Program-made: the position numbers and the translations under genes
The notes under the pieces: generated by a model
Told to the model about the DNA's origin: nothing
Databases searched by the model: none
What the model saw: the letters and a program-made list of their open reading frames with translations, nothing else
Shown here: piece after piece, positions 1-64,000 of the stretch
Layout of the letters: each line of letters starts with the position of its first letter
Position numbering within the stretch: position 1 is the first letter of the stretch
From: Lyophyllum atratum
Lineage: Eukaryota; Basidiomycota; Agaricomycetes; Agaricales; Lyophyllaceae
Direction of reading: 5' to 3'
Assembly (NCBI GenBank): GCA_014905825.1
Contig: JACGCN010000029.1
Span: 496,001-560,000 of the forward strand
DNA: 64,000 nt

Positions 1-527
1 AGGGATCCATCATGGGGTCGGTGGGAGATACTGGTACAGCTCGCGCTAGCGCATGAGAGGGGAGAGAGAGAAATGGGAACAGAAACGGAGAGAGGAGGGG
101 AGGAAGAGGGAAAAGTCAAATCTCCTGCCAACATGACCACGAACAATTGCAAGCAACCGCGAAACACCAATCCAAGCCTCACGCGCGAACAAAAGTCCAT
201 CTCATCATACGAGAACGAGAAGAAAAAACTGAGAAGTTGAAGAGGTTTTTTTTGATGGTGGTACAGTGAAATGGGTCAACAGCGGGGAGATGCCAATGCC
301 AATGCGGGTGGGATGTCAAGGTAGAATAGAAGGTGATATGAAGTGCGGAAATCACATGAGGGAGGAACAGAAAAAGAGAACAACCTGATAAATTCCGCCG
401 TCCCAAGGCGCGATGGTAACGCAAGAGATTTGGCGAGTCCGAACCCTCGGGTGATATCCAGGCAGCGCGTAGTCCCCAAACCCCTCGATAATACTCCTCG
501 ACTCGCATATCGAATCGCCGCTCCAAC
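1..527. other. non-coding flank
   Basis: This is the downstream side of the minus-strand gene at 528-2709. It is purine-rich on the plus strand near 50-115. Reading frames here are short and unlike protein; I see no gene. Confidence 0.5.
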
Positions 528-2709
528 TCAACTCGATGACAGGGCCTTAGAGGTGTGCAAGTTAGGAAGCACGGCGGGCACAGTCCACCCAGGCACCTCC
601 CAGTCCTCAACCCCCTCAATAAACCTGCTCAGCTCCTCGAGATCCTCCACATCCTCCTCCTCTCCCCGCTCCAGATGTCCGTCTCCACCTCCGTAAGGGT
701 ATGCAGGTTCGCCTGCATATCCGCCCTCGCCCTCTTCATCACCATCAAGGCCGGCTCCGTCTGCGCCAGCAAGCTCAAAAGGTCGAGGAAGCGGAAGGTT
801 CGCGTGCCGCGCAAGAGGCGAGCTCGTGCGCCATTTATCGTTGCTGTTGTTGTTGGTACGTATATCGTTCCTGTATCCAAGCGGCGTCTTCCTCTGCCCA
901 AGCGGCCGACACGTCTCATTCCTCCTCAAAATCATCTTCGCCACAAGCTGCTTCATACTCCCCACCCCTCTCCCCCCCCCTCCCTTTCTTCCCCTCCTTC
1001 TCCCCACTCTCAATCCCACTCCCACTCCCACTCCCCGCCTCCGTTTCACACCCGACCAGATCCCGCTGCGCCATCTTCAACCTCAACATCTCCCCAATCT
1101 CCCTCCCCCTCTCCTTCTCCCCCTTCCTCGCCCTTCTCACATCCCACCTTGCCCGAACCAGCCCTTTCTCCAATAACGTTGTTTCGAGCGTCCGAGCCTC
1201 CTTCTCGCGCGCCAGGGCGTTCTGTCGGAGCTCACAGAGGCGCCGCATGTCGGGGTCGGAGAGGAGGTGCGGGTCGAGGTCGAGGTCGTCGGGGGAGGGG
1301 GAGCGGGGTGGGGGGACGTCGTCTAGGAGGAGGAGGCTGCTGCGTGAGGGGGAGCCGGGACTTGAACCGGGGGCGTAGGTGGTGGTGTCGTCGCCGGGGA
1401 AGTGGGGAAAGGAAGGCGGGGAGAGGTCGGGTGGGAGGAGGTCGTCGTCGGTGTCGCCGCCGGGGAGGGAGAGGAGTGTGGGGCCGGGGGAAGGGGGGGA
1501 GGCGAGCATGGGGTCGGTGTCCCATGGGTCTGTATCGAAGTCTAAGTCCATTTCCGTGTCTGCGTCCATGTCTGCGTCTGTGGTTGGGTAATCCCCATCG
1601 GAGGTGGTGGGCAGGGACGAGGACGAAGAGGGGAGGGCAGAGAAAGAGCGCAGGGAGGGCGAGGTCGGTATATCCTCCTCGTCGAGTGATGGTAGAAAAT
1701 GAATCTGGTGTATGGCCGGCGGACTCGGGTGGGGGAAGGATTGATACTTCTCGTCGTACATCAAATCATCATCCTCGTCCAGGTCCAGATCCAGGTCGAG
1801 TTTTCGCATGAACGACGGAGCGGGCGAGCCGGGTGGGGATATGGGGGTCGGGAGGAGGTCCAGCTCCAGGTCCGAGTCGACGTCCATCTCCATCGAGGAG
1901 GTGGGGGAATCGCTCCAGGTGCTCTTGGGTGAGTAGTGGAGGTCGGGGATGTCGAGTGGGGGGAGGATGGGGCGCGATGATGATGACGAAGGTTCCGGGG
2001 AAAGGGTATTATTGGTGTTGACATGCGAATGCGGGTGTTGCAGGTATTCCCTGAACGTTTCAAGCGCGGCGTGATGGTGGTCCTCCTCGTACAGCAGACA
2101 ATTAAAAGGGAGCAGATTGCTCGGAGTCCATTCTGGGGATAGCGGGTCGAGCAACGGGTCCACCGTGCGATCGTGGTCGTGGTCTTGGTCCGGCGGCCTC
2201 GACGAGGAGGGGAGGCAGAGGAGGGACGACTCCAATTCGTCGTGTTTCGGGATAGGCGAGAGCACGTTGTCGGCTGGGGGGAGGTCCAGGGTCGGGGTGG
2301 GGAGCGTCGGTGGCGGCGTCAAGGGAGCCACGTGCTTCAGCGCCACAGCAGGCATGCTCAAGTTGAGTATGCCGTCCAAATGCGAGGATGGCCCTGGATC
2401 TGCGTTCGAGTAAGTTAGACTTGGTAGAGGGACGCTCCGCTTTGGGTCCGAGTTCGTGGGAGGCGGTGATGGGGGGAATGGAAAAGAGCACGCTGGTGCG
2501 AAATCGAGCTGGTGGTGTTTTGTGGTGTACTGGGTGTAGTTGTGCGAGGGGCCTATGTTACATGCAAATCCTGGTAGATCAGATGGTGCGGTCGATGATG
2601 ATGGGAGCGCCGAGAGATGGAAAATTGGACTTGGACTTGTTTCGTAAAAGCAGGACGCCATGGAGCCGGACGCAGCCCTCGCCGTATTATCGTATTCTGT
2701 TCGCGCCAT
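528..2709 (-). CDS. disordered acidic Pro/Ser-rich protein, function unknown
   Basis: I do not recognise a named family. The ATG at 2709 opens an uninterrupted frame of 597 codons (to 916) that is rich in Pro, Ser and Asp. It has Asp/Glu runs and a basic-acidic helical stretch near its C-terminus (residues about 480-545: RRLCELRQNALAREKEAR and onward) that could be a coiled coil. The open frame then becomes a Gly/Glu/Lys run with poor protein character, while a second minus frame from about 970 down reads SMKQLVAKMILRRNETCRPL. I infer a short intron around 950-1050 joining the two. A third segment at 629-860 (FLDLLSLLAQTEPALMVMK) may be a further exon, so the 3' end is uncertain. The low-complexity composition suggests an intrinsically disordered, perhaps nuclear, regulatory protein. 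The 418-codon plus-strand frame opposite it is a compositional shadow. Confidence 0.6.
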
Positions 2710-5667
2710 GGTAAAAGGTTGTAGTCAAGCCTGCATCGATAACAAGTAAGTCGAACAAAGATCACCAGGCAACGAAGAATAAAAAGACAAGAAGCCTGTA
2801 CGCACAAAGCAGTTCATCCCACAACAGAAAAGCCCATGCCACAGAGAAGGCGGTACTTGGGGGGGTCCTTGTCTTGAGGAATGCTCGGTGCTGGAGGGGA
2901 GGTGATGGGGTATCACACCCTCGGTGTAGGACTATATTCTCCACATTGACACCGCTCAACACGCCCGTGCCACATGTCGATTTTGGCTTACCTCAGCAGA
3001 TGCGCTAATCATGCCACCCACAGGCACACACACACGAGGCAATAGAAGTCAACATCCATCACCTCGTGTACTCACCGGCCTCATCTTATCACGGCGATCC
3101 TCAGCGCCTCAAGGTCGCCTTGGACGAGCTTGTTTAACCAAATCTCACGTTATGACTCCACATTGACGCTCCAATCTCGGACGGGTATGGGAGATGGGAA
3201 GAACTGGACATACACGGACAGAAGGCGGTGCGAGGGAAACCCAGTGGGTAATACGCCATTCCTTGCTACCCGAAGCTGATCATTGACTGACACCTCGCTC
3301 CGGTTAGGGAGTTGCGAGTGAGAACTTCATCATGACGAAGTTTAGTGATGCCGAAACACGCCGACTTGCCATCGGTCACAGATGCACACCCCTCTAGCCC
3401 GAAGATCGTGCGCCTAGACCTTCTTTCTCGGTATATTCCAGGCATATACCCGGCTCAGAGTCGTCTGGGTATATAGTCGATACCTAATTCTCAGAGGATG
3501 ACACGCATCTGGAGGTAGGGTAGATTCTGCTCCCCCAGCGTCAAAGGGCAGATGTCAGACCCCCATCGGGGCAAAACGAAAACGCATCCGCATCACCTCC
3601 TTGCGTCACTCCTACATTCACATCTCTTCTTCCAGTGGATTCCAGAAAACTGTGATGTCGCCGTTAGTCTAATTGTCAATTACACCACTCGTGATAGAAG
3701 CAAATCTGACGTTTGTCCAACACCGATACGGCATTGAAAGGAGATATTACTAGGTGCGCGGTCAGTGATTAGTCCGAAGCGGATAATAAAAGTGGATGGG
3801 AGAGACACGACTTCAAGGCCTAGGCGCTGTCTCCTCCGCCACTCACACATATTCTACCTTCCGTCATGGGCATCGAGGCTTATGGATCCCGATGCTTGCC
3901 CGCGTCATCAATGTATCTGCCTTCTTATCATGAAAAAGATTTTTCGATCCTCATAGCTGGGCTCGGCGCTGTTATGTACAACAGCACGACACATAATACG
4001 CGATATCTGTCAATGATACACGCTCCACGCCCCAGAAATATCACATCCCACACAACACCACACCCCACCACACCAGTATCACGACGCGGACATAGCCACA
4101 AACGAGCACCACATATCTTACCTATGTAGTCATCCTGCCTTTGACCTTTGACCTTTCCATTTCCGTCCTGTGGCGCCTATCACTCTCTACCATGCCCTTG
4201 ACCCATACCCACCCCCACCGGCCATCACTTGTGGATACTCAATTGACTTACATCTAGGAAGGCTCGCGATAGAGCCTTGTCGGGATCCCTGCTACCTACG
4301 CCCCCTCGACACCGGGCACGAGGGTAAATGCGTTCAGGGTTGGATGGACCTAGTCGCGGAGTTGCCTTCGTTCATTAACATTGACCAGGGACATGTTCCG
4401 TTCGGTGATGTGTTCGCACACCACACATCATGGGCGCTTACCCCCTGTCTCTGCAGGCCCGGACCCGGGGAACGAACGAGGAGGGATCTTACCACCCACA
4501 CACGCGAAATCCGTGCGGTCGTAGGTAGACGCCCGTCATGGTGATGATGATGGTTTCTCCTAGTGAGCGCGCTCAGATCAGGATCATGGATCGTGAGGCG
4601 CTTGGCCATTCTCAGCGCTTTCTACTTACGTGCTCGTGCTTCCTCGCCGTATTGGGCACCGCCGCCCGACGAACGGCGAGAAACCTTATCGTGATACTCG
4701 TCTATTGGGCGCCACCCCACCCCCTCCCTCGAGCGGTCAGGGCAAACCACACGAACTTGCGCCTGCGATCATTCGTCCGACCCGCGCCGCCGCCTCGCTT
4801 GAACCCGACCAATCCAGCTTGGAGCTCACGTCCAAGGGTCCATGTTCAGCTACCGCATACGATTTTTTTTCTTTTCTCTTTTTTTTTTGGTTTTGACAGT
4901 CTGCCCGATGCGCTCGCTCCCGAGTTTCGTGTGCTTTTTTTGGGTATAAGTATCAGGTATGTATAGTGGTGTGGTGGGTCCATGGGGAAGGTGGTGCATT
5001 GACAACTTCGCAAGTTCCGATGTGTCAGGAACTACACATAGAGGAACCACGAAATGTAGGCGGATGAACGAATCTTGCACCTGTCAGTGTCAGAATCTAA
5101 ATATAATTGATACATACAAGGATTCAGTGGGCGGGGAGGTGCTGTACGATGGACTTAGTCAATTGGCGGGTGGGACGGGGGTTGTTGATATGTTCAGGTC
5201 GGCATGTGAAGAAGGCGCGATGGCGGTCGAAGCAGGTGCTTAGGCCCACTGACGTCTGTATATTGAAGGATTATCTTACCTCTACTCAACGTGCGAGTCT
5301 GGTCATCTCTGTCCATACCTATGACCGCTGTATACTCGCCTGAATCAATTTCTATCACGCACTGTGGTGGATCATGAGTCAAGGTCATGTTATCGCTTTC
5401 CGCTTGAGATATACTCCAGAGTTGCCATCTGCCCAATGATTTATAAAAATGAGAGTGTGAATTTCTGTTCTTAAAAACGAACTCCGAAGATGCGTTCGCT
5501 GGAGTTGGATCTTATTTCGTTATCGCGGAAGTATCAGGTATGAAAAAGCTGCGACGGAGGGTTGCGTCGTAGTATTGAAGGTAAAGCAGGACAGAATCTT
5601 CCGCGAGCCTAATACAGAAGTCCAATGAGATTAACCTGCAGATAGTGTATAGTGCGATAACACGTCA
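2710..5667. other. long intergenic region, no gene seen
   Basis: The stretch carries only short overlapping reading frames without family resemblance, splice-linked continuity or a signal peptide. A pyrimidine-rich tract with long T runs lies at 4861-4890. It separates the 5' end of the gene at 528-2709 from the 3' end of the first MFS transporter. Confidence 0.5.
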
Positions 5668-7722
5668 TTAGTTGGTATCGGCCGTCGAATACCCAACATC
5701 AACCCAAGCCCGCAACTGCGTGCCATACCGAATCGTATACCATATCACCCTGTACGAAAAGGTCAGCGCCTCCCACATAAATGTCATCACAACATCCTTA
5801 CAAGCCTCCGATCCACGCCAGAAGAGCTGAAAGTGCGTTGGTCCCCGCAACGCCGATGACCTCGATCAACGGGAGGAGCCCAGAGATGCAGATAGCCAGT
5901 GCGAACCCACGAAACGAACTGTGTAGGCGAGAGTCAGTGCGCCGCGAAGAAGATTCCAGTGCGGAGAGGACCTACACGTTCGCAGCTATGGCTTCAGCGC
6001 TCCGGTCCCGGAAGATATCGACGGCATATGCCCCAGACGGACTGAGAACCACATCGATCTAGCATCCAAGGTAAAGGTTTATCAATAGCGTGATGTATGT
6101 CCGGATAACTGTGGATACATACAGCGATGCCATTGAGAAACAAGCACATCAAGTTGAGGACCAACCCAACCTTCCCGGGGACGAATTGCGTTAAGAGCCC
6201 GGAACATAGCACGGTGAAGGGAACGAGGAAAAGGGCCCCGCCGAGCGTGGCTCGTAATCTGTCCTCGGGATACCATACGCCGCCGCGGCGTTTGCGCCAT
6301 TTGACTACGACTTTGTCAGATATTCTCCCTGCTAGGGGGGCTCCGACTGACACTTCATGAGTGATGAACCGTATGATAGGCAAACATTGAGCACGGACTC
6401 ATGTTTCCGATTCCGGCAGGGAGGTAGCAGGCTCCAATCAGAGCGGCGCTGGTGATTTTATATCGGACCCCCTTGGCGGAAACCGACGTCAAACGGGAAT
6501 TCGGACTCGAGCGTGTACGACTCACAATCGTATAGGCAAGGGGCACCAACAAGACTGACGCATTACAACATAAGAACAGAAAGAAGAATGATAATATTGA
6601 CCTACCAAAATTCGTCAACAGCACAGTGAAGCCAGAAAACGCCTTGAAATAAGGCAGCATTCAACACAGCTCTTCCTCCGAGTCAAAAGTCGCAGAACGT
6701 ATACTCACGACAGCAAGAAGATTCGGACTACGCCATAACGCTAGAGGCTTTAGCGGGTTAACGAAGACCAGTCTCCTTGAGCCTTCCGGAATCTTGTCTA
6801 TCCCTCTCTTGCCCGGGTGACTCGTCTCCGGAAAGAACAGAACCATGCACACGAGCATCACGCACCCAACTGCACCTATTGCAGCTTGCATGATGCGCCA
6901 AGAGGCATATTGCGCGGCAAATCCTGGGAGAACAGGTATCAGCCTCCGTGGGACGTTAGACGTGGACTTACATACCTCCAATAGGTGGAGCTAATGCGGG
7001 ACCAAGGAAGCATGCCTAGAGCGCGCTTCAAAAAGGTGAATCCGAGAAGACGAGTCCGCGAAAGACTCACAGCGAAGTAAATTCCCATCGCCTGCCCCCG
7101 TTCTTCAAGTGCGTAGAGATCCCCGATGGTGCCAGCCCCCACCGTAAGTGCAGGCGACGCACCGAACACCTGAATGAAGCGCCACACCATGAGCTGTGGG
7201 ACGCTCTTGGACAATGCAACCCCAAAAGTCCCGATGCAGCATAACGGCAATCCAAAGAAATATACGGGTCGCCGACCATCTGCAAGGCTATGTCAGCCAT
7301 TACCCATCTCAAGTATGCGTAGGACCTGCAGAATGTGGAATAGCCTGCCCCTGAGAGGCCTCCGAGACTCGATGCGAGCATGGACAAACTGACGGCTAGG
7401 CTGTTTATCAAATTAGCAGGGGTTTCCCTCCGAAGAGACAGAACGCGGACTTGATAATGGGACCAGTGGTGTTGAGATCTTTGGCGATGTCGGGTACTGA
7501 AGGAAGAAAACTTCCAGAGATGAACACTGCAAGAGGATGAGCGTGCTCATAGACTCCAAAACAATAGCACGTACTAGGAATCAAACCGCACCACGATATC
7601 AACATCAGAATAACCCATTTCCGACGCTGCGAGAACCGTTTGTACACCAGTTCGTGCTTGAGGTTAGGCTCCGAGTCCGCTACAAGCAGCGGGGTGGTCT
7701 CCGAAGGAACCTCGGTCGACAT
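5668..7722 (-). CDS. MFS transporter, DHA1-type drug/metabolite pump (copy 1)
   Basis: A multi-exon major facilitator superfamily transporter, predicted to exchange protons for small molecules across a membrane. The start is the ATG at 7722, opening MSTEVPSETTPLL. Exon pieces follow in order down the minus strand: RRKWVILMLISWCGLIP (TM1), VFISGSFLPSVPDIAKDLN, SLAVSLSMLASSLGGLSGAGYS, then DGRRPVYFFGLPLC (the loop 2-3 GRR signature), VWRFIQVFGASPALTVGAG, YASWRIMQAAIGAVGC, FFPETSHPGKRGIDK (a family motif), VGAPLAGRISDKVVVKWRKRR (the second-half signature) and a tail ending VDVGYSTADTN at 5668. Its exon order, motifs and tail match the gene at 8480-10549. The N-terminal E-T-T-P-L-L fits the acidic dileucine ExxxLL sorting signal of vacuolar membrane proteins; vacuolar location is inference. 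Individual junctions were not all phased. Confidence 0.85.
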
Positions 7723-7888
7723 GCTGCCAGTTCGCGCGGGCTGAAGGTCGCGAAAACGTCGAGGACGTCGCTGATGAGGAATTCGCTGGGCGTAACATCC
7801 TCTAACATCGCGGACGTAACTGGAGATGAAGGAAAGGAGATAAGTGCTATCATTGATCAATATGATGCTGATCCTTACCATCTGGAAC

Positions 7889-8023
7889 TTGGAAGCCTTC
7901 GACTGTTCGACAACGAGGACAGGTTGAGTCTGCTCCCACTGATGCTGACTATTGCCATTTCAATTTGGGATTTGGAAGCCTTCGACTGTTCGACAACGAG
8001 GACAACTCGAGTCTGCTCCCACC
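7889..8023. repeat. imperfect direct repeat, two units, 83-bp period
   Basis: TTGGAAGCCTTCGACTGTTC and about 30 following bases occur at 7889 and again at 7972. Both units continue into a shared GAGTCTGCTCCCAC. The repeat lies between the first MFS gene and the tRNA. Confidence 0.85.
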
Positions 8024-8057
8024 ATCGAAAAAGAAATACTGACATACAATATTTTAT

Positions 8058-8152
8058 TCCGGTACGGGGAATCGAACCCCGAGCTGCCGCGTTCGCGAAT
8101 CGATCTTACTTGATATGAAAGGCGGCAATGTTAGCCGTTACACCATACCGGA
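8058..8152 (-). tRNA. tRNA-Glu (UUC) with 24-nt intron
   Basis: Read on the minus strand, TCCGGTA at 8152-8146 pairs with TACCGGA at 8064-8058 as the acceptor stem. The D-arm reads GTGTAACGGCTAACAT and the anticodon stem is GCCGC/GCGGC. The anticodon is TTC (8119-8117). The T-arm is CGGGGTTCGATTCCCCG. The extra 24 bases at 8092-8115 sit directly after the base 3' to the anticodon, the canonical nuclear pre-tRNA intron position. The box B-like GGTTCGATTCC and A box are intact, so it is probably transcribed by RNA polymerase III. CCA is not encoded, as expected in eukaryotes. Confidence 0.92.
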
Positions 8153-8479
8153 CGGTGATATCCGTCCCCCCTGGGCTTCCAATCATTACGTGGTTTCCCA
8201 GCGCGACAGATAGGGATGGAATCGTGCTACTGCTACTACCTGTACATGCCAGGTGGGTATGTATCTATAAGTCCTACGACGAAGGAGCCTGTCCAGCCGC
8301 GCACGAGATCTACTCCTAAGCCTAATTCTACTCATACTCCTACTTCCTTAATAATTCCAAGGCAAGATTCCGTGCATACCCCCCTCTCCCCCCTCGCTTC
8401 GACCCTATTCATTCCTAAAGCTTAATCCTTTTCCTTCATAAAGCTTAATGCAGTCTCTTCCAGCTCCCATCCCGAAGCC

Positions 8480-10549
8480 TCAGCTACCCTCCACAGCCGT
8501 ATACCCCACATCCACCCACGCGCGCATCTGCGCCCCATACCGGATCGTGCACCACAAAACGCTGTCAAAAACGGTGATTCAGTACATTATACAAGCACAG
8601 GGGAAGGGGGAGGGGGGCGAACGTACAAGCAGCCGAGCCAGGCGAGGAGCGCTGAGAGGGCGTTGGTCCCTGCGACGCCGATGAGGTCGATGAGGGGGAG
8701 TATACCCGATATGCACAGGGAGAGGAGGAGGGCACGGAACGCCCTACTCATTCGTCACAAGTCAGTCAGTCAGTCACGCTCAAGACCAAGGTATGTAGAG
8801 CGGACGAAAGCACCCACACATTAGCAGCCATCGCCTCCGCACTCCTCTCCCTCATCACATCCACCGCATACGCCGCACTCGGGCTCAGCACCACATCCAC
8901 CCCCACCCCATTCGCCCACAGACACACCAAATTCCCAATTAACCCCCACACCCCGGGTACGTACTGCGTGAGGACGCCGGAGAGGAGGACGGAGAGGGGA
9001 ACGAGGAGGAGGGCGGAGGGGAGGGTGGCGCGGAGGCGGTCTTCGGGGTACCAGATCCCGAGACGGCGGGCGCGCCAGGAGATGATGAGTTTGTCGGAGA
9101 GGCGGCCGGCGAGGGGGGCGCCGACTGGGGAGGGGTGCAAGGGGTGGGTGAGTGGGCAGTGGGGGAGGGGAGGGGAGAGGGAGGGACGCACTCATGTTGC
9201 CGAGGCCGGCGGGGAGGAAGCAGGCGCCGATTAGGGCGGGGTTTGTTATGTTGTATCGGACGCCCTGGGGCCAGAATGGGGTTGGTGGGTGAGACAGATT
9301 GGGTGGTGGGAGTTTGACTTACGATGGTGTATGCCAGGGGCACCAGGAGGACTATACGTAGCTCGTTCAGCCGTGGAACAGGGATAACATGTGGTCCGAC
9401 GTACCATAATCCGTCAACAGCACCGCGAACCCCGCGAAAGACTTCATATATGCGTCAATGCACATTCTCCTCCAATACACGACGGGGTGTACACGCTTAC
9501 CACAGCAAGGAGGTTAGGACTGCGCAGCAGCGCCAGCGGCCGCATCGGGTTGACGAAGACCCACTTTCTGGAGGCGGCGGGGAGCTTGTCGACGCCGCGC
9601 GTGCCGGGGTGGCTCGTCTCGGGGAAGAAGAGGAGCATGCAGATGAACATGACGCCGCCGACGCCGCCCATTATGAGTTGCATGATGCGCCAGGAGGCGT
9701 ATTCAGCTGCGAGTCCTGGGTGAGGGGTGGTTTCAGCGAGTGTTACGAGGGAAGGGGTGGAGAGAGGCATGTACCTCCGATGGGAGGGGCGAGAGCGGGA
9801 CCGACGAGGCATGCCTATAGTGCGTTTTAGAAGGGGTGGGAGAAGCGATATGGAGGGCAGACGTACGGCGAAGAATACTCCCATGGCCTGCCCCCTTTCT
9901 TCCAGCCTGTAGATATCCCCAATCGCACCCGCCCCAACTGACAAGCCCGGCGCGGAACCGAACGCTTGGACGAAGCGCCATATCATGAGTTCCGTGACGG
10001 TCTGCGAGAGTCCGACTCCGAGAGATCCGATGAAGAGGAGGGGAAGGCCGACGAGGTATACGGGGCGGCGGCCATCTGGGATGGTGGATTAGGTGGGGAA
10101 GTGGGTCGAAGAATGGGGGTGGGGGACGTACAGAATGTGGAATATGCTGCACCGGAAAGACCGCCGAGACTGGCTCCGAAGATGGATAAACTGACAGCGA
10201 GGCTGCGTTCAAAGTTAAGGAGGAATTTCGTAGAGGAAAGATCTGGAGGCACTGGGCAGACCTGATGATAGGACCTGTAGTGTCAAGGTCTTTCGCGATT
10301 TGCGGTATGGAAGGAATGAACGTCCCCGACACGAACACTGCACGCCCCACTCATCAAAACGAGGGCATAAAAGACACCAAGGTAGCACTCACAGGGAATC
10401 AGCCCACACCACGACACCAGCACCAAGATGACCCATTTCCTGCGCCGCGAGAACCGCTCATAGACCGCTTCCCGTTTGAAGCTCTGCTCTGACTCGGGTG
10501 AAGCTAGGAGGGGGGTGGCTTCTGAAGGAGGCTCAGGCTCAGGTGTCAT
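8480..10549 (-). CDS. MFS transporter, DHA1-type drug/metabolite pump (copy 2)
   Basis: Tandem paralogue of the transporter at 5668-7722, same strand, with the tRNA-Glu between them. The ATG at 10549 opens MTPEPEPPSEATPLL, followed by RRKWVILVLVSWCGLIP, FVSGTFIPSIPQIAKDLDTTG, SLAVSLSIFGASLGGLSGAAYS, MIWRFVQAFGSAPGLSVGAGA, YASWRIMQLIMGGVGG, FFPETSHPGTRGVDK, VGAPLAGRLSDKLI and a tail that I read as LWCTIRYGAQMRAWVDVGYT, ending with TGA at 8480-8482. Each of these has a counterpart in copy 1, including the E-A-T-P-L-L dileucine signal. Introns are short and in equivalent places. The middle of this copy (8800-9700) is visibly richer in G+C, with long purine or pyrimidine runs, so the two copies have drifted in composition. 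The substrate cannot be predicted. Confidence 0.85.
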
Positions 10550-11523
10550 GCTGGGTCTCTGCGTCAGAGGCGCAGGTCGACGTGGGCCTGTCGCAGGTTG
10601 AGGAAAGTCGGTATGGCCGCAGCGGCATCGAATCGAGCGTTATGACTAAAAACAGAAAACCAGAAAAGCTGATCAACGAAAGTTCAAACACAGCTAGACA
10701 GATCTCTCTCTCAGATTCTTGTTGAACTGACTTACTGACTCCCACCGACCGCTCGAGCTCTGTAGCTGTCTGGATCGAGCTCTTTTGCTGCTGCCGTGAC
10801 GAATATGCTTCCTCAAGGAGTGTCGACGCTATCGTGAAAAACGAATCATTGAACGAAGTGAAGGTTGGAATTTGCGTCCGGGCCGGTGGAGCTAACGCGG
10901 CCTCAGAGGGCCTCAGAAGTTGTTGAACCTGAACCAGCATAGCACCGCTGGTTATCCCCTTCTCCGTAGCCGTTCACTCGCACCTAATGTTATGCGGAAA
11001 ATGGAGGCAGTTCCCGGCAGCTCGCGAACGCGTTCGAGTCCCGGGAGTATTGCCATCATACAATGACGCAGCTCTGATAATTTCCGCTATAACGACTCTC
11101 ATCACCTCCCATTCACAAGAGGGGGAGCGATAAGTACGATAAGACGATCTATCGCAGCTCGCTTGCATAGGCCTCGGTTAATTGTTTTTGACCGGTCATG
11201 ATTGTAAGAGAATCGCGTGCCTCATTCTGTCGTCTTATCTTCCTCGCACTTAGCCTCCACTGCTAGTTCCAACCTTCAATCCGCAAGGCGTGAAAAATCT
11301 TTTGTTCTACGATCCGAAGGTACGCACATCCGGCAAGATCGACGCGGTGCGGGGTGTCCCGTGAGTCTCGAGTCAACAGAGGTTTAGAAATGACAAATGC
11401 ATTCCAACTTTCGGAACCGCTCGTTTGCCAGGTGTCATGACTATCAGTTCCACTTACAGAGCAACATCCTTCGACCAGTACTTGACTAATTCTGTAAAAG
11501 CCACGCGGCGTCGAGCGGATTTC
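10550..11523. other. divergent intergenic region
   Basis: It separates the minus-strand MFS copy 2 from the plus-strand DUF6593-like gene and should carry both promoters. A T-arm-like GTTCGAGTCC near 11031-11042 lacks the other tRNA arms. No further gene is visible. Confidence 0.5.
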
Positions 11524-11530
11524 TATAAAA
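11524..11530 (+). promoter_or_regulatory. TATA box of the DUF6593-like gene at 11575
   Basis: TATAAAA lies about 50 bases before the ATG at 11575, the spacing expected for a fungal core promoter with a short leader. Confidence 0.6.
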
Positions 11531-11574
11531 TGCGACCTCTCCACAGCTAGGTTCGCCACTACAGACGGCTCAGC

Positions 11575-12269
11575 ATGGACTCTACTGCTACTCTGGTAAA
11601 CTCATCCGCCATCCAGCTGAATTTCAGCGCAAACAGCATGAAGGATGCTATTCTTTCATCCAAAGGCCAACCAGAATACATCGTATCCACGTCGGGCAGA
11701 TCAGGCAGTCGCACTACAATCCAAGACGCGAATACGCAGCGTGTTCTGGCCACTATTAAACGCCGATCGTTGTTGCCGGACACTGTCACGTTTGCCGACC
11801 ATCATGGAGGGAGGCCCATGAAGCTGGTCGAGTGGATGCCCGACGCTGAGCCCATGGATGGAAGGTGCGCTAATTCCGCCCGAGGAATTGATATCATGTT
11901 TCAATAACTCGTTGTTACTTCCATTACAGCCAGGTGGCGATCATCGAGACCGGCGTAGGGAGATACCACTGGAAAGCCCACGAACTTCATAGGCTCGCCG
12001 TACGTCCCTCACAGGATTAGCCCCACTCTACATTGACTAACCTGCTTTCCATTCAGCTATTCAGCGAACATGATGTCCACACTCCCCTGGCATACATGAC
12101 CATAGCTGGAACCAAACCTTGCCTTGTCATGGAGGCAGGTACGGAGTCCTTCCGAGACCAAATCCTAGCGTCTTTGTTGATAGTCGAGCAAAACGCCAGG
12201 ATGAAAGAGAAACGATCGTCGATCGCAGAGGCCATGAACGCGGACAGTAGGACCTTGTTCATACGCTGA
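11575..12269 (+). CDS. DUF6593-like protein
   Basis: Three exons (11575-11864, 11930-11999, 12057-12269) join with consistent phase into a 190-residue protein with no signal peptide or membrane span. The donors read GTGCGC and GTACGT and the acceptors TTACAG and TTCAG. The order of segments, a beta-rich N-terminal half (GSRTTIQDANTQRVLATIKR, LLPDTVTF), a central MKLVEWMP and a C-terminal helix (FRDQILASLLIVEQNARMKE), agrees with the basidiomycete DUF6593 family as I remember it. No function is known for that family. The gene converges on the GH31 gene with only about 125 bp between stop codons. Confidence 0.7.
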
Positions 12270-12395
12270 GTTGCCCTACACCTAACACTGTATACACGCG
12301 GGTGGATTGGACAGGGCTGGTCGGCGCCAATACGATAGAGAGCAAAGATAATGATTTCATTTTGCGTACATTTTCCCTAGCTTACATGATGATAA

Positions 12396-15300
12396 TCAAG
12401 AGTACTGCACGTTGAAAGGTCCGGTCAAAGCAAGCCCGACCGTGACATCCAACACCTGTTTTGTCGCATCGTAAGCAAACCCGGTCTTCGACACCGCCTT
12501 GCCGTTAACCTGGACCGTCTTCGGCGCCTTCGCGACACCGAGGAACCGCACCCGCGAGGTCTTCACGTCAGACTTGAAGCCAAACACACCCTGGACGCTC
12601 AGCCGTCCGTTCTTGAACGACATCTTCAAGCTCGTCGATGTTGCCGGGCTGATGGAAATGCCATCGTCGATGTAGAGGTTGCCACTTGCCGTGCCGTCTG
12701 TGCCAGGCGCGACCACGAATTCAAAGTCGCGCGTGCGGAGCTCGGTCGTCGTCATCGCGGACTGGGCGCGGAGGGGCAGGACAGCACCGCCGCGGATGTG
12801 GAGCGGGATCTCGGTGAAGGAGACGTTGGTGAGGGTGATCGGGGCACCAGTGCCTTTGACGGGCGCAAGGGTGGTGAAGTCGTAGAAGGTGTCACGGGGG
12901 AGGTAGAAGGTGACGGAGGTAGAGTCGTCGGCGGTGACAGGAGAGACGAGGATGGAGTCGCCGTAGAAGAACTGCAGGTCGATGGGGAAGGTGGCGGCAT
13001 CTTTGGGGTACTTGAACCAGAGAGGGTGGAGGACGGGAGTGCCGTCGAGGTGGGCTTGGTGGAAAGCAGTGTACATGTAGTCAAGTAGGCGGTAGCTGGA
13101 AGGATGGTGAGTATTGAACTCATCATGGGAGCTGAAAGGACATACCGAATATCCAAAACATTCTTAGCGGCTTGAGTGACGCTAGCCCAGCGGTAGAACT
13201 CTTGGCTGATGGAGTTGTCCTGGTTATGCTATAGAACGGGCTTAGCTACAGCCACGACCCCCAGAGGAGTGACACTCACATTACGCATGAAAGGGTAGAA
13301 GGCACCAAGCATCGCCCATCGCGCGCAGAGATTCTCAGTCGTATCAGCACCTACAAGCCCCCGTCAGACTCACTCTGCAGCAAATAGGAAAGAAGCGACG
13401 TACCAAACCCGCAAATATCGCTTCCAACCATAGGAATCTGATAGATGGTAGCAAAGCCCAGCATGCCCGCAATCGAGAAACGGTAGTGCTCCCAGAGACT
13501 GAGATTGTCGCCGAGCCACTTGCCGACCTCCCTGCCCGCACCAGCATAAGTGGAACGGGTGATAACAAAGGTACGTTCGCCCGGGCGGCGGGCGAGCAGC
13601 GCCTTGTGGGTGGCCGTCGACATCATAGTGCCGTAGAGATTGTGGGTGTCGTACTCCACCATGCCGTTGGCATGCTTGGAATCGGTCTACATGGGAATAA
13701 GTGTGAGCGATGTTCAGAATGCTGAAGCATAGTATCTTACGAAGGCGGTCTTGCTTGAGAGGGCGCCGGCTGCATTGTTGATCGCGTATGGGGGGTTGAG
13801 GATATCGTCTCTCTTGACCTTGACATTCGAGTTGTCGACGAATATGGGTGCGTTGGGATCGGGAGGCGAGCCCGTGCGTGGTGGGGGCAGGCCCTGGTCC
13901 TTAGCTTGCTGGAACGGGTCCGTGCAGGGCAAGTTGCAGAACTATAGTTATGTCAGCCCATGAGCGAAGGCACATAGACCCGGAGAAACTTACGCTGGCA
14001 GGTTCATTCATGTCAATCCAAGCACCATCGATGTCAACACCGGTCTCGGGGCTGTAGAACATCGCAAATTCGTTATTCCAGTATCTGAGGTAACGTATTG
14101 GTGAATTCGAGTGAATGAGAATGTCCTGCCAAGAGGCTTACTCTGTGATCTTGGGGTGGAACCAGTCTGGATGGGCATATCAGTGACTACCAAGAGGGAG
14201 AAACCTTGGTATCACAAACCTGGATATACGGTTACACCTAATGACGCAAAGATTAGAGACGTGACATAGAATCGAAAATTCTGTCTCGTACCAGGCCATA
14301 CAAGCCCAAGGGCGGCGCTTCCATTGGAGGACTTGAGCAAGATGTCAGCCTGAACAGCTCGGTCGTAAGGTCCGTAGTTTTCCTCAGCGTTCGTCACCGC
14401 GATAGCGGGATCGGTCATGAGCACTAGGGACGAGGGCTGCATGAGTGTTAGTTCGATAGAGCCAAGTGATACACGCACCGAAGCGTTGGTCATGCGCATG
14501 GAGGTAATCAACAATCTCTCTCATCCGTTTCAAAGGGAAGAAGGCGGGTTCAAGGGTGAAGATGCGGCGTCTATCCATGTAGTCTTTAAGAGAGATGATA
14601 GGTAAGCATATGTCATACAAGAGAAGGTTTTGCGCGTACCAATGTCCGTCCACATAGTTTCGAGAGGGATGCCAGCAGCGGAGTAGTTTGTGATCACACC
14701 GGCTACATCAACGAAATCTAGAAACACAGGTCAGAGGGGTGATCACGAAGGACGGCGTACGCTTCTCACCTTTGTATCCAAACCGGCACTGGTGGAGACC
14801 GAACGACCAATAAGGCACCTCGGCGGGCTTACCGACAAGGTCAGCATATTGCCTAGCCACCGCTGTGGGATCACTTGTGCTCCCAGCCAGGAAGTAAAAG
14901 TCAAGGACACCCCCGATGACATTATACTCCAGCGCCGTGCCTCCCGCATTGGTCAGCTTGATGTCCATCCCGTTCGCGTTGAGCAGGAAGACACCATGCG
15001 TCCCTGTGGTTCGGTGCTCGAAGTACACAGGGTGGTTTCCGTAAAGATTTGTGCCGACCGGGACGGAGTACGCGTCACGGGACCAGAGCGTGAGGGTAGT
15101 GTTGTCGGTGGGTAGGTGGAAGGGGTGGGTGTGCTCGCCGAGACCATAAATGTTGGCATCGGTGGGCAGACTCGTCTTTACGCGAAGGTACTGTGGCTCG
15201 AAGATGAGCGGGTGGGAGGCGGTCGAGAACAGCACCTCGCGAGAGGCAGTACGGTAGATTGAGAAAGAGAAGGGGGAGGCGGTGTAGTTGAACTGGATGG

Positions 15301-15711
15301 CTGCCGCCCGTGTCGATACGGGGTGCCCGCTGAGAGTTGGTCGAGGGAAGATTGACTCGGGAACTTCGAAGCGGGTGGCGTTGGCGTCAACAATCTTGAC
15401 GTGGATGCGGGTGTCTGTGGAAAATGTTGTGAGGGAGAGAAGGTCTGCTTTGGCCATCGCAACTCACCTGTCTCGTAGGTCACCTTGAGACCGAGCTTCT
15501 TCACGTCCGGTCCGAACACGTTACACCCTTGCCCGTTGAGGAGGAGGTCTGCAGTAAGGACCGCACCGTTCGTCTTGACGTTCGATGCGCTGTAGCCCGA
15601 GCACGCGTCGAGAACTTTGGAATCTACGTTTGTCGCATGGAAGCCAGAAGCTTGTAGCAGTGAAACGAGGACTGCGACACGCAGGCCGCTCCAAAGGGTC
15701 TTGTTCACCAT
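12396..15711 (-). CDS. secreted alpha-glucosidase, glycoside hydrolase family 31
   Basis: Hydrolyses terminal alpha-glucosidic bonds of maltose-type oligosaccharides and starch, outside the cell. The ATG at 15711 starts a signal peptide (hydrophobic [13 protein letters not shown]). The N-terminal beta-domain follows, with [16 protein letters not shown] and the substrate-loop [10 protein letters not shown]. Later exons carry [26 protein letters not shown], the nucleophile motif [11 protein letters not shown] (Asp of WIDMNE), [15 protein letters not shown], the acid/base region [19 protein letters not shown] and [16 protein letters not shown]. The last long exon supplies the C-terminal beta domains. 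These are diagnostic of GH31. The gene has about ten short introns and a length near 900 residues, normal for secreted fungal members. All expected catalytic motifs are present and I saw no frame break. Confidence 0.93.
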
Positions 15712-17685
15712 GATGGAACCGAGGAAGGGACCTGGTAAACAGTGAGGTGGTTCGACCTTGGGCCTTTAAGAAGAGGCGGCCGAGTGACGTTACGGGATGC
15801 CAAATGTGGTCCGAGCAGAAGGTTGGACCGGTCGGCTGATAGGGAGCAGCATGGAAGGGATGCAAAAGTAAAATCTAGGCACGCTTCGAAAGTTGATGTG
15901 CTCTCCTGTATTCAGCTGTGTTCCCATGCATCAGATATTGAGGCACGAATTGTAACACCAGTCTAGGGTTAAGGCTTTGATTCCGCATGATTCGGATGGC
16001 TATTGCTCCCGGGCGATGACTCGATCAGTCAGGAACAGCCACATCCAAGGTAGCCAAGGCCCAACGTCGCAGTTGGTATGGTGTGCCATATCCTGAACGT
16101 AAGGCAAGATACGTTATATTTCATTAATGATCTTCACCTGTTCCTCGGAAAAAGGATTCAAATAACCTGGAGCCGCCTTCTGCCGAGTGAGGACAAATGG
16201 GTCACCAGGCGAGGAGCACATGTGACTGGGAACGTTCCATGCGATAACTGACGAAAAAAACGTCGGGGTGCGTAGAAACGGCCTGTTATGCAAAAGTGGT
16301 CTTGTAAGCCATTGGTGGAATCCCGTTCGAGCATGCCAACGACCTTGGAACATCGGTTAGGTTAAAGGTCTTGGTCACAGGTAAGAATCATGACAGACTT
16401 TGACGCGGCTAAAGGTGTTAGAGCGTCTCTTTCAATAACCCTGGATGAGCGAAACCTCCGCGCAACCAGCTACATATGTCCGAAGACAGCGCGTGTTTGG
16501 CCTGTGCGCCCAGACAACGTCATAGATTGATTAGCTAGGGGGCACACTTTGATAAGCCGCCCAGCGCCTACCCCACCTCCACACCACCGATTATAACCGA
16601 AATCTGGATGGGGAAGGGTGATATTCCCGCCTGGCTTGTGATTAATGGGACCGCCATGCGACCACGTTCGGACGATGTGTGGATGAGCATGGTCCCGATC
16701 GCTTTTGTGAGGGTGTCCCCTAAATCGGCGTCAAATTTTTGTCGATCTTGGCTCGGATGCGTCAGCCAAGCGGCAAAACCCCGGGAAAACAGGACGACTT
16801 CACCTTGGTCTGTCTGCGGTTGCTGAAGTTTTGCGTTGACGACCCTTCAGGGGTTTTACACGGCACCGGTACCAAGGATCGGAGAGGGCTCACCATTTCT
16901 CCCAGGGAACCTCCTCTTCTCCCATATGAACCTGGAACCACGATTTCTTGGGCCGTCTTTCAGCAAACGTCACGATGATCTTTAAGGCAATTAATAGGGT
17001 CCAAGACCAACGTTGCCGGTTAGCGCGCTCAGCACTCACCTGGCCATCTTTTTTTGCGCCGCTTTCAATCCATTTCCAGAAGACGTTGACCTTTTCATCA
17101 ACCAGCCGTTCGATCGCTTGATCAGAGACCCCTGGCTACAAATTCTACCTTAATATATCGGCTTCCTAATAGGAGATTCATGCCGAAGTACCATAGTAAC
17201 GTCAAGGACCTCGAATGTCTGTGGCTTTACGGTTCCGAAGAGCCTATGAAATAAAATCGAATGAAGCACACCAGTCAACACATCTCGAGTCGTTACTCGA
17301 TCCAGGGTCTGGTTATCAGCGCATCAGAATATCGCGACTTCGGGTATGGTCTTTCAACACTGACAAGATCGATTGTGATTATTGGATGTACCGTGGTGGA
17401 GGCCATAATGAGCCGCCGTGTTGTAAGAAAACGGAGGTGGCTGGTCAACGTCAACTCGAAGACAACTCGAGGATGGGCGCCAATCTCGTGCCATTGTGAG
17501 GCTTATCTTATCTGATTTCAGCTTGTTTATCGATATTGAGCCAAAGCCACCACTATCTCCGTACCGACCTTCTCAGACTTTCCTTTGTCGCCCCTTCCAC
17601 ACTCTCGCGTCTTGTGCCGACGCAGATATTCGCACACAGTTGGGACCACTCGATTCCTCAAATATGGGTATGTCTGTTGTATAAC
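15712..17685. other. intergenic region, no gene seen
   Basis: This holds the upstream region of the GH31 gene and the leader of the F-box gene. Reading frames are short and without resemblance to known proteins. In the F-box frame the codons upstream of 17686 are open but begin with TTG and lack an ATG. Confidence 0.5.
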
Positions 17686-19131
17686 ATGTATTTCATCACT
17701 GATCAGCCTGAATGGGCAGACATTGACCGGAACCTGGTCGGTGAAACGGAAGCTCAGTTGTCACGGATGGCTATATCGTTCCCCGAGGCAGATGCTACCA
17801 TGGGGGAGAGAGTCAGTTACATGTCGAAAGGCATTAGTAAACTGCCTCGCGAGATGTTCCTCGAAATCTTTGAGCACTTTACCGCGGAACCCGCCCTTAT
17901 CGGGTTCAAAGTAGGGGCTTCGAGTCCCATCACGCTGACCCAAGTCTGCTCAAGCTGGCGTTCTCTGGCGTTCTCGACACCTAAGCTCTGGAACAACATC
18001 ATCATAGATTGTGGCGATTGGTCGAGAATGCCCCAGCTCACGACTGTTGCGCATGTACATCTGAATCGTTCTGGGACTATGAAAGTGTCTATCCGAACCA
18101 CGGGTTCAGTCCCTGAAGGTTCGGTAAGCCTCCAGCGCTTCCCCATACAAAACCTAGTATCGCCATTCGCCAACCGAATCCAACACCTTACGCTCGCCTT
18201 TCCGCAAGAATGGTTGAACACCTTCTTGTACTACAACATCGCCGGTTCACAAATTCCCGCTTTGGAATCCGTCGAGATTGTCTACCATCGCACCAGGAAT
18301 TCGCGCGACTTTGATACCATTAACCTGTTCTCCAACGCCCCACGGCTTCGCAGCTTTGAAGTCGACTGCATATCTCCGTGGACCTGGGTCGTCCCGGAAA
18401 GCATGTTCAACCTGCCATTCGGCCAGCTCAAGGACCTTCGCCTCATTCATTTCACCCTTTCACGCGAAGAACTTCCTTCCCTCCTAGGGCGCTGCCACAC
18501 CCTCGAGGATTGCACAATGTTCATATCGAATGACTCTCAGACGACAATGAACACATTCCCTATCACAGCCCTCCCCAGCATCCGCTCCCTGACGCTCCAC
18601 AACGTCAAGAATTACAACTATGACAAGTATATGGAGCGTGTCGCCCTCCCTTCGCTGGAGAATTTCAACGTCGAGGTGGTTAAAGATAATCATAACAGCG
18701 GAAAATGGGATCATGCGCAGTTCAGCTCCCTCTCGTCTCGGTCATCGTACGCTCTCCGCACGTTCTTCACCACGGCTCACATCAGCAATGTCGACATCGA
18801 GTCCGTCATGGGAGAAATGCCCTCCTTAGTGGAGCTCAACGTCCTCGAAGGTGAAGCTATCTCGGCCTCGACGCTGAGGCTTCTGTGCAAAGGTCTCCTA
18901 GCCCCATGTCTCGAGGTTATCAAGTGCGTTGTCGATCCGGACATGCTGTCCGATTTCCTCGACATGCTCGACTGCCGTTATGTCCCGCAAAGGAAGCGTG
19001 CAGGGTACAGGGGTATCAGATCCGTCGTTATACGTTGCTCTATGCAATCAAAGGGCTACAAAGACGTTCAGGAACGGTTCAAGGAGGAGTTCAGCGGTCA
19101 CGGACGGAGCGTCACCGTGATGGGGCACTAG
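17686..19131 (+). CDS. F-box protein with leucine-rich-repeat-like C-terminus
   Basis: Probable substrate receptor of an SCF ubiquitin ligase. The first ATG in the long open frame is at 17686 and gives 481 residues in a single exon; a later start at MAISF is also possible. The F-box covers about residues 48-105: ISKLPREMFLEIFEHF, then ITLTQVCSSWRSLAFSTPKLW, the typical Agaricomycetes F-box with LP, the VC-WR motif and final LW. The rest resembles irregular leucine-rich repeats (LKDLRLIHFTLSREELPSLL, LPSIRSLTLHNVKNY, MPSLVELNVLEGE). Such F-box genes are greatly expanded in mushroom-forming fungi and targets are rarely known. The gene is convergent with the fused gene at 19389-21194. Confidence 0.85.
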   Translation: MYFITDQPEWADIDRNLVGETEAQLSRMAISFPEADATMGERVSYMSKGISKLPREMFLEIFEHFTAEPALIGFKVGASSPITLTQVCSSWRSLAFSTPKLWNNIIIDCGDWSRMPQLTTVAHVHLNRSGTMKVSIRTTGSVPEGSVSLQRFPIQNLVSPFANRIQHLTLAFPQEWLNTFLYYNIAGSQIPALESVEIVYHRTRNSRDFDTINLFSNAPRLRSFEVDCISPWTWVVPESMFNLPFGQLKDLRLIHFTLSREELPSLLGRCHTLEDCTMFISNDSQTTMNTFPITALPSIRSLTLHNVKNYNYDKYMERVALPSLENFNVEVVKDNHNSGKWDHAQFSSLSSRSSYALRTFFTTAHISNVDIESVMGEMPSLVELNVLEGEAISASTLRLLCKGLLAPCLEVIKCVVDPDMLSDFLDMLDCRYVPQRKRAGYRGIRSVVIRCSMQSKGYKDVQERFKEEFSGHGRSVTVMGH

Positions 19132-19388
19132 TTGATGGTCAGTGATTCGTGAGGCCCGTGATTCACGATAATCACATACTCATACTAAGCGTCTCACCAC
19201 GTACAGGTTCTTCGAATTTTTCCTGGGCTAATCGGACATGTAAGATCCGAAATGTATCATTGTATTTTACTCATGATCTTCTTTGTATCCCCCTCACTGG
19301 AGTTATACGTTGTACGTACCGATGTATTTGTTAAGTCTACCGATGTACCATATCTGATAGAAAACTGCGCGTATGATATACCACGGCC

Positions 19389-21194
19389 CTAAAAGCTGTC
19401 CAAAAAGCTGCGCAGTACTTCTGCGAAGCGCTCCGTCTCGTCGACCATCGGTAGATGTCCTGCATTCTCGATCTCCACGTACTCCACCGCTTTCTGCTGC
19501 TCGTTGTTGGACCGGACGGTGTTCCACTCGTCCTTCAGGCGCTGTAATGTTTTACCGATATTCCCGCCTCCGTCAAGGCTTCCTGCCACAAGAAGGACAC
19601 GTTCGATGGGGCTCTTGAATAGCTCTTGCGAAATATCATCGCCTGACAAGCGCTCTTAGATCGTAGGAAGTGGAGGAGTAGATCTGAAAACATGACACTG
19701 CTTACCTTGATAGAGATCATAATCGGACAGCGCCTCTGCCCCAGCCACAAAACCGTCGACTGGGGTGCTTTCAATCATCTTCTTAACCCACGCACGTCGC
19801 TCTGCTCTCGCCGCCTCTTCATTCGCGCACTTGGATGGCTTTGGGAACCATCGAGGTACAGTGACATCGGCCAAATGCCCCATCCCCACCTTGGCGGCGT
19901 ATTCTGCCCCCTTCCCGACTTCCCCGCCCTTCACACCCTCAGTCAAAATGGCTTCGGCGCTGACACCTCCGTATACTAGCCCGATCCTTCCTGCCCAAGC
20001 CTCCTTGTTCCCGGTGGCTGTCTTGGGAGAGGTGTCGCATGCAACAACGCTGCGCGCCAGACTGTGATAACTTCGCGCGAATGCCAGTGCCGCAGCACCG
20101 CCTTGCGAGACTCCGACGACGGCGTGAACCGGCGTAGGGATATCCAGGCTTTCCAGAAGAAACGCGATGTCCGACGCGAGGGCAGGGATGGTGGTTGGCT
20201 TTGGAAGTGCAGGTACCGTGGAGCGTCCATGACCGCGTTGAGAATGAATGAGGATGTTGTACGACCTATTTGCGTTGCCTGAAGAGGTAGCGGGCGAGTC
20301 GGAGATGAGGAAGGGGATGAGGCACTCCCACATAGAAAGATTGGTCAGGAGAGAATTGGCAAGTACAACCCAGGGAGCAGTTGGAGATGTCGTCAGTGTG
20401 ATCGCGTGAATTGTGTGGGTGGGTGCTGAGGACGAAGGGACAGTGACAAAATGCTGTTAAAGGTAAATAAAATGTACCGGCACGATGATATATATGTTTA
20501 CCTCTTTGCGCTCAATAGGCCAAGGTACTGCGTCGTCAGACATACCGGCAACGTCAACGGCGATCAAGAAACGAGAAACCATATTATATGCGGCAACCAC
20601 TGTGGCTGCTTCCACCAACAAATCTTGCGTTCGTGCCTCGACTTCCTCTGGGTCCTGCCCACGGGCCCAAACCTCCAGGTCCTTAGTTAAAGCATCTGTT
20701 ATAGTCTTTCCAATCTTCACGTTTCGGGTACTTGCATCCGCAAACATGAGAGCTGATGTTTGGAGTGGTGAGAGAATCCCGGCAGAAGGTGGTAAAGGAG
20801 TAGCCGTGTCCCGTATCACGTAGAGTTGCGCTGAGTTGAGCCCGCAGGTGCGTCCTACGGGCTCATGGTGAATCCACTCGAACGCTGCGCCATTGATAGC
20901 TGCGACGCGTAGGATCTGTTGCAGACAGGTGAAGCCTATGTACCGACTCCACTAGAAGCGGTTGAGACTGCGTACCATAAGCTCACGGACATCACCCGGT
21001 AGTTTCCCTTGAGTTCTCACAGCTCCAAGCAGCGAATTCCAACCCCCCGCCACTGGAGGAACATGAAGCAGAGCAGCATCAAGAGGTGTGATACCTCGAG
21101 AGCCACGACGAACACGAATGGCGTCCGCGATGGGGGAAGTCCCAGGAGGCGGGTAGCGTCCTGGAATAATACGAGACACTTGGTCAATCGACAT
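19389..21194 (-). CDS. carboxymuconolactone decarboxylase-like / alpha-beta hydrolase fusion
   Basis: Four exons (21194-20976, 20915-20502, 20453-19706, 19642-19389) join in phase to give 544 residues. Residues 1 to about 210 are a carboxymuconolactone decarboxylase (AhpD-like) domain: ITPLDAALLHVPPVAGGWN, GKLPGDVRELM, RVAAINGAAFEWIHHEPVG and VEAATVVAAYNMVSRF. From about residue 212 comes an alpha-beta hydrolase resembling 3-oxoadipate enol-lactonases: SQRGHGRS, the nucleophile elbow GVSQGG (Ser327), AGSLDGGG (Asp484) and NAGHLPM (His523). The two activities catalyse neighbouring steps of the protocatechuate branch of the beta-ketoadipate pathway. Bacterial PcaL fusions have the hydrolase first; here the order is reversed. 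The 48-bp intron at 20454-20501 joins the domains in phase 0, so the fusion is real in this model. The exact substrates are inference. I placed the start at the ATG at 21194 because the upstream codons are TTG. Confidence 0.85.
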
Positions 21195-21787
21195 GTATGA
21201 TGGGAGAACGGGAGAGGGAGACAATCGCTGGGAAGAACATGGTGTGCTGTGGTAAGATTAGGAGATCAGCAGAGATTAGATCATGATCAACGGAACATGC
21301 GTTGCTTCCGCCAGAGCCTCGTGACTCGGATCATATCTAAAATTACCGATCGGACCGAGTACCCTGGATGTGATGTTGCGAAACAAGAGAAGTGGGGAGT
21401 AAAATACAACAATGTAGGTATGGAGAATACGCATCAACTTGGACGAGGCCTGTAACGGAAGTTTCACCCTGGGGCGCTGAGATATACGGAAAGCCTCATG
21501 TTGTAGGCTGATTCGGTTTGCGAGTAGAATAAATATCATTCAAAAAATACAAGACAGATACTGACACAGGGACTGGCTAGGAGATACATCGATGAAACAT
21601 CTAGGTATGCGAGTGGAAGGAGAGGGAGAAGTGGACTTGTAAGAGAGAAATAAATACTAAGAGGCGTATAAATAAAACAGATTCAGTGGGGCGATGAAGG
21701 CGATGAACAGCGAGGCTGTACCGCGCAGACGAAGCAAGAAGATGAGGATGCAAAGAAACGAATGGGGTGAAGGTGAGGGGAAAACGA
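21195..21787. other. intergenic, no gene seen
   Basis: About 590 bp between the fused gene's start and the stop of the next minus-strand gene. It includes an AT-rich and purine-rich stretch at 21530-21700 that may hold the 3' UTR of the DUF6593-like gene. No coding signal. Confidence 0.5.
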
Positions 21788-22514
21788 TCAGCCGTAGTTG
21801 CGACCAGACTGAAGTAGAACGGTGGCGACGACAGCGGCTTCCAGAAGCCCCGCCTGTACAGCTTGTGTAGTGATCTCTAGTTTGACCATGTCTGGCTCGC
21901 GGGAAACCCTCGCGAGAAGTTCCGGTTGGCTTGGGCCCACTGTGAATAGCTGCAAGGTGCGCTGTTAGATAGCTAGCGCGTAGGAGAAAGGTTTGGAATG
22001 CTCACGCTGATGACCTTGTCTCGCGGCACCCAGGCGTACCATTTTCCGTGCACTTGCATGCTTTTATAACTAGTAACATGTCAAAGTTAATCAAATGCGA
22101 CGGTCAAACGACGACGGACCTTTGGTCTTTTGAGAGCTCCATCCATCGTGCAGCAGCCTGCCGGGGCACTGTACCGTGTACCTCGACGGTGGGTTGGCTG
22201 TGCCACTCGATGACGGCGACAGGTTGACCACCTTTACGGAAAACCGAGGATGCACCGACGTTCGGCGAGTTCGTCGTGACGTCAAAGTACTTTTGGTTCT
22301 GAGGGCCGACGACGGTAGAGTTGAGGATGGTGGGGTTCAGCGACACGAAGAAGAATGTTAGGATCTTCGGTGGGGAAGGCGGGCTAGCATTGGGGAGCGC
22401 GCCGTATACGGATGGTTGAGGAGGAGACTGGCCTCCCCATGTCCCATTGTTGATGGAGAGCGGGTTCTGAGGATTGACCCACCCGCCTTGTGCATACGGA
22501 TTGTTGATAAACAT
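21788..22514 (-). CDS. DUF6593-like protein, type 2 (paralogue of 27969-28555)
   Basis: Exons 22514-22120, 22069-22006 and 21949-21788 give 206 residues in phase. The N-terminal 45 or so residues are Pro/Asn/Gly-rich and probably flexible. The domain then reads FFFVSLNPTILNSTVVGPQN, PVAVIEWHSQPTVEVHG, then the short middle exon MQVHGKWYAWVPRDKVIS and the last exon LFTVGPSQPELLARVSREPD ending LLQSGRNYG. The second and third exons have exactly the same lengths (64 and 162 bp) as those of the gene at 27969-28555, so the two are paralogues. No signal peptide or catalytic motif. The function is unknown; assignment to DUF6593 rests on general resemblance and needs a profile search. Confidence 0.75.
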
Positions 22515-24281
22515 GGCTCTACGCTTGAGGGAGCTGAGAGGGCAGTTCGAAAACTGGGAAACTTGTATCGAAAAAACTCGTGTCGAGCTGGCGGTACAAA
22601 TACCCTCGAGACTGCCCCAGGCGCTAGGCATAAACGCCGACAATAAACACTGCGCTCGACGTAGAGATGCAGCACGGGCTCACTCGTCATGCGCACCGAA
22701 AACGTCCACGTCCCGTAACATCTTCCGTCGAGGAAATGGCCCCAAATGAGCCGAAGGGTCAACTCGGACTCCCTGATCGACGGGGTAAGCACTCAAGAGG
22801 AGCCCCTCCGCCAAGTAGTGATCGCTGCATCCCTTCCTATTGCCCAAATGAAGTGAGAAGAACGACCAAAAAGGACCTCTTTGACGGGCAACGAAGTCGG
22901 TATAACACAGCCAAATGATCCGTGCCCCCACTGGTGGCTTCCTTTGGGCACATAACGTGGCGACGGCGATCGACTGGGGGGATGGACGTGACGAAATCAC
23001 GGTGATCTCGCGTCGGCTCTTCAGCGTAAGCGACCCGTGTTGTGTGCGGACAAGATATTTGTGGGCATTTTGGGAGGATTTGCAACATCCCAGCGGGCTT
23101 GTCCGGAGGCGGTGTCTCATCGGGTCCTACACTGCAACGGTATACCGCCCCAACCAAAGGTTGTCGACGACGTCGATGTCATTGTGACTCTAAAGACCAG
23201 GTTAGCATACGGAGAGGGCAGCGCCGGGGGCGATTGTCCGACTGCGATAGTCAATGGAGGGCACAGTGTGTAAGGGTGACTCCCCTCTGGCGGAGGCCCA
23301 CAAAGCAGGTTTTGCCGACGTGCGAAGGAGATAGCTTGAGAGTGATACGCGTAGACAATGCAGCATCTCAGCAGTGATCATCCCTTGTTGTTGTGAGGTT
23401 CAGCCGCCAGCGGTGGTCATTTGCACTCTGGAACGACCGGAGACGAACGATCCGATGGCGTCTAATGGAAGCTAGCGTCGTTTCCCATCGAAATTGAAGT
23501 CCTCTACACCGTTTAGTATCCTCGTCTCAGGTATGCAGTCGTTACAGCTGAGGCCATGGAGATGCAGTGTAAGGGTAGCGGGAGGCCCACCAGTGATGGC
23601 GGAACATTTGTTTACGCCTGTTTATGGCGGGCTCTGCTTCTCTCTTGATCCGTCTTACGACGTCGCCTCATCTGAGCTGCTCGGGCGGATACTCAGAACT
23701 CTATATAAACGGAATGCAGAACTTACAAGCAAAAAAGGATGAGACACGTTTGTACTGTTCCGCGAGTCCTGGATCAGCGTTACAGACCCCTCTCACAAGC
23801 CTGAGCGTTGCATGGAAAATTAATTCCTATTCAAATATGTACCTGCTAAAGGAGTGTGGATAGTGATTGTACGAATACAGCGCGATGAGGTACAGTGGGA
23901 TGGGCATCAATGCTGACGGCCTCTGGAGGCAACAGCGAACTCGTGATTGTGGCTGGCATGATATGCAGGAGATTGCTCGTAGGTGCGTCAAACCAGTGGG
24001 CATGGTCGGCGGATGGAAAGGTTAATGTGAGTGGATAACCGAAGTATGATGATGCGGGTGGTTGATACATGGATGAGAGGATAGCATGAAAGCGGGACAA
24101 ACTGTGATGCGATAGACGATTGGGAACAATGATCCGGCAGCGTCAAGCTGCTCGGGATGAGGTCAATGAACAGGTCAGACGGAGGGTCGCGGTGGAAGGG
24201 AGGGAGTCTAAACGGATACATATGGGAGTAAGTTCATGAGTGTAGGTGGGCGGCATGAAACGAACCTTATCCTAGGCGGCA
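22515..24281. other. intergenic region, no convincing gene
   Basis: Only short overlapping frames on both strands, none with recognisable domain or splice continuity. A TATA-like CTATATAAAC at 23700-23709 on the plus strand is not followed by a convincing coding region. Confidence 0.45.
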
Positions 24282-25298
24282 TCAAAAGGTCGAGATGGCG
24301 AGCGGCGATGGTCTCCTCAGGATCTCCATCGGCATCCCCTTCTCCCTCAATCCAGCGGTGGAACGACTCGGCTTCCGGGCCTGGTGTCGCAAAATGAGAG
24401 CAGCTACAAGCTGCTCCGTGCCCAAAGTACAATCAAGACCCAATAACACCGACGGGCGCGGTGGAGACGATAATATGGACCTCGGCGCTGGTGAAGCGCG
24501 GCCCATGGGAATCTCAACGTCGATATCCATGTCAACAGAGGCGACTGGCGAGGGGTGCTGCTCGGCATCAACATCCATGGAAGCTTCATGTGGTTGGCTG
24601 TCAAGGTTGATAAGGTCGGCCTCTCTCAAACCTTGGGCAAGAAGACGTGACCTGAGACGACTCGCTAGGAGTACGTCCTGCGTCTCAAGAGACGTGGATT
24701 GGGAGGATGGCACCACTTTCGACTGCGCAGCCGCCCCACGCTCCAACACCCCTCCTGCCACACTCCGCTGGACAATTGCCTGGAATCGCAGATCCGAGGA
24801 ATTGATCGGCGAGGTTCGCTTTATCGTCTTAGCGCTTCCCTGCAGTCGGGGACGTTTCCTCGGACGTTGGCACGATGGCTCAGCACTCGAACACTGTTCG
24901 GGGGCCATGGTGGTGGCAGGCTGGAGGAGACGCGCAGTGGAGCGCTTACGTCCATTGAGAGCGGTAGTAGCGCGAGTCCTGGGCTGTGATGGCGTCTCTG
25001 GGGACGACCGAAGGAGGCGGAGGCATGTGCGGTCAGGCTGGCTGATCGCAGCGTCCAAACAGTCCAAGGGTGTTGAAGGAAATGGAACCAAGTTGGTAGC
25101 AGGAGTAGAAGAGGATGGAAATGGAATCGATGCCAGGTTGATACATGAATCGTTCGCACTGACACTCGCAAGCGAGATGGTACAAGTCGGGGCAGACTTC
25201 CTTGAGCTCAGCTTGGAGATGAGACGATTCGATGCTGGACGAGAGCTCGAGCGCGGGCTGTTAGTCGAATTGGCAAAGGCGACGCGTAGGGACGACAT
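24282..25298 (-). CDS. disordered Ser/Pro-rich basic-acidic protein, unknown
   Basis: A single exon of 338 residues from the ATG at 25298. I do not recognise a family. It is Ser/Pro/Arg-rich with a nuclear-localisation-like cluster (RPRKRPRLQG near residue 150), an acidic stretch (SMDVDAEQH, VDMDIDVEIPMG) and a hydrophobic helix-like block (LGTEQLVAALILRHQARKPSRS) close to the end. That block resembles QLVAKMILRRNETCRPL in the gene at 528-2709. A TATA motif about 65 bases upstream supports this strand. The longer 437-codon frame on the plus strand is read as a shadow. It is likely a disordered nuclear protein (inference). Confidence 0.65.
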   Translation of the reverse strand: MSSLRVAFANSTNSPRSSSRPASNRLISKLSSRKSAPTCTISLASVSANDSCINLASIPFPSSSTPATNLVPFPSTPLDCLDAAISQPDRTCLRLLRSSPETPSQPRTRATTALNGRKRSTARLLQPATTMAPEQCSSAEPSCQRPRKRPRLQGSAKTIKRTSPINSSDLRFQAIVQRSVAGGVLERGAAAQSKVVPSSQSTSLETQDVLLASRLRSRLLAQGLREADLINLDSQPHEASMDVDAEQHPSPVASVDMDIDVEIPMGRASPAPRSILSSPPRPSVLLGLDCTLGTEQLVAALILRHQARKPSRSTAGLREKGMPMEILRRPSPLAISTF

Positions 25299-25362
25299 CT
25301 TGAGACAACAGCGGTGGCTCGAAACTGACTCGAAAGAGAGTTGGGATTTACAACGTGGGCTT

Positions 25363-25369
25363 CTTTATA
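25363..25369 (-). promoter_or_regulatory. TATA box of the gene at 24282-25298
   Basis: On the minus strand TATAAAG lies about 65 bases before the ATG at 25298. Confidence 0.5.
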
Positions 25370-26389
25370 CAGCATTGCATTATCAGGTGACCGTGATCGT
25401 GGCACCACGAAGGCGCAGAGCAACACAGCCAAACACATTTTCGGCCGGCTCTTCCTGCTCTTCCTCGCGGGCCATTGCCTCCTCATCGTTGACCGCCTCG
25501 TTGCCTACAAGTGGACTGCCAATACCCTGGAATCTAAGGAAAAAACGATACCTGCTCTACCTTGCCAAGATGACTGTCTCGGCGTCTATCTTACACTGTC
25601 CGGCTTGATGTTGGGCCCACCTCGGGCTTTTCTTCAAGTCGGGCCGCTGGTTATATACCAATGTCATGGCTCTAGCAATAGGTGAGTCACACCCTTAAAA
25701 GCCTCAGACTACATTTAAGAGGCACCGCAAAGCAGAAACAAGCAACTCTAATCCGAAGGATTTTATGACCGTTCAAGGTGTTCCGACAAAAAAACGCGGA
25801 AGTTCATCACGGTGTAAGTCCGTTTCATGTATCACCTAAGGATCGTGGCGCTGATGGTCCTTAAGGAATCCGGTATGACACAGGCCGATTGATGCGTTGA
25901 CCAACCAAAAGTTCCAGGATCACAACACCGTTTCTAGTTGACGTTTTGATCAAATCAAGTGAACGCTATCTATGCTGTTCGGGAGCCCCGTCATGATTAA
26001 AAACAACACATTACTAAGTCGGTCCGAGCTATTCTGCTGATGAGTTGTCCGTTGCTGATATCAGTACTCTTGGCAGATAACGACCAAATGATCCTGGTCC
26101 AGGAAAGACCGTGTAACTTCAGTGTCCTCTCACGTACCGACCACGACCTCAGAGCGTGCGAGGGTGGTGGTTGCGGGGTGGTATCTTGCCGGATGCTTTG
26201 TAAACGCCGCAGGCGCACGCACTCTCGTTACTCGTTAGCCATTGTAGCCCTCGTACCAGCAAGTTCGATAATCAGCGCCGTCGTGCACAGATCCTGTGGT
26301 GCCCGGACGTAGTTTCATCATGTCCTGATGATATCCGCGTCCTTGTCCATAACCAGGCAACGTGCGCCTGCCAAGACGATCACGTTCGC
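25370..26389. other. divergent intergenic region
   Basis: No gene seen. It lies between the minus-strand gene starting at 25298 and the plus-strand secreted protein gene at 26548, and should carry both promoters. Confidence 0.5.
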
Positions 26390-26396
26390 TATAAAG
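26390..26396 (+). promoter_or_regulatory. TATA-like element upstream of the small secreted protein gene
   Basis: TATAAAG about 150 bases before the ATG at 26548. The intervening pyrimidine-rich stretch with CTCACACAACACAC resembles a fungal 5' leader. Confidence 0.4.
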
Positions 26397-26547
26397 CCAG
26401 GCCCTAGCGCACTTAGTACCAGCAAGAACGGCTGGTCCTTCTGTTATATCGCCCCTACCTCATCCACTTGACACTCGCTGGTCGCGGTCACTGCTCCAAT
26501 ATCAAATCCACATCAACAACCCGCGCCTACCCCTCACACAACACACA

Positions 26548-26896
26548 ATGCGTTTCTCAACTATCTTCAACATCGCCCTCGTCGCTTTCGTCGCCGCCCC
26601 CTCCACGCTCGCCCAACCCGTCGAGACTGAGGAGGCCCTATACGCTCGGGACCTCGCTCATGGAACAGCCGTCGAAGCTCGCCAGCTTGAATCGTACATC
26701 AACGACATGATTCTGGAACGCTCCTTCGCTGGGGAGGATGTAGACATGCTGGAGGCTCGTTTTCTCCCCATTTGTAAGTCTACATTACTTCGGCATGGGA
26801 TGGTCTTGGACCGGAAGCTCATCTATTTATTCGTCAGTGGGTGGTTCGAGGATTTTAGGGAAGGGAGTGAAAGCGATACTGGGCGGCGGCAACTGA
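26548..26896 (+). CDS. small secreted protein with basic Gly-rich tail
   Basis: The ATG at 26548 opens a clear signal peptide (RFSTIFNIALVAFVAAPSTLAQ) followed by an acidic pro-like region with repeated alanine/glutamate-arginine units (LYARDL, VEARQL, LEARF). Reading straight on gives a poor 130-codon frame. A GTAAGT donor at 26774 and TTCGTCAG acceptor at 26837 remove 64 bp and give a 94-residue protein ending at 26896. Its last 20 or so residues are rich in Gly, Lys, Arg, Ile and Leu with no acidic residue. The layout resembles many small agaricomycete secreted proteins. It has no cysteine. Processing at the Glu-Ala-Arg sites is inference, and no function can be assigned. Confidence 0.65.
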
Positions 26897-27968
26897 GAGT
26901 CCCTACCGATGTGGATTGTAGTATATATCGGGGTGATTAAGAGAGACGCTCGGCCTCCAGCACATTGTTGTGCAACATATGAACGCAAAGCAAAGCAAAG
27001 TGCTGCACATTTCACCGCTAAGAAAGCCATGATTTCTCAACTATTTCCGTCGCAGGTTGGGTAAGTCTGTTGTCGATGTTCTCAAGGCTTCGGACTTTCG
27101 TACTGTGGGGTAAAACCGACAACCTCGGACCTCGACCCCAGGTCGATAAATAAATGGACTCTTCCTAATAAAAAACAGTCTTCGGGCTTCAGTTGTTATG
27201 CGGTAAAGGTAGGAGCCCCATCTTATCTCGACATCTTCCTTCGGGCACTTCACTTCCGGAAGTCCGCTGTGATGATTATTTGTTCTGGAGGACATTCTGG
27301 GGAAACATTTGCTGGCATCATCCGGGACTTGATTCATCTTCGCGACATCAATCCCCCAGCGCTTTCCGGGGATTGGTAAAATTCAGTCCCACTCGAAGCT
27401 CTTCCACTATTCATGAAATAAATCATTTCTACGTAGCGGTGGGGCGACCAGAAAGGTTACAATCATTCAAACTTCAATCACAAAAAGAGCGTCAAGTATT
27501 CCATGATCACTTCGTGGGGTTTTGATCCCGGACTGTGGAAGGACATCGTCTTCCTTTGATACATGCATACAACTTCAGTGTACGTACAGGTTCGGGCATA
27601 GGTGCCTTTGTCCCCGTGGGCCCGTCGGCTGATCACCTGATAGCTGCGCTCATTGATGATTGGCTCCGTCGCCTACAGGCTATTCGTCTTAATCCAAAAC
27701 TATGGGACCTGACTCTTTAGAGATTCCATGTCTTCCAAGAAAAGGGCGAAAGCAAAAGATACCTTGCTACAGTAAACGACGAATGCGGGCTACAGCGGAT
27801 AGATGCGCAAGAGATAGCAGGCAGTGAGGGAAGTCGACGAGGCAATGCATCGGGTTAACAAAATACAAAAACGGTGCTAAATGATACAGAGAAGTGGTAT
27901 GTGTTGAGTTAATAATACAGAGTGAGACGTTGGTGGCAGTCTAGGGTTAGGCGGGCCGAATTCGGGGA
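26897..27968. other. intergenic region, no gene seen
   Basis: Short frames only. The stretch 27720-27960 upstream of the stop at 27969 looks like a 3' UTR on the minus strand. Confidence 0.45.
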
Positions 27969-28555
27969 TCAATCGATGTGGCGGCCGCATTGCAGGAGAA
28001 CCGCCGCGACGACGGACATCTCCAGGAGTCCAGCTTGGATGGCCTGGGGAGTCATCTCAAGCTTGACGGTGTTGTGACCTCGCGTAATCTTAGCAAACAG
28101 CTCGGCCGCGTTGAAAACAGCAGAATAAAGCTAGAAACCAGTGAATAAGAGAAGGGAGTGGTGATTGGGATAAACACTGACACAAATCGAGTCACCAGAG
28201 GGAACCCAAGTGTAATAGCGGCCTTTCGCCTCCATCAATCTGCGTCTAGTCGAAGGTTGAATGCTAAGCTTATGTTTAGTTACAAGAATCATTACGGGAC
28301 TTACGATCGGTCTGGAGAGAGACTCATCCACTGGCCTACGGCTTGGTTTTCGACTATTCCGCGGATTTCTACGACAGGGTGTTGCTTCCACTCGATGAAA
28401 GCTGCGACCTCCGAGTTGACGTTCTGGAAGATGGTATAACGTGGGTCCGAAGGATCGGTCATGACCTGGAAGTATTTGCGAGACTTGGGGCCAAGGACGA
28501 TGCAGTTCAGAATCGAGGTATCGAAGGAGTCGAAGGTAAAATTGACGATAGACAT
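27969..28555 (-). CDS. DUF6593-like protein, type 2 (paralogue of 21788-22514)
   Basis: Exons 28555-28305, 28245-28182 and 28130-27969 give 158 residues in phase. The domain starts almost at the N-terminus: FTFDSFDTSILNCIVLGPKS, VAAFIEWKQHPVVEIRG, QWMSLSPDRS, then EAKGRYYTWVPSGDSIC and a last exon ending VLLQCGRHID. It lacks the Pro-rich N-terminal extension of its paralogue 5.5 kb away but keeps identical lengths for exons 2 and 3 and equivalent splice phases. The second donor reads GTCAGT. No signal peptide or membrane span. Function unknown. Confidence 0.75.
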
Positions 28556-30162
28556 GTTTCGGGATTGAAGAGACGAGGCGAGAAGAGAAGGAAAGCGAAG
28601 ACGAGATCCTGAGTGCAGTTCATCCTTCATTCTCGAGGAGTTCATATAGCAGTTTCTTCGCGGAGGGTTGCTCGAGAAGAATGGAACCTGAAACGGTTGA
28701 GGCCCTTGGGGTCGAATGGGCGCAACAGCTAATTCGGTGGACCCAATGCTTGGTTGTGCGCAGAGACCTCGTGAACATTGCTACCGGATACGTTTATCTC
28801 ACATACGGGGGAAGGGTTGGACATATTCTGCGTCATTACCAGTATACGTGAGGGGTGTCGAAACTACAAAGAACAAAGCCAACCTTTTTGAGACGCTATT
28901 GAGAAGTAAACGATGTGAGAAGTCATCGCGCCTCTCGGGTTAAGGCACATCTTTGGGTGCGGCGTGCGTGATATAATAAACTTAACAGCGAGGGCGGCTC
29001 GTTCTATGCAATAAGTGCCCAGGTCCGATGTTCATTAACGTGGGGTGTACCGTTAGACAGCATGGGCTGTGCCGAGAAACCCGTTTCAGGGAGCATCTCG
29101 ATCGCCGACCTTGTCAACGTGCGTTGTAAGCTCAGTTGGCTGTGCCTAACTGGTTCTGAACACACGTCTTCGGGAGGCGAAGGCATCTTGGTGTAACACA
29201 TAGACACAGTACTTGCGAGGTCATGAGGCCAGAATCGGCATGAATTTAGAGGGACCTAACTGATTTGTCGGGATCATAACTTTGAACTGTGATCGGACCT
29301 TCGGACCTGTTTGTAGCCACTGCTATTGCTCTCTTAAATCCAAAAATGTAGATGGGGAGCGTAACAGAACTACGTTTGTCGAAGAAGTGACTCTCAGATT
29401 GCCGTTTCCATGTGATTCTTACGGCCTTGGGGCCGTGTGTCTCTAACAACCGAACGCGGGGTATCAGACGTTGGCACAGAAGATATCAGATATGGTTGCC
29501 TCGTCGAGGGCGCGCCCATTCTCTACGGCGCAAGGGCGTCCTGTGGTACCTGGCCGCCGGGAGGCTGACCTCAACTGAGACCGTGCGTCAACGATCATGA
29601 ATAAATTTGGGTCCGTGGGTTGACGAATTTCGGGGATATGGCCCTGGAAGTGCATCTATAAGTGTCTCCAGCCAGCGCCAGCCCGCCTCGTGATAAACGG
29701 AGAACAGGCGTTGCATTTCGGTCAAAAAGCCACGTGGAATCGCTATACATAGTCTATCCAGGCCCCTAGGATGGATATGTTGGTATAAAATCGCATGCAT
29801 GGTGCGAACAATCGAAAGGTGCGAATTCCTCGGTCTATATATATCTCACGAAGCCGCTTTCGTGTGCTACGCTTTAGCGTGAAGCGACCTGCATACGGAG
29901 GATGAATATCTAGATGTTGTACAAGCGTATGTCTGGGGCTTGTATCGATGTCGCGATGCGCGTAGACGGCGAAAGTTGTCGGGGTAATAAGCAAACTAGG
30001 GATTGTCGTACGTTCGATCCCTGTAACGGGCAATTGTCCCTCGATGATAGCGCCACGCCTGGCACTCTCCCTAGCTGTTCACCGCAAATCCCAAGCCTAG
30101 ATGACCTTCAAATTAAACCTCGGAAACACAGCGCAGATGATGAAGGATGTGTGCTGTCGCGA
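28556..30162. other. intergenic region, no convincing gene
   Basis: Overlapping short frames on both strands without recognisable domains. CTATATATATCTC at 29835-29847 is a simple AT stretch. Confidence 0.45.
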
Positions 30163-30682
30163 CTAGGGAGGAGTGGGACCTGGATGATGCTCCTTCCAAT
30201 ACAACAGATCGTTGCCAGGGCCGAGCCATGGAGGGCTTTCTATTTTCTCAGGTGCCGAGAAGTTCGGGGAGTGCTCTGCGGAGCAGGGTACAGCCTGTGT
30301 TGGGCACGCACTTCCTGTCTGGCCCAAAGCATTCAGGCCATCAGCCTTCGAGGTTGGACGTTAGCAAGGGGTGAGGCATACTTCAAGAATTTGCATACCT
30401 TATAATAACGACACGTGTGAGGTGGGTTCGGTGTCCCAGATATAGCGTATCTAAAAGGTGTCAGTATAGCCAGACTAGAAATAGTTTTGTCGCTTACACG
30501 CAGTCAAAGATGGAGTATGGGCCGTCGTAATTTGTCGCGTAGGTTGAGGTGATTAAACCACGGCCGTCTTGATCAGCATCGGGACAAGAGAAGGCGCACG
30601 ACGTGGGAGCAGCTGTAGTAAGAGACAGACCCCAGAGAAGGAGAAGGGCATAGTGTAAAGACAGGTAGTGCAGCCGGGTCAT
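30163..30682 (-). CDS. small secreted cysteine-containing protein, unknown
   Basis: Exons 30682-30498, 30450-30399 and 30318-30163 join in phase to 130 residues. The ATG at 30682 opens a signal peptide (hydrophobic YALLLLWGLSLTTAAP). The mature part has about seven cysteines: CAFSCPDADQDG, FDCVYAISG, HTCRYY, SACPTQAVPCSAEH. The CPD/DC/TC/CP spacing recalls small secreted proteins of wood- and litter-decay fungi that I cannot name. The junctions have GTAAGC/TTTAG and GTATGC/GCCAG signals. An alternative upstream in-frame ATG at 30715 is less likely because it puts polar residues before the hydrophobic core. Confidence 0.65.
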
Positions 30683-31111
30683 TGTGGTGGTTGGAGCGAA
30701 GCAAGTTTGAAGCAAGTGGGAGTGACGTGGGCAATCTATTTGTTATTCAACAGCTTGCCAAACATGGTGTCAATTTTCGGTCAACTCATCATGGTGCTCG
30801 CGTCCGTCATCTGCTCATCTCCTGGCTCGTTATGTCAGTCACTTCGTCAGTCGCTGCCAACTAAGAAAATACCATTTAGTAGCACGGGGTGCGCAGATAG
30901 GGGCAAGCCGATAAATATCTCTAAAAGATGTCCTAAAATCCATCGTCGTGTAAGATCATGATGACTTGTAAGTTGTACGCATGGACCGCATCAGTAGGCT
31001 TCATGGATAGGCCAACGGAACGCTCGATGTACTCAAAGAAGCTCATTAATACATGGGAAGCTAGACGAGTGTAAGGACTGCTCGTGGAAGAAGAAGAATA
31101 TCGAATAAGAA
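30683..31111. other. intergenic, no gene seen
   Basis: About 430 bp between the start of the secreted protein gene and the 3' end of gene A1; probably promoter and 3' UTR. Confidence 0.5.
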
Positions 31112-34048
31112 TCAATCATCGGAAAATATCGAGAATGGTCGGTTCAAAGGTGCCGGTGAATCACCGAAGCTCGAAACCCTCTTACGCGAATCATCACCAT
31201 GCCTGGGACTAGATGGGATTGCCGCCGCTGTCAATGGCCTGGGAGGCTCCCCGAATAGCAATGAATCTGCCCGTGTCCCGTAACCTGACGGCCCCGCTCC
31301 GAATTGGATGCGCGTCTCTGGTATATGAGCCATGCCAGCGTATATCTGGTACCCATGACTACCGAACTGCTCGTGAGTCCTATGATCGTGGTCCTCAGAT
31401 TTGAAATTGGTCATGGTGGGGATAGGGCTGAGGGGAACGAAACCTGGGGGTAGCTGGTTAACAATAACGGGGTCAGAGGGGTGTTCTGAGAATGTCGAGG
31501 GTTCATCACGATGAGAATGGGAGGAATACATCTCGGGGAGCGCTGTCGGCCTGTTAGCATGCTCAGGGGTCAGTAGGATGGGGTCGATGATAGTCCCTTC
31601 GGATGAGTTCGTCGGAGAATGTGACTGTCAAGCAACACCGTAAGTGGGAGAGGGGTGTGGGATTCGATAAACAACATACTGGAGGTTCGACATCTATGCC
31701 AGGAACTGTGACGTTGGATATGGACCTATGCACCGTGCTTCGACGTTGGGATGTTGGAGGACTTGGACGGAGGCCTGAAGCGGTTGGCTGACGATATATG
31801 TTCGCTGCCGAGGATGGGCGTGACGGCGGTTGAACCGAAGGTCGACTCCGGTCCGATCGATGGTCCTTCTTCCCAGCTCGGTAGATATACGATCCAGGTA
31901 TACTCGGCTGGGGGTTGGATTTCGGGATTACCTGGGACGAATCAATAGGCTGACGAGGTCCTCCACTGACTCGAGGAGAGCGAACCCTGGGAGAGCTCGG
32001 GATCGGATTAACCATCATATGAACCTAAGATCAGAGAAAGAGAAGGCGTAAATTAAAAGCTTTGGAAATAGAAGGAATATAAGGAGAAACCAGGTAAGGC
32101 AAAGAAGAAACTCAGCGTACTTCGGTCCTGTCCCGCAGCTCACCATGAGTCGACCGCGTTGGTTCCCCGACGGTTCTTGTGAGACCTTGTCCACCCGGTT
32201 GCGGAGTAGGAGTTCCCACAATATCCGAGTTGGCAGAACGCCAGTCTTCAACGATTTTCTCCGGCGGAGTGAGCTGCCTTCTCCGCTGGTAGTCGCGGGA
32301 GTCTTCGCGCGCGTTATAGGAAATTATAGGGCGTTGACTACCACCCGTGTCGCGATATCGTTCCTCCCGATTTGCGTCCCTCTGGGCTTTGGGTGGGCTG
32401 ACGATATCGTACTGCGAGATCCTCGTCGATACTCGAGAAACAGTCGATAATGCTGGGGTATCGCGACCATCCTTTCTACGAACCCTATAAACATCGTCAT
32501 AGTCCGGGGAGGGGTCGGTATGAGTTCTCGCGGCAGGTTTGTAGGCATGGCTGTGAGTTACCGGTGCAGAGTTGTCGCGGCTCTGCCCTCTTTGCCTTCG
32601 CTCAACACCTTTACCGTTGCCATTGTCGCGCTCGTCCGCATTTGAAGGTATCCTGGTCGCTTTCGCAGCAATATTCGCTTGATCAGTGAAGTCCACTGGC
32701 ATGCTTAGCTCGTGAGGAGGTGGCAAGGAGATGTGTGCATCGGGACCAAGCGTTGGAATATACCCCTCTGGCGGGACTGAACGACGAGATCGGTACGAGC
32801 GTCGAGAAGGCGCGATACTCGGGGAACGAGTCTCAGAGCGTGGTGAGTGGGGAGGACTCTGTGTACGCGCCCTAGACTGGCGTCGGCGATCAGCGACAAT
32901 GGAGATGTCTTCAGGAGAATCAGATGACTCGTGTGCATGGCCATCTCGCGGAGATGAAGATGCGCGTAATGGTATCGGTGCTGCTACTGGGAGAGGCGGA
33001 GCGTCGTTTCCAGCATCGGGCGGACTTCTCTTCCTGCTCGCTGCCCGAGTGCTCGACTTCTCTCGTGTACGATCCCTAATCGAAAGAGCGTTAGTATAGC
33101 ACTACCATGGATACAGAATGTTCGGGATGTACCTCGAGGACGGAATAGACGGCTCAGCTACTGACGCCGTAGATTTCGTACGCGTAGGTGGTGATGAGGC
33201 TCTCCTGATTGGTTCATCCGCATCGTCTTCGCCATCCGTCACGTCACCTTCATTTATTTGCTCACTCGCCCACGCATCCCATCGCCCTCTTTCTAAGCCC
33301 AGTTTCCAACCTTCCCGCCTTCCCTCTTCTCTCGCTACTTCAACAGCACGCTGCAGTACCAATTTCCGTATCTGCTCTCTGTCCTTCACGCCCCTCTCCT
33401 CGGCTTCGGCGCGAGCACGTTCAACGTCATCAACGATGGTCTGGGCGCGAAGGATTTCTATTAGAGGAGGCGGGTTAGATATTATGTTGCTTAAAGGGGT
33501 AGATATCTACCTCTCTGAGCGATGTCGAGTTGAAGCTTGTACAAAGCCAATTCTGATGTAACACGCACTAGCTCAGCCTCCGCCCGCAGCTGCGCTTCCT
33601 TGATGCTCCTGACACGGGAAATTACTGCTTCGTGATCCTTCATCAACTCCCTCTCAGCCGCATCAGCTCTCGCCGTTTCGTGTGCAAGAAGCCGTAGAAG
33701 GGTGTTTGCCCCGCTACTATGAGAGCGAGACCGACTGCGCAGGGCAGGCTCTTGTCGCTCCTCACCTCGAAGTCGGGACAGAAAGTGAGCATAAGCCTGG
33801 CGATCGGATTTCGGCCGGCTCTGGCCCTTCGTATGGTAGTCGTTATCTCCAGGATGACCTGGAACAAACGGATCGGGGGTCCGCGATGGTAGAGGTGCAG
33901 TCGGCGGGAATGGAGGTGTAGCTGGGCGACGGCGAGGTCTGCTTGGCAGGGCGTCGCGAGACGACGAGGACGAATGCGGGGAAGTATCTCCTGTTCGTAG
34001 TGGCTGAGACGTAGGTTGGATAGGAAAGTAAGACCTAGACGCGGTCAT
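31112..34048 (-). CDS. gene A1: large disordered protein with central coiled coil
   Basis: The ATG at 34048 opens a Ser/Pro/Arg-rich N-terminus (about 90 residues). A long predicted coiled coil follows: NTLLRLLAHETARADAAERE, AQLRAEAELVRVTSELALYK, EILRAQTIVDDVERARAEAE, and KLVLQRAVEVAREEGRREGW ending GLERGRWDAWASE. The C-terminal half is a long basic/Ser-rich disordered region containing PPEGYIPTLGPDAHISLPPP and PGGQGLTRTVG. It ends FGDSPAPLNRPFSIFSDD at 31112. Several short introns connect the pieces, for example between residues QR and EILRAQ around 33460-33510. The coiled coil plus tail pattern is shared by a basidiomycete family of unknown function that I know only by general appearance. 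This is the only copy with all reading-frame pieces intact. Confidence 0.7.
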
Positions 34049-34090
34049 GAGTCCCTGCGTTGCCTATGGGAACAGTTGCGAATGAATCGC

Positions 34091-34751
34091 TCACCCTTCA
34101 GCGTGACGATTTATCCTATCCATGAGAGTTGCCTGGACCGTGAAGTGGGGGTGAAGTTCTTTAGAGCGAATGTAAGCTGCTTTTGAGGATAGAGGATCAT
34201 AAAAGGCAAGGATCAGTATCAACTCGAGCGTACTTACGGGACTCCTAAACGCCTCGCGGAACGTTCATGGCCGATCTCGAAAGGCAAAAGTGACCGTGTC
34301 CTATTCCGCCGCTTGGGATCCTTCCTCATGCAGTCTATCTCGAGTCTTGTTAGTTCAAGATACAATGGCAGAGGCGTGTATGTGACGCTGCCGTGATACA
34401 CGTGTTGTGCGCGTTGCAAGGCGCGTGTCCAGTGGCGTGTGATAGACATAGAGATCTATACAATTGGATAAGATAAGAACACAGGCACCCCAACGAGCTT
34501 GTTCATCTCCCTTCCTAAGAAGCATCAGGGAAGCTTGAAGGGCTGCAACAATGCGGTTGTAGGGCGGTGCGGGCAGGTCGCACAAGGCGAAGGGGAGCGA
34601 GAAGTCGTGGCGCACCCCGTAGAAGCCGCAACATGTGGCAAAAGAATCTAGCTGTCCATATCGTTCAGAACGAGCAACCGTGTGGAATGAGTCCAATGCA
34701 CATACGAGCATTCCATTCATTAATGACCACATCATCCCCTCCTATCTGCAT
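34091..34751 (-). CDS. gene B1: short conserved protein, unknown
   Basis: The ATG at 34751 (MQIGGDDVVINEWNA) splices (GTATGT donor at 34705, CTAG acceptor at 34648) to an exon reading CCGFYGVRHDFSLPFALCDL and KGDEQARWGACVLILSNC. A second open segment in another frame, at 34449-34237, reads YTPLPLYLELTRLEIDC and RSLLPFEIGHERSARRLG. A third, at 34179-34091, reads YIRSKELHPHFTVQATLMD and ends in TGA. The peptide character is convincing and the segment is nearly identical in the second copy, but I could not make the second and third junctions close in phase. I do not recognise the family. It lies 42 bp upstream of gene A1 on the same strand. Confidence 0.5.
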
Positions 34752-34982
34752 AGATCTCGATCGAATAACGTTGTTAGTGGAAGCTTCTCTTCGTAAATTG
34801 GTTAACGCACGAGAGCCCGAGCGTCCGACGAAGCGCCGCCAGGATCCCGCATGCGCAGGATTAGCTGCAGGGGTGTCAAGTATGTGATCAAACCGATCCT
34901 GAAGAATTTAAGGACTAAACTGATCAGGTGCCTTCTCGAAGGCGTCAAAATAGAGACAAATGGGTACATCTGTCATCATAGT

Positions 34983-36580
34983 TCAGAGATATACCTCCGC
35001 CGTCAGCTTGTGACCCCCCGAAGGTTGTCGAGATACGATGTCGTAGACGGTAAGTTGGCAAAAGCCTTGAAGGGAAAGCTGTGAAGACAAAAAGCTTGAC
35101 TGAAATGCAAATTTTAGACTCCGGGTCAACTGTTTGTTGATTTTCTTTTTCGTGCTACCTAATCTCTGGTGATCATTCCTTCGCGACGGCTGTCTTCCTG
35201 TCGTACTGCAATTGCTCTTCATACGTAGGAATGGGGGAGGGGGAGGGGGACGGACAGGAGGGGGGCGCCGTTGCCTAGGAGACGGGATATCCATATCAAC
35301 CCAGCAGCAGCCGTCGGCCGCCCGTCTCCATCTCTTCGCTGGAGCAGGTAGTCCTTGCACAGGCTTCGGGGGAAACGATGTCACCACCGCCAGTTCGCAT
35401 CTACGACAAATCCGTTCCCCAGGCCCGCAGATAACAACCCATACTATCGCGCCCCCCGTGACCCGCACAACAGCAAGTCCTACATGTCCTCCCCGCACAC
35501 CTTTCCCGCCCATCCTACGACCGACCTCCCCTCCACCCGGCCCCCTACCCACCCCGACTGCAAGCAACCATTCACTTCGCCACACCAAGCCTCGCCCTTC
35601 CACAACCTCTCGCCCATCACCTCCCCCATCCAGAACGGCCATCCGACCTGGACCATGAACTTTATGATGATTAAAAGCTCTTCGATCGCCCGCGTCTTCC
35701 GCTCCAAGTCGCTGCACCACGCTTCCCTGCCCCTCCCTCCCCTCCCCGGCCCCCCATCGTGCGGCTGCTCGGATCCGCTGCGGCTGCGAGCTCGGTGTCT
35801 GGGAACCGCGTCGAGATGGTCTCTTACTATGGCACCCCGGAGAGGGAGAGGGCCTTCGGGATCGGGAGACCCGGCGCCGGCTCAGTCTCACGAGGCATAC
35901 GTCGTTCTCTACGCCTACGCATGGGCATACACATAGAGGGAAGTCGGCCCTGTCGGCGCGTCGGCGGCTACGTATAGCACTTCGCGCTCGGACGGGGCGT
36001 GGGGTGGATCAGCGAGCGCGGGAGAGAGCCCGTTTAGTGAGCTCGCGAGGTCGTCGCAGCGCCGGCTGGAGGTATAAGGCCGAGGTCGGTTGCACCGGCG
36101 GGGGTATGCGCGGGATGTGAGGAGTCGGAGTCGGGGCCGGGAGGGGAGGGGGAGGAGAATGAGGAGCTAATTGGGTGTGTGGCGGAGGGGTGGGGTTGGC
36201 ATGGGCATGGGCAGCAGACGAGGGGGGCAAGGGGGCGGATTATGGGTATGGGAGTGGAGTTGGGAAGGACGAGTTGGGGAGGAGTATGAGCCGCCGAGCG
36301 TGGATGGGCCGAGCTGGATGGGAGTATGGCTTCGCTGAGCGACGAGGAAGACCACCAAGGAGATGTGTGAGGGACGCGTAGAGAGGGATGGGTTGAAGGT
36401 GCCGGTTGCGGAGGTTAACGTTGAAGGGTGGGGCTCGTTGTAGGTCATTGTCTACTGCATGATGTACGTTCTCAAAGCTTTCGTCCGTCTCTTGTAGATG
36501 TTTTCGCTCGATTCCATTTGATATGAGTGCATTAGCTGTATCTGTACAAACTAGAAAAATATCCTTATCCGAGTTGTGCA
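34983..36580 (-). other. block D1: GC-rich, probably spliced gene, unresolved
   Basis: Conserved in both large copies. On the minus strand it contains open pieces that look protein-like but do not join simply: GTFNPSLSTRPSHISLVVFL with SHTPIQLGPSTLGGSY (around 36300-36450), then CDDLASSLNGLSPALADPP and EREVLYVAADAPTGPTSLYV (around 35930-36060), and a helical DLERKTRAIEELLIIIKFMV (around 35640-35710). Long overlapping frames occur on the other strand because of the skewed composition. I infer one minus-strand gene upstream of B1 but cannot give exon borders. Confidence 0.35.
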
Positions 36581-36787
36581 TTCCAGTGATGATGGATGAG
36601 ACTACGCTTCCAGCGTAAGTATTCCCGTAAAGTCCTATTAAGTACATGTTTTGTGTCTATACTAAAAGATATGCTTGTTCGACTTGTACGTTCCGGTAAT
36701 GATAGATGGTATGATGTTTTGAGCGTAAATATTCACGTAAACGTTGCTGCAGCTGACGTCTCGGCAAGTTGGAGGTCTGGGTACACC

Positions 36788-37209
36788 TCAGCGGTACCAG
36801 TCGGAGTCGTCTACGTAAGCCGTAGCGAACTGGGCCTCCAGACCTAAGATAAGTGTGTCAAAGCATGCCTAGAGGCGTGTCGTAGCCACATACCATGCTC
36901 CTTAATCAGCTTCTCGACGGTATCTTCCTTTTCACCCCTTTGGTATTGCTCGAGTCGCCGAGCATCCCAACCGATATCGCGGAACCTTTGGCGACTGAAG
37001 TGGGCCCTTCGTGTGGGGATAAGGTATTGGTTGTCGTCTTCGCTCTGAGTAGGATACCTGACAACGAGCAACCTCGCGTGGTTGTGCTCGACAACGTGCG
37101 CGAGGAGTGAGAGGGCATTCTCGTCACTGGCGTCAGGGCCGCCGAGTTCCTGCTGAGAATACCATCGTCGAGCCTCTGCTAGAGTGATGAGGAATCCTGC
37201 TACGCGCAT
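36788..37209 (-). CDS. gene C1: compact conserved protein of 123 residues
   Basis: Two exons (37209-36894 and 36843-36788) with GTATGT...CTTAG borders. The ATG at 37209 opens RVAGFLITLAEARRWYSQQE. Later segments are ENALSLLAHVVEHNHARLL, VVRYPTQSEDDNQYLIPTRR, HFSRQRFRDIGWDARRLEQY, EKEDTVEKLIKEHG and, after the intron, LEAQFATAYVDDSDWYR. It is a compact, charged, probably cytosolic protein with mixed helices and strands; no catalytic motif is evident and I do not recognise the family. Three copies in the window (also 44729-45151 and 45570-45991) all keep an open frame, in contrast to the decayed neighbours, which suggests C is the part under selection. Confidence 0.7.
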
Positions 37210-37319
37210 GATTTGAGTGGATGGGATGTGTGTATCTGTGTGCGATCACCGTGGTTTAACTTTAAGTAACCAGCCAGCTTTTGTCACGGTCCAGCGGGGA
37301 TTCATTTAGTGAGCACATG

Positions 37320-38035
37320 ACTTGGTCTGTGTAACCACCATGTCTGCTGAACACGCACACAATGGCTATTTCATTCCTGGAAATTGTATTCTTTTGTTCT
37401 ACTTCAGGCCTGCTTGCGCAGGACGCTTCTTCGTGGCCATATTGGGGGATTGAAGCAAATATGTTGATCTGTGTCGCCATCATCACCCGTGGCTGAGCCA
37501 TATCATTCCTGTGATTTGTATCTTTTTGTTCCACTTCAGGCATGTATGCGCATAACGCATCTGCTCGGCCATATCGCGGGGTAGAAACAATTACGTCGAT
37601 CTGTGTCGTCACTATCACCCGTGTCCGAGCACAATGGCCATATCATTCCTGGAATTTGTATCTTTTTGTTCTACTTCAGGCCTACTTGCGCAGGACGCTT
37701 CTTCGTGGCCATATTTGGGGATAGAAGCAAATATGTTGATGTGTGTCGCCACCAAGTCGCCGCCACCACCCGTGTCTGAGCACACACACAATGGCCATAT
37801 CATTCTTGTAATTTATATCTTTTTGTTCTACTTCAGGCCTACTTGCGCAGGACGCTTCTTCGTGGCCATGATTGGGGGATAGAAGCAAATATGTTGATCT
37901 GTGTCGCCACCATCACGCGTGGCTGAGCACACACACAATCACATCATTCCTGTAATTTGTATCTTTTTGTTCCACTTCAGGCATGTATGCGCACAACGCA
38001 TCTGCGTGGCCATATTCTGGAGTAGAAGCAAACTT
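37320..38035. repeat. tandem repeat array, five monomers of about 130-160 bp
   Basis: The anchor CTTTTTGTTC(T/C)ACTTCAGGC recurs near 37391, 37522, 37661, 37818 and 37961. Each monomer continues through a GCGCA-centred stretch, CGTGGCCATATT, GATAGAAGCAAATATGTTGAT and CACCCGTG. Two monomer types alternate irregularly: type 1 (GGCCTACTTGCGCAGGACGC) and type 2 (GGCATGTATGCGCACAACGC), in the order 1-2-1-1-2. Open frames across the array repeat the same peptide only because the DNA repeats. Confidence 0.9.
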
Positions 38036-38148
38036 TTTTACAACATGCCAATTGTTCAGTATCCTCAAACACAGCCACTCAACGAGTGCTTTAAGACGCT
38101 ACGGGGAATGGGTTAACCTGCAGTCTACTTGAGTAAACCTTCTTCCTC

Positions 38149-38918
38149 ATGCCAGTAACTGCTAATCCTCTCCCGTACCGCACCACCGTCCCCGACTGGG
38201 TTCGAGATCGATGGACCGATACGTTCTCTGTCAAGCTCAGGTATGAGAACGATATGTACGGAATCATAAACACTTTTCTGCAACTCGCCTTCCCGGCCGC
38301 CAATCGATTCATTGTCGTACCGCAAGGTCTCTTGCGACAACAGGTCACTTCCGGTGGTTCGTCGTCCTCAGGATCGGATCATTCATATGACGCCATGGAC
38401 GGCAGCCACGTCGCTTCAAGGAGTGCGCCAGGTGGGTTCTCATTATCTACTTCTCATTGTGCTCGCCTGACTGTCCAGTACACAGGACATGAGGATGATC
38501 TCCTGATACCTGATTTCCTGATCTACAAATCATTCGACAGTGATAGTGCAGCTGGGTCGGACATCATCATCGCGGTCGTGGAGGTCAAGAAGGAATTAAC
38601 TACTAGGATTGAGGTATCCCCACCATCATTCAGACCATTATAAGGCAAGCTGAACATTCTCTTCAGGGATTGAATCAATTTAGAAATTACCTCCGGCGAG
38701 TCGGAGACCACGGCAGGGTTGATGATATACGGCGTCAGGACCGGCCAACGCCGATCGGTCTATTCATTCAAGGGGAAAAAACTTTCGTTCAAACGCTGCA
38801 GTCGCATTCGAAAGGAGCCATCATAAGTGTAGATCCGAGTCAGCTCAAGGACTACGACAGCGGGGGTGGAGAGCTAATCTGGAATACACTCTCAGCGCAC
38901 GCGCAGGCCTGGTGTTGA
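38149..38918 (+). CDS. putative PD-(D/E)XK nuclease-like protein
   Basis: Exons 38149-38431, 38486-38613 and 38667-38918 join in phase to 220 residues. The core shows the ordered motifs of the RecB-like restriction-endonuclease fold: an early helix with Glu (KLRYENDMYGIINTFLQ), DLLIPDFLIY (Pro103-Asp104), IIIAVVEVKKE (Glu127-x-Lys129), then GLNQFRNYL, whose Q-x-x-x-Y (Gln141 to Tyr145) matches the extra motif of RecB/Cas4-type nucleases. The spacing of about 22 residues between PD and ExK is typical. A Ser/Gly/His-rich insert (around residues 65-90) interrupts the N-terminal part. Catalysis is inferred from motifs alone; a DNA-binding but inactive role is possible. The gene is on the opposite strand to its neighbours and lies between the two large duplicated segments. 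Alternative: an unrelated protein with a chance motif. Confidence 0.6.
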
Positions 38919-39343
38919 TATACGACCGTTGACATACATAGGTATATAGCAAGTAACATCGTCGTGTATTTATTAAGTTCCGCAGGCCTAAGGAACAAGG
39001 CAACATATTACCAGGAGGTTGGAGAGCCCTGACCTCAACGTCACCTTCAATCCGCTTTTTTTGAGCTTGATATCTAGCGCGCGCAAGATACATATGGATG
39101 ACTCAGGATGAGCTGGCGAAGCAAATCAAGACACCTCGTGCAGTATTGCAGGATTTTAATGCAGTAGTGTTCTCAAGGGCGGTCAAATTCAGAACTGGCG
39201 AAGGTAGGATGAAGAGATTCGGCCACAACACCTGCGCCGACGAAATGCAAGCCAAGTGCACAACACATAGTGTGGCCGCCCGATTTGAAGGAACTCGATC
39301 GATAAGATAGTGTACATATCTAGTGGAGATATATCTTAGGATC
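38919..39343. other. spacer before duplicated segment 2
   Basis: About 425 bp between the nuclease-like gene and the start of homology to segment 1. No gene seen. Confidence 0.5.
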
Positions 39344-41954
39344 AAAGCTCGAAGCCCTCTTGCGCGAATCATCACCATGCCTGGGACTAGATAGTACTAC
39401 TGCCGCTGTCGATAGCTTGGGAGGCTCCCCGAATACATTGAATCCGCCCGTGTCCCGCAGCCTGACGGCCCCGCTCCGAATTGGATGCGCGTCTCTGGTA
39501 TATGAGCCATACCAGCGTATATCTGGTACCCATGACCACCAAACGGCTCAAGAGCTCTATGGTCGTGGTTCTCGGATTTGAAATTGGTCATAGTAGGGAT
39601 AGGGCTGAGGGGAACGAAACCTGGGGGTAGCTGGTTAACAATAACGGGGTCAGGGGGGTGTTCTGAGAATGTCGACGGTTCATCATGATGAGAATGGGAG
39701 GAATACATCTCGGGGAGCGCTGTCGGCCTGTTAGCATGCTCAGGGGTCAGTAGGATGGGGTCGATAATAGTTCCTTCGGACGAGTTCGTGGGAGAATGTG
39801 ACTGTCAAGCAATATCGTAAGTGAAAGAGGAGTGTGGGATTCGACAAACAACATACTGGAGGCTCAACATCTATGCCAGGAACTGTGACGTTAGAGATGG
39901 ATCTATGCATCGTGTTTCGACGTTGGGATGTTGGAGGACTTGGACGGAGGCCTGAAGCAGTTGGCTGACGATATATGTTCGCTGCCGAAGATGGACGTGA
40001 CGGCGGTTGAACGGAAGGTCGGCTCCGGTCCGATCGATGGTCCTTCTTCCCAGCTCGGTAGATATACGATCCAGGTATACTCGTCCGAGGGTTGGATTTC
40101 GGAATTACCTGCGACGAATCGATAGGCTGACGAGGTCCTCCACTGACTCGAGGAGAGCGAACCCTCGGAGAGCTCGGGATCGGATCAACCATCATAGGAA
40201 CCTAAAATTATAGAGAGAGAGGGCGTAAATCAGAAGCCTTGGAAACAGAAGGAATATAGGCAGAAAACAGTTAAGGCAAAGAAGAAACTCAGCGTACTTC
40301 GGTCCTGTCCCGCAATAGGGCGTTGACTACCACCCGTGTCGCGATATCGTTCCTCCCGATTTGGGTCCCTCTGGGCTTTGGGTGGGCTAACTATATCGTA
40401 CTGCGAGATCCTTGTGGATACTCGAGAAACAGTCGATAATGCTGGGGTATCTCGACCATCCTTTCTACGAACCCTATAAACATCGTCATAGTCCGGGGAG
40501 GGGTCGGTATGAGTTCTCGCGGCAGGTTTGTAGGTATGGCTGTGGGTTACCGGTGCAGAGTTGTCGCGGCTCTGCGCTCTTTGCCTTCGCCCAACACCTT
40601 TACCCTTGCCATTGTCGCCCTCGTCCGCGTTTGAAGGTGTCCTGGTCGCTTTCGCAGCACTATTCGCTTGATCAGTGAAGTCCACTGGCATGCTTAGCTC
40701 GTGAGGAGGTGGCAAGGAGATGTGTGCATCGGGACCAAGCGTTGGAATATACCCCTCTGGCGGGACTGATCGACGAGATCGGTACGAGCGTCGAGAAGGC
40801 GCGATACTCGGGGAACGAGTTTCAGAGCGTGGTGAGTGGGGAGGACTCTGTGTACGCGCCCTAGACTGGCGTTGGCGATCAGGGACAATGGAGATGTCTT
40901 CAGGAGAATCCGATGACTCGTGTGCATGGCCATCTGGCGGAGATGCGGATCCACGTAATGGAATCGGTGCTGCTATTGGGAGAGGCGGAGCGTCGTTTCC
41001 AACGTCCGGCGGACTTCTCTTCCTGCTCGCTCCCCGAGTGTTCGATCTCTCTCGTGTACGATCCCTAATCGAAAGAGCGTCAGTAAAGCACTGTCATGGG
41101 TACAGGATGTTCGGGATGTACCTCGAGGACGGAACGGACGGCTCAGCTACTGAGGCTGAAGATTTCGTACCCGTAGGTGGTGATGGGGCTCTCCTGATTG
41201 GTTCATCCGCATCGTCTTCGCCATCCGTCACGTCATCTTCATTTATTTGCTCACTGGCCCACGCATCCCATCGCCCTCTTTCTAAACCCAGTTTCCAACC
41301 TTCCCGCCTTCCCTCTTCTCTCGCTACTTCAACAGCACGCTGCAGTACCAATTTCCGTATCTGCTCTCTGTCCTTCACGCCCCTCTCCTCGGCCTCGGCG
41401 CGAGCACGTTCAACGTCATCAACGATGGTCTGGGCGCGAAGAATTTCTATTAGAGGAGGCGGGTTAGATATTATGTTGACTAAAGGGGTAGATATCTACC
41501 TCTCTGAGCGATGTCGAGCTGAAGCTTGTACTGCTTCGTGATCCTTCATCAACTCCCTCTCAGCCGCGTCAGCTCTCGCCGTTTCATGTGCAAGAAGCCG
41601 TAGAAGGGTGTTTGCCCCGCTACTATTAGAGCGAGACCGACTGCGCGGGGCAGGCTCTTGTCGCTCCTCACCTCGAAGTCGGGACAGAAAGTGAGCATAA
41701 GCCTGGCGATCGGACTTCGGCCGGCTCTGGCCCTTCGTATGGTAGTCGTTATCTCCAGGATGCGCTGGAACAAACGGATCGGGGGTCCGCGATGGTAGAG
41801 GTGCAGTCGGCGGGAATGGAGGTGTAGCTGGGCGACGGCGAGGTCTGCTCGGCAGGGCGTCGCGAGATGACGAGGACGAAGGCGGGGAAGTATCTCCTGT
41901 TCGTACTGGCTGAGACGTAGGTTGGATAGGAAAGTAAGACCTAGACTCGGTCAT
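39344..41954 (-). pseudogene. A2: decayed copy of gene A1
   Basis: The ATG at 41954 and the N-terminal exon are kept, but four independent lesions separate it from A1. (1) An 83-bp deletion at about 41531 removes the part of the coiled coil after KDHEAV and shifts the frame. (2) A 188-bp deletion at about 40315 (A1 bases 32138-32325) removes the region from NAREDSRDYQ to the DRTEV end and shifts the frame. (3) A net 1-base loss at about 39435 shifts the last exon. (4) The natural C-terminus (after KRVSSF) is missing because homology begins inside the exon. A2 cannot make the A1 protein; truncated products remain possible. Confidence 0.85.
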
Positions 41955-41996
41955 GAGTCCCTGCGTTGCCGATGGGAACAGTTGCGAATGAATCGC

Positions 41997-42656
41997 TCAC
42001 CCTTCAGCGTGACGATCTATCCTATCCATGAGAGTTGCCTGGACCATGAAGTGGGGGTGAAGTTCTTTGCAGCGAATGTAAGCTGCTTTTGAGGATAGAG
42101 GATCATAAAAGGCAAGGATCAGTATCAACTCGAGTGTACTTACGGGACTCCTAAACGCCTCGCGGAACGTTCATGGCCGATCTCGAAAGGCAAAAGTGGC
42201 CGTGTCCTATTCCGCCGCTTGGGATCCTTCCTCATGCAGTCTATCTCGAGTCTTGTTAGTTCAAGATACAATGGCAGAGGCGTGTATGTGACGCTGCCGT
42301 GATACACGTGTTGTGCGCGTTGCAAGGCGCGTGTCCAGTGGCGTGTGATAGACATAGAGATCTATACAATTGGATAAGATAAGAACACAGGCACCCCAAC
42401 GAGCTTGTTCATCTCCCTTCCTAAGAAGTATCAGGGAAGCTTGAAGGGCTGCAACAATGCGGTTGTAGGGCGGTGCGGGCAGGTCGCACAACGCGAAGGG
42501 GAGCGAGAAGTCGTGGCGCACCCCGTAGAAGCCGCAACATGTGGCAAAAGAATCTAGCTGTCCATATCGTTCAGAACGAGCAACCGTTTGGAATGAGTCC
42601 AATGCACATACGAGCATTCCATTCATTAAGACCACATCATCCCCTCCTATCCGCAT
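41997..42656 (-). pseudogene. B2: frameshifted copy of gene B1
   Basis: Nearly identical to B1; the segment around 42140-42355 differs from B1 by one residue in 71 (Ser to Pro in RTRSLLPF). However, one base is missing at about 42630 (CATTAAGACC against CATTAATGACC in B1). This breaks the first exon right after MRIGGDDVV. A later ATG could still give an N-terminally altered product, so it may not be fully dead. Confidence 0.6.
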
Positions 42657-42889
42657 AGAGTTTGATCGAATAACGTTGTTAGTGGAAGCTTCTCTTCGTA
42701 AATTGGTTAACGCACGAGAGCCCGAGCGTCCGACGAAGCGCCGCCAGGATCCCGCATGCGCAGGATTGGCTGCAGGGTGTCAGTAATCAAACCGATCCTG
42801 AAGAATTTTAAGGACTAAACTGATCAGGTGCCTTCTCGAAGGCGTCAAAATAGAGACAAATGCCAATGGGTACATCTGTCATCATAGTT

Positions 42890-44500
42890 CACAGATATAC
42901 CTCCGCCTCCACCTTGTGACCTGTTGAGGATTGTCGAGGAATGATGCCGTAGACGGTAAGTTGGCAAAAGCCTTGAAAGGAACGTCGTGGAGAAAAACTT
43001 GGCTGATTTGCAAATTTTAGACTGCGGGTCAATTGTCTGTTGATTTTCTTTTTCGTTCCTTTGACCTGACCTCTATGATCATTCCTTCTCGACAGCCCTT
43101 GTCTTCCTGTTGTAATGCATACGCTCTTCATACGTGAGGAACGGGGGACGGAGAGGGGCACTGAGAGGAGGGCGCCTCCGTTGCCCAGGAGACGGAATGC
43201 CCATACCCAGCAGCAGCCGCCGTCGCCGCCCTTGTCCATCCCTTCGCCGGAGCAGGTCGTCCTTGCACAGGCTCCGGGGGGGATGATGTCGCCACCACCA
43301 GTCTGATCTACGGCGAATCCGTTCCGCAGGCCCGTAGACAACAACCCATACCACCGGGCCCTCCCCGAGGACCCCGACCCGCATGACACCAAGCTTTATA
43401 TGCCTCCTCGCACACCTCTCCCGCCCATCCTACGACCGACCTCCCCTCCACCCTGCCCCCGACCCATCCCGACCGCAAGCCGCCGTTCACTTCGCCACAC
43501 CAAGCTTCGCCCTTCCACAACCTCTCGTCCATCACATGCATCACATCCCCCATTCAGAACGTCCATCCGACCTCGACCATGAACTTTATGATGATTAAAA
43601 GCTCTTTGATCGTCCGCATCTTCCGCTCCAAGTCGCTGCACCACGCTTCCCTGCCTCTCCCTCCCCTCCCCGGCCCCCCATCGTGCGGCTGCTCGGATCC
43701 GCTGCGGCTGCGAGCTCGGTGTCTGGGAACCGCGTCGAGATGGTCCCTTACTATGGCACCCCGGAGAGGGAGAGGGGCTTCGGGATCGGGAGACCCGGCG
43801 CTGGCTCAGTCTCACGAGGCATACGTCGTTCTCTACGCCTACGCATGGGCATACACATAGAGGGAAGTCGGCCCTGTCGGCGGCGTCGGCGGCTACGTAT
43901 AGCACTTAGCGCTCGGACGGGGCGGGGGTGGATCAGCGGGCGTAGGAGAGAGCTCGTCTAGTAAGCTCGTGAGGTCATCGCAGCTCCGGCTGCAGCAGGC
44001 GCGCGGTATAAGGCCGAGGCGGGGTTGAACCGGCGGGGGTATGTGCGGGATGTGAGGAGTCGGAATCGGGGCCGGGAGGGGAGGGGGGGAGCAGGAGGAG
44101 TAGGAGGAGCTCATTGGGGGTGGGACGGAGGGATGGGGTTGGTATGGGCATGGGCAGCAGACGAGGGAGGCAAGGGGGCGGGTTCTGGGTATGGGGTTGG
44201 GGAGGACGAGTTGGGGAGGAGTATGAGCCGCCGAGCGTGGATGGGCCGAGCTGGATGGGAGTATGGCTTCGCTGAGCGACGAGGAAGACCACCAAGGAGA
44301 TGTGTGAGGGACGCGTAGAGAGGGATGGGTTGAAGGTGCCGGTTGCGGAGGTTGAACGTTGAAGGGTGGGGTCGTTGTAGGTCATTGTCTACTGCATGAT
44401 GTACGTTCTCAAAGCTTTCGTCCGTCTCTTGTAGATGTTTTCGCTCGATTCCATTTGATATGAGTGCATTAGCTGTATCTGTACAAACTAGAAAAATATC
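42890..44500 (-). other. block D2: second copy of the unresolved GC-rich block
   Basis: Counterpart of 34983-36580. Protein-like pieces recur (GTFNPSLSTRPSHISLVVFL, CDDLTSLLDELSPTPADPP), but after ADPP copy 2 has lost one base in a G-run at about 43922. The frame therefore ends PSAKCYT instead of continuing into the EREVLYVAADA segment of copy 1. Several short gains and losses occur near 44080-44210. If copy 1 is a gene, this copy is probably broken. Confidence 0.4.
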
Positions 44501-44728
44501 CTTATCCGAGTTGTACATTCCAGTGATGATGGATGAGACTACGCTTCCAGCGTAAGTATTCCCGTAAAATCCTATTAAGTACATGTTTTGTGTCTATACC
44601 AACTAAAAGATATGCTTGTTCGACTTGTACGTTCCGGTAATGATAGATGGTATGATGTTTTGAGCGTAAATATTCACGTAAACGTTGCTGCAGCTGACGT
44701 CTCGGCAAGTTGGAGGTCTGGGTACACC

Positions 44729-45151
44729 TCAGCGGTACCAGTCGGAGTCGTCTACGTAAGCCGTAGCGAACTGGGCCTCCAGACCTAAGATAAGTGTGTC
44801 AAAGCATGGCCTAGAGGCGTGTCGTAGCCACATACCATGCTCCTTAATCAGCTTCTCGACGGTATCTTCCTTTTCGACCCTTTGGTATTGCTCGAGTCGC
44901 CGAGCATCCCAACCGATATCGCGGAACCTTTGGCGACTGAAGTGGGCCCTTCGTGTGGGGATAAGGTATTGGTTGTCGTCTTCGCTCTGAGTAGGATACC
45001 TGACAACGAGCAACCTCGCGTGGTTGTGCCTGACAACCCGCTTGAGGAGTGAGAGGGCATTCTCGTCACTGGCGTCAGGGTGGCCGAGTTCCTGCTGAGA
45101 ATACCATCGTCGAGCCTCTGCTAGAGTGATGAGGAATCCTGCTACGCGCAT
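44729..45151 (-). CDS. gene C2: second copy of the compact conserved protein
   Basis: Same two-exon layout as C1 and the same GTATGT intron. One extra base within the intron makes the unspliced frame run through to the normal end YVDDSDWYR, so both spliced and unspliced reading is possible. Compared with C1 it has Gly to His in QELGH, Gly to Val in YQRVEKED, and a tight cluster changing LLAHVVEH to LLKRVVRH. Everything else in exon 1 is identical, so the copy is recent or homogenised. Function unknown, as for C1. Confidence 0.65.
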   Translation of the reverse strand: MRVAGFLITLAEARRWYSQQELGHPDASDENALSLLKRVVRHNHARLLVVRYPTQSEDDNQYLIPTRRAHFSRQRFRDIGWDARRLEQYQRVEKEDTVEKLIKEHGMWLRHASRPCFDTLILGLEAQFATAYVDDSDWYR

Positions 45152-45569
45152 GATTTGAGTGGATGGGATGTGTGTATCTGTGTGCGATGACGCTGGTTTG
45201 AGTAACAGCCAGCTTTGTCTGGCGGAGATTTATTTGGTGACTCACTCGCCCACGCATCCCAACGCCCTCTATCTAGACCCAATCTCCAGCCTTCCCGCCT
45301 TCCTCCTTCTCTCGCTACTTCAGAGGCATCACCAATATCCTGATCCAAGTTGTACATTCCAGTGATGATGGATGAGACTACGCTTCCAGCGTAAGTATTC
45401 CCGTAAAGTCCTGTTAAGTACATGTTTTGTGTCTATACAAAGTAAAAGATATGCTTGTGCGACTTGTACGTTCCGGTGATGATAGATGATATGATGTTCT
45501 GAGCGTAAATATTCACGTAAAAACGTTGCTGCAGCTGACATCTCGGCAATTTGGAGGTCCGGGTACACC

Positions 45570-45991
45570 TCAGCGGTACCAGTTGGAGTCGTCTACGTAA
45601 GCCGTAGCGAACTGGGCCTCCAGACCTAAGATAAGTGTGTCAAAGCATGCCTAGAGGCGTGCCGTAGCCACATACCATGCTCCTTAATCAGCTTCTCGAC
45701 GGTATCTTCCTTTTCGACCCTTTGGTATTGCTCGAGTCGCCGAGCATCCCAACCGATATCGCGGAACCTTTGGCGACTGAAGTGGGCCCTTCGTGTGGGG
45801 ATAAGGTATTGGTTGTCGTCTTCGCTCTGAGTAGGATACCTCACAACGAGCAACCTCGCGTGGTTGTGCTCGACAACGTGCGCGAGGAGTGAGAGGGCAT
45901 TCTCGTCACTGGCGTCAGGGTGGCCGAGTTCCTGCTGAGAATACCATCGTCGAGCCTCTGCTAGAGTGATGAGGAATCCTGCTACGCGCAT
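45570..45991 (-). CDS. gene C3: third copy of the compact conserved protein
   Basis: Two exons with the same splice signals as C1; the frame is intact from the ATG at 45991 to the TGA at 45570. It agrees with C2 in QELGH and YQRVEKED but with C1 in LLAHVVEH, and has Asp to Asn near the end (DDSNWYR). It is the only intact reading frame in the third module copy. Confidence 0.65.
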
Positions 45992-46061
45992 GATTTGAGT
46001 GGATGGGATGTGTGTATCTGTGTGCGATGACGATGGTCTAAGCAACAGCCAGCTTTGTCCG

Positions 46062-46400
46062 GCGGAGATTCATTTAGTGACTCACTCGCCCACGCATCCC
46101 ATCGCCTTCTTTCTAAGCCCAACCTCCAGCCTTCCAGCCTTCCTTCTTCTCTCGCTATTTCAAAGGCATTACGGGGAGCAAACGAATCGGCGGTCCGCGA
46201 TGGCAGGGGTGCAGTCGGCGGGAAGGGAGGTGTAGCTGGGCGACGGCGAGTCTGCTTGGGAGAGCGTCGCGAGATGATGAGGACGAATGGGGGAAGTATC
46301 TCCTGTTCGTACTGGCTGAGACGTAGGTTCGATAGAAAAGTAAGACCTACACTCGGTCATGGGTCCCTGCTGCTCCTATGGGGACAGTTGCGAATTTAGA
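46062..46400 (-). pseudogene. A3: remnant of gene A
   Basis: The N-terminal A exon (SYFSIEPTSQPVRTGDTSP) is joined directly to a fragment of the coiled-coil exon (EGWRLGLE..RWDAWASE-like) with the intervening part deleted and frames broken. No functional product is expected. Confidence 0.75.
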
Positions 46401-47061
46401 AATTGGTGAACGCACGAGAGCCCGCGCGTCCGATGAAGTGCCGCCAGGATCCCGCGTGCGCTGAATTAGCTGAACGGTTTACAGTTAAAACAAGGCGCTC
46501 CTGAAGGATTCAAAGACCAATCTGATCCAATCTGATCAGATGCCTCCTCCAAGGCGTCAAAATCGCACAAATGGGTACATCTGTCATCATAGTTCACGGA
46601 TAAATTCCCATCTCCAATTTGTGACCCCTTGAGGATGGTCGAGGAATGATGCCGAAGACGGTACATAGTAGTTGGCGAAAGCCTTGAAGGCTTGAAGAGA
46701 AGTTCCCAGAGAAAAAAGCTTGGCTGATTTTCGAATTTTAGACTCCGGGTCAATATTCTGTTGATTTGCGTTTTTGTTCCTTCACCAGTCCTTCACGTCG
46801 GTTCACGACAGACCTTGTCTTTCTGTCGTGATGCATTTACTCTTCATGCGATTTTTTCTCTGTCTTAGTAGTTCATTTGAAAACCCTGAACACGAACCGT
46901 AGCGGAGGCGGCTTGCTGATCAAGACTGGGTCAAATTCGTCAATTTGTCGGATCTCAACTCTCTTTCGCCGCAGGCGAAGTCAGGCCAAGTTTTGAATGA
47001 TACAGCATCGGAGGCTCGGATTAAATGGCACTTCGAAACACGGAAGAACATTGACAACAGC
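46401..47061. other. end of third module copy and AA9 upstream region
   Basis: Up to about 46860 the sequence follows the region upstream of gene B and the start of block D with many changes (CGCACGAGAGCCC..., TACATCTGTCATCATAGTTCA). After that it is unique DNA leading to the AA9 promoter. No gene. Confidence 0.6.
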
Positions 47062-47068
47062 TATAAAA
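47062..47068 (+). promoter_or_regulatory. TATA box of the AA9 gene
   Basis: TATAAAA lies 59 bases before the ATG at 47121. Confidence 0.65.
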
Positions 47069-47120
47069 TCCTCGGTTTCTCGTTGCTTTGCTTCTCCCCA
47101 AGTCTCATCGTAAATCCAAG

Positions 47121-48384
47121 ATGATCCTCTCCAAGTCTCTGTTGTTTTTAGCCAGCCTATGCGCGACCCTTGGTCAGGTCAATGCTCATTGTATGTCTTT
47201 TTATCTACCTAGCCTCTTCACAATACTGACTTTCCACCTAGATACGTTCCCGACTCTGACTGTGAACGGGCAGAACACCGCTCAATGGGCCAATGTCCGG
47301 AAGACTAACAACTACAACAGTCGCAATCCCGTAAGCGATCTCTTAATTCTTTCTCTATTCCAGTATCAACCTGTTTTACTGCCCTAGGTCACCGACGTGA
47401 AGAGTGCCGACTTCAGATGCTACACCTCTGAAACTGGCGCGACGGCGGCGACTATCAACGTTGCTGCGGGTTCAACTCTTGGAATTCAGAGTGATGGGAC
47501 AATATACCACCCAGGTGTAAGTCACATCTCGTTATCGCTTCTACTCGATGGGAGTTGACGGTGGTTGTTTAGCCTGTGAATGTTTACATGGCGAAAGCCT
47601 CCAACGGCAACGCCGCGACTTTCGCTGGTGACGGTGCGGTGTGGTTCAAGGTAGGAACTAAGGCAGACAATTCACGGGCGGCTTTTCCTTATCCTGGTTT
47701 TCCCCATAGGTCTATGAAGTCGGGGCCCTTACTGACGGCGGAACCAGTATCAACTGGCCTGCTTACAGTAAGTTTTCTCCTATCTTATGCATTCGAATGT
47801 CATGCCTGACCATATGTTCACATCACAGACGCTCCTGATGTTTCTTTCACCATTCCAAAATCCCTACCCACTGGACAATATCTAGGTATACATGGAACTA
47901 TTAGCGAGCCCGTCCATTCAATGCTGATCTCGCGCCTGAACAGTTCGCATCGAATCGATTGCTTTACATTCGGCGTCGACATTCGGAGGAGGTGATAGCT
48001 AATCTAGTTTTCTTTCACGCAAAGCTGACACGATCAATATCCTTTCAGCTCAATTCTACATTAGCTGCGGGCAGATTAACGTCACTGGCGGAGGTACAGC
48101 TTTTGCTTCTTGTGACGTTGATCAGTTCATTTACCAATCACCATCAGGGAGTGGCTCGCCTGGACCCCTCGTCTCCATTCCAGGCGTTTACACTGGCAAT
48201 GTATCTCCTTCGCGTTCCTCGAAGTCACCTTCGGACTAACTAACTTATCTAGGAACCCGGAATTCTCATCAACATCTACTATCCAGTTCCGAAGACGTAC
48301 ACCAACCCTGGCCCTGTAAGTCGTTCATCGGCTTTTGTTCACTGGCATGCTCATAAGACCTCGCAGGCTGTCTGGAGAGGATGA
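47121..48384 (+). CDS. AA9 lytic polysaccharide monooxygenase, secreted
   Basis: A copper enzyme that cleaves cellulose or related glucans by oxidation, outside the cell. Eleven exons (47121-47190, 47242-47330, 47388-47516, 47573-47650, 47710-47767, 47829-47885, 47944-47991, 48049-48093, 48148-48200, 48253-48315, 48367-48384) join in phase to 235 residues. The signal peptide ends NA, leaving His23 as the first mature residue, required for the copper histidine brace. The second brace His is His94 in IYHPGPVNVYM. IALHSAS (His169) and GGAQFYISCGQI (axial Tyr180) complete the AA9 pattern. ALTDGGTSINWP and EPGILINIYYPVP are further family signatures. There is no carbohydrate-binding module, so it is a single-domain member. 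Length and intron density are normal for basidiomycete AA9. Confidence 0.93.
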
Positions 48385-49135
48385 AAGCTGAGATACCAGT
48401 CGCAGTTCGCGCAACAGGTTGATAGCGAGGGATCTCAGCGTCTGTCGCATTACACCTAGGTTTTGGAGAATAAATATCCACCATATCCTACTGGATGCGC
48501 CCACGAGGCGCCCGTGAGGAATCTGTCCCGAAATGCACAAGCGATCCAGCGAAGGCTACTGCCTACTGCGTCAACAAGAAAGGAGACTGCGTGTCGCCGG
48601 ACCAAGCATAGAACTTTCGAGCGTATCCTACAGTATGCCCTCCTCGGCATGTCTCATTATATTCGCTCGTAATCCTATCAGCGCCTAAAGGTCCTAATTT
48701 GGGCAGATATTGAAGATCAGGGCGCAAATGCCAAGTAAGATCGACGAAGATTCAGCACGATTATTTTATGCTCCGCATTCTTCCTACTAATGTCATACGT
48801 CTATGACGAGCCTGTGGCTGTACGGATACATGGATTCTGTTATACAGTGGGGGGAATGAGAAATGAAGAGCAGATATCAATATACACAAATCACCGTCCA
48901 TGACATACTTTCTGTAGGACATTTTGAAACGAGTGCGTAGAATATAGCAAGTTGTAGTATCGGAGGCGGATCTCCAGGTATCTGACGGTTATGTGATTTC
49001 ATGTAGAGGGGGAAAAACTCTTTGTCCGGATGACTCTGAGTCTTAGTAAGACATGGTATCAATACCAGCGTTATGTGTGCACATGCTTGTCGGAGTACTA
49101 CGGAAAAGAAGTTTCAGCAGCGCAGCGTACGTAGT
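48385..49135. other. intergenic, convergent 3' ends
   Basis: About 750 bp between the stop of the AA9 gene and the stop of the minus-strand membrane protein gene. No gene seen. Confidence 0.5.
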
Positions 49136-50602
49136 TCAATGGGGACATACAGATTTCTGAGTCGCAGACGCGCCTGAAGCAGAGTTGTTCGACAGTTGCG
49201 ATTCGACTTCCGTGGATATCTGAGCTGCATCAAGTAGGGCAGGAGACCGACCAGATTCGTCGGAATCGGATGGGACACGCTCAAGTTCAACATCTTTACA
49301 GCTCTTGAGTTGTGTGGTGAACCCAAACGTCTCGACCATAGAGCGTTGTTGCGAGACCAGAAGTATGATGATGGAAGGATACATTGCCTGCAGATCGGAC
49401 TTAGCTGGTCGGGAGAGTAAGGATAGGTGGTACATACCGTTGCCATAGTTAAAAATACTTGAATACTTGCACCTGCTATGTCAAATGCCGAATGGCGGAC
49501 ATATGGCACGAAACCCACAATCAAATTCAGGCTCTGTAGGAATGTTAGACGTTGGACCAAGCAGTTGAAGGGTATCATACTTGGATGCCACAATACATGA
49601 AGCCAGACTCGATAAGAACCAGCATGACTCTTAGCACCGGTGACGTAGACTTTTGCCTTATCCCCAGCTGTCTGTTAAATCGAATTTGGTTCCTGGAGCG
49701 GGTGAGCAAATGAAGCACACTGGAGTGTTTAGACTAACCATAGTTTTTGGAGAATTAGAAGTGTGGATGCGACATTGGTTGCCAAGGAAAGAGCCAAAGA
49801 CGCATTAAAGAGTCGGTCAACATGGAATTCGAGCATCGTGGCCGAGTGCACGTCATCTTGCATGGCAAAGGCAACAGAGTGCATGACCAGCAAGGTGAAA
49901 GATGTACCTAGAGAGGGCTTCAAAACTGAAACACGCCGCAGAGTTGAAAGGGTTGTGATTTACCGATTGTCCCAACAAGGAGAGCACATGGGGCCAGCAT
50001 GGACCATCGCTGCTCAGCACATATCACCCAGGTCCTCCAGACCACTACACCGTCACTCATGACAACCTGATAAATGACGATGTAGGTCAAAATACAGCTG
50101 GAACTCCTCGATACAAGAGACATACCAACAATTGCGTCACCCAATTTATAATCATCCGTGTACATGATACTAATAGTCGTTGAGTGGTGTTATTAAGTGT
50201 CGCGCGGTCAACAACCCCAGCTGAGTCGACAAAGATTGATTTAATTGAAATTGCGAGGTCCACAAAGCCAAGAAGCCAAAGCACGGTGGTAAGCAGGAAG
50301 CCAATTGTTGTTGTCGCAAACAAAATCCGGGTAGCTTCGGCTCCAAGGCCACGTTTTCTGCCTATAGGTGAGAGGGTGATTCGAGATACGAGGACCAGCT
50401 ACTCACAAAAGCGTGAATGTTGAGAGCAAGAAAATCAATATAACCGCCCCTGGAGGAAAGGATGACAGACGAATGTGAGCCGCCTGAAGCGAGAACATGA
50501 CACAGACGCACCGTAAAGCACAGTCCTTGTGACTTGAGCTGCGATGTTGTTGATTAGTGTAAGGCCCACGCCATGGACCAGTAACCGTTCTTCGGGGGTC
50601 AT
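49136..50602 (-). CDS. seven-membrane-span protein, agaricomycete family (copy 1)
   Basis: The ATG at 50602 opens TPEERLLVHGVGLTLINNIA. Hydrophobic segments follow across several exons: AVILIFLLSTFTLL; a segment beginning RILFATTTIGFLLTTVLW; IVIYQVVMSDGVVVWRTWV; MLAPCALLVGTI; GTSFTLLVMHSVAF; LALSLATNVASTLLI; a span around SLNLIVGFVPYVRH; and the last exon MYPSIIILLVSQQRSMVE followed by a hydrophilic tail. The conserved SDGVVVWRTW and YPS-x4-LV-x-QRSM motifs belong to a large, unnamed multi-span family in mushroom-forming fungi; receptor or sensor function is unproven. It is a paralogue of the gene at 62439-63924. Not all introns were phased. Confidence 0.75.
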
Positions 50603-50664
50603 AGTGCTGCGCGCAATCGGGGATCCGCAACGATTGTCCAAAAAGCGTGTTGTATACGGCGTCA

Positions 50665-50670
50665 CTTATA
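50665..50670 (-). promoter_or_regulatory. TATA-like TATAAG of the membrane protein gene
   Basis: On the minus strand TATAAG lies about 63 bases before the ATG at 50602. The paralogue at 63924 has the same element at similar distance. Confidence 0.45.
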
Positions 50671-51853
50671 AACCAAATCCAGATGCGATATCTGGCATTC
50701 TCATCACCCCTCAGAAATCATGATAGCTTCCTTTGATCGCGCACTTGAGTTGCAGCATGTCTGATCCGAGACAGCCCGTTCATGGCCTTTTCTAGCCTCA
50801 TCTGTTCGACCTGATCTGATATTATTGTGAGACTAAAGCCCCATGGTACCATCAAACTCGGCAGCTCTTATTCACGCCGCCAACGGTTGCTGCTAGGTGG
50901 GCGACTCTCAACCGCCATTATTGTTTACAACCATGCCCCACCCCCACGTCGTTGCGATTCCAGAAACGGGGCCATTCCACCTTCCTGATCGGACTTTACG
51001 CCCTTGTAGTCGAGGGGCCATACGTCTTCATCGATTCATCGCCCAAACAGTATCTTTCAGACGCGGGCTGCGCGCCACCGTCGTTTAATGCTCTCAGGGA
51101 AGTCCAGATGGTTGATACTCCGCCTTGGATCATCTTAACTGGCAAATGAAGGCGGTCGCAGCGAGAAGGTTTACATTCATTTGCGACAGGGTCGATTTAA
51201 GGAGGGAGCTCACATTGCCTCTCAAGCCCACCGGCGGTCTAAGTCACAAAGATCGCGTTTGTCAACATCATACTCTCGGATGATCGCCGAAGGCTTGATG
51301 ATCAATGCATCTCGGTAGCCGATATATGGAAGCAGGCTGGCAGGCGATCCTGGATCGTACGGGTGCAGGTAGATTATGTTAAGGCTTGCAGGCTACGTCT
51401 GGAGTATTCGTGAGCTTGTCAAGGGGACGACAGGGCGGATGCCCACCGGTGGAGATCCAACTACAACATAATATCCATTGGAGAAGGAACGCGAAGCGAG
51501 GCTCGACTCATGACGAACGCACGCACGCGTGTTTGAGAGACGGCGATGCACGGATGTGGAGTGAACGAAGATCTAAGTTAAAAGATCGACATCAGAAGAT
51601 GTCGACCAGTTCGGGCGCCTCACTAATCCAAGACTTTCCAATACGCTAGTCATGAGTCTTGGTAAATGGCCAACATGTTTTATTAGCGGAAGTGCGTCGA
51701 CACGGATAGTCGAAGAATTCGAGGAGCTATGGCCATAATCAGCATCCTCCTGGACTTGTAGGGATGATCATTGTCGGAGATGATCGACGTGATCAGCTCA
51801 CAGGCACAATAGCGATTCTATACCCATGTAGACTTCTGCATCATCGATGGATA
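50671..51853. other. intergenic region, no gene seen
   Basis: Only short, unconvincing frames. It is upstream of the membrane protein gene. Confidence 0.45.
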
Positions 51854-52450
51854 TCAGCCACAGATCAACCTGAAGAAAGAAGACGTCGTCAGATCATTCG
51901 GTGTACTTAAGCGTTCGAAAGCTTCGATATTCTGAGGTCCCAGAAGTCGATTATATGCAGCAGTGTTTCGTCTGCTGATGAAAATGTAGACAGTATCTCC
52001 CGCTGGCGAAATCGACAGATCCCATGTCCGCGCACACGTTGTCTGGGTAGGGTCGCAACAGGAAAGATTGGGCCGACGTCATTAACCTAAAGGATCTCAC
52101 TTGAGGACCCCGAACGATAACAGATCTTCGAAAGAAGACTGACCTTGGCTTGTTCTCACCTCCGCAAGACGTATGAATTTCAGCCGAGCCCAACTGCCAT
52201 TTCATAGTGCCAGCCATTCCTTCACACATCATCTCCCGTGTCCTCCAGCAAGTGCCATCCGCCACGTCTGCGGAGCGGCACCTCGATGCCCCTACTCTTC
52301 TAGCTCGGTCGTCGCGGGTTCCATCGCCTTGACGGCGTGGAGTTGTCGGGCCGTTTAGCCAGCGAGAAGCAAGTAAGCGCGGGAACGGTACCCAATTTCG
52401 ACTCAGACTTCAAAGATACAGAAAGAGGATTTGTGCGGAGGGGCTTGGGC
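51854..52450 (-). CDS. possible spliced gene, C-terminal exons only
   Basis: A minus-strand open piece (52390 to about 52100) reads CWRTREMMCEGMAGTMKWQL and SVFFRRSVIVRGPQ. A 58-bp GTGAGA...CCCAG intron (about 52043-52100) then joins in phase 0 to an exon reading ARTWDLSISPAGDTVYIFIS and RRNTAAYNRLLGPQNIEAFE, ending at TGA 51854-51856. The last exon has strong protein character. I do not recognise it, and I could not trace the gene upstream with confidence; an adjacent frame (52300-52546) rich in Pro/Ser may be an earlier exon. It could also be a degraded gene. Confidence 0.35.
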
Positions 52451-54342
52451 TGCGGAGAGACCGGAGGAGGCGGTGGGACAGCTAGCCATGCGGGCGGCGT
52501 GTCGGACTCTATGCTTATTTCCTCTGAGTTAGATAGTCCAACTTGATTCTTGAAAACTTACAACGAGTGGACATGCGACATCAGCAACCGACTACGTCCC
52601 CAAGACCCTCAATCTATCCAGCTACCGTCGTATATGTTCATTGACATCCTACCGCAAATTGGAAGCGCCGTCACATGAGTGCGCAAAGCCGTGATTTGAG
52701 AAGTCATAACCCAAGGATGCATAGAGCTTGCATTCGAGTTGGCAAGACATTCGCGGAGGATCTTCGGGTAGATTGGGCTGGATGCAGTCACAGGAGTGGT
52801 GGATCGCATAACTTACGCGCGAGACGTTATGGAATTGCGATGTCGCAATGGCGCGAGTAATTTTTTCTCGTGCTCAACAGCGTTTTGTGCCCGCCAAAAG
52901 CGAGTTCTCTAAACATGACAGCTTATCCTATAGTCCGATTGTATGATTTGTAAAGTGTTGGCAAGAGAAAAATTCGGCGCACTTACATCGTCTATCAGCA
53001 ACAAAACAACTATCCTGCAACCACGTCGAGGCAACGACAACAAGCTGAGGTGGAGAACATCATGGCAGTGCCACGGTCGTGAGAGCAACGACAAGGGAAA
53101 AGGTCCCGTGATGTCAACACTGTTGAACAACCCGGCCGCCCCGGGCCAGGCATGCAGCCGAACTATTTCCGTCACCTAACAGACCTGGCCTTATTCAAAC
53201 AAGAATCGACATCTGGATCTGAACCCAAGCCCAAGCACTCGTCAACGCGCCTCGTCTGTTGTGTCAAATATGGAATCGACTTGTTCGAATTTCGAAAAAT
53301 TCTCAGCAAGCTCCATTCTGGCGTCTATACCACGGCTCCCCAGAGGACTCTTACCCACATTGTATGTCGAATTAATCTATCTTAAACTTGACTTCAAGAC
53401 TAAGCGTTTACAGATCATGCTAAGATCTTGCTAGTCGGAGGGGCAGCGATTCTGGTGGTGCCGATCGAGAGTCCATGCAGCAGTAGACTCTCAGGTTCTG
53501 GGGTCGTTATATCGCTTTGCGCTGACAGGCTCGTTCGCGCTCGGTGAGCTTCCTTGATCTTCTGACTAAGTTTGACGTACCCGGCAGGACAGTCAATTAA
53601 GTTCGTCACCTCTGGCTCATGGCGCCGATCTTGATGGGCGTTCACGTCAAGTCCGTGCCCCTTTTCCTTTTGGCGCTTCGTGAAGTCCTCCCTTCGATTT
53701 CAGGTGCACTAGCCATAATGACGTACCGAGGTAAGCGAAATATTTTGCTATAGGGTTCTACCAATCTTGAATTTGGGTCGTCATACAGATACCTAGGTTG
53801 TCTGAATCAAGCGTCATATCAACACGACGCTCCCGTCGGGTGTTAAAGATAATGAAACTTCGGGACCCAGCAGGGAAAGTTGAGTAGATCCGTCCAACCA
53901 GACTTACGGATTCCTCAAAGTGTAGCCTTGTCATGGCGATGGAGATAGCGCCGATCCTCGCCTGGATCATCTAGGAACACGTCCTCAGTAAATTGATCAA
54001 CGCTGCTATCATCATACATCGGCGTGTCGACGACGTGGCGAGGCTAACGGTCACGTTGGATGCGACGACTGATGGTAAGTTTCGCCTAGTTTCGGTCCAC
54101 CGCCTTCACTGGGAATGAACTCACCTACGTACGTACTTAGCTCTCTCGACTTCGGCTGGTCAACTGATGGTTATTTGCGGCACTTCTGATTAGGTTACGC
54201 ACACGTGCATCTTGTGACGATATCGAGTTCTCTTCTGGCGTGATCATTCACCCAGGTCCATGTACCTATCGTGTCCTTATCATGCGAATAGCTTACCCTG
54301 TTCCATCTTCTTTCTCTTTGGACCGTTTGACATCCAGCTACA
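52451..54342. other. long intergenic region, weak coding hints only
   Basis: Two minus-strand open pieces (53415-53645, with GYVKLSQKIKEAHRARTSLS; 53758-53970, with FEESVSLVGRIYSTFPAGSR) look slightly protein-like but could not be linked. Otherwise no gene is seen. Confidence 0.4.
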
Positions 54343-55658
54343 ATGTCCACCACACCCCGGCTTTTTCAGCCCATCAGAATTGGCGATATAACGCTTCAGC
54401 ACCGACTTGTCCTAGCCCCATTGACGCGGTGGAAAGCAACACAGCTGACTCAGGTCCCGATTATCCCGCTCATGAAAGAATACTATTCTCAGCGGAGTAG
54501 TGTTCCCGGTAGTTTGTTGATCGCCGAGAACGCTTTCGTCTCCTCAGAGGCAGGAGGCGCCTTTAACACCCCTGGAATATGGAATGATGAGCAAGCTCAC
54601 GTATGGCGGGAGGTGCGCTTTCTCGAACGAATTCTCCGTCAGAAGTTGTAACCTACTTCGCCTTAGATCACGGATAGAGTGCACGCCAATGGATCATACA
54701 TATTGCTCCAGATTCGAGCCCTTGGGCGCACAGCAGATCCGGCAGCTTTGGCTGCGGTAGATTCTTCCTTTTCTTTCGTTGCTCCATCTCCCATACCGCT
54801 TTCCTCTCGACCAACCGATGTACCAAGGGAGCTGAGTGTCAACGAAATCCACGCTTATGTACAGTGGTTCGGTCAAGCCGCGAAAAACGCTGTCGATAAA
54901 GCTGGCTTTGACGGGGTAGAGATCCACGGCGCGAACGGATTTCTCGTGGATCAATTCATTCAGGACGTCAGCAATCAGAGGGCCGATTGTTACGGAGGCA
55001 GTATAGAGGCCAGGAGCAGATTCGGACTAGAGATAGTCGAAGCAGTTGCCAATGCAGTGGGCGGAAAGAGGACCGCAATCCGCCTTAGTCCGTGGAGCCC
55101 CTATCTAGGTATACTTGCTGCCGCATCTCACTGTGCATTCACAACCTCATGCGCTGCTTCCCACAGATATGGGTATGAATGACCCCATTCCTCAGTTCTC
55201 TCACTTTGTATCTACGCTGAGGCAGAAGCACCCGGATTTGGCGTATCTCCATGTCATCGAGCCACGGATAAACGGCGACATGGATCTGACATCAACTGCC
55301 CGTGGATCGAACGACTTCATTCGTGAAATATGGAAACCGCTACCTCTAATCGTCGCGGGCGGATACAGCCGAGAGACTGCTTTGAAGGCTGCTGAAGAGA
55401 ACGGGGAACTTGTTGCGTTCGGTAGGATGTATATATCCAATGTAAGAATACACTTCTGCTGTACCCGGATGCCGATTTATATCTGGTTAGCCCGACCTTC
55501 CCCGTCGTATAAAGGAAAACATTCCATTGACGCCGTACGATCGCAAGAGGTTTTATATCCCGGGTTACGAAGTGGGAACGGAGATGGGCTACATTGATTA
55601 TCCTTTCGCGACTGATGCCGGAGGAAGGAAGAACGGTAGTATAGATTTCCACCCTTGA
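54343..55658 (+). CDS. old yellow enzyme family NADH:flavin oxidoreductase
   Basis: An FMN-dependent ene-reductase-type protein. Exons 54343-54612, 54667-55108, 55167-55441 and 55491-55658 join in phase to 384 residues. Family motifs run in order: LFQPIRIGDITLQHRLVLAP, PLTRWKA, GAFNTPGIWNDEQ, LLQIRALGRTADP, FDGVEIHGANGFLVDQFIQD, YGGSIEARSRFGLEIV, RLSPW, PLIVAGGYSRETA, LVAFGRMYISN and a PDLPRRI segment. His177 and Asn180, which bind the substrate carbonyl, are present. The following proton-donor tyrosine of the HxxNxY motif is Phe182 here, and the Trp expected in the QLW segment is Arg107. There is no signal peptide, so it is probably cytosolic. Start chosen at the first ATG in good context directly before the family's N-terminus. 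Confidence 0.9.
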
Positions 55659-56661
55659 CAATGTCAACACGCTGTCCCAAACACAAATCTGATTTTGTAT
55701 CGGTGCACAGCTGCTTCACTTCTGAAAGCCCCTATACGCAAGTAAGACTGAAAGTTCGAGGTAATTACAAGGACACTATCCAAAGCTGACCATGCGCGAC
55801 TTATACCGAGATCAGGGTCGCAAAGAAGAATCTGTTATGGACTAATACTGTGATGGCAGTCCATAAGTAAGCTGTACCGTCTAGGTAGAACGACTCTTCG
55901 CCCTGCCCGTTATTGGTAGATGGATCGTGTTGAATAGTGCGATTGCGCTTTCATGAGTTAAATTGTGTATGATCTCCTGTCACCGGCAAACAACTCAACA
56001 ACTCACCTATGTATATGACCCGGTAAGAAGTTTTATTTTCGACACAGATGGGTTTATTTGTATCACGTCCGACAGGTTCACACACCCATGCATCTCGTAG
56101 ACGATATCGTTCTGAGCCGTCCCGCTTCTTGTTTAGGTCACGACCTCAAAGGGTGAGTAACAGTGTTGCTCCGCGTTTCTTCCAACTTCATGTGTACGTC
56201 ACAGCATTTTCATGGTTTAGCGCAGCCACCGAAGCAAGAGCGGGTATTTCTGGATCGTGTGAGGGTATAGGGGAAGTGGCCGCTGGTACCTTCGGCGAGG
56301 GACACACACTCGCCAAAGGAGAGAGGCCCTGAACGGGTTTCAATGAAACGCCAAAGAGCGAATGTGTGTTGACATGTCTCGAGGCCAGAAACTAGCTGCG
56401 GAGAATTGGAGCACTAGTATGTCCATTTTAATAGGTTGAAAATCGAAATGAAAGACATTGGACCACAGAGGTAGAAAAGAAACAGGCTGTCAACTGTTCC
56501 ACAGCAATCTCCAATGTCAATACTGGGACCAGGGAGCGACCATACCATGATCATGCAGAGAAGTATCGAAATCTATATCTTTCGTTCTTATCCTCGACCA
56601 GAGCTGTCTAAACGATGCGTAATTAATGGTTCTAATTATGCGTGAGGCCGCGATGTAAAGT
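55659..56661. other. intergenic region, no convincing gene
   Basis: A 94-codon plus-strand frame at 56048-56332 has Arg/Ser-rich composition without homology. Otherwise it holds 3' flanks of the convergent old yellow enzyme and hydrophobin genes. Confidence 0.45.
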
Positions 56662-57154
56662 CTAGATGTTGGCGTTAATGGGGTTGCAGCCGACAGCGAT
56701 GAGTCCATTCTGAATTCATCTGAGCAAGATTCACCTCAGAAACATGTAGAGCGCTTACGAATTTGTTGTCAGTGCAGCAGACGGGTTGGGAAGTGCACGA
56801 GTTTCCGGCAACACCGATGACCTGGATAGGGTTGCAGTCCACTGGATTAAAGGACACGCGGGTGAGTGGGAAGTATCATCACAAAATTGCTGAACTCACG
56901 GCCGACTTGGCCTCTGATGCCACTCGCAACCACGCCCAAGAGACCGAGGAGCTCAGCCACATTCGGGTCCAGAGGCTGCGAGAGATTCGTTAGTGAAAAC
57001 ATGGCCTGATCAATGACCATAGGAAGCTTACGTTCTGGGTGCCGTTGCAGCATTGAATCTCCCCAGTGTTGCACTGCTCGGAAGGGTACCTGTCAGGCGT
57101 AGCCGCAGCGAGAAGAGGGAGGGCGAAGAGGAAGACAGCGGCACGAGCAAACAT
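56662..57154 (-). CDS. class I hydrophobin
   Basis: A small secreted protein that self-assembles at air-water or surface interfaces and coats hyphae and fruiting bodies. Exons 57154-57032, 56975-56900, 56841-56759 and 56709-56662 join in phase to 109 residues. The signal peptide contains AVFLFALPLLAAATP. All eight cysteines are present with spacing C-X6-CC-X32-C-X12-C-X5-CC-X12-C, which fits class I, basidiomycete type. Segments EIQCCNGTQ, ELLGLLGVVASGI, CNPIQVIGVAGNSC and QPVCCTDN are typical. The gene has a TATA box about 71 bases upstream and three introns of 51-74 bp. Confidence 0.95.
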
Positions 57155-57224
57155 AGTGAATGAAAGAGTGTGGTAGAACGGGTGGAAGTCGTTGAACTGA
57201 TTTTTCAAATGAGTTTCGCTCAGC

Positions 57225-57232
57225 CTTTTATA
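57225..57232 (-). promoter_or_regulatory. TATA box of the hydrophobin gene
   Basis: On the minus strand TATAAAAG lies about 71 bases before the ATG at 57154; strong TATA boxes are common for highly expressed hydrophobin genes. Confidence 0.65.
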
Positions 57233-58820
57233 TCCCTCATCTACGTGCTGGCAAACATTTTCTCTTGTTTGCCGCTTTCCAAGAACGGACTAGTTGCGAC
57301 GGCGTTATGGCAAGTCGCCAGAGAGTGGCCAGAGAGCCGCCACATTTTCTTAACGATCGCCGCTTCTTCGCTTCGCCAACGCACGGCTATAACGGACATG
57401 CTTGCTTCTTTCCTTGGCCGTCATGGGTGAGTTACAAGTTTACCGGGGGGTGCTTGTATGGGCCGGGTTCTGGTGGTTTTGCTCTTGCTTCGACATAGAG
57501 ATAGGTTCACACCTGTTGCCAATTTTCTTAAGCCTGGTGGTGACAAAAGTCAAGCATGTTCGCCGTCTTATGTACACTACACTGATCAGGGTCGGCCGGG
57601 GCTTCTGGTTCAGGGTCACCGAGTGTCAAAGGTTAATTTCGTCGAAGTCCGGCAGACACTCTGGCACATAAGAGCAGCCCCAACTTCCCACAGAAAGCGC
57701 CTGTAGGGACTAGCTCAGCTTCCAACGTTGGCAGCCGACGCACCACCTCGCGCTTCGTATATCAACAAAGCTCAAGCCTTCACGAAATCAGACAGGTTAG
57801 AGTTCTACAAACAACGGATGTCAGGGTCTTATGAATTAACGTGCCTGAAGCAAATGAATTTGAATTTGACTTCTTGGACACATCTTACCGAGGATGACCA
57901 GCGTAGCAGTTTTCGGTATCAAACGGACAACTGACAAGATGACGATCAACAAGCGAGTGAGGGCTATGTGTAGCCAGGAAGGCGCGCCAAAGGTACCACA
58001 ATCGACGAAGCGATACATGGGAACGATTGGCGTCCTATGCGCAAGACGGGCGGCCGACGCCTGCTAGTGTCCGGGGAGGTGGGTCAAAAGCAAAGAAAAG
58101 GTTCCATAAGGCTAGCATCGGGAGAGCAGGGGAGGATAACAGTGGCCGTACCATACCGTATTCACGCTGTTCCAGGCCTGTCTTAGGTTCGTGGCTTTGA
58201 GGCGTTCAAGTCTTGACCTGCTCGAATAAATCACGAGTATCTTCAGACTAAGAGCACCAGTCGTTTATTAATCGAATCCTTGAAACGGCGATGCCGTAGT
58301 CCGGACGAGGCGCCCGGCGCCTAGACATGGACGACATCAAAAACTATAAGTATTCCAGAAAAGGAGGGCATACATAACAGCAGAAGATCGCACACAGGTT
58401 GATGACCAAGCCAGTTCGGACTGACTGGCCCATCACGGAAGATCAACAGCGGCCATTACTGCAGAACCAGTTCAAATACGCTGACCATCTGAAAAGTGTA
58501 AGGTATAGTGAGACTAGCGGTCTGGGAGGAGAAAGAGAACGGGAAGACGACATACCGTAAGTCACGCCGAATCGCCTTCCAGTGGATGTAGTATTTCAAG
58601 CGCATCTACTATCGACTTTCCGAAAGTCATCCCCGCCCATGATGCACATCGACGAGTTCAACTCAAGCTGGAATAGTTCATCGAAAACCTATATGCAACC
58701 GGAGGACGAGAAGTTGTCTCCGACGCAGATTGGACGTGTATAAACTAAAGACGACATCAGTCTTAAGGACATGCTAGAGGGTCAAGGGCGCTAGTCAACT
58801 CACCAGCAGTCAAACACATA
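57233..58820. other. long intergenic region, no convincing gene
   Basis: Upstream region of the hydrophobin and beyond. One minus-strand open piece (about 58609-58700: FDELFQLELNSSMCIMGGDD) could be an exon of the hypothetical gene at 58821-59330 but could not be joined. Confidence 0.4.
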
Positions 58821-59330
58821 TCACGGCATGTTCTGTGCATTACTGCTAAACATGGAGTACGATCAGACGGAGATAATATAGAAATGAGAAGAGCGTACGT
58901 TGTGGCGCCGTTCATAACTGTGAAGCAGGACTTCTCGAGGTCTATTCGATACCACCACTGTCCTCCACGCCAAACATCTAAAGCTCGAAGTCCAACAAAA
59001 CCAGCTCTTGAGCACACAGAGAGGGAGCCTAAAGGCGAGCGATGGTAAGGTGCGATAACGATCGGGGGTGCCAGTCGGAGAGGATGGAATGACGCCTACT
59101 CTGGCGTATGGCTTGGTCCGCTTCCTCTCCGCCTCGTCCCGCAGAGCCAAGTTTACAATAGCTTCCCAAGGAACAGAAGCATCGGGCTGGCGAGGCGAAT
59201 AAGGAGCTTTCAAAGCACCGCCGGAATCTCGCTCGGACACCCCAGTCGAGTCCAGAGGTGAACAGGGCATCGAGGAGCTGCGAGCTCGGAAGGTCAGCAG
59301 GAGATGGTTATGCCCTGTAGCAGATCCCAC
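58821..59330 (-). CDS. hypothetical spliced gene, low confidence
   Basis: Open segments on the minus strand look protein-like. One starts at the ATG at 59270 (MPCSPLDSTGVSERD, VPWEAIVNLALRDEAERKRT). A second, in another frame from about 59035, reads VCSRAGFVGLRALDVWRGGQ and WWYRIDLEKSCFTVMNGATT. The latter can splice (GTACGC donor, TTTAG acceptor) to a short end SNAQNMP with TGA at 58821. The junction between the first two segments does not close in phase with the obvious signals. No known domain is recognised. Confidence 0.3.
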
Positions 59331-60467
59331 ATCTAAAGGAGACGCCGTGTCTGTTCAATTGGGTAGATTGGCATGAAGCGAAGCTAGGATATTGAAGTAC
59401 GCACCGCCGACAACTCTAAGCCAGTTGCTTTAAAAGTTAGGCGAGATGGAGTCCATCTTGACGGGCGCGGAATTAACGATCCATGATATGGTAAGTGTAC
59501 CAAAATGCAAGGCCCTGACGTATCATGGACCAGGAGCTATCCTGAGGCGTTAGCATGAGACTAGCGTACTTAGTAGCGACGACGATGAAGAAGTGCAAAA
59601 CAGAGAGAGCCACGTGGCGATGTGATCGTTGTGTGCAACAACGACAAAGCTGCGTTTGTTCCTTGATCCCGAACGTTGACGATAACCTCGCTCAGTTAGC
59701 TATGAAGACTTTGTCGCTGGAAGCCGTCTTGTCGGATTTCGCTGTTGGTACAGAGAGCGTAATCGTACTCTATGCATTGACAAGATACGCCAAGCTGACA
59801 TCATCGCACTACTACCGACTCTCCAACTGAATCTGGCATACATATCTTCATTGTGCTGCGCGATTGGCTGGGTAGAGAAGTGAGGCCTTGACCATCGGCT
59901 TGATGTCACATATTGCGAGCAGACCAGCGCGCCGTCCAAGTCCCTGAAAGATTCACGAGCCTGGCGTTGCACGAGTGATCGATGCATTCTTCACGACGTC
60001 GGGTCATCGGAATCTCTCCTCGATGTGGACGCACGGTTGTATTACAGTCTCAAGAGTCGAGAGATTGACAACTGAACATGGTAAGGTATCGATTCTCCAT
60101 CGGCTTTCTCCAAATCTCCACTCTGGTACGTATCTCTAGCGGACCCGATCCAGTCATCCGAAGGGGAGCACCACGCGAATCCCTTGGTAAATTTCGCTAT
60201 GTCAGGATATAGGTCGATTTACGATACCGGTATGCAGCGAATGCCCGGGTTTCACCGTTTTGTTTGTGCGTTCGAGGAACAGCCGCCCTCGCCTGAGGTA
60301 GATGTTGGGCCAAGGAGTATGTTTCCCTTGTGGGTCGTCAAACACGCAAGGATCCAGGATTTTGTAAGTTTCGCAAGCTTTGTGGGGCCGAGCCGAGACA
60401 TTTCTATGGAACATGAGTACGAAAACCTCAAAGTTGAACGCAAGAACATACCGTCGTCTCATAATCT
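59331..60467. other. intergenic region, no convincing gene
   Basis: Plus-strand frames at 59555-59830 and 60184-60597 lack recognisable features; the second overlaps the 3' end of the minus-strand cell-surface gene and is taken as a shadow. Confidence 0.45.
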
Positions 60468-61445
60468 TCAAACGTTCAACAGCAGCAGTAGGACTGCGAA
60501 GAGGGTTACCAGAGAAGTCATGTGTCTTACGCCGACACCTTTAAGTCCACCATTATTCATTGAACCGGTCACTGGCAGGGATTCGGATGAAGCCTGAGTA
60601 GTCGTAAAAGATGGCGGCGTAAACGTATCGCTGCTCGAAATAACAGCCGGGATCGTAGTAGCGGGTGTTTCAGATATGTTCGTAGAAAGTGAGTGCGTTG
60701 CTTGAGTCGTCCCTACGTCCTTTGCACTGGTGATATTCGCGGTTGTGACGGTTTCCGCTGGCGGCGCTCCCGTCTGTGACTGTCGAACGAGTGGATATCC
60801 ATTAGCGCGGAAAATAAGTGGGTCATTGAGTTCGAGTAGCTCACGGTAAGAAAGTTTAAACCTGGAAGCGTCCCTGGAAGAGACGTAGGTACGGCAGGAA
60901 AACTTGTCGACGTCAATGGTTGGGTTGCATTTGAAACTGTGCTTATCACATCGAACGGCGGGCTTGTTGAAAGTACTGCGCCTCCACTTCAGCTTCGTTA
61001 ATTAGTGATGAAGAGAAACCTCGAGAGACTGCTCTTACGTGACGTTACGCGCACGGAGAATGCACGATACCCTGAAATCAACTGAGAATAATGTTGAAGA
61101 AATTGCAAGGTTGACTCACGAAGAATTGGTGGACTTGAGGTGTGTTTTGTTGGCGTCTATGGTGACAACGGCCTGGCTGCTGTTGGTACTTGCTTGAACG
61201 AGCGGAAGTGGGTCGACGCCATCGCAGAGGGCATCCAGATCGAAGAAGGGTGGATTCCCAGCCTCGGAACGCCAGGTGATTCTCAGCGTGTCATCGAGCA
61301 GTGTAGGTGATTGGGGGGCCTTGAGGACAAGCGCCTGAGAAATGTGAATCGCGCAAATGAATCTACATCGGGAATGGGGTTTAGTGATTGGGAAAGTGTA
61401 GTCGAAATCGACCACTTACAGGTTGAGCATCCGGTAAGGAGACAT
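60468..61445 (-). CDS. probable Ser/Thr-rich cell-surface protein with Kre9/Knh1-like domain
   Basis: The ATG at 61445 splices early (57-bp intron 61363-61419) to complete a signal peptide MSPYRMLNLFICAIHISQA. A beta-sandwich-like domain follows (VLKAPQSPTLLDDTLRITW, PPFFDLDALCDGVDPLPL, SSQAVVTIDANKTHLKST, then exon 3 with CILRARNVT and exon 4 with GGAVLSTSPPFDVIST). This layout, with a [TS]W motif and a RA-N-G-L-STSPPF end, resembles the Kre9/Knh1-like domain of fungal wall proteins. A long Ser/Thr/Pro-rich stalk (STSFPAVPTSLPGTLPG and others) leads to a C-terminal hydrophobic tail (SMNNGG..., SLVTLFAVLLLLNV), as for a GPI anchor signal. Exon 4 to the last exon (around 60780-60860) did not phase cleanly by eye. 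Confidence 0.6.
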
Positions 61446-62141
61446 CGCACTTTAAGCTCCGAGTCTCGTATAGTACTTCTTATGAACCCCGAGAACATTG
61501 CGGATGGGGAAGTCGAAGCAGAAGCATAAGCTGCGGGCAGCGCCTTTCGTCACCACCTTGATTGTTGTCAAGCCCTCAGCATATTTGAAACGGTGTTTCT
61601 CTAGACCGACGATGATGGGAGGAGGGTAAACACACAACGCGTCATGGATGATGATGTAAGATGCTGGCCAATCACAGGGCGGGTTCTCCGCATACCTTCT
61701 TCCCTGCCCCCCAACATGTCAGGGTCCACAGCGGACGACGGCAGGGCGTGCGTCAACCATCATGTATCCCCGACACCACACAGGACAGAGAATAAGGCTG
61801 TGCGAGCCTGCGAGGAGACACAGAGAGGGTAGATGATCACCATGTAATTTCCCGGGTCCTCCACAGCTCAGATTCTGAACAATCATACGTCGATACAACC
61901 TTGCTACAGCCGCATTCGCGAGGCTACTAAGGGTTAAGGTCTGTTCTTTTCGTCATATAACATAGTATGATCTGACACGATCTGGTTAGCGTTACCATTG
62001 GCCAGGTAGTTTCCGCCCCACATTCTCCCGACAAATTGAACTCGTCAGAGGGCCGCTAAATTTCCTTCCACCATCTCATCACCAGTTCTAACTCGTTTAT
62101 TTCCGTAATGACTTCCTTCCGGTTCCTTGCGGACGCCTTCT
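61446..62141. other. intergenic, no gene seen
   Basis: Short frames only; upstream of the cell-surface gene and downstream of the orphan membrane-protein exon. Confidence 0.45.
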
Positions 62142-62369
62142 CTATCGCTCCAGACCACTATCTTCCGTGCCCGAATCATTTCCAGGGTCTGTAGACGACA
62201 CTTCTTTCAGTGGGGGTAGATGAGCGGGCGTTGCATGATGCGGGATGAGAAGACGTCTCAGGACATCCGGGAAGATGATCTGCATCGCCGACGCCATGTT
62301 TCCTGAGCTCCGTAGGGAAACCAATGTTTCGACGACAGCAGGAACAAGGACGGTGCCTGGATATATGGC
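62142..62369 (-). pseudogene. orphan last exon of the seven-span family
   Basis: After a good acceptor (TTCTAG at 62370-62375) the minus strand reads AIYPGTVLVPAVVETLVSLR and continues as a hydrophilic tail to a stop at 62142. This matches the position and pattern of the last exon of the two seven-span genes (A-x-YPS then V-rich, then polar tail), but no other exons of a third gene are visible. It lies directly downstream of the complete copy at 62439-63924. It may be a relic of a tandem duplicate or an alternative terminal exon. Confidence 0.45.
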
Positions 62370-62438
62370 CTAGAACACGAGGGTTAACTTAATTGTAACG
62401 ACGCAGGAAGAGCGATCAATGCGTACTGTAGCCATTTG

Positions 62439-63924
62439 TCATCGCGAAGTAGTTCTGACGTGTGATGAAGCCTTTCCATCGCTGCTTGCTCTAGCGATCG
62501 GTTTTGCGGTATCGTAGGGTTGATCAGATATTTTGGAGATAGTTCTAGAGGCTTGGGCATGGAGCGTCGTCGTGTCGTCGTCTGTTCTGGCTTCAGACGT
62601 GTCAAGATGGCCCAATGTTTCCGGGCCCGGTGCAATCTTTTCTGGATCGCGATCGGCGGCATTGTTCTTGAACTCGGTGGTGAGCTCGAACACTTCGACC
62701 ATGGAGCGCTGTGAAGCGACAAGAACTACCACAATGGACGGATACATTGCCTGCGGAAAGTCGTCAGTCGGCGCTGAGAAAGAACGGACGGAGACATACA
62801 GTGAGGACATCTGCCATTTGAGTGATAAAATTGTATGCAATGTCTGCTGGCGAGTAGGGCTTGAACGGTGCAAGAAAAAGAGCTAGACTGAGTGCCTGTG
62901 GAAATGTTAGAGTTGATACGGAGAGCTTGTTGATGACGGACCTGGATCGTACAGTAGGCAAGACCGGATTCCACGAGCACGAGCATGACCTTCGAAACAG
63001 GCGATGTCAACTTCCGCTGGTGGCCCGCGTCTCTCCAAGTTCGCAGATGGGCCCTAAATAGAACAGATCAGCAATGAGAGAAGGACGAGTTACGAGGTTG
63101 AATGTTCTCACCAAAGTCGGTAAAGGATCAGAAGGGTGGAAACAGCGTTGGTGACCAATGAAAGAGCTAAAGATGCTTCGAAGAGCGGGACAGTAGCGAC
63201 TGTATCCGTAACTTGGTATCCCAGTGCCGTGCCTAAGGCGAGAGTGACGGAAATCAAACAACGGCGCAGACATTCAGTTACAAGTACGTACTTATGGTCC
63301 CGAAAAAGAGAGCCAACGTCACAAGTCTGACCGATATTTGATCTGGGAACAGTACCCACGTCCTCCAGATCACTACCCCATCACTGATGATCGTCTGAGA
63401 TGTGAAAATTGCCAGTCAATTTCGAGACCGGAAATATGGAATAGAGAGTACACACCACTAGATGCGGTTCCCACTTCTGGACAGTCAATCTGATTGGAGC
63501 CCCTTGTTCAATGACACGATTCAATGTATCTTGATTCAACACTCCGGCTGAATCTATCAAGATACCCTGGATTTGCATGGCGTAGAATGTCACGAAAACG
63601 ATCCAACGTGAGGTCGAGAGTAGAAAACTTAGAACTGTGGTGACAAGCATTACTTGAGTGGCTCTGCTTTTCAAGCCCCGTTGGCTGCCGCCGCATGTGA
63701 GACTGACTTCAAGGAAATAAAAGTAGGCGACTAACATAAGCGTAAACGTCGAGATGGCGAAAAGCAATGTGAACATCCCTGGTAAACGTATCAACTTCAA
63801 AGTTCGAAGACGGCCATAAATGGGGTAACGTACCATAGAATACCGTGACCGTAGTGGTATTCTCTAGGTTATAGAGAAACACGAAGCCTTTGCGGTGAAG
63901 AATCGCACGTTCGTCGAGCGTCAT
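62439..63924 (-). CDS. seven-membrane-span protein, agaricomycete family (copy 2)
   Basis: The ATG at 63924 opens TLDERAILHRKGFVFLYNLE. Hydrophobic segments follow: FTLLFAISTFTLMLVAYFYF, then VMLVTTVLSFLLSTSRWIVF, a SDGVVIWRTWV-like segment near 63375, LALSLVTNAVSTLLILYRLW, VSKVMLVLVESGLAYCTIQ, LALFLAPFKPY and the last exon MYPSIVVVLVASQRSMVEVF with a polar tail ending SHVRTTSR. Motifs and exon order agree with the gene at 49136-50602; both have TATAAG about 50-63 bases upstream. Function unknown; a receptor-like role is speculative. Confidence 0.75.
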
Positions 63925-63974
63925 GTCTGTAGTGAAGTCCCACTTTTGAAGAAGAAACGGAGTGTTTGAAGTGA

Positions 63975-63980
63975 CTTATA
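63975..63980 (-). promoter_or_regulatory. TATA-like TATAAG of the second membrane protein gene
   Basis: On the minus strand TATAAG lies about 51 bases before the ATG at 63924, matching the element of the paralogue. Confidence 0.45.
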
Positions 63981-64000
63981 AGTCATGGTTGGGCGCGCAG

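Follow-up and report, generated by a model that had tools for sequence, protein, structure and literature searches.

Layout of the duplicated block

Lyophyllum atratum is a saprotrophic mushroom of burnt ground. The window analysed here is a stretch of 64,000 nucleotides of its genome (C74:496001-560000), and the assembly searched comprises 64,759,978 bases in 151 contigs. When the window is compared with itself by blastn, two long direct repeats stand out, unit 1 (31167-37312, with a counterpart at C57:1113574-1119724) and unit 2 (39345-45240), which match over 971 columns at 92.3% identity, 1217 columns at 95.5%, and 3751 columns at 92.6%, with region-by-region identities of 86.5-100%. Both the direct orientation and the recurrence had been recognized in a preliminary description of this DNA, whose coordinates (31169-37315 and 39344-45238) were off by 1 to 10 bases. 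The same comparison finds a tandem repeat (44495-46172), the source of the gene copy named C3 below, in two halves of about 840 bases (44495-45332 and 45334-46172) with 94.9% identity. The rearranged pieces formerly described past unit 2, up to about 46860, are found as older fragments derived from gene A, at 46069-46163, 46175-46395, and 46400-46850; these make up the unit 3 remnant (46069-46850), which contains pieces of A exon 2 (86-88% identity), A exon 1 (90%), and A upstream DNA (75-76%). No strand is assigned to any of these repeats.

The lengths and identities of the repeats are far above chance expectation, and the duplication in the window is genuine: two long direct copies, with at least 90% identity over their long matches and lying in one region, represent a tandem segmental duplication. 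This type of event is already known, and the locus is unusually legible. A literature search by the L. atratum gene-name prefix FPV67DRAFT returned no paper, which does not by itself prove the locus unpublished.

Components of the block

Gene A lies on the minus strand of unit 1 (31112-34123) and, according to a splice model with GT-AG introns, is intact and encodes 896 aa. Its six exons (34123-34095, 34034-33511, 33457-33133, 33075-32121, 32024-31680, and 31624-31112) are separated by a first intron of 60 bases and four others of 53-96 bases, and its start matches those of the proteins P0002-P0004. A start at 34048 was considered and dropped; the homologues start with an extra short exon. Of 7990 scored candidates, 78 reach E <= 0.001; the names given are 'hypothetical' or 'uncharacterized', and the close relatives align over 89-100% of the query. 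A Pfam search with four gene A exon frames gave no match above the cut-off. A is a single gene conserved among fungi, and only its unit-1 copy is intact. Between the A1 alleles of C74 and C57 there are 64 synonymous and 60 nonsynonymous differences (dN/dS 0.30), with no in-frame stop, and A1 would be the working, presumably expressed, A gene.

The copy in unit 2, A2 (39345-42029, minus strand, the upper coordinate being transferred from unit 1 by offset), is a pseudogene. Four lesions had been reported in it and four are found: a missing 3' end, plus deletions of 1, 188, and 83 bases, the second of which appears in the aligner output as 36 + 152. The 3' end is missing because the duplication starts inside the last exon of A, which is cut at the duplication edge. 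A2 retains its introns, its frame is broken, and its intact parent A1 is present, as in an unprocessed pseudogene. The A2 of C57 carries every lesion of the C74 copy plus two small ones, and the common lesions are therefore older than the split between the unit-2 versions of C74 and C57. Between the A2 copies of these versions there are 9 synonymous and 10 nonsynonymous differences (dN/dS 0.37 on these 19). The dN/dS of A2 against A1 is low (0.27), so that A2 would either have broken late or have been partly overwritten from A1.

The DNA upstream of A (34124-35236, without an assigned strand) includes a stretch (34240-34741) previously taken for a separate gene, B, with a one-base loss in copy 2. 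The loss is present, at 34724, but the gene did not stand: a query with two candidate frames gave 135 candidates, of which P0080 alone reached E <= 1, and this is a 108-aa prediction from L. atratum itself, located on C57. The C57 allele of B has a 4-base insertion at 34702, and the P0080 prediction, as we read it, would skip this stretch by means of an intron. B is best regarded as DNA upstream of A, rather than as a demonstrated gene.

Next to it lies D1 (35238-36434, plus strand), which matches residues 405-805 of a parent exon with 5 stops in the match, and the same dead fragment is found in unit 2 as D2 (43151-44359, plus strand), with 10 stops. The parent is an exon of 807 codons, open at C104:4386-6806 and with one TAG in its C77 counterpart, and the longest D match on C57 has 7 stops. 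Two gaps, one of 16 bases (7 plus 9 columns) and one of 4, distinguish D1, D2, and the C57 copy from five paralogues, and the breakage of D therefore predates the split between the two units. Instead of the one-base loss ascribed to D in copy 2, there are 14 gaps between the units within 35231-36440. A minus-strand D gene was also rejected, given that the similarity of D is to the plus strand of another gene and is interrupted by stops, and that those gaps are shared. Regarding the parent, Pfam found nothing in its 807-aa exon at E 0.1; its appearance had suggested an EH-domain protein, and Pfam then spoke against this name, since none of the 17 EH (PF12763) matches listed genome-wide lies on C104 or C77. 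The four-gene module A-B-D-C initially proposed is not supported: A is one gene, B its upstream DNA, and D a dead fragment. Unit 3 tracks units 1 and 2 as far as about 35236, and its similarity stops where D starts in both of them (within about 10 bases of the start of D paralogy).

Gene C is encoded on the minus strand in its three copies, C1 (36788-37209, 50-base intron), C2 (44729-45151, 51-base intron), and C3 (45570-45991, 50-base intron). The observation that C stays open in all of them was correct, best as two exons with a spliced frame encoding 123 aa each; the intron sites are present again in open paralogues, and C2 is identical, letter for letter, to the public L. atratum protein P0001. 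The assembly contains at least 13 C loci: C1, C2, C3, the C57 copy, three on C104 (14432, 9725, and 7500), four on C77 (37955, 32987, 30753, and 287683), one on C62, and one on C64, with a 40-base piece left out of the count. Nine of the 13 are open over their full length (123-125 codons), one of these lacking a start codon, and the other four are broken. C104 and C77, as well as C62 and C64, look like haplotype pairs, and there would therefore be fewer C loci per nucleus. Weak C-like matches (30-31% identity) are also found on C72 and C141. The protein search with C retrieved one protein at E <= 0.01 among 13 candidates, the L. atratum protein P0001. Pfam gave no match above the cut-off for C, nor did a search run at E 10 with C, an exon of one paralogue, and the distant relative on C141 bring any match above it; a fold search with the predicted C structure, a weak model with a mean pLDDT of 62, gave no match at E <= 0.001. 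With no Pfam match and no homologue found outside L. atratum, C is not placed in a known family.

A second version of the locus and probable exchange between copies

Nine neighbouring pieces of contig C57 (1077001-1167000) are collinear with window positions 2526-55659 in ten long blocks at 83-99% identity; past 55659, the 90 kb of C57 compared give scattered or inverted matches only. C57 carries an additional 7.7 kb at window position 25500. It contains unit 1 whole, the spacer, which holds a 5091-base insert, and the initial 2.8 kb of unit 2; the match ends at window position 42126 and resumes at 46112. The flanking alignments overlap by 2 bases, leaving 3987 bases absent from C57 (42127-46113, no strand, with the 2 junction bases ambiguous), which comprise D2, C2, C3, and part of the A2 upstream DNA. 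The duplication of the units is thus present on this second contig, whereas the C2-C3 array is found on C74 only, and the C74 version has three copies of C (C1, C2, and C3) against the one (C1) of the C57 version.

The C57 version is probably the other nuclear haplotype. In a control with the Rpb1 domain, 14 matches were grouped by us into three loci, two of which are paired across contigs (C60/C70 and C64/C121). This control and the collinearity suggest that both nuclear haplotypes are probably in the assembly at many loci. The third Rpb1-type locus (C64) is without a partner contig, an observation that counts against the both-haplotype reading.

An assembly with both haplotypes apparently present makes it possible for the haplotypes of one locus to be wrongly joined in tandem, or for C to be wrongly repeated, and a C2-C3 array seen on C74 only would fit such an artefact. 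However, unit 1, the spacer, and the beginning of unit 2 recur on C57, with the left edge and the A2 lesions of C74, and a two-unit artefact is unlikely because the second contig shares the unit order, the left edge, and these lesions. Moreover, the unit-2 stretches of the two contigs are 99.0% alike (over 38719-42126), whereas the long matches between units 1 and 2 show a difference of 5-8%; over 27711-37715, unit 1 included, the contigs are 93.8% alike. An artefact of either kind is, in our opinion, very unlikely.

A genuine duplication would also have been followed by exchange between its copies. The three-way comparison of unit 1, unit 2, and the C57 unit 1 yields 408 two-state sites in 161 runs, against a mean of 267.3 runs (sd 9.3, lowest 231) in 10,000 shuffles. 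Unit 1 is the odd one at 28 of the 29 sites in 32900-33199, and unit 2 at 43 of the 52 sites in 35000-35299. At 37088-37101, six sites set C1 and C3 apart from C2 and the copy on C57, which suggests a copied patch. Five paralogues point both ways on its direction: one residue is as in C2 in all five, and another is as in C1 and C3 in three. The closest relative switches along the alignment in patches, a pattern expected of interlocus gene conversion, and exchange between units or alleles is likely behind the mosaic. Uneven constraint may explain part of the clustering of site patterns, but that alone would leave the odd-one-out copy unchanged. Because of this mosaic exchange, dating by divergence is weakened.

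Proposed order of events and the survival of C

Unit 1 resembles C104, C77, C62, and C64 from the beginning of D (35239-35241) to the end of C (37207-37246), in pieces. At C62, C64, and C77:285-287 kb, D and C are in the opposite relative orientation, and the cassette that they form is therefore not a fixed unit. From these relations we infer, with considerable confidence, a segmental duplication that arose stepwise in a genome with both nuclear haplotypes apparently assembled. Firstly, a cassette consisting of C and the 3' part of the unrelated gene D would have been copied from a C77- or C104-like locus to just upstream of A, with unit 3 being a cassette-free remnant split off before this insertion. 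Subsequently, the block from inside the last exon of A to just past C would have been duplicated in direct orientation, so that A2 would have been devoid of its end from the start, with D already dead. In the third step, A2 would have gained its deletions, before the C74 and C57 unit-2 copies separated, and in the fourth, C2 and a scrap of unit 3 would have been duplicated again, giving rise to C3. The C57 version would then have lost D2, C2, and C3 by one 3987-base deletion with 2-base microhomology, and, lastly, exchange between units and alleles would have produced the mosaic. A subtelomeric origin was also considered and discarded, as none of five loci (L012, L025, L026, L027, and L029) contained three or more consecutive telomere repeats.

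According to this order, only C survived, largely because it is the sole complete gene in the copied block, and the surviving gene would have been decided mostly by the positions of the breakpoints and not by later selection. The preliminary description had instead proposed the duplication of a block followed by the loss of everything except C. The duplication, the A2 lesions, the loss, and the open C stand, but A, B, and D as separate genes of one module do not, and neither does decay after duplication as the main cause. It is distinctly unlikely that a four-gene module was duplicated and all but C decayed later because C alone was useful: even though C is open in all three copies and its family is under overall purifying selection, A2 was truncated by the duplication edge itself, D was dead beforehand, the single search run with B brought up no homologue beyond L. 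atratum, and C2 and C3 are missing from C57, which means that the C copies are not individually protected. In addition, units 1 and 2 are separated by 32 gap events (counting two neighbouring entries as one and omitting another that lies beyond the unit), of which about 1.9 would be expected in the 372 coding bases of C and 0 are observed; the chance of this is about 0.14 (hand calculation), and the open frame of C2 alone is therefore little proof.

With respect to selection, the dN/dS of C had been suggested as a check. The nine open copies have a single value of 0.57 (P = 0.0007 against 1), and the family is under purifying selection overall; inside the C1-C3 clade the value is 0.62. The stem of this clade has a dN/dS of 6.1, which differs from 1 (2dlnL 6.79, P = 0.009; none of 100 simulations was as high) and from a single ratio shared by all branches (P = 5e-5), and a burst of change on the branch leading to the C of this locus is possible. 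These stem values are what would be expected if C had neofunctionalised, changing fast by positive selection after the cassette reached A and acquiring a locus-specific role, with its extra copies being favoured. However, four stems were tried and P is about 0.04 once corrected, and without the start-lost copy P is 0.024. The three other stems have values of 0.73, 4.2, and 0.30, and the high one among them (2dlnL 2.24 against 1, non-significant, and 6.25 against one ratio) may point to a general deep-branch bias. Furthermore, the comparison is limited to 9 sequences of 123-125 codons, the tree model is violated by exchange between copies, and the value within the clade is 0.62. Neofunctionalisation is thus rather unlikely. 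A more speculative proposal, and a very unlikely one, is that C is a species-restricted and fast-changing family that travels with a fragment of an old neighbour, with its burst beside A and its three copies versus one between the nuclei of one mycelium being as expected of a nuclear conflict or recognition gene. Most likely, C encodes a small protein, presumably expressed, with selection maintaining the family rather than each individual copy.

The stepwise duplication described here would offer a clean case in which breakpoints, rather than later selection, mostly decide which duplicated gene survives, and the locus allows the comparison of two probable nuclear haplotypes of a mushroom. Neither this case nor the C family overturns existing knowledge, although a family with at least 13 loci in one assembly that is unnamed by Pfam or the protein search used makes the function of C a question deserving specialist attention.

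Unprocessed pseudogenes formed by incomplete duplication are a textbook category, and A2, with its 3' end missing at the duplication edge and its introns kept, shows no notable difference from it. The two units resemble the human segmental duplications with interlocus gene conversion (PMC3790853, PMC4467073) in their long direct copies with more than 90% identity and their mosaic similarity. In contrast to the human cases, here the organism is a mushroom, there are two copies and a remnant on two seemingly allelic contigs, and conversion would be deduced from three sequences only. Finally, contrary to the dikaryotic fungus in a report on differences between nuclear haplotypes (PMC12129025), here a single locus is known from its sequence alone, with haplotypes deduced from collinearity; the likeness lies in one version carrying three copies of C and the other one.

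The spacer between the duplicated units and its counterpart on C57

The DNA separating the two direct duplicated units contains a degenerate tandem array at window 37358-38055, made up of five copies at intervals of 132-157 bases. It also holds, at 38149-38926 on the forward strand, a gene-like stretch whose first exon gave no match in a Pfam scan. This stretch has three paralogous places in the same assembly, at 69-72%, two of them on contig C100 and one on C75.

On contig C57, which carries a collinear second version of the locus, probably from the other nuclear haplotype, the counterpart of the gene-like stretch harbours an LTR element of 5091 bases (C57:1120959-1126049), with the insertion point corresponding to window position 38723. 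The element, which we take to be of the copia type, is bounded by 320-base LTRs that are 99.7% alike, encloses one long open frame, and is flanked on either side by TTGAT. Window 38719-42126 and C57:1126050-1129453 are 99.0% alike, against 83-97% for the remaining long in-order blocks.

Other repeats and distant relatives of C

An older direct repeat is present at window 6174-7708 and 8952-10529, with 65% identity over 1607 columns. Distant relatives of the small two-exon gene C, at 30-31% identity, were seen at L031:4693-5211, a locus piece on contig C141, and at C72:822-1118.

Neighbouring genes

By Pfam, window 12396-15457 encodes portions of a glycosyl hydrolase family 31 protein, 17536-19131 portions of an F-box-like protein, and 54679-55182 an NADH:flavin oxidoreductase exon. 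Beyond the duplicated region, a gene resembling a polysaccharide monooxygenase starts at 47121; the single exon frame scanned gave nothing above the Pfam cut-off.
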